From a virus, in the IMG/VR virus record IMGVR_UViG_3300030099_004033, positions 1 to 21,962 of that record: a stretch of DNA of 21,962 nt. One strand, written 5' to 3'. Made by a program: the position numbers and the translations under genes. The notes below the pieces were generated by a model that saw only the letters and a program-made list of their open reading frames with translations, did no database searches and was not told where the DNA came from. Shown here piece by piece: positions 1-21,962 of this stretch (positions are counted from its first letter, which is position 1; the number at the start of each line of letters is the position of its first letter).

Positions 1-1267
1 AATCTGTAGCTCCAGTAAGTTCATTTCTTCTATCTAAAAAATCTCCCTCTTGCGTAACGTCTATGTCAGGAAAGCCTTCGTATCGACCTTTTAATTGTTC
101 TTCAACTAAACCTTGATTTACTAAATTACTCTGACTTGGATTAAATGGTTGTAACAATTGTTCTGTAGCAAGATATTCTCTGAGTGATTCTTGCTTTTCT
201 GGAGTTAATACCCTATCAGATTCTAAATCAAAATAACTTTTGTCTGGATCTAATTCAAAAGCTGTTACTTTACCTGGCTCATCAGAACCTAATAAATCAA
301 ATAACCCTTCACCCTCACCCGTGCCAGCAAATTTGTCCAATCTTATAGGTGTAAGTCCTTGAGTTTTTGTGCCACCCTCTAACTCTTTTTGTTCAGCTTC
401 GCTTTGTGCAATGCCTTCAGTCGAAGCTACGTTTAACGGTGAGTCGTCTTCTAATTCATCCATACCTATTAATTCAGCACCAAATATATCATCACCTGTT
501 TCTATATCTATCGGATCGCCGTACATAGCAGTAAGATCTGCTTCAGTCATGCCTCTAGCTTTGCCATCATCTCTTTGTTTTTTTATATTTCTTTGTAAAT
601 TATTAACCATCGTTTCTATGTCTGTATCTTTATCTTTTGCTATTTCAACATTCTTGGCATCAACACCACTAATTTTTTCGATCATATTTTGCACACCGTC
701 AAGATAAGTATCTGCTGTTTTTTTAATAATTTTAGCAGGTAATCCAATGACTCCCTCTGCTCCTTTTCTTAAAAGTTTTTCAAATGCAGCTGTCTTTGGA
801 AATCTGTTTACATAGGCTGCTTCGTTTTCTGGGCTTGATTTTCTAAATTTGTCTAAATCTAATTGATACTGTGTTCTGTCAGTTAAATAAGAATTTAATC
901 TAGCTTTTGCAGCTTCGTTCAATCTACCACCAGTTTTTGCTAGTTGTCTGTCTACAAAATCTTTCGCTGCCTTTGGAGCTAAATCATAAGCGGTGCCATA
1001 ATTCATACCTGCACCTTGCCTGTTTGCGTAGTCGCGATCACTTCTGGCTTTATTAACTAAGCTATCTAATTTTGCCTCTGCTGCTGATTTCTTTCTAGCG
1101 CTACTCTTACCTATTACTATATTACTTTTTGGAGTAGAGGTCGTGGTTTTTTTAGTATCCTTACCAACAGAACCAGCATAGGATCCAAATCTTGCAGATA
1201 ACACAGGCTCGCCCGTAATACCACCATTTGCCATAAGCATTTTTTCTATTTGCGATCTATTTATCAT
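1..1267 (-). CDS. Partial phage virion-associated protein, C-terminus beyond the left edge
   Basis: The minus-strand frame starts at ATG 1265-1267 and stays open to base 2, giving about 422 codons with the C-terminus outside the window. The start overlaps the TGA of the upstream gene as ATGA, and a GGGGAG Shine-Dalgarno-like sequence lies about 9 bases before it. The protein is acidic and hydrophilic. It opens with MINRSQIEKMLMANGGITGEPV and has a Lys/Ala-rich section around residues 50-130. Residues 249-254 are YGDPID, a hexapeptide also found at the N-terminus of the 604-residue protein of the same operon. I do not recognise the family. Position at the end of a co-directional operon of virion-like genes suggests an internal virion or tail-associated protein. 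That role is inferred from context only. Confidence 0.7.
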   Translation of the reverse strand, partial: MINRSQIEKMLMANGGITGEPVLSARFGSYAGSVGKDTKKTTTSTPKSNIVIGKSSARKKSAAEAKLDSLVNKARSDRDYANRQGAGMNYGTAYDLAPKAAKDFVDRQLAKTGGRLNEAAKARLNSYLTDRTQYQLDLDKFRKSSPENEAAYVNRFPKTAAFEKLLRKGAEGVIGLPAKIIKKTADTYLDGVQNMIEKISGVDAKNVEIAKDKDTDIETMVNNLQRNIKKQRDDGKARGMTEADLTAMYGDPIDIETGDDIFGAELIGMDELEDDSPLNVASTEGIAQSEAEQKELEGGTKTQGLTPIRLDKFAGTGEGEGLFDLLGSDEPGKVTAFELDPDKSYFDLESDRVLTPEKQESLREYLATEQLLQPFNPSQSNLVNQGLVEEQLKGRYEGFPDIDVTQEGDFLDRRNELTGATD

Positions 1268-4155
1268 GTTCTTCTACTCCCCAAGGCTATGGCTTCATCA
1301 AGATCTCCACGAGCTAAAGCCACTCTTTGATCTTTAGATAGTCTGCTAACTGCCTCTGATACGTTGCCAATACCTACACCTGATTGTTTAACAAGATTTT
1401 GAAAATCATCAATCAAAAAAGGGTCTGTTTGTGCGCTAGACACCTGTTTTTCTTCTTGAATTACTGGTTGTATGTCATTTATAACTGATTGCGCATCTTG
1501 AGAAAACTCACTTTTAGTATTAGCTTTTACAATCTGAGTATCTAAAGCGTAACCGTTTGGTGCAACTTTGATCTGCATACTCTCAGAACCAGGGAATGTT
1601 ACGTTATTATCTGCCATGAATATTAAATATTTCATAACATCGTAAGGATTACCAATATCTAAATTTTGTAATTCTTCTGGCACGTCCTCTCTTTTTTCTC
1701 TCATTCCTAGTGACAATTCAGGAGTTAAAGCTATCGTATTTATTAACGCTTGTCTTCTAGCCAAATCACCTAACTCAGGATTTAATACTTTTGTTAAACC
1801 TTCCATAAATTTAGGGTCAGCCATTTTACTCATACCGTATCTTGCCGCTAAAACTAAACCTATATTACCAAAAGGGTTGTTAGCTACAAAACCAGCAAAG
1901 GCTAAATTAGTTATTGCGTTAACACCACCCAAGAAACCACGACGTTTTACAAAGGCAGATACGTCACCAAAACTAGTTTGTTGCACTTGATCAGCTAACG
2001 CCATGACATCTTCAATTTGTTTATATTGATCTTTACCAAATATAAGTTCCATTGATTGTCTTTTGTTTGGATTATCTAGACCAAAAACACCACGTAATTG
2101 TTGAGTGTCTATGATTGGGATTGAAAAATTAGCACTGTAAGTGCTGCTAACAGGTTCTTTACCAGTAAGAAACGCCTTACCTCTACTAATTAAACCTGCT
2201 TCGCCAACTATATTAACATTAGCTTGTATGTATTTTGTAGAATTACGTAAACCTTCATCAATGAAAGATCTAGCTACAGCTTTTACAGGATCTACGACTT
2301 GACCGTTAGGAAGTTTTACAGGCCTCATGACAGCTTGCATCTCTTTAATTGCTGCTGGAGAATATAATGTTTCATCATTAAGTAATATTTTCAAAACCTG
2401 TTCACCAGTTAATTGAGTTGGATCTACATCATCAGTTATTTTAGCAATGTTTTTATCTGCTAAACCTAATATCTGTGCCACTCTACCTTTTGTAAAGTTA
2501 ACATTATTAAAGAAAAACTCATTAGCTATACCCATCGAGCCAGCAAACTCTGTAACCAAAGCATTTTTGCCTGCATCATCAAACTTTCTAAAGTTATCAA
2601 AGTCATTTAACATTTCAATCATAGCACGAGTGAAGTTGTCCACGCCGCCAAGCTCAGTGCCTAGTTTAGGATCACCCGCTGCTACTTTTTTTAAATTGTT
2701 TAATTGAGTTTGTAATTTTTTAAACTCACGACCAGTAATATAATCATCAGCTAAATACTGCAGATCTATTAATGCATCAATGAACTCATCATTTTTACCA
2801 GTAAATCCTTGTAAGAGTTCATCAACTGATTGTGGTCTTGAGTAGTCAGGTTGATTCAATCTTAATTGAACCTCACCTCTAGGTGGTCTTTTACCACCAT
2901 AATATTCTAATTCTAAATTTTGAGCTACATCTCTTAATTTTTGTACAGGTATAAATTTATCACCAATCTTATCACCAATGTCCATAGCACGATTGTACAA
3001 AAGAGTTTTTGTGCTAGTAAAATTTTTAATCATGTTTTTAAAACTTTTGTTTGCAATTACAGAGGTATCAGAAAATAAACCTATAGGTGATAAATCATTT
3101 AATGTTCTATTTATATTATCAGCGATTGCTAACTGCTGAGCATTTTGCGCTTGTCTTGCTTTTGTTGCAACAAATGGAAACAAACCAATTACAGAACCTG
3201 CTCCTTTAACAAAACTAGCCTGTGACGTAGAGAAGACATTCATTGGTATTCCGTATTTTTTTGCTAATGCTAACATGTTTTCATTTACAGGAACCGTGTT
3301 GCCTGCTTCATCTATTCTGGTGCCTGTTTGTATTTTTATATCGTCAGTAACACCAAACAGATTTTTACCTAAGTATGGTTTTATGAACGGCCATACATGT
3401 TGAAGACCCATGGCTCCACCAGACCAAACAAGCTCGGCTCTCATATCGATTAAGTTTCTCATTGCTTCATCGTTTTTATAAGCAGCCTCTGGATCAGGTA
3501 ATTGCATTATTGTTCTTGTTGCATCATTGATCATGTCATAAACCACATTACCACTGCCTTTTGCGGCTACGTTTGCACCCACCAATGTAACGAAACCCAA
3601 AGCTGGATTTTGTCTTAAGTTTGCAAATATTGAATTACGTAAATTATATTTTCCGTTAGGTAAATCATCAACTAAATTAGCAGCTATTGCCATATCTGTA
3701 CCAATAACACCGATGTCTGTTATGATTTGTTTAGGTTCTCCAGCTCCTGATAATAATGCAGCTGAAGAATTAATTATACCTTCAAGCATTTTACCTGGCT
3801 CAGGTGATTTACCACCAGGCAAAATCTCAGCGATCTCACCCATTGTAGTCCCTATATTTATTCCTGGTCCAGCAGCACTATCGTATGCATTCCTTGCTTT
3901 ATTTTTTATCATCGTACCAATCGGATCATTAATAAGCTCTTGTCTTGCATTACCTAATTCAACAGCACCAGCTATGGTATCACCTTTAGTTTTTTGTAAC
4001 TCTGTTAAAATAATTTGTTGTAGTGCTTTTTGCTCTTCAGGGTTTCTTGGAAAAGCATCTGTTCCTTGACCATCTATCATGTCAGGAACTTGTAATTTTA
4101 CTTTTTTATTTATACCGTGCTGTGATAAATCGTATTCAAAAACTATTGCAGCCAT
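1264..4155 (-). CDS. Large internal virion / ejection-like phage protein
   Basis: A 963-residue protein starting at ATG 4153-4155, which shares one base with the preceding stop (TAATG). A GGAG element lies about 10 bases upstream of the start. It is mostly helical-looking and polar. More hydrophobic stretches lie near residues 183-200, 315-332 and 741-777; the last has Gly/Ala/Asn-rich segments with NPFGNIGLVLAARYG. No lysozyme, transglycosylase or polymerase motif could be picked out by eye. Very long proteins with membrane-compatible patches in a tail/internal-protein operon are typical of podovirus-like ejection proteins that line the core and enter the host with the DNA. This is the likely role, but it rests on size, context and composition. 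A structural tail protein is the main alternative. Confidence 0.72.
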   Translation of the reverse strand: MAAIVFEYDLSQHGINKKVKLQVPDMIDGQGTDAFPRNPEEQKALQQIILTELQKTKGDTIAGAVELGNARQELINDPIGTMIKNKARNAYDSAAGPGINIGTTMGEIAEILPGGKSPEPGKMLEGIINSSAALLSGAGEPKQIITDIGVIGTDMAIAANLVDDLPNGKYNLRNSIFANLRQNPALGFVTLVGANVAAKGSGNVVYDMINDATRTIMQLPDPEAAYKNDEAMRNLIDMRAELVWSGGAMGLQHVWPFIKPYLGKNLFGVTDDIKIQTGTRIDEAGNTVPVNENMLALAKKYGIPMNVFSTSQASFVKGAGSVIGLFPFVATKARQAQNAQQLAIADNINRTLNDLSPIGLFSDTSVIANKSFKNMIKNFTSTKTLLYNRAMDIGDKIGDKFIPVQKLRDVAQNLELEYYGGKRPPRGEVQLRLNQPDYSRPQSVDELLQGFTGKNDEFIDALIDLQYLADDYITGREFKKLQTQLNNLKKVAAGDPKLGTELGGVDNFTRAMIEMLNDFDNFRKFDDAGKNALVTEFAGSMGIANEFFFNNVNFTKGRVAQILGLADKNIAKITDDVDPTQLTGEQVLKILLNDETLYSPAAIKEMQAVMRPVKLPNGQVVDPVKAVARSFIDEGLRNSTKYIQANVNIVGEAGLISRGKAFLTGKEPVSSTYSANFSIPIIDTQQLRGVFGLDNPNKRQSMELIFGKDQYKQIEDVMALADQVQQTSFGDVSAFVKRRGFLGGVNAITNLAFAGFVANNPFGNIGLVLAARYGMSKMADPKFMEGLTKVLNPELGDLARRQALINTIALTPELSLGMREKREDVPEELQNLDIGNPYDVMKYLIFMADNNVTFPGSESMQIKVAPNGYALDTQIVKANTKSEFSQDAQSVINDIQPVIQEEKQVSSAQTDPFLIDDFQNLVKQSGVGIGNVSEAVSRLSKDQRVALARGDLDEAIALGSRRT

Positions 4156-5969
4156 TAGTTGTTCACTCCAATACTGTAATCAAATGTAACTGCTCCTGGA
4201 GTTGTAGCTTCATCAGGTATGTAATAGTTAGATTTAGGATTATTGACATACTCTAGAGTTTTAGCTCTATCATAAGAAGCGTAACCTTGATCAATTAATT
4301 TATCATAAAAATTATCTTTACCTGTGCCATACATTAATTGAATCATGCCTAGATTATCGTTTCTACTTCTAACTAATTGTGTTCTTAGCACACCAATCTT
4401 TGCAATAACGTCAGCAGATGAATCACCGTATATGTTTAAGTCTTTTGCTGCACGTTCAATATCATCTAAGTTTAATCTACCAGATGACTTACGAGCTCTT
4501 GCTATTGCGTATATAATTGCATTTGCTCTAACTTGGTTTGCAGGAAGTTCTGTATCAAACAATCTTAATTTTTTAAATATTAAATTTTTCTCTTCTTCTG
4601 CACTTCTACCATTTGTTCCTTCAAACAAAGGATCACCAAATAAATTGTTACCACCTCTAGCTTCTATTTTCATTTGTGCATAACCTTGAGCTGCCAGTTG
4701 TCCAAAAACATTATTAGCAGATTGCAAAGCTTTTAAATCGTTTTCACTAATAACTCCATTTTGAATATCTTCTTGTGTTTGAGGATCTTGCAAATATAAA
4801 TTAATTGACGTTGCTAAGTTTTGAAACTTATCCATCTTTTCACCTTTGAATTGACCTGTCTCGTATTTTATATTTTCTTGATTATTAAATTGTACAAGGT
4901 CATTGTCTGAAAAGAATTCATTAAATTGTGAGTTGTATAAATCACTAAATATTTGTGCATATGTTTGAAATCTGCCTCTAATACCCGCAACAAAACCAGC
5001 ACGAGAAGGGTCTTCTCTGAAAGATTGTTCTAGCTCATCAAGAGTTAACAAAGCTCTATCTGTTGTATTAATACTTGATAATATGTCTCTAAAAGTAGTC
5101 ATACCACTTGAGCTACCAAAATCTGATTTACTACCAGTCATGTTTACAGGAACTTCAACAATATTTGCTGGATCTGTAATTAACTCCATGATTGGCATGC
5201 CGTCTGTCCCTATCTCGTTAGTAGATCTATAAAATTGTGGTGCTGAAAATCTACCGTCACCTAAATCTTGTTGAACAGTAAAGACTGTAAAAACATTACC
5301 TAAACTGCCATCCTCTTGCACTCTTGCAACTGTCAATTGTTTTGGCGTTGTTACTTCTAAGCCATGATCTAAAAATTTAGCTTTAGAAGTTTTCATCATT
5401 TGATTAAAAACTTCCATTTCGTTTTCATTGGCTTTCAAATCGGCCATGTAATTCTTGTTTGCAATATCCATGAACAAAGATCTGTTAGAATCAAATATAA
5501 ATTTTCTATCCAAAACAGCTTTTGCATCACGCTGCAATTTAGCAGTAACTTTTGCTTGAGCCATTTGCTGAGCATTTTGTTTCTGTGCAGTGTTTATTGC
5601 ACTCATGTCTGCAGATAGCTGTGCGCCAGAAGCTGCTAGTGTATCACCTATACGACCCATTGGTGTAGGTCTGAGTAATCCAAAACCAAATTTAGCTAGT
5701 GCTCCTCTTCTCTCACTCTTGAAATCAGCAGGTTTGTATAGCTCGTCTATTTGTTTATCTGTTAATCCAGGTGTAGCAAAATCTTTTAGATATGATTCAT
5801 TGTCTAATAAAAATGGTGCATAATAATCTAACGCATTGACAGGTGTTTGTATTGGTTTTTCTGGTATACCAAAAGTTAATTGACTAGGAAAAGCTGCTCC
5901 TGCTGGAACATTCTGTTCTTCATCAAGATCTATTGGATCACCATAAATTGTTTCGTAATTTGTTACCAT
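4155..5969 (-). CDS. Phage virion-associated protein with N-terminal YGDPID motif
   Basis: A 604-residue protein from ATG 5967-5969, overlapping the upstream stop by one base (TAATG). No clear Shine-Dalgarno is visible, so translation is probably coupled. Residues 9-14 are YGDPID, shared with residues 249-254 of the downstream partial protein. Residues 85-150 hold a Gly-rich segment (FGFGLLRPTPMGRIGDTLAASG) followed by an Ala/Gln-rich helix, similar in style to the Gln/Ala-rich upstream neighbour. The remainder is polar and mixed alpha/beta in look. No enzyme motif is seen. It lies between the Gln-rich 330-residue protein and the 963-residue protein, so a structural or internal virion role is likely. 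The precise function is unknown. Confidence 0.7.
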   Translation of the reverse strand: MVTNYETIYGDPIDLDEEQNVPAGAAFPSQLTFGIPEKPIQTPVNALDYYAPFLLDNESYLKDFATPGLTDKQIDELYKPADFKSERRGALAKFGFGLLRPTPMGRIGDTLAASGAQLSADMSAINTAQKQNAQQMAQAKVTAKLQRDAKAVLDRKFIFDSNRSLFMDIANKNYMADLKANENEMEVFNQMMKTSKAKFLDHGLEVTTPKQLTVARVQEDGSLGNVFTVFTVQQDLGDGRFSAPQFYRSTNEIGTDGMPIMELITDPANIVEVPVNMTGSKSDFGSSSGMTTFRDILSSINTTDRALLTLDELEQSFREDPSRAGFVAGIRGRFQTYAQIFSDLYNSQFNEFFSDNDLVQFNNQENIKYETGQFKGEKMDKFQNLATSINLYLQDPQTQEDIQNGVISENDLKALQSANNVFGQLAAQGYAQMKIEARGGNNLFGDPLFEGTNGRSAEEEKNLIFKKLRLFDTELPANQVRANAIIYAIARARKSSGRLNLDDIERAAKDLNIYGDSSADVIAKIGVLRTQLVRSRNDNLGMIQLMYGTGKDNFYDKLIDQGYASYDRAKTLEYVNNPKSNYYIPDEATTPGAVTFDYSIGVNN

Positions 5970-6961
5970 TAGCTAATTAGATCAAAGCCTGCACCGCTAT
6001 TGTCTCCTCCAAATAAATTAAATGTACCAAGACCTAGCCCTAGTGCACCAAGTAATGGATTAGTAAACGTAGGCTGTTGCATTGTTAGTTGTTGACCAGA
6101 TGAAGGCACACCCCTTAGTATATCACTAAAGAATCCTAATCGTTTTAAGCCCTCTTGTTGTGTCTCTTGATCTTGTCTAAATTGTTCAGCAGCTTCGGCT
6201 TGTTTTAATGCTTGTTGCTGTTGACCAATACCAAATAATGCTCCTAAACCTCTTTGCTCTAAACCAAACTGTTGAGCACCAAGTCCTGCTCCTTGAGCAC
6301 CAATACCAGCTTGAAAACGTCCTACATTAGCAAATTGTGGTGCAGCTTTTAATCTTCTTTGTGCTGCTGATTCAAACGTATTCATTGCCTTAGCTTGCGC
6401 CTGTTGAAAGTTTTGTGACAAGTCTTGAAATATTCTTCTTGATTTTATGTCTTGTAAATTTTTTGCCAGCTCTGCTTCTTGTACAGCCATCCTAGATCCA
6501 CCAAATGCACCAGACTTTTGTGCTTGGGTAGCTAAATTTTGTTGAGCAATGGCTGCCTGTTGATCCATTTGTTTAAGTGCCTCTTTCGTTACATCTTTTT
6601 GATACTGATCAAAAAACTGTTGATAATTACTAGTGCTTGGATCAAATTGAGCTTGAGCTGCTTGTAATGATGGTATGCCCATTGTAGTTGTTTGCACACC
6701 TGCTCTAACTGCATCTTGAGCCTCTTTAAAAGCAGGTTCAAAAGACGCTTGACCTACTCTTCTACCTGTGGTTGGGTCCAGACCAAACGATCTAGCCATC
6801 TCTGCAATACTGCCAGTTTGTAATGGCTGCATGCCAACAATTTGTTGTTTTGGTATACCTCCAGGCAACGGCTGTTGCGTTCTATCAAAAGCTCCTTGTA
6901 AAAGTCTTCTTGTAAAATCCTCCAAGAAAGGAGGCATTCCTGATCCTTGAAACACTGACAT
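5969..6961 (-). CDS. Gln/Ala-rich coiled-coil phage structural protein (SGAFGGSR type)
   Basis: A 330-residue protein from ATG 6959-6961, with a TAATG junction to the upstream gene and GAGG about 10 bases before the start. Residues 110-205 are a long Gln/Ala/Lys-rich helix likely to form a coiled coil, interrupted by SGAFGGSR at 150-157. That motif recurs in uncultivated marine phage structural proteins that I remember only as unnamed families. Residues 215-250 are Gly/Gln-rich (GAQGAGLGAQQFGLEQ). The C-terminus (300-330) is hydrophobic and Gly-rich (LLGALGLGLGTFNLFGG). Context suggests a tail-connector or internal/ejection protein. No enzymatic residues are seen. The family resemblance is fairly strong, the exact job uncertain. 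Confidence 0.75.
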   Translation of the reverse strand: MSVFQGSGMPPFLEDFTRRLLQGAFDRTQQPLPGGIPKQQIVGMQPLQTGSIAEMARSFGLDPTTGRRVGQASFEPAFKEAQDAVRAGVQTTTMGIPSLQAAQAQFDPSTSNYQQFFDQYQKDVTKEALKQMDQQAAIAQQNLATQAQKSGAFGGSRMAVQEAELAKNLQDIKSRRIFQDLSQNFQQAQAKAMNTFESAAQRRLKAAPQFANVGRFQAGIGAQGAGLGAQQFGLEQRGLGALFGIGQQQQALKQAEAAEQFRQDQETQQEGLKRLGFFSDILRGVPSSGQQLTMQQPTFTNPLLGALGLGLGTFNLFGGDNSGAGFDLIS

Positions 6962-7893
6962 TAAATAATTCCTCTACCTTTTGATGAATCAGGGTCTAAT
7001 TTGTTCATCATATTATACATGGCACGTGGGCCACCAGCGTTTTCTACTGCTTTGGCAGTAAATACAAATTCACCGTCGCTCAACATAGCAGGGATCTTAT
7101 CATCTTTTGGTCCACCTGGACCATCAATCATTCCTAATCTTCTAGGAAAAAATGCTGTTATACCTGGATTATCTTCAATGGTGTCCATCATCTCAGGTCC
7201 TGACATATCAGGTGTTAAACCTGGAACACCAGTAGCTTGTCCACCCATGTTCATGGTAGGTGGCATAACTTGTCTTAATGGTGTTTCTGGTATCATTCCA
7301 GAGACTCTGTTTATCTGATCAAATGGATTATTAGCAGATGCACCCATGGGACTATCAGATGAACCAAATTGACCCATGTCTTGTTCTGGTGGGCCACCAG
7401 CCATCAAGGCTGCTATACCGCCTGTTTTACTAGTTACTGGTACAGCTTTTCCGCTTTCATCTGCCTCTGTTCTTATTGGTTTTCCCTCTTCATCAAACTT
7501 ATCAAAAGTTTCACCTGTTCTAATATCGGCTATTAAATCACCAAATTGTTCTTTTTTTAAAGGGCTACCGCCAAACTCACTGCCAAACTTTATATCTGTA
7601 GCTTTTAATCTGTTAAGAAAGTCATTGTACATCCTCATCGCGGTGTCTCTATCCTTGCTAAATTGATCAAAACCTTTAGCTGCTATAGCTCCTGAACCTA
7701 TAAGTCTGAAAAGGTCGCCAATTCCACCACCAGTTGTGTCACCAAAAAGAGAAGCACCTAATGAAGGAAAACCTTTACTAAATAAAAATGGTGTGCCGAG
7801 AGCCGCTGTTGCCAGAGGGTTGTCACCAGTAAAACTGCCAATATCTCGTACGGCTTTTGATAATCTGTTTGTAATACTCTTTAGTCCTAACAT
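6961..7893 (-). CDS. Phage protein with C-terminal IPAMLSDGEFV motif
   Basis: The first gene of the leftward operon, 310 residues, starts at ATG 7891-7893 behind a strong AGGAG Shine-Dalgarno. A Gly/Ala-rich hydrophobic region spans residues 25-75. A proline/methionine/glycine-rich linker covers about 165-235. The C-terminus carries IPAMLSDGEFV at 267-277 followed by AVENAGGPRAMYNMMNKLD. The pattern GPG...D.IPAxLSDGEFVxxAxAVxxAG is a widespread phage motif that I know from marine phage proteins and from the ends of some tail proteins. Its biochemical role is not established as far as I know. A virion or tail-assembly role is inferred from the operon. This gene carries the promoter-proximal position behind the divergent region at 7894-8019. 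Confidence 0.78.
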   Translation of the reverse strand: MLGLKSITNRLSKAVRDIGSFTGDNPLATAALGTPFLFSKGFPSLGASLFGDTTGGGIGDLFRLIGSGAIAAKGFDQFSKDRDTAMRMYNDFLNRLKATDIKFGSEFGGSPLKKEQFGDLIADIRTGETFDKFDEEGKPIRTEADESGKAVPVTSKTGGIAALMAGGPPEQDMGQFGSSDSPMGASANNPFDQINRVSGMIPETPLRQVMPPTMNMGGQATGVPGLTPDMSGPEMMDTIEDNPGITAFFPRRLGMIDGPGGPKDDKIPAMLSDGEFVFTAKAVENAGGPRAMYNMMNKLDPDSSKGRGII

Positions 7894-7941
7894 AATCTCC
7901 TATTGCAATTTATGTGATTGTTAATGGCAAGAAGGCTAAGC

Positions 7942-7971
7942 TTGAAATAAAAAGCCAATTAATTCTATATT
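7942..7971 (+). promoter_or_regulatory. Sigma70-like promoter for the rightward operon
   Basis: TTGAAA (7942-7947), an 18-base spacer and TATATT (7966-7971) form a plausible sigma70 promoter. Initiation would fall near 7978, about 40 bases before the ATG at 8020. A GAGGA Shine-Dalgarno lies at 8008-8012. The match is weaker than that of the opposing promoter, with which it overlaps by two bases at the -10 boxes. Confidence 0.42.
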
Positions 7972-7998
7972 TATAGGCAAAATATTGCTATATGACAA
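7970..7998 (-). promoter_or_regulatory. Sigma70-like promoter for the leftward virion operon
   Basis: On the minus strand, TTGTCA (7993-7998) is followed by a 17-base spacer and TATAAA (7970-7975), close to the -35/-10 consensus. Transcription would start near 7963 and give a leader of about 70 bases before the ATG at 7893. The -10 box overlaps that of the rightward promoter. This is predicted by eye only. Confidence 0.55.
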
Positions 7999-8019
7999 TA
8001 GATATTTGAGGATAACCAA

Positions 8020-8697
8020 ATGCAGAAAGAAGATAAATCGACTAGTATTAATTTTCATGCGATTAGACCTTTTGGTCCCACCATTTTACAAGGAAAACTA
8101 CCTAATAATTTAATTAAGTTATTAGACGATCGTGCTACAACTTTATTAAATGATGAAAAATTGTCAAAAAAATATGATCATTCAATGAATCTAGCAGGTA
8201 ATGTTCAAAAAGAAGTTCGATATCCGATGGAGGATTTAGATGGTCAAAACTTTAAACCTATAATTAATGCTTTAGGTCAAATAGTAAAAAAATATATTTC
8301 AATACCTCCAGCTTCAGACACAATATCTCCTGAGTTTGTAGGCTCAATGGTTATTGAATCTATGTGGGTTGTTAGTCAATGGGCTGGAGATTTTAATCCT
8401 TTTCACATACATCAAGGTGAACTATCAGGAGTGATTTATTTAAGAGTGCCGCCTAGTTTAAAAGATGAATACGCAAAAGAAGATCATTACCCATGTGTCG
8501 GTGACATCGTTTGGCATTCAGGTCAAGCAGCTACTTTTAGTGGCCACAAGCATCAGGCTACTCCAGAGGTAGGAGCAATATATCTTTTTCCATCTTGGTT
8601 ATCACATGGAGTTTACCCTTTTAGAACTAAAAACGAGGAAAGAAGATCGGTTTCTTTTAATTTACATTTAAAGAAAAAAGAACCTATTAATGATTAA
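8020..8697 (+). CDS. 2OG-Fe(II) oxygenase-like protein, PF13759/TIGR02466 type (paralogue A)
   Basis: A 225-residue protein whose ATG at 8020 has GAGGA at 8008-8012. The C-terminal half has the double-stranded beta-helix signature of non-haem Fe(II)/2-oxoglutarate oxygenases. HIH at 129-131 sits inside WAGDFNPFHIHQGELSGV; a distal His is at 196 in LFPSWLSHGVYPFRT; Arg 208 or 209 precedes SFNLHL. The first ligand pair reads HxH rather than the classical HxD, as is common in this family. A segment KEDHYP (153-158) is shared with the protein at 15951-16586. Residues 15-69 match residues 7-61 of that protein at about 32 of 55 positions by hand count. The substrate is unknown. A virion-protein or cell-surface hydroxylase is possible. 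Confidence 0.85.
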   Translation: MQKEDKSTSINFHAIRPFGPTILQGKLPNNLIKLLDDRATTLLNDEKLSKKYDHSMNLAGNVQKEVRYPMEDLDGQNFKPIINALGQIVKKYISIPPASDTISPEFVGSMVIESMWVVSQWAGDFNPFHIHQGELSGVIYLRVPPSLKDEYAKEDHYPCVGDIVWHSGQAATFSGHKHQATPEVGAIYLFPSWLSHGVYPFRTKNEERRSVSFNLHLKKKEPIND

Positions 8698-8965
8698 TAT
8701 TTATAAAACTCCGATGGTGAGAATTACGTGGCTAGACGCAAGAGACATGGAGACTGGTTGGTTGCCAATAAAAGATATAGTAAATGCTCCGTTGGCCGTG
8801 TGCCAAGAAGTTGGGTACATGGTTGTAAACAATGATGATAAAATAGTTATTATGAGATCATGGTGTGTTGACAAGGATGACAATCATGGTGGCGGTGCAA
8901 TAGCGATACCTAGAGGTTGGGTTAGAAAAATAGAATATTTAAAAGTAGAGTATGCAACACAATAG
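8690..8965 (+). CDS. Small conserved phage protein, function unknown
   Basis: A 91-residue protein with ATG at 8690 overlapping the preceding stop by 8 bases. An internal ATG at 8714 (MVRITWLDARD) is an alternative start, since neither site has a strong Shine-Dalgarno. The body looks like a small beta-rich fold: VRITWLDA, then EVGYMVVNNDDKIVIMRSW, and a C-terminal IAIPRGWVRKI. This layout (short W-D segment, conserved Cys/Gly-Y-x-V segment, IPRG near the end) recalls small proteins common in phages and recorded as hypothetical. No catalytic residues stand out. It lies between an oxygenase and a glycosyltransferase and is overlapped by the latter. Its function cannot be inferred. Confidence 0.7.
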   Translation: MINIYKTPMVRITWLDARDMETGWLPIKDIVNAPLAVCQEVGYMVVNNDDKIVIMRSWCVDKDDNHGGGAIAIPRGWVRKIEYLKVEYATQ

Positions 8966-9740
8966 AATTTTTATAGGAACTCCTTGTTATGGTGGTATGA
9001 TTAGCGCTGACTATTTTAAGAGTTGTATGCAACTTATAGCTTTAGCTGCTACTAAAAAAATTGAACTTCAGTTTGGAACGATTGGAAATGAGTCTTTAAT
9101 TACAAGAGCTAGAAATACTTTGGTGCAATTATTTATGGACGGAGATTATTCTCATTTATTATTTGTTGACGCTGATATAGCTTTCAATCCTGAATCAGTT
9201 TTTAAAATGTTAGATTTTGACAAAGATGTAACAACAGGCATTTATCCAAGAAAAACAATAGATTGGATTAAGGTAAAAAAACGTATACAAAATAATCCTA
9301 ATATACCAGAGGACGAACTCTTAGCCTCTTCATTGCAATATAATCTTAATGTTAAAAATCCAAACAAAATAGAAATGAAACAAGGTTTTATAGAAGTTTT
9401 AGATGGACCAACTGGTTTTATGCTAATTAAAAGAAAAGTTTTTGAACAATTAGCAGAGCATTATCCTGATTTAAAATTCATACCAGATCAACATATCAAT
9501 CAATCTCACGACACAGAATTTAATTATCACAAAACCTCACAATGGAATTATACATTTTTTGACACCATGATTGATCCAAAAAGTAAAAGGTATTTGTCAG
9601 AAGATTATGCGTTTTGCAGATTATGGCAGAATTTAGGAGGTAAAATATATGCAGATATTACAAGTGGGATGACTCATTATGGTAATTATGCTTTTAAGGG
9701 CAACGTTGGAACTCAATTCTTGCCTCAAAACGATAAGTAA
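8952..9740 (+). CDS. GT-A fold glycosyltransferase-like protein
   Basis: A 262-residue protein whose ATG at 8952 overlaps the preceding gene by 14 bases. The N-terminus IFIGTPCYGG is the nucleotide-sugar beta-strand of GT2-type folds. Residues 69-75 (LLFVDAD) carry a DxD-like metal site, D73 and D75. SEDYAFCRLW (216-225) corresponds to the acidic catalytic region seen in this class. His 242 (MTHYG) is a likely C-terminal metal or acceptor-side residue. The enzyme would transfer a sugar from a nucleotide donor; donor and acceptor are not predictable. Proteins of this kind are frequent in marine phages, sometimes near tail genes. Modification of virion proteins or of host surface glycans is the usual inference. 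It is followed after 14 bases by the large tail-type gene. Confidence 0.75.
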   Translation: MQHNRIFIGTPCYGGMISADYFKSCMQLIALAATKKIELQFGTIGNESLITRARNTLVQLFMDGDYSHLLFVDADIAFNPESVFKMLDFDKDVTTGIYPRKTIDWIKVKKRIQNNPNIPEDELLASSLQYNLNVKNPNKIEMKQGFIEVLDGPTGFMLIKRKVFEQLAEHYPDLKFIPDQHINQSHDTEFNYHKTSQWNYTFFDTMIDPKSKRYLSEDYAFCRLWQNLGGKIYADITSGMTHYGNYAFKGNVGTQFLPQNDK

Positions 9741-9754
9741 TTTATTATAAAACC

Positions 9755-11599
9755 ATGCAATTAGTAGATCTTAAATTTCAACCTGGCATAGATAAGCAAG
9801 ACACTGCGTACTCAGCAGGGGATCAACGTAAATACATTGATTCTGATTTTGTAAGATTTCATTACGGAAAGCCAGAAAGATGGGGAGGTTGGGGGTTTTT
9901 ACCAAACCCAAATAAAACAGTTGTAGGTGTGGTAAGAGATACTCACTCATGGGTAGCATTAGATGGAACTAGATATTTAGCTCTTGGAACTGATAGAAAA
10001 TTATATATTTATTCTGAAGGAGCTATTCACGATATTACACCCATAAGAGAAACAGCTTCTTTAACAAATCCATTTACAACTAATGGCACCACAACCGTAA
10101 GTGTAAACGACGCTGCTCATGGCGCATCAGTTGGTGATTTTGTTACATTTGATTCTTTTTCAACATTAGACGGATTAGATATGAATCAAGAGTTTGAGAT
10201 AACTAGTGTCACAGATGCTAGCAATTATAAAGTTACTCATACAAGCACAGCCTCTGGTTCAACATCAGGCGGTGGTGGATCTGGCAATGCTAAATATCAA
10301 ATATCCACAGGCCCAGCTACATCAACTTATGGTTATGGGTGGGGAACATTATCTTGGGGTGAAAGCACTTGGGACACAGCTAGATCTTCATCTAACGTTG
10401 TTGTTGCTGCACGAAATTGGTCATTAGATAATTTTGGTGAAGACTTAATAGCTACTGCTTTAAATAATAAAACTTTTATATGGGACACATCCTCTGGGAC
10501 AGGAACAAGAGCTACTGCTTTATCAAATGCTCCAACTGCTTCAAGATTTAGTTTAGTATCTACCGACACTCGTCATTTATTAATTTTTGGAACAGAAACC
10601 ACCATCGGAGATTCTACAACACAAGATGATTTACTTCTTCGTTTTTCTGATAGAGAAGACGCAACTGATTATACACCTGTTGCTACAAACGAGGCAGGAT
10701 CTCTTCGCATATCGGATGGATCAAGAATTATAGGAGCCGTAAAATCAGCAGGTCAAATTTTAGTTTGGACAGATACCTCTTTGCATGGTTTGCAATTTGT
10801 AGGCACGCCTTTTACTTTTGGTCTTCGTCAACTAGGAGCAAATGCAGGTTTAATAGCACAGCACGCAGCCATTGAGGTAAATGGTGTAGCTTACTGGATG
10901 TCGGATGATGCCTTTTATTTATACGATGGTGTTGTGAAAAAAATGCCTTGTTCTGTACAAGATTTTGTTTTTGATGACATAAGTTATACTAATAAAAATG
11001 ACATAGCTGTCGGGTTAAATACAGCTTACAATGAAATAATTTGGTATTATCCTTCCGCAAATGCTTCTCAAATAGACAGAGCTGTTGCTTATAATTATCT
11101 TGAAGGGACTTGGTACACTATAACTTTAGCAAGAACAACATGGCTTGGTGCTTATGTCTATGAGTCTCCCATAGCTACAGAATACAACTCTTCAACGACA
11201 GCAAACGTATCAACAATTTTAGGTTTAACAGCAGGAGCTTCTTTTATTTATGAACATGAGGTAGGAAACAATCAAGCTAACGGATCAGCCATTTCTGCTT
11301 TTTTACAAACTGGGTCAGTAGAGATTGCTGATGGTGATCAATTAATGTCTATAAGCAAATTAGTACCAGATTTTGACAATCTTACAAATACAATGACTGC
11401 TACACTTACCTTAGAACAATATCCTCAATCATCTTCAAATGTCACAACGAGTGGTAGTATAACTAGCACTACTGAAAAAATTAATGTAAGAGGTAGAGGT
11501 AGAGCTGTAAAAATAAAATATGAGACTAACAGTGTGGGTGATACACCTTGGAGACTTGGATCACAAAAGATACAAATTAGACCTGATGGTAGGAGATAA
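9755..11599 (+). CDS. Large phage tail / DNA-stabilisation-like protein
   Basis: A 614-residue beta-rich protein starting at ATG 9755; no good Shine-Dalgarno is visible. The N-terminus contains FQPGIDKQDTAY and FVRFHYGKPERWGGW (32-46), a layout I associate with phage tail hub or packaged-DNA stabilisation proteins. Residues 104-178 look like an inserted beta domain (AHGASVGDFVTF, then FEITSVTDASNYKV) ending in a Gly/Ser linker. Residues 193-206 (YGYGWGTLSWGEST) are Trp/Gly-rich, like the repeats of the protein at 20403-21533. Later blocks (VNGVAYWMSDDAFYLYDGV, and residues 380-460) suggest a beta-propeller-like body. A structural role is likely; the specific assignment (stabilisation versus tail) is tentative. 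Confidence 0.72.
   Translation: MQLVDLKFQPGIDKQDTAYSAGDQRKYIDSDFVRFHYGKPERWGGWGFLPNPNKTVVGVVRDTHSWVALDGTRYLALGTDRKLYIYSEGAIHDITPIRETASLTNPFTTNGTTTVSVNDAAHGASVGDFVTFDSFSTLDGLDMNQEFEITSVTDASNYKVTHTSTASGSTSGGGGSGNAKYQISTGPATSTYGYGWGTLSWGESTWDTARSSSNVVVAARNWSLDNFGEDLIATALNNKTFIWDTSSGTGTRATALSNAPTASRFSLVSTDTRHLLIFGTETTIGDSTTQDDLLLRFSDREDATDYTPVATNEAGSLRISDGSRIIGAVKSAGQILVWTDTSLHGLQFVGTPFTFGLRQLGANAGLIAQHAAIEVNGVAYWMSDDAFYLYDGVVKKMPCSVQDFVFDDISYTNKNDIAVGLNTAYNEIIWYYPSANASQIDRAVAYNYLEGTWYTITLARTTWLGAYVYESPIATEYNSSTTANVSTILGLTAGASFIYEHEVGNNQANGSAISAFLQTGSVEIADGDQLMSISKLVPDFDNLTNTMTATLTLEQYPQSSSNVTTSGSITSTTEKINVRGRGRAVKIKYETNSVGDTPWRLGSQKIQIRPDGRR
11591..11596 (+). promoter_or_regulatory. Shine-Dalgarno that fixes the start of the 55-residue gene
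   Basis: AGGAGA immediately precedes the TAATG junction at 11597-11601, but its spacing to the ATG at 11599 is only two bases. It lies within the end of the upstream gene. Close spacing plus the overlapping stop implies coupled translation. Confidence 0.45.
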
Positions 11600-11766
11600 T
11601 GGCTAAAATTACTATAACAAGATTGCCTAACGCTACTCCAGAGTATGAAGCTGCACAATTTGATCAAATGATAAGATTACTTGATCAAATTATTTTTTTG
11701 TTAAATACTAACTTTCAACAAGATTTAAAAGAAGAATCAGAATCGGAGAGTTTTTTCCTTGGCTAA
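11599..11766 (+). CDS. Small conserved marine-phage protein, 55 residues
   Basis: ATG at 11599-11601 shares a base with the TAA of the large upstream gene, and the frame closes with TAA at 11764-11766. The protein begins MAKITITRLPNATPEYEAAQ and continues with FDQMIRLLDQIIFLLNTNF, an amphipathic helix with repeated Gln/Asp/Ile. It ends in an acidic tail ESESESFFLG. Short proteins with this layout (RLPxATPxY, then FxQMIRxL.QIxFxLNT) recur beside small virion genes in uncultivated marine phages as I recall. It overlaps the next gene by 8 bases. It probably has a small structural or assembly role, but no function is established. Confidence 0.72.
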   Translation: MAKITITRLPNATPEYEAAQFDQMIRLLDQIIFLLNTNFQQDLKEESESESFFLG

Positions 11767-12142
11767 TACATTTAGAGGACCTATGTTGGATGTCACTACG
11801 ACAGACCTAACAACTTTAATAACTGTGCCAACAGCTGATCCTGGTGCTACGCCACCCGTTCCGCCAACTACTATAATAATTAAATCTTTTATTGTTTGTA
11901 ATGACTCTGGTAGTGCTACACTTCTGGATGTACAAACAGTTAGAAGTTCTGCAACATTCAAACAATTTCACCAAAAAAGCATAGCTGCAGGAACGACGGT
12001 AGATTTGTTAAATGAACATGACGGAATTACTAGAGGCATGATTGTTTTGCAAGAATCTGACGTGTTAAAAGTACAAGCTAATGCAGCTAATCAAGTTCAC
12101 ATAACTGTAGCTGATATGGAGATTACGAAAGGACAATTGTAA
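11759..12142 (+). CDS. Small phage structural-like protein with TTG start
   Basis: 127 residues starting at TTG 11759-11761, giving (M)ANTFRGPML. GGAGAG lies 9-10 bases before, and the resulting N-terminus matches the MANxF beginning usual for this class. An internal ATG (residue 9) is the alternative. The protein is beta-rich: DVTTTDLTTLITVPTAD, then TIIIKSFIVCNDSGSATLLDVQ and TVDLLNEHDGITRGMIVLQESDVLKVQANAAN. Proteins of this type (trimeric-looking beta sandwich with ConsDSG-type strand) are usually placed among phage head/tail accessory proteins. The location between tail-type genes supports this. The role is inferred. The gene overlaps the 55-residue gene by 8 bases. Confidence 0.7.
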   Translation: MANTFRGPMLDVTTTDLTTLITVPTADPGATPPVPPTTIIIKSFIVCNDSGSATLLDVQTVRSSATFKQFHQKSIAAGTTVDLLNEHDGITRGMIVLQESDVLKVQANAANQVHITVADMEITKGQL

Positions 12143-12736
12143 TTGCAACTGCAATCTTTATTTATTACACCTATATTTATAACCGAAGTGAAAGGGCATG
12201 GTCATCTTATTGATAGACTTTATGAAATAAAATTAAAAGATGAAAAAGGCATGCCTCGATCAAACATCGGGGGTTGGCATAGTGATGATGAGCTTTACAA
12301 AGAAGAAGAATTTAAAAGCACCGTAGCAGATATATTATATAATGCAAAAGAGTGTTTTAAACATTTAGATGTTCAAGATAAATACTCTCCAGAAATGACT
12401 GGTCTTTGGGGTATGATAAACCCTCCTGGATCAAGAAACAATATTCATACCCATCCTTACAACTACCTATCGGGCGTGTATTATCTTAAAGTACCCCCTA
12501 AAAGCGGTAATTTAGTGTTTTTAGAGCCTAAACCACAGGCAGAGGTGTTATCACCTCCTAAAAATGAAAATGCTTCTATACACCTAGCACACAGTGTTTC
12601 TTGGGAGCCAAAAGAGAATACCTTGATTTTTTTCCCATCATGGTTACAACATGAAGTACAATTTAATAGTTCTAAAGAAGATAGAATTATTTTAAGTTTT
12701 AATATAAATTGGAGAGAAGAAGATGCCAATAGTTGA
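12143..12736 (+). CDS. 2OG-Fe(II) oxygenase, PF13759/TIGR02466 type
   Basis: A 197-residue protein starting at TTG 12143-12145, directly after the TAA of the preceding gene, with AAAGGA about 9 bases upstream. It has the compact, canonical form of the family. LFITPIF is at the N-terminus. GGWHSDD is at 43-49. NPPGSRNNIHTHPYNYLSGV lies around residues 93-111 with His 102 and His 104 as putative Fe ligands. FFPSWLQHEV follows with His 170, then Arg 181 and SFNINW. The usual HxD is replaced by HxH, as in other members here. It is not closely similar to the 8020 and 15951 proteins outside the core, so it looks like a separate lineage. The substrate is unknown; peptidyl hydroxylation of a virion or host protein is possible. 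Confidence 0.86.
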   Translation: MQLQSLFITPIFITEVKGHGHLIDRLYEIKLKDEKGMPRSNIGGWHSDDELYKEEEFKSTVADILYNAKECFKHLDVQDKYSPEMTGLWGMINPPGSRNNIHTHPYNYLSGVYYLKVPPKSGNLVFLEPKPQAEVLSPPKNENASIHLAHSVSWEPKENTLIFFPSWLQHEVQFNSSKEDRIILSFNINWREEDANS

Positions 12737-12974
12737 AAATGCAGAACAAATAGGAACTGTAACTTTAGAAGACGGTAGAGTTATTCCTAGATACAAAGTA
12801 AAAACTGAAACAACCTTAACAAACATTGATACAGGTCAAGAGTATGAATCTGAAGCTGCTATGCAAGCTGATATAGATGATCCAAATACTTCAACTACTG
12901 CTGAAAAAATCAGAAGAGATGTTAAAGTATTTGCTCCGTCATTAAAAGATATGTTAGGACAAACTCCTAAGTAG
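12723..12974 (+). CDS. Small conserved phage protein, 83 residues
   Basis: ATG at 12723 overlaps the previous gene by 14 bases and follows GGAGAG. Visible features are VTLEDGRVIPRYKVKTET, NIDTGQEYESEAAMQADIDD and a C-terminal TAEKIRRDVKVFAPS. The TGQEY.SE..AQADIDDPNT segment is a pattern I recall from small marine-phage proteins near tail genes. It is acidic with no membrane segment and no evident catalytic residues. The stop at 12972-12974 overlaps the stop of the opposing gene by 8 bases, closing the rightward gene run. The function is unknown; a structural or assembly helper is the conservative reading. Confidence 0.68.
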   Translation: MPIVENAEQIGTVTLEDGRVIPRYKVKTETTLTNIDTGQEYESEAAMQADIDDPNTSTTAEKIRRDVKVFAPSLKDMLGQTPK

Positions 12975-13158
12975 AGTTTAAATTAAATTTATCTTTGTTA
13001 TTATTAGAAATATTTACTTTTTCTCCTGGGGTAGATTGACAACTACATTTTTCTGTATGTCTTACATGATCTCTTTTTACTGCCAAAAGCTCTGAGTGAA
13101 ATTTACTTACCTTGTCTGCAAGATAAGCAATCGCTTTACTTACTTCATCATTTTTCAT
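12967..13158 (-). CDS. Lone small minus-strand protein, 63 residues
   Basis: The start is taken at ATG 13156-13158 because AAGGAG (13165-13170) lies six bases upstream. A longer form to 13206 would add 16 residues. The protein is MKNDEVSKAIAYLADKVSK..., with a helical N-terminal half and heptad-like spacing, then HTEKCSCQ (a CxC pair) and a polar Asn/Lys-rich tail. There is no membrane segment. It is the only minus-strand gene between the two rightward operons and converges with the 83-residue gene. The pair of closely spaced Cys could bind metal or form a disulfide; that is speculation. A regulator or a host-takeover peptide would fit the isolated position, but no family is recognised. Confidence 0.55.
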   Translation of the reverse strand: MKNDEVSKAIAYLADKVSKFHSELLAVKRDHVRHTEKCSCQSTPGEKVNISNNNKDKFNLNST

Positions 13159-13288
13159 ATTTTTCTCCTTTATTTTTAATTTTAGGTGGGTACTTAATTT
13201 AAGCATAATTTTTAAGTCTGCAACAAATTTTTTTTAATTGTTTTCTTGACAAAATTTTTATGATAAAAAAAGCCTAGAAAGGAAAAAA
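13159..13288 (+). other. Divergent intergenic region between the small minus gene and the 13289 operon
   Basis: This 130-base very AT-rich stretch must serve both directions. On the plus strand a perfect TTGACA occurs at 13246-13251, but no -10 box lies at 16-18 bases. TATGAT occurs at 13259-13264 with a poor upstream partner, TTGTTT. On the minus strand, TTGCAG followed after 16 bases by TAAATT is a weak promoter candidate. The SD for the 13289 gene (AAGGA) lies about ten bases before its ATG. No hairpin with a convincing U-tract was found. Confidence 0.4.
13165..13170 (-). promoter_or_regulatory. Shine-Dalgarno deciding the 13158 start
   Basis: On the minus strand AAGGAG lies six bases before ATG 13156-13158. 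The upstream ATG at 13206 lacks a comparable element, which favours the shorter 63-residue product. Confidence 0.7.
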
Positions 13289-13918
13289 ATGGCACATCAG
13301 TTACTTTGGTATAATACTCAAATGCCTGATCAGTTTGTTAAAATTTTAGCTGAAGATCTATCATTAAATTTTGATAACACATTGGTATCATCAAAAATAA
13401 ATGAGAAAGGTGAAGAAAAACACGAATACAGAAAATCTAAAAATGCTTGGATTGAAAGCTCCCATTGGAGCGCAGGTTTGTTATGGCATTACATAATGTT
13501 AGCTAACAGAACAAATTTTAATTATGATTTACAAAGAATGGATCATGAGTGTATGCAATATACTCATTATGGTGAGGGGAGCTACTATCATTGGCACGTG
13601 GATGGTGGTATAGAAACACAATACAAACCTTTATCAGTTGATCGTTCGTACAATATTGATACTCTTGTTCAAGATCACATAGTAAAAAGTAGTGACCTTG
13701 TAAGAAAACTTTCTTTTGTATTGCAGTTAACTAATCCAGATGAATATGATGGAGGTGAGTTACAAATAGAAGATCCTTTAGGTGCTGTTATGTCTGCTCC
13801 TCGTACAAAAGGCACTTTAATTTTTTTTGATTCTAGGACAAGACACCGAGTATCAAAAGTCTCTAGAGGTTTACGTAAAAGTTTAGTTGGTTGGGTTGTA
13901 GGGCCTATGTGGAAATGA
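13289..13918 (+). CDS. PKHD-type 2OG-Fe(II) dioxygenase
   Basis: A 209-residue protein with an AAGGA Shine-Dalgarno before the ATG at 13289. The catalytic domain is textbook: HVD at 103-105 within YYHWHVDGG gives the HxD Fe ligands. GGELQIEDP (155-163) is the following beta-strand. TLIFFDSRTRHRV (176-188) gives distal His 186, and GLRKSLVGWVVGP (194-206) provides 2-oxoglutarate-binding Arg 196. This matches the PKHD / prolyl-4-hydroxylase alpha-like group. The N-terminus (1-90) is variable. The enzyme would hydroxylate a protein or small-molecule substrate using O2, Fe(II) and 2-oxoglutarate. It heads a coupled operon of eight genes; its stop overlaps the next start as ATGA. Confidence 0.9.
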   Translation: MAHQLLWYNTQMPDQFVKILAEDLSLNFDNTLVSSKINEKGEEKHEYRKSKNAWIESSHWSAGLLWHYIMLANRTNFNYDLQRMDHECMQYTHYGEGSYYHWHVDGGIETQYKPLSVDRSYNIDTLVQDHIVKSSDLVRKLSFVLQLTNPDEYDGGELQIEDPLGAVMSAPRTKGTLIFFDSRTRHRVSKVSRGLRKSLVGWVVGPMWK

Positions 13919-14094
13919 CTGAATATTTTAATTTACAAATTTGGGAGAAGGTTGAAAAAATAACAAAATTAAAATTAGACAAAAATGATGTTTTTAAATC
14001 AGCAAACCTCATATTAAAAAATAATAAAAGTGATTTAAATTTAGCAAAAGAAATAATTAAAACTCAATACAATTTTGAGGAGACTATAACATGA
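13915..14094 (+). CDS. Small unknown protein, 59 residues
   Basis: The start at ATG 13915 overlaps the dioxygenase TGA (ATGA), which is preferred over the in-frame ATG at 13891 lying inside that gene. The product is Lys/Asn/Ile-rich and helical-looking (MTEYFNLQIWEKVEKITKLK, then NLILKNNKSDLNLAKEIIK). It has no Cys, no signal peptide and no transmembrane segment. Its stop overlaps the next start, ATG 14091, again as ATGA. I recognise no family. Its coupled position implies co-expression with the dioxygenase, perhaps as a partner or substrate carrier, but nothing in the sequence proves it. Confidence 0.5.
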   Translation: MTEYFNLQIWEKVEKITKLKLDKNDVFKSANLILKNNKSDLNLAKEIIKTQYNFEETIT

Positions 14095-14588
14095 ATTTTG
14101 GTTTAAAACCCTACCCTAAAATAGGAGTTAACAAAAATGTAAATGAAAAAACAGAAAATAAGATTTGCCATGATGGTGTTATATTTCACGGAGATCCAGT
14201 AAGTAAATTACAAGATAGAATTAAAAGAAGACAAGGTAAAGAAAAAATATATGGAATATTCCAAGGCTGTTTTTATGAAGATGATTTAATTTTTTCTAAT
14301 ATGTATTATGGTAATAATAAGGAGGCTATTGCTTTCATAGTAACAGATTTAAAAAATAGAATTTTTTTAATTAGAGAAAATGGTAATCTACAAAAAAATG
14401 ATTTATGGAAAAATTTTAATTTAACCAACTTATTTGGGGATGTAAAAACAGGAATTAGTCATGTGTCCTTAGACTCATCTTCAACTGAAAATGGTTCAGA
14501 TGTAAACTTTTTGGGCTTTTATGCTAATGAAAATAATGATATTAAAAATGAAAAATCTATATGTGTAGTAAAAATAAATGAAAAATAA
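14091..14588 (+). CDS. Unknown 165-residue protein in the oxygenase operon
   Basis: ATG 14091 follows a strong GAGGAG at 14077-14082 and overlaps the previous stop (ATGA). The protein looks mostly beta in its middle: KIYGIFQGCFYEDDLIFSNM, then AIAFIVTDLKNRIFLIREN. A later Ser/Asn-rich part (GISHVSLDSSSTENGSDVNF) precedes NNDIKNEKSICVVKINEK. I recognise no family. Composition is extreme for the window: bases 14101-14160 have 15 G+C of 60. It overlaps the next gene by 11 bases. Neighbours suggest participation in the same pathway as the dioxygenases. Alternatives include a receptor-like or inhibitor protein. Confidence 0.6.
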   Translation: MNFGLKPYPKIGVNKNVNEKTENKICHDGVIFHGDPVSKLQDRIKRRQGKEKIYGIFQGCFYEDDLIFSNMYYGNNKEAIAFIVTDLKNRIFLIRENGNLQKNDLWKNFNLTNLFGDVKTGISHVSLDSSSTENGSDVNFLGFYANENNDIKNEKSICVVKINEK

Positions 14589-15264
14589 ATATTTAAAATT
14601 ATTACAAAAATTTGATTTTGAAGTTCCAAATTTTAAAAAATATAAATCAGGAAATATTGAGATATTACAAGAGAAGAAAACTTTAAATTGGATTTTAAGA
14701 ATAAATGGCAAAGAAGCTAGAACTGTAAACCCTACTTATTTTAATTGTTTTCAAAATATGGCTATGGCTGACTTAGCGTACGGAGACGTGAATGTTTACG
14801 GATATAATTTAGGAACATTACCTAATTGGCTTGTTCATAAATCGCATGTAAAAAAAGTTACTGTTGCAGATTTATACGAAGATATTTTTATGTATCATGA
14901 AAGTCACAATAATAAATTACACAAAAAAATTAACACAATAGAAAGTAATTCATTTATGTTTGGATCAGCTTGTGATGTTTTGTTGCTTGATTGTTATCGA
15001 AATAGAGAGCCATTTGAAATGGAACAACAAGATTTTATTAACATGATAAAAAATGATATTCATTTAGTGGATCATAAAGTGTTGTGGTTTTGGCCTTTGG
15101 AATATTTGTTAACACTTGAACACAATCAAGGTAAAGACGTTGAAGAAACTTACAACAAATTTAAAGAACAATTACCTACATTGCCTGATTTAGTCAGAGG
15201 CGATATAGATTATTATCTTTCTATGTTTCATATAGATTTTGTTCCTTTAAGAAAAAAAGATTAA
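14578..15264 (+). CDS. SAM-binding / spermidine-synthase-like protein, degenerate motif I
   Basis: A 228-residue protein starting inside the preceding gene (11-base overlap) with no evident Shine-Dalgarno, so translation is probably coupled. DVNVYGYNLGTLPNWLVHKS (70-89) resembles the nucleotide-binding strand and loop of class I methyltransferases and spermidine synthases, with the Gly loop loosened to GYNLGT. VKKVTVADLYEDIFMYHES (91-109) would hold the acidic ribose-binding residue (D98), and DVLLLDCY (133-140) is like the later acidic strand. The C-terminal part is helical. The fold call is moderate. It could be a methyl- or aminopropyltransferase, or a catalytically inactive relative. It is directly followed by the DUF6445-like gene. 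Confidence 0.55.
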   Translation: MKNKYLKLLQKFDFEVPNFKKYKSGNIEILQEKKTLNWILRINGKEARTVNPTYFNCFQNMAMADLAYGDVNVYGYNLGTLPNWLVHKSHVKKVTVADLYEDIFMYHESHNNKLHKKINTIESNSFMFGSACDVLLLDCYRNREPFEMEQQDFINMIKNDIHLVDHKVLWFWPLEYLLTLEHNQGKDVEETYNKFKEQLPTLPDLVRGDIDYYLSMFHIDFVPLRKKD

Positions 15265-15954
15265 ATGTATTACCCTACTTACTTCTTAGATAAATTTTTT
15301 GAAGAACCACATAAAATAAAAGAATTAGGATTGTCTTGTGATTACGATTTTTCTGATAGAAATTATCCAGGAGGCAGAACGGCTGCCTTACATACTTTTA
15401 ATGATGAATTAAACAATTATGTTCAAAATAAAATTATGAGTTTAATTTATGGATCAGAGACCACAAAGTCAGACGAATCATTTAGATGGTGGGCGTCTTC
15501 TTTTTTTCAATTAATAAGACCAGAAGATGTTAAAAGTAAGGATGGCAGTATTTTAAATAAAGGTTGGATACACGTAGATCAAACACCTTTGACTGCAATA
15601 ATATATTTGACTGATGATGAGAATACAGGCGGCACATCTTTATATAGAATTAAAGGTAAAGAATATTTTGATAATAAGACTGCTATAGAGGAAGCTAAGA
15701 TATCAAAAGATTTTAATATAACAAAACAAGACAATGAAAAATATAATGAATATCAAGAGAGAAACAGATCTTACTATGAAGAAATAGCATCATTTAAAAA
15801 TAAATTTAATTCAATCTTAGCTTTTGATGGATCAAATCCACACAAGGCTGACTTAAATGTAATAAGTAATACGTATAGATTAACTTTAATTACTTTTTTT
15901 TACAAAGTATATGCACCTTACCACCCAGTAAATGAATTAAGGAGAACAGTATGA
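15265..15954 (+). CDS. DUF6445-like 2OG-Fe(II) oxygenase-fold protein
   Basis: A 229-residue protein whose ATG follows the preceding TAA immediately (TAAATG); no clear Shine-Dalgarno. FRWWASSFFQLI (73-84) precedes GWIHVDQTPLTAIIYL (100-115), in which His 103 and Asp 105 form an HxD pair. ENTGGTSLYRIK (119-130) is the strand with GGT.LYR typical of the DUF6445 group as I recall it. A distal His lies at 193 (NPHKAD) and Arg 205 in YRLTLITFFYK. The distance between the halves (long helical insert 131-180) also suits that group. The Fe(II)/2OG site therefore seems complete, so a hydroxylase is likely. The substrate is unknown. Confidence 0.72.
   Translation: MYYPTYFLDKFFEEPHKIKELGLSCDYDFSDRNYPGGRTAALHTFNDELNNYVQNKIMSLIYGSETTKSDESFRWWASSFFQLIRPEDVKSKDGSILNKGWIHVDQTPLTAIIYLTDDENTGGTSLYRIKGKEYFDNKTAIEEAKISKDFNITKQDNEKYNEYQERNRSYYEEIASFKNKFNSILAFDGSNPHKADLNVISNTYRLTLITFFYKVYAPYHPVNELRRTV
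15939..15944 (+). promoter_or_regulatory. Shine-Dalgarno for paralogue B
   Basis: AAGGAG lies six bases before ATG 15951, within the end of the preceding gene. It is one of the few strong ribosome sites inside the cassette and suggests increased translation of this oxygenase. Confidence 0.65.
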
Positions 15955-16586
15955 ATGAGAGTGTAATATTTAGACCTTTTGGTCCGTCCATGATGAAAGG
16001 GTCTTTGTCACCCGATATTGTAAAATTGTTGGATGACACAGCATCCGAGGTTTTAAATAGTGAAGAGTTGTCTAAAAAATTAGATTGGTCGCACAACCTA
16101 GCGGGTAATGTAAAAAAAGAATGTAGAATGCCTGACAACTGGCTTAATAGCGAACAAGCAAAACCTTTTACTTTGTATCTTGCTAATCAAGTAAAAAAAT
16201 ATCTCGAAGATCCACAAGTGCAAGCGTGTTTTGCAGATGGAAAGCAGCCTTATGAACACATAACCATGACTGCAGCTTGGGTAGTATCACAATGGGCTGG
16301 AGACTTTAACCCTTCACATTTACATGATGGCATATTGTCTGGTGTTTGTTATTTAAGAATGCCTGACCTTTCAGAAGAAATGTCCAAAGAGGATCATTAC
16401 CCTAGTGCAGCTAGAATAAGTTGGTTTTGTAATCAACCTAGTAATTTAAGTTTATACAAGTTTGAATATCTACCACAAGTAGGAGATTTTTTTCTTTTTC
16501 CTTCATGGGTGCCTCATACTGTATATCCTTTTAGAACACAAAATGTTGAAAGAAGATCATTATCATTTAACGTATATCTAAAATGA
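15951..16586 (+). CDS. 2OG-Fe(II) oxygenase-like protein, PF13759/TIGR02466 type (paralogue B)
   Basis: A 211-residue protein that starts with an ATGA overlap and a strong AAGGAG. It parallels the 8020 protein: RPFGP, KLLDD, NLAGNV, WVVSQWAGDFNP, KEDHYP, FPSW, VYPFRT and ERRS..SFN appear in the same order. Putative ligands are His 123 and His 125 (SHLHDG), distal His 189 (SWVPHTV) and Arg 201/202. The family normally runs near 200 residues, so it is full length. Sequence between 90 and 105 differs from the other copy, suggesting different substrate contacts. It is followed at once by another oxygenase gene (ATGA). The role is inferred as hydroxylation; substrate unknown. Confidence 0.86.
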   Translation: MNESVIFRPFGPSMMKGSLSPDIVKLLDDTASEVLNSEELSKKLDWSHNLAGNVKKECRMPDNWLNSEQAKPFTLYLANQVKKYLEDPQVQACFADGKQPYEHITMTAAWVVSQWAGDFNPSHLHDGILSGVCYLRMPDLSEEMSKEDHYPSAARISWFCNQPSNLSLYKFEYLPQVGDFFLFPSWVPHTVYPFRTQNVERRSLSFNVYLK

Positions 16587-17272
16587 AAAAAAATCTTTTT
16601 GATCATTATGATCAATTAAATATTAAATTAAATGACATTTCTAATTCTTTACACGATAAAGAAAACAAATTTGAAAAAATTAAAATTTTGTTTGCTGATC
16701 CAATAGGTATTTACAAATATGAAAACTCATTTACACAAATTGAAAAAGATTTTATTAATAGTGCAACATATAATAAAAATCATTCAAATCTAATTTCTAA
16801 TGATAATAATGTAATAGATAATCTTGCTTTAATAAACGTTAAAAACTTTATTAACAATTCTTTAAAAGATTATTTTAAAAATGTTTTTATACCAAAAAAC
16901 AATGTTAATATTTACATTACAGAATCATGGCTAAATAAAACGACAGAGGGTAAATATCATCATATACATAATCACGCAAACAGCATTATTAGTGGAGTTT
17001 TTTATTTTAATACAATAAAAAATGACAAAATAACATTTTATAAAGACAAACCAAATGCACCATATTTAAGAATAGAACCACAATCTTTTAACAATTACAA
17101 CTCAAGCTTACACTCTATTAATGTAGTAAAAAAACAACTAGTCCTGTTTTCATCTAATATAGAACATGAAGTACCAAAATTTAATGATAACGATGAGAGA
17201 ATATCTTTAGCGTTTAATACTTTTGTAAAAGGGGATATAAATAACACGTTTACTACTAAATTAAAATTATGA
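16583..17272 (+). CDS. Divergent PF13759-like 2OG-Fe(II) oxygenase
   Basis: A 229-residue protein beginning at an ATGA overlap and ending in another. Residues 33-47 (IKILFADPIGIYKYE) resemble the family's opening strand. HHIHNHANSIISGVFYF (126-142) aligns with the IHTHP..YLSGVYYL block of the 12143 protein, giving His 129 and His 131. VLFSSNIEHEV (187-197) has distal His 195, and DERISLAFN (204-212) provides Arg 206. It is Lys/Asn/Ile-rich: bases 16621-16680 contain 10 G+C of 60, lower than the other oxygenases. The N-terminal 30 residues are extra. It is probably an active but fast-evolving member, or an acquired copy. Confidence 0.75.
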   Translation: MKKNLFDHYDQLNIKLNDISNSLHDKENKFEKIKILFADPIGIYKYENSFTQIEKDFINSATYNKNHSNLISNDNNVIDNLALINVKNFINNSLKDYFKNVFIPKNNVNIYITESWLNKTTEGKYHHIHNHANSIISGVFYFNTIKNDKITFYKDKPNAPYLRIEPQSFNNYNSSLHSINVVKKQLVLFSSNIEHEVPKFNDNDERISLAFNTFVKGDINNTFTTKLKL

Positions 17273-17592
17273 AAAATATTGATTTGTTAAATTTTTTAAA
17301 AAAATTAAGTTATAAAAAAATAAATATTCCTAATTGTTTAGTTCACTACGGACACATAAAATCGATATGCATATTACCAAAATCCTCCGCTTATGTTTCT
17401 AACGGAAAAATACAAGTTTTTACAAATGATGAAAAACATTTAACTAAAGATTGGTCTAGACATTTAATTGATTTAACAGCTGAAAGCGCAGAAATTAAAA
17501 ATGAAACTAATAAAAATATATTTGCAATATTACAAGAGTCTTTAATACTTTCAAAAAATTATACTGATATTGTTTTTACTCTTAAAAATTAA
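17269..17592 (+). CDS. Unknown 107-residue protein ending the cassette
   Basis: ATG 17269 overlaps the preceding stop (ATGA). The protein begins MKNIDLLNFLKKLSYKKINI and contains CLVHYGHIKSICILPKSSAY and NGKIQVFTNDEKHLTKDWSR, suggesting a small beta fold with an amphipathic C-terminal helix. It has no signal peptide or membrane segment. I do not recognise a family. Its stop overlaps the stop of the opposing gene by four bases (17589-17592), so the two transcription units collide with no room for a terminator. A role in the same pathway is inferred from coupling alone. Confidence 0.55.
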   Translation: MKNIDLLNFLKKLSYKKINIPNCLVHYGHIKSICILPKSSAYVSNGKIQVFTNDEKHLTKDWSRHLIDLTAESAEIKNETNKNIFAILQESLILSKNYTDIVFTLKN

Positions 17593-18092
17593 ACAGCTGA
17601 CCAAGTTTTATTAGTAGAGTCAAATTTGTAAACAGGGGAACTTTCTCCTACAGGGGTTGCTCTCCATTCTAAAGTTTCTTCATTCCAAAAAACAGTTAAA
17701 GATCTAGCATCAGATGTAGGTTCAACTCTTTGTGCGTCTGTTGGTTGTGTTTTTGGTGCCTCGTATAAACATGTTGTTTCATTTAAAACCCAACTAGCAA
17801 AGTGAGGATAAACACCTGTGGTTGGTTGAATAAATGCGTCTCTTGCAGCATCATAAGTACCACCAATTTTTGCATAATTTTTTCTAAAAGGAGTTCCTCC
17901 CAAAGCATGTGTATTGCCTCCAGTATTAAATGAAGTTTGTTTCCAATTAGCATGTCCAGAAAAATCCTCTAACCATTGTCTGCCCAATTCTTCAGTTTCT
18001 GTTCCTGTGTTATTAGGATCTAAAATTTTATTATCAATCACTTCAACAGCTAAAACAATATTATTACTATCAAGTTTTGCAAAATGAGCCAT
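17589..18092 (-). CDS. Small marine-phage fibre-associated protein (MAHFAKLD type)
   Basis: A 167-residue protein starting at ATG 18090-18092 in a TAATG junction. It opens MAHFAKLDSNNIVLAVEVID and contains FRKNYAKIGGTYDAARDAFI (69-88) and SWVLNETTCLYEAP (100-113). These are hallmark segments of a small protein found beside tail fibres in marine phages, including cyanophages, as I recall. The function is not settled; suggestions include fibre tip, chaperone or accessory tail protein. The C-terminus (LTVFWNEETLEWRAT) is the usual final strand pair. Position immediately after the glycine-rich adhesin supports a fibre-related role. The stop is convergent with the 17269 gene. Confidence 0.82.
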   Translation of the reverse strand: MAHFAKLDSNNIVLAVEVIDNKILDPNNTGTETEELGRQWLEDFSGHANWKQTSFNTGGNTHALGGTPFRKNYAKIGGTYDAARDAFIQPTTGVYPHFASWVLNETTCLYEAPKTQPTDAQRVEPTSDARSLTVFWNEETLEWRATPVGESSPVYKFDSTNKTWSAV

Positions 18093-19066
18093 TATGAAAC
18101 CTTATATCTAATTTTAACGATACCTGATCCACCATTACCGCCACCGTGAGGTGCATGGCCTCCACAGCCGCCACCGCCACCGCCAGTATTAGATGAAGCG
18201 CTTTGAGCTGCGTTGTTGCTTCCGCCATTACCGCCGCCGCCAGTTCCTCCGCCCTGAGATCTACTACCGCCACCACCAGCATAAGTTGTGCTATCATCCC
18301 AAGCTAAACCATCGCCACCTGCACCATTACCATCAGTATTACCAGCTTCGCCTTTTCCGCCACCGCCACCGCCAATACCTGTAGTTCCAGGACCACCTGA
18401 GTTACCTTGATCAGCCGTTCCAGATCCACCGCCGTTGCTTCCGCCACCGCCGTTGTTTCCGCCACCGCCTCCAGAACCGCCACTACCACCACCACTTGCG
18501 TGAGGTGGGTGAGGAGCACCAAAACCACCGCCTACTGCGTTTAATGATCCTGTTGCAAAAGTTGAGTTGCTTCCTGAACTGCCTGGAGTTGTCTCTACGG
18601 TTGGAGCTCCAGCTCCGCCACCACCTATTGTGATAGCCGCTCCTCCAGTCGTTGGTGAATTATTAGTCACAACTAGCATACCACCAGCTCCGCCACCACC
18701 AGCACCTGAATTTGATCCGCCACAACTACCTCCACCGCCGCCTCCAGCTACAACTATATAGTTATACCCTTGGTTGCCTGCGGTTGTTATTGTAAAAGTT
18801 CCGTTGCTTGTAAATGTATGAAATTTGAAATCACCAGAGGTAGATGTAGTACCCCCAGTAGCTGCCATAAATACGACATTTTCTGTCCCATAAAATTTAG
18901 ACATTGCTAATGCTCCAGACGAAGGCACTGCTCCATTTGTTCCAGAGGCTGTAGCGGGAACTAATCCTGCTCCTGCATAATACTCACTTAAACTTATAGG
19001 GCTTGTTCCACCAAACTCTGTTTGAAGAGCAGTAAACGTTAAAGCACCTGATGTTGGTATTGCCAC
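18092..19066 (-). CDS. Glycine-rich tail fibre adhesin
   Basis: A 324-residue protein starting at GTG 19064-19066, chosen because AGGAGG lies six bases upstream and no better start precedes. Residues 1-62 hold two short related motifs: IPTSGALTFTALQTEFGG and VPSSGALAMSKFYG. Residues 70-106 form a beta segment (GDFKFHTFTSNGTFTITTAG) leading to YNYIVVAGGGGGG. Residues 107-314 are about half glycine with Ser/Asn. The end GGSGIVKIRYK is the conserved terminus of glycine-rich phage tail proteins. Such regions form polyglycine-helix sandwiches in phage adhesins, and the long Gly tract probably mediates receptor contact. It is followed by the fibre-associated small gene. Confidence 0.82.
   Translation of the reverse strand: MAIPTSGALTFTALQTEFGGTSPISLSEYYAGAGLVPATASGTNGAVPSSGALAMSKFYGTENVVFMAATGGTTSTSGDFKFHTFTSNGTFTITTAGNQGYNYIVVAGGGGGGSCGGSNSGAGGGGAGGMLVVTNNSPTTGGAAITIGGGGAGAPTVETTPGSSGSNSTFATGSLNAVGGGFGAPHPPHASGGGSGGSGGGGGNNGGGGSNGGGSGTADQGNSGGPGTTGIGGGGGGKGEAGNTDGNGAGGDGLAWDDSTTYAGGGGSRSQGGGTGGGGNGGSNNAAQSASSNTGGGGGGCGGHAPHGGGNGGSGIVKIRYKVS
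18125..18748 (-). repeat. Low-complexity GC-rich glycine-coding tract
   Basis: Long runs of Gly codons (GGC, GGT and GGA) interspersed with Ser, Asn, Thr and Ala. Bases 18421-18480 have 41 G+C of 60, against 10-20 of 60 in other sampled lines. The spurious open frames on both strands here are side effects of this composition. Confidence 0.85.
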
Positions 19067-19068
19067 GT

Positions 19069-20358
19069 TTAACCTCCTATTTTATCTACTTTTGTTTTTA
19101 ACTCTTTGATTGCTTCAATTAAAATACCAACCATATTACCATATGCAACAGATAAATACTCTTGTTTATCGTGTATGACTTCAGGTAGATGTGGTTGTAC
19201 TTCTTGTGCGATAACACCTGTGCCATCAACACCATCTCTTTTAAAAGTTACACCACGCATTTTAGAAACTTTTTCTAAAGCATCTTCAATTGTTTTAATA
19301 TCTGTTTTTAGCCTTTCATCAGAAAAGGCTGTTACATCATTATTAAATGTTGCTGCTCCAGCACCAGACATATCAAGAGTTAAAGCGGTAATTGTTGAAC
19401 CACCATCTTCACCTTTAAAAATTATATCTTTGTCATTTACGTTTGATGCAATAACAAAATCACTTGATGAATTTGTAAATGTACCTATCGCTGTTCCATC
19501 ATCTTTGAATTGAACATCACCACCGTTAGCATCTAAAATTATATCGCCCTCAACATCTAAAGTTAAATCTCCAGATGATAAATCTATTTCAGTGCCGTCA
19601 ATTGTAATATTGTCTACTGTAATACCAGCGTCCGCATCAACAACTCCGTTGAAGGTTGCTTTACCTGCATCAGACATATCTAATGTCAATGCAGTAATAC
19701 CTGCTCCACCATCGTCTCCTTTTATTACAAAATCTTTATCCTGAACTGCTGTAGTAATTACTAAGTCACCAGAATTTTGAGTTGTTAAATTGGCTACGCC
19801 AATGTTTGCTAATTTAAGATCCACTTGGTCGTCAGTGCTTGCTGTTATGGTTGTATCTGCATCAGCATCTAAAGTTAATGTTTGACCATTTAAATCAACT
19901 GGAGCAGTTAATGTTCCTGGTCCTGCAAAAACGTCAAACCAATTTGTTCCATCTGTAGCCACTAATCTAGTAGCACCATTTTCAATAGTTAAGGTATTAC
20001 CAGATGCTCCAAGTCTTGCTGTCATAGCGTATGGACCAGAAGATCCAGAATCTGTTGTAGCGTTAGTAATTAAATAAATTTTTTGTGTAGCTGGAAATTG
20101 AGCTATTCTTATAGCACTGTGCGCACCTGTTAATCTAATGTGAGCGTTTCTAGCTTGGTTATTTGCTTGTGATTGAGGTCCATCTGCATTTGTAAGAGTA
20201 GTCACAGCCGCATCGCCACAAGCTACATTTACAACTCCTGCAATTGAAAACTCTAATGATTGAGAAAAATTATTATTTGTGATTGTACCCCAAGTTCCTG
20301 AATTTTCTCCAGTTCCTTGAAGCTCTATTCTCAAACTTGTCGAATACGTTGAACTCAT
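19069..20358 (-). CDS. Tail fibre with C-terminal S74 intramolecular chaperone
   Basis: A 429-residue protein from ATG 20356-20358 with AGGAGAT before it. N-terminal residues 1-140 (LRIELQGTGENSGTWGTITN, then YLITNATTDSG) are a common phage tail-fibre start. Residues 150-340 are beta-helix-like with two related blocks (196-238 and 298-339). Residues 345-425 are the endosialidase-type chaperone (Peptidase_S74): SDERLKTDI at 346-354, then GVIAQEVQPHLPEVI and a helical end EAIKELKTKVDKIGG. In the family this domain trimerises the fibre, then cuts itself off at the Ser of that motif. Its presence indicates a trimeric receptor-binding or depolymerase-like fibre. No depolymerase residues could be identified. 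Confidence 0.92.
   Translation of the reverse strand: MSSTYSTSLRIELQGTGENSGTWGTITNNNFSQSLEFSIAGVVNVACGDAAVTTLTNADGPQSQANNQARNAHIRLTGAHSAIRIAQFPATQKIYLITNATTDSGSSGPYAMTARLGASGNTLTIENGATRLVATDGTNWFDVFAGPGTLTAPVDLNGQTLTLDADADTTITASTDDQVDLKLANIGVANLTTQNSGDLVITTAVQDKDFVIKGDDGGAGITALTLDMSDAGKATFNGVVDADAGITVDNITIDGTEIDLSSGDLTLDVEGDIILDANGGDVQFKDDGTAIGTFTNSSSDFVIASNVNDKDIIFKGEDGGSTITALTLDMSGAGAATFNNDVTAFSDERLKTDIKTIEDALEKVSKMRGVTFKRDGVDGTGVIAQEVQPHLPEVIHDKQEYLSVAYGNMVGILIEAIKELKTKVDKIGG
19073..19078 (-). promoter_or_regulatory. Shine-Dalgarno deciding the GTG start of the glycine-rich gene
   Basis: AGGAGG on the minus strand six bases before GTG 19064-19066. It overlaps the last codons of the upstream fibre gene. 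It is the strongest ribosome site in the fibre block. Confidence 0.75.
19342..19467 (-). repeat. Second copy of internal fibre repeat
   Basis: Codes residues 298-339 (SSDFVIASNVNDKDIIFKGE, then ITALTLDMSGAGAATFN). It is a diverged repeat of the 196-238 block, ending just before the S74 chaperone. Confidence 0.7.
19645..19773 (-). repeat. First copy of internal fibre repeat
   Basis: Codes residues 196-238 of the S74 fibre (SGDLVITTAVQDKDFVIKGD, then ITALTLDMSDAGKATFN). It matches the second copy in order and spacing. Confidence 0.7.
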
Positions 20359-20367
20359 AATATCTCC

Positions 20368-20397
20368 TATATAAAGTTAAAATTGAAAGTTTGTCAA
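20368..20397 (-). promoter_or_regulatory. Possible promoter ahead of the S74 fibre gene
   Basis: Minus strand TTGACA (20392-20397), an 18-base spacer, then TATATA (20368-20373). Initiation near 20361 would leave only about three bases before the ATG and exclude the AGGAGAT site, so a leaderless transcript or a chance match must be considered. Confidence 0.3.
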
Positions 20398-20402
20398 AAC
20401 TT

Positions 20403-21533
20403 TTATGCAGCTTTATGAACTTCTGTCCAACTAATATCGCTGTTTGAGTCATCTACCTCTGACCAGAAGGTTCCTTGTAGATTACCAGTGCTACTTGTAA
20501 CAGAAATCCCTGTTGGTGTAAAGTCTACACTTATAACTATTGATACATCTCCTGTCCTACTTTCCATTGAAACCGATGGTGCCTCATAGATTGTTTCTTG
20601 AGTTTCATCGCCAAGACTTAAAGTTGTACCTAAACCTGTAACAAATACAGATGTTTCTACAGTACCTAAGGCTGAGGTTAAAGCATTACCACTTGGGAAA
20701 ACAACAAATTCAGGATCAGCCTCTGCTTGGCCAACAGCTGATTGCATAGCAGTTTCAGAGCCAGCAACTACAGTAGTTTGTCCGTCACCTGATATTGAAA
20801 AAGTCCCTAGAGATGAAGTGTTGCTTACACCAGTAACTGAAATATTTTGATCTGTAGTAAGAGATTCTTCACCTAAAGATGAAGTTAAAGCTTGGCCTGT
20901 AAGAGCAAATGACCCACCTGTAGCGCCCCATTGTTGATCACTCCATCCTATAGATCCACCAGTATTTATATCTGTATCACGATTCCAACCTGTGGTTTTT
21001 GTAACGGCTACAGACTCATCTCCTAATGAAGAAGTCATACCGATACCTGTTACAGATATGTTTTGATCTGTAGCTATAGTTAAAGAACCAAAAGAGCTGG
21101 TAGCAGAAACTCCAGTCGGATTTGCTATTGCAATACCTGTGGCCACAGCATTTCCTGCAGTGGCCGTTAATGATACGCTTGGTAAAGTTATTGATGCTGT
21201 ACCAGTAACTGTTTCTTCACCTAATGATGCAGTTAATCCAATACCTGTAACCGAAACAGTATTATCACCATTACCCCATGCACCGTTACTCCAAGCAAAA
21301 CTTGATTCTATTGCATCACCGACGTTTAACCCTCGGTTCCATCCTTCTCTAATTTGTAATTCCGTAGATGCAGTAGCTGAAACTCCAGTTGGAGCTACAT
21401 TAATATCTAATACTAGACCTACGTCATTGACACTGGATGTGAGGGTAACACCTGTTGCGTCAACAGTACCACCTTGGTTCCAGGTTGCATTGTTCCAGGT
21501 TGACCGCCCCCATCCTACTAGTGGGGTAGTCAT
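20403..21533 (-). CDS. Repeat-rich phage tail / fibre protein
   Basis: A 376-residue protein from ATG 21531-21533 behind AAGGAGAT. It is built from about twelve degenerate 13-residue units with the pattern [PV]TG[IVL]xxTSSLG[ED]E, beginning near residues 26, 48, 95, 118, 139, 161, 211, 233, 280, 298, 319 and 340. Successive units are often 21-23 residues apart. Three Trp-rich modules interrupt them: GWGRSTWNNATWNQGG (7-22), a GWNR...WSNGAWG module (64-87) and a GWNR...WSDQQWG module (182-203). The C-terminus WSEVDDSNSDISWTEVHK is again Trp-rich. No enzyme motif is seen. Repetition suggests an elongated beta-repeat fibre component. Confidence 0.75.
   Translation of the reverse strand: MTTPLVGWGRSTWNNATWNQGGTVDATGVTLTSSVNDVGLVLDINVAPTGVSATASTELQIREGWNRGLNVGDAIESSFAWSNGAWGNGDNTVSVTGIGLTASLGEETVTGTASITLPSVSLTATAGNAVATGIAIANPTGVSATSSFGSLTIATDQNISVTGIGMTSSLGDESVAVTKTTGWNRDTDINTGGSIGWSDQQWGATGGSFALTGQALTSSLGEESLTTDQNISVTGVSNTSSLGTFSISGDGQTTVVAGSETAMQSAVGQAEADPEFVVFPSGNALTSALGTVETSVFVTGLGTTLSLGDETQETIYEAPSVSMESRTGDVSIVISVDFTPTGISVTSSTGNLQGTFWSEVDDSNSDISWTEVHKAA
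20475..21458 (-). repeat. ~22-residue protein-level repeat array
   Basis: Array of twelve [PV]TG...TSSLG units within the tail protein. Units are diverged at DNA level, so the array is old or under selection. Two Trp-rich modules account for the longer gaps. Confidence 0.7.
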
Positions 21534-21544
21534 ATTTTATCTCC

Positions 21545-21962
21545 TTACGCTATTCTCAAAATTGCAGCAGTTGCTTCAGCAGCTGGAAACGTAATTGTAA
21601 ACGTGCCAGACGTTGAAGATTTGACAGCACCAAAATCTAAAACAGCTACAGATGCATTAGTAGTCAATCCAGATACAGTAGAGCTGTTATAAATAACAGC
21701 TGCTTGTGCTGAAATAGTTGCACTTGTAAATGATATATCAGCAAAATCGCAAACAGCGGTGTCACCTGATAATGTTGGAGTAACAGAAGTTAATGATCCG
21801 CCACCTTCAGAATAAGTTCCTGAATTTGCTACTTCATCAGATGTTGTAAAAGCAGTTGTCGATTTACTTAAAGTTGCTTCATTGTCGTATAGCGCTAGTT
21901 TAAAAGTATTCCCCGTCGTTGCCGTAAAATTGTGTAGGCCTTTCAGGATCTCCACTTTGAAA
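21545..21962 (-). CDS. Phage structural protein, N-terminus cut by the right edge
   Basis: The frame is open from the window end to TAA 21545-21547. A GTG at 21953-21955 could be called as a start, but two upstream codons (Phe, Lys) continue the pattern FKVEILKGLHNF, which fits the MxxxFKxEILxGxHNF beginning typical of this marine-phage family. So the real start probably lies just beyond 21962. Visible features are TGNTFKLALYDNEATL, then YSEGGGSLTSVTPTLSGDTA and a C-terminal AVLDFGAVKSSTSGTFTITF ending in ILRIA. It is a compact beta protein, likely a minor virion or tail decoration protein. The next gene's Shine-Dalgarno overlaps its stop. Confidence 0.75.
   Translation of the reverse strand, partial: FKVEILKGLHNFTATTGNTFKLALYDNEATLSKSTTAFTTSDEVANSGTYSEGGGSLTSVTPTLSGDTAVCDFADISFTSATISAQAAVIYNSSTVSGLTTNASVAVLDFGAVKSSTSGTFTITFPAAEATAAILRIA

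Follow-up and report, generated by a model that had tools for sequence, protein, structure and literature searches.

A tail-linked array of predicted 2OG-Fe(II) oxygenases in a marine podovirus-like phage fragment

Oxygenase clusters in marine phages

Multi-copy 2OG genes in marine phages have been published before (PMC9599517, PMC9602691). HTVC023P-type pelagiphages carry several non-orthologous 2OG-Fe(II) genes that are clustered in related podoviruses and accompanied by a recurrent partner gene (PMC9599517); in HTVC023P itself gp65-67 and gp71 lie between the fibre genes and the gene of the tail/head stabilisation-type virion structural protein (hereafter STAB). Contigs of HTVC023P-type phages hold up to 10 oxygenase genes in 7 kb, in most cases with tail-fibre genes on one side and stabilisation genes on the other. 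T4-like cyanophages combine PF13759 and PF13640 members in many copies per phage (PMC3037559), with 24 copies in S-SCSM1 (PMC9602691). HTVC008M shows a cluster beside its baseplate genes (gp34-gp40: phrog_274, PF13759, DUF6445, phrog_274, methyltransferase), in which PF13759 adjoins DUF6445.

Here we analyse a 21,962 nt stretch of viral DNA from a marine phage fragment, IMG/VR record IMGVR_UViG_3300030099_004033, hereafter the window. Six oxygenase genes, all present in the list of open reading frames where the initial annotation had placed them, occupy 9.3 kb (8020-17272) of this podovirus-like fragment, four of them in one block, whereas the cyanophage copies are found in large genomes. HTVC008M differs in being a myovirus with another gene order, and its methyltransferase has no detectable relation to the protein encoded at 14578. 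The parts of PMC9599517 considered here describe neither block transfer of oxygenases nor fixed core copies, and name the partner a ferrochelatase; by comparison, our locus has a block found in two divergent phages, two invariant copies and a partner family with HxD...H in 16/16 members.

The initial annotation considered six such genes unusual. This was not borne out, since related genomes routinely match that number: among 16 complete islands from this lineage the median is 6 (range 3-12), so six is not an outlier.

Family membership and fold of the six proteins

That the six genes encode 2OG-Fe(II) enzymes of three classes was confirmed by profile searches, with each protein above its Pfam cut-off (27 bits for PF13759 and PF13640, 24 for DUF6445/PF20043) and E-values of 1e-14 to 1e-24, far above chance. 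Exactly four PF13759 genes were found in the full window: 8020 (69.1 bits), 12143 (86.7), 15951 (62.4) and 16583 (69.2), all covering profile positions 1/2-101 of 101. Protein 13289 matches PF13640 (2OG-FeII_Oxy_3) at 55.0 bits over positions 1-97 of 98 and 15265 matches DUF6445 at 56.3 bits over positions 16-204 of 224. The TIGR02466 cut-off of 62.5 is passed by 12143 (120.4 bits) and missed by 8020 (51.1), 15951 (43.7) and 16583 (53.9). Against the PKHD-type hydroxylase equivalog (YbiX) 13289 reached at best 53.7 for a cut-off of 143; its sequence marks it as PKHD-like and excludes a YbiX orthologue.

The complete metal signatures claimed initially were likewise recovered: all six have an intact HxH or HxD, followed by the distal His and the late Arg. 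The four PF13759 members have HxH rather than HxD, while 13289 and 15265 both show HVD...H...R. Family-wide, PF13759 retains the first His in 105/107 sequences, the second in 98/107 (D/E in 7), the distal His in 104/107 and the Arg in 85/107; ligands are kept in 48/48 sequences for 8020 and in 33/33 for 15265, and relatives conserve these residues for all six. The solved structures 2RG4 and 3BVC, bacterial PF13759 proteins deposited without function, match the PF13759 set at E 1e-25 to 1e-27, HxH included. All six proteins are predicted Fe(II)/2OG oxygenases.

DUF6445 is not labelled as a 2OG family by Pfam. The AlphaFold2 model of 15265 (pLDDT 90.9) was compared by Foldseek/VIA-align and gave Z-scores of 13.8 for PHD2, 13.7 for PiuC, 13.4 for 2RG4 and 13.4 for 3DKQ, with P4H also in the range 13.4-13.8. 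Four protein prolyl hydroxylases are among its nearest solved structures: PHD2, P. putida P4H, viral collagen P4H and OGFOD1. The fold match extends to SnoN, which acts on small molecules, and to PiuC, an oxygenase of iron uptake. An hhalign comparison with the PKHD set gave 95% probability with ligands in register. By its modelled double-stranded beta-helix and the HxD...H...R in register, 15265 belongs to the 2OG-Fe(II) superfamily. DUF6445 was also found at three loci in bacterial contigs, two without clear context and one on a Pelagibacteraceae single-cell contig.

Core genes and exchangeable block

The six genes had been presented as one set, which did not hold: two are lineage-core, and the remaining four sit together in an exchangeable block. 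The core genes, both PF13759 oxygenases on the plus strand, are 8020..8697 (c1; HIH129/131, H196, R208/R209), whose orthologue adjoins a TMP-like gene in 35/35 relatives, and 12143..12736 (c0; HTH102/104, H170, R181), with an orthologue in 57/57. They flank the STAB gene (9755..11599, plus; phrog_3287, E 4.7e-81), an arrangement fixed in the lineage; STAB shows 40-42% identity to HTVC023P/HTVC027P and 46% to the 'stabilization protein' of DSL-LC04. Between 8020 and STAB lie, also on the plus strand, a small conserved scaffold gene (8690..8965; PHROG match to phrog_25889, found in relatives) and a conserved scaffold protein (8952..9740; phrog_1574, E 5e-43) whose family is present in 72 loci. 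The latter had been called a glycosyltransferase, which the scores do not support with confidence: GT2 reached 20.6 of 23.3 bits and Anp1 20.8 of 28.8, both below the Pfam cut-offs, and phrog_1574 has no function assigned. It is a possible GT-A glycosyltransferase.

The block (13289-17592, plus strand) comprises four oxygenases and three proteins of no assigned family. It starts with the PKHD-like gene 13289..13918 (H103 V D105, H186), followed by 14091..14588, for which neither Pfam nor PHROGs gave a family (60% identity to its homologue in the divergent phage L092). A small ORF of uncertain status (13891..14094, plus) overlaps the end of the former and the start of the latter. The third gene, 14578..15264, was labelled SAM-like initially, yet it matches nothing in Pfam, PHROGs, NCBIfam or PDB; this orphan, whose AF2 model from a three-sequence input has a pLDDT of 42, is the block member best conserved with L092 (79%). 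The DUF6445 gene 15265..15954 (H103, D105, H193, R205), the PF13759 genes 15951..16586, an old paralogue of 8020, and 16583..17272, a divergent member, and a small gene, 17269..17592, DUF6495-like below cut-off (78% to L092), complete the block.

Neighbouring block genes touch or run into each other (gaps 0 to -28 bp) and L092 has them in identical order, with p7759 alongside. The tailoring pathway proposed initially is supported as far as a multi-enzyme module goes, because 13289-17592, with its overlapping genes and conserved order, behaves as one unit; its enzymes may act in sequential steps on one substrate. Identity to L092 is 54-79% for block proteins (75% for 13289, against L092 4694-5323) and 32-45% for backbone proteins, and the nucleotide match is limited to 13275-18247. 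This difference, together with the shared order, points to transfer of the block as a unit. In the tree, 15951 falls within the c1 clade (100/99) on its own branch with the L091/L092 copies, and 16583 clades with the L092 copy (100/99). Tandem duplication was considered as the source and rejected, since the tree does not unite the four PF13759 proteins and places even 8020 and 15951 on different branches of the clade that they share.

Downstream, on the minus strand, lie the fibre-associated protein p7759 (17589..18092; phrog_7759, E 6e-33; 67% to L092, aligned jointly with the block), a glycine-rich tail-fibre-like protein (18092..19066; phrog_2295) and a fibre protein (19069..20358) kept beside the island in relatives, whose C-terminus we take from a sequence motif to be S74-like (intramolecular chaperone). 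Across 7800-18300, promoter and terminator patterns occurred no more often than in shuffled sequence, and the fragment yielded no identifiable PolA gene.

Possible roles of the array

Among DUF6445 loci picked irrespective of fibres, a fibre or STAB gene was present in 36/43 of those with at least four oxygenase genes and in 4/37 of the remainder. Around p7759, 2OG genes reach a density of 0.15-0.20 per kb at distances up to 3 kb, compared with at most 0.03 beyond 5 kb; 48/80 p7759 loci are without any oxygenase. Oxygenase content also correlates with fibre type (Jaccard 0.55 versus 0.24 at the adjacent slot, 0.82 versus 0.46 at the distant slot). We did not retain this as evidence of dependence, since the adjacent slot is no stronger than the distant one and shared ancestry alone may explain the correlation.

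The exchangeable block probably modifies chemically the virus particle or what the particle touches. Our preferred reading, held tentatively and at slightly less than even confidence, is that the window holds the tail-linked array of a marine, HTVC023P-related podovirus, expressed late and tailoring virion tail proteins or attached glycans, a substrate that we infer. The enzymes would be made late, along with the tail genes, and would use Fe(II), O2 and host 2-oxoglutarate to hydroxylate residues of the tail-fibre, p7759 or stabilisation proteins, or their attached glycans, possibly priming these targets for further decoration. Block exchange would give the particle a different surface chemistry and would in this way account for varying content at a fixed position. 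We found nothing direct in the literature on virion hydroxylation by phage oxygenases. It is a doubtful, wider proposition that marine podoviruses share a modular 'particle chemistry' locus, in which exchangeable hydroxylases and occasional halogenases, carbamoyl- and methyl-transferases decorate tail fibres post-translationally; if true, phages would vary adsorption through enzyme swaps as well as fibre sequence. In place of a vague metabolic idea, tail-linked arrays with fixed core copies and transferable blocks offer one open to testing, namely modified residues on virions of cultured relatives.

In relatives, the variable slots encode Carbam_trans N and C, Trp_halogenase, Methyltransf_24, DUF6065 and JmjC_2 proteins, and several of these families are natural-product and sugar tailoring enzymes. 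Such cargo also fits small-molecule or glycan chemistry, and the oxygenases, alongside carbamoyltransferases, halogenases, methyltransferases and glycosyltransferase-like proteins, could instead modify a metabolite or a glycan of the host outer membrane, for instance to prevent superinfection, with the virion not the target. We regard this as rather unlikely, though the likeliest of the alternatives: the window lacks pathways for sugar nucleotides or for building a scaffold, it contains neither the halogenase nor the carbamoyltransferases, and the array keeps a fixed position within the tail gene region. A draw-down of 2-oxoglutarate or altered iron/nitrogen signalling, as proposed for cyanophages (PMC3037559; repeated in PMC9602691), appears improbable, because one copy would suffice for such reprogramming of host metabolism and it leaves unexplained both why each island has 3-12 diverged enzymes drawn from several families and why these keep a fixed place among tail genes.

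What the islands contain varies strongly, while the scaffold around it is fixed, and, as an argument against a role on the virion, the location next to tail genes could be one that simply tolerates insertions. A hot spot for selfish or neutral cargo, with oxygenases over-represented and not acting on the virion, would accommodate this as well as a fibre correlation due to shared ancestry; nevertheless, active-site residues are retained in nearly all copies and two genes are never lost, which indicates selection for activity and makes this reading quite improbable. AlkB/TET-like modification or repair of DNA or RNA bases is the least credible to us. It draws on the 'DNA endonuclease V' labels of neighbouring families in public records of relatives, and on a weak match (E 0.5) between the distal motif of the family labelled 'ferrochelatase' and a Tet-like dioxygenase, but the best profiles are PF13759, PF13640 and DUF6445, none being AlkB or TET, and the block lies among tail genes. 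Moreover, the 'DNA endonuclease V' proteins carry HxD...H...R, and the three that were scanned match PF13640 and show no T4 DenV family in Pfam. For the 'ferrochelatase' family hhalign did not support a relation to oxygenases, so its candidacy as one comes from the invariant HxD...H motif only. The array also suggests that more oxygenases are concealed under labels such as ferrochelatase, DNA endonuclease V or minor coat protein, so that published oxygenase counts are probably low.

Family assignments and active sites

The initial annotation had described six complete 2OG-Fe(II) oxygenase-like genes of three classes, and this holds: all six ORFs are present in the window, an IMG/VR virus fragment of 21,962 bases, and each matches a Pfam family above its cut-off. 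Those at 8020, 12143, 15951 and 16583 (genes are named by start coordinate) match PF13759 with 62-87 bits against a cut-off of 27, 13289 matches PF13640 (55 bits) and 15265 matches DUF6445 (56 bits against 24). PHROGs agrees with Pfam (phrog_81 four times, phrog_61); the PHROGs family assigned to 15265 bears the label 'minor coat protein', for which support was not found. The TIGR02466 cut-off is passed by 12143 only. Although 13289 resembles PKHD proteins, it is not an equivalog of YbiX.

The Fe(II)/2OG signatures are complete, as had been claimed. In the PF13759 proteins of the window an HxH motif is followed by a distal His and then a late Arg. Of 107 non-redundant relatives, 105 retain the first His, 104 the distal one and 98 the second His, the last being replaced by Asp or Glu in seven. 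In the PF13759 alignment A6, which includes the four window proteins, a His in the first motif takes the place of the Asp/Glu of other 2OG oxygenases, which hints at a possible three-His iron site. Two PF13759 structures have been solved (2RG4 and 3BVC); both contain the HxH motif too, and function is absent from their depositions. The assignment of the PF13759 and PF13640 members as oxygenases is based on profiles and residues.

DUF6445 residues H103, D105, H193 and R205 are retained in 33/33 sequences. The AlphaFold2 model of 15265 (33 sequences, pLDDT 90.9) matches PHD2 (Z 13.8), PiuC (13.7) and P. putida P4H (13.6), as well as 2RG4 and the PKHD protein 3DKQ (Z 13.4), and hhalign aligns DUF6445 with the PKHD set at 95% with ligands in register. 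Based on these model matches, this register and the conserved ligands, 15265 with its predicted 2OG-type fold does belong to the same oxygenase group as the other five.

Invariant genes and a putatively exchangeable block

Scanning IMG/VR with the stabilisation protein (product of 9755-11599) recovered 80 relatives of 82-90% identity, in which the island lies between a tape-measure-like gene and the fibre genes. Its rigid scaffold consists of the 8020 orthologue, u8690, a GT-like gene (8952..9740), the stabilisation gene, u11759, the 12143 orthologue and u12723, and variable slots separate these anchors. Sixteen islands are contained whole in a single contig, and these hold 3 to 12 oxygenase-like genes each (median 6), a count that takes in the phrog_274-like, X169 and 'ferrochelatase'-labelled families as defined by our own profiles and the HxD...H motif. 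A curated Pfam search of 37 records is roughly concordant, with PF13759 in 36 and the highest numbers of matches being 14 in HTVC008M and 9 in a relative (G020). Six is the ordinary count for this lineage. The initial annotation, which had considered the number unusual and proposed a multi-step tailoring pathway, is therefore supported in part: its oxygenases stand, their exceptional number does not. One island of G020 (locus L054) contains 12 oxygenase-like genes in 12.5 kb, twice the window's number.

The six are composed of two plus four. 8020 and 12143 are invariant, with orthologues in 35/35 and 57/57 of the loci that span the respective place, and the other four lie in a seven-gene block at 13289-17592. 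A search with the orphan 14578 found two loci only: L091, which is closely related to the window (8968-21227 aligns at 85% nucleotide identity), and L092, a different phage in which the stabilisation gene, with 45% protein identity, is on the strand opposite to that of the block. L092 contains the same seven block genes in the same order, followed on the opposite strand by p7759 (a fibre-associated protein gene, 17589..18092, minus strand, in the window); its nucleotide alignment with the window is restricted to 13275-18247 (73%), and protein identity is 54-79% in the block vs 32-45% in the backbone. The simplest reading of these alignments is that 13289-17592 and p7759 were transferred as a unit, and the gaps within the block (0 to -28 bp) would fit one co-translated set. 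Local duplication as the array's origin was rejected: the tree shows 15951, which moves together with the block, as an old paralogue of 8020 and places 16583 on another branch, and the array was therefore assembled by acquisition.

Tail-gene neighbourhood and putative function

Viral DUF6445 genes cluster with other oxygenases, one lying within 2 kb in 53/80 loci; L200, one of the HTVC023P-like contigs, packs 10 oxygenase-like genes into 6,961 bases. Of the DUF6445 loci, those that hold four or more oxygenases have a fibre or stabilisation gene in 36/43 cases vs 4/37 for the others (Fisher p 4e-11, a value that overstates the evidence since loci are interrelated and vary in length). HTVC023P-like contigs show the recurrent order fibre, glycine-rich fibre, p7759, oxygenases and stabilisation gene, and the annotated records of HTVC023P and 023Pt_psg01 display the same neighbourhood. 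HTVC008M has a similar one, which adjoins baseplate genes. A phage-like 62 kb contig from a SAR11 single cell (L254, Pelagibacteraceae AG-404-L13) carries a DUF6445 and two PF13759 genes.

It is quite possible, though short of probable, that the oxygenases would be expressed late, would be active enzymes and would act on tail-fibre, p7759 or stabilisation proteins or on glycans on these. This model is grounded in the observed families, intact active sites, division into core and block, and position beside tail genes. Fibre type was tried as a discriminating test and did not discriminate: it correlates with the oxygenase content of the distant slot as much as with that of the adjacent slot, hence ancestry is enough to explain the link.

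The main rival, which we consider rather unlikely, is that a small molecule or a host glycan is modified; it draws on the enzymes that accompany the oxygenases in the variable slots. These slots hold a tryptophan halogenase in close relatives (L052 5699-7171, PF04820 351 bits; L080 3-1208, 241 bits), and further a carbamoyltransferase (L046, L069, L074), a methyltransferase (L084), DUF6065 proteins and a JmjC-like protein (L079). Halogenase and carbamoyltransferase genes are found in cyanophages too (PMC3037559), for which 2-oxoglutarate draw-down has been proposed (PMC3037559); such draw-down leaves the many diverged copies per island unexplained. In several relatives the N- and C-terminal parts of the carbamoyltransferase are separate ORFs (L046 13652-15152, L074 5270-6319, L012 10244-11200).

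Loci of this type represent a variant of a marine-phage feature already known but unexplained: one study describes eight non-orthologous 2OG-Fe(II) genes near one another, with 'ferrochelatase' partners, in HTVC023P-type phages (PMC9599517). In the literature examined, four points appear to be new: that two copies are invariant, that the block is shared as one unit together with a fibre-associated gene, the predicted fold of DUF6445 and the proposed relabelling of partner families.

Partner families

The phrog_274 label 'DNA endonuclease V' looks wrong from motif and profile comparisons. HxD...H is kept in 31/31 members and the Arg in 29/31; the proteins match PF13640, weakly or above cut-off (e.g. 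HTVC008M gp34 and gp39, 8779-9267 and 11114-11599 of L089), and the three that were scanned gave no match to a Pfam family of T4 DenV. The family annotated as 'ferrochelatase' in public records and in PMC9599517 (HTVC023P gp67, L086 10295-10915; 023Pt_psg01 URG13120; L048 7151-7762) keeps HxD...H, as in 2OG oxygenases, in 16/16. The three scanned proteins so annotated lack a Pfam ferrochelatase match, and profile comparison with oxygenases did not confirm a relabelling. Family X169, missing from the window and present in L091, has HxD...H...R and an hhalign probability to DUF6445 of 97%. It is near-core, with about 50 relatives and neither Pfam match nor annotation (e.g. L021 8106-8615).
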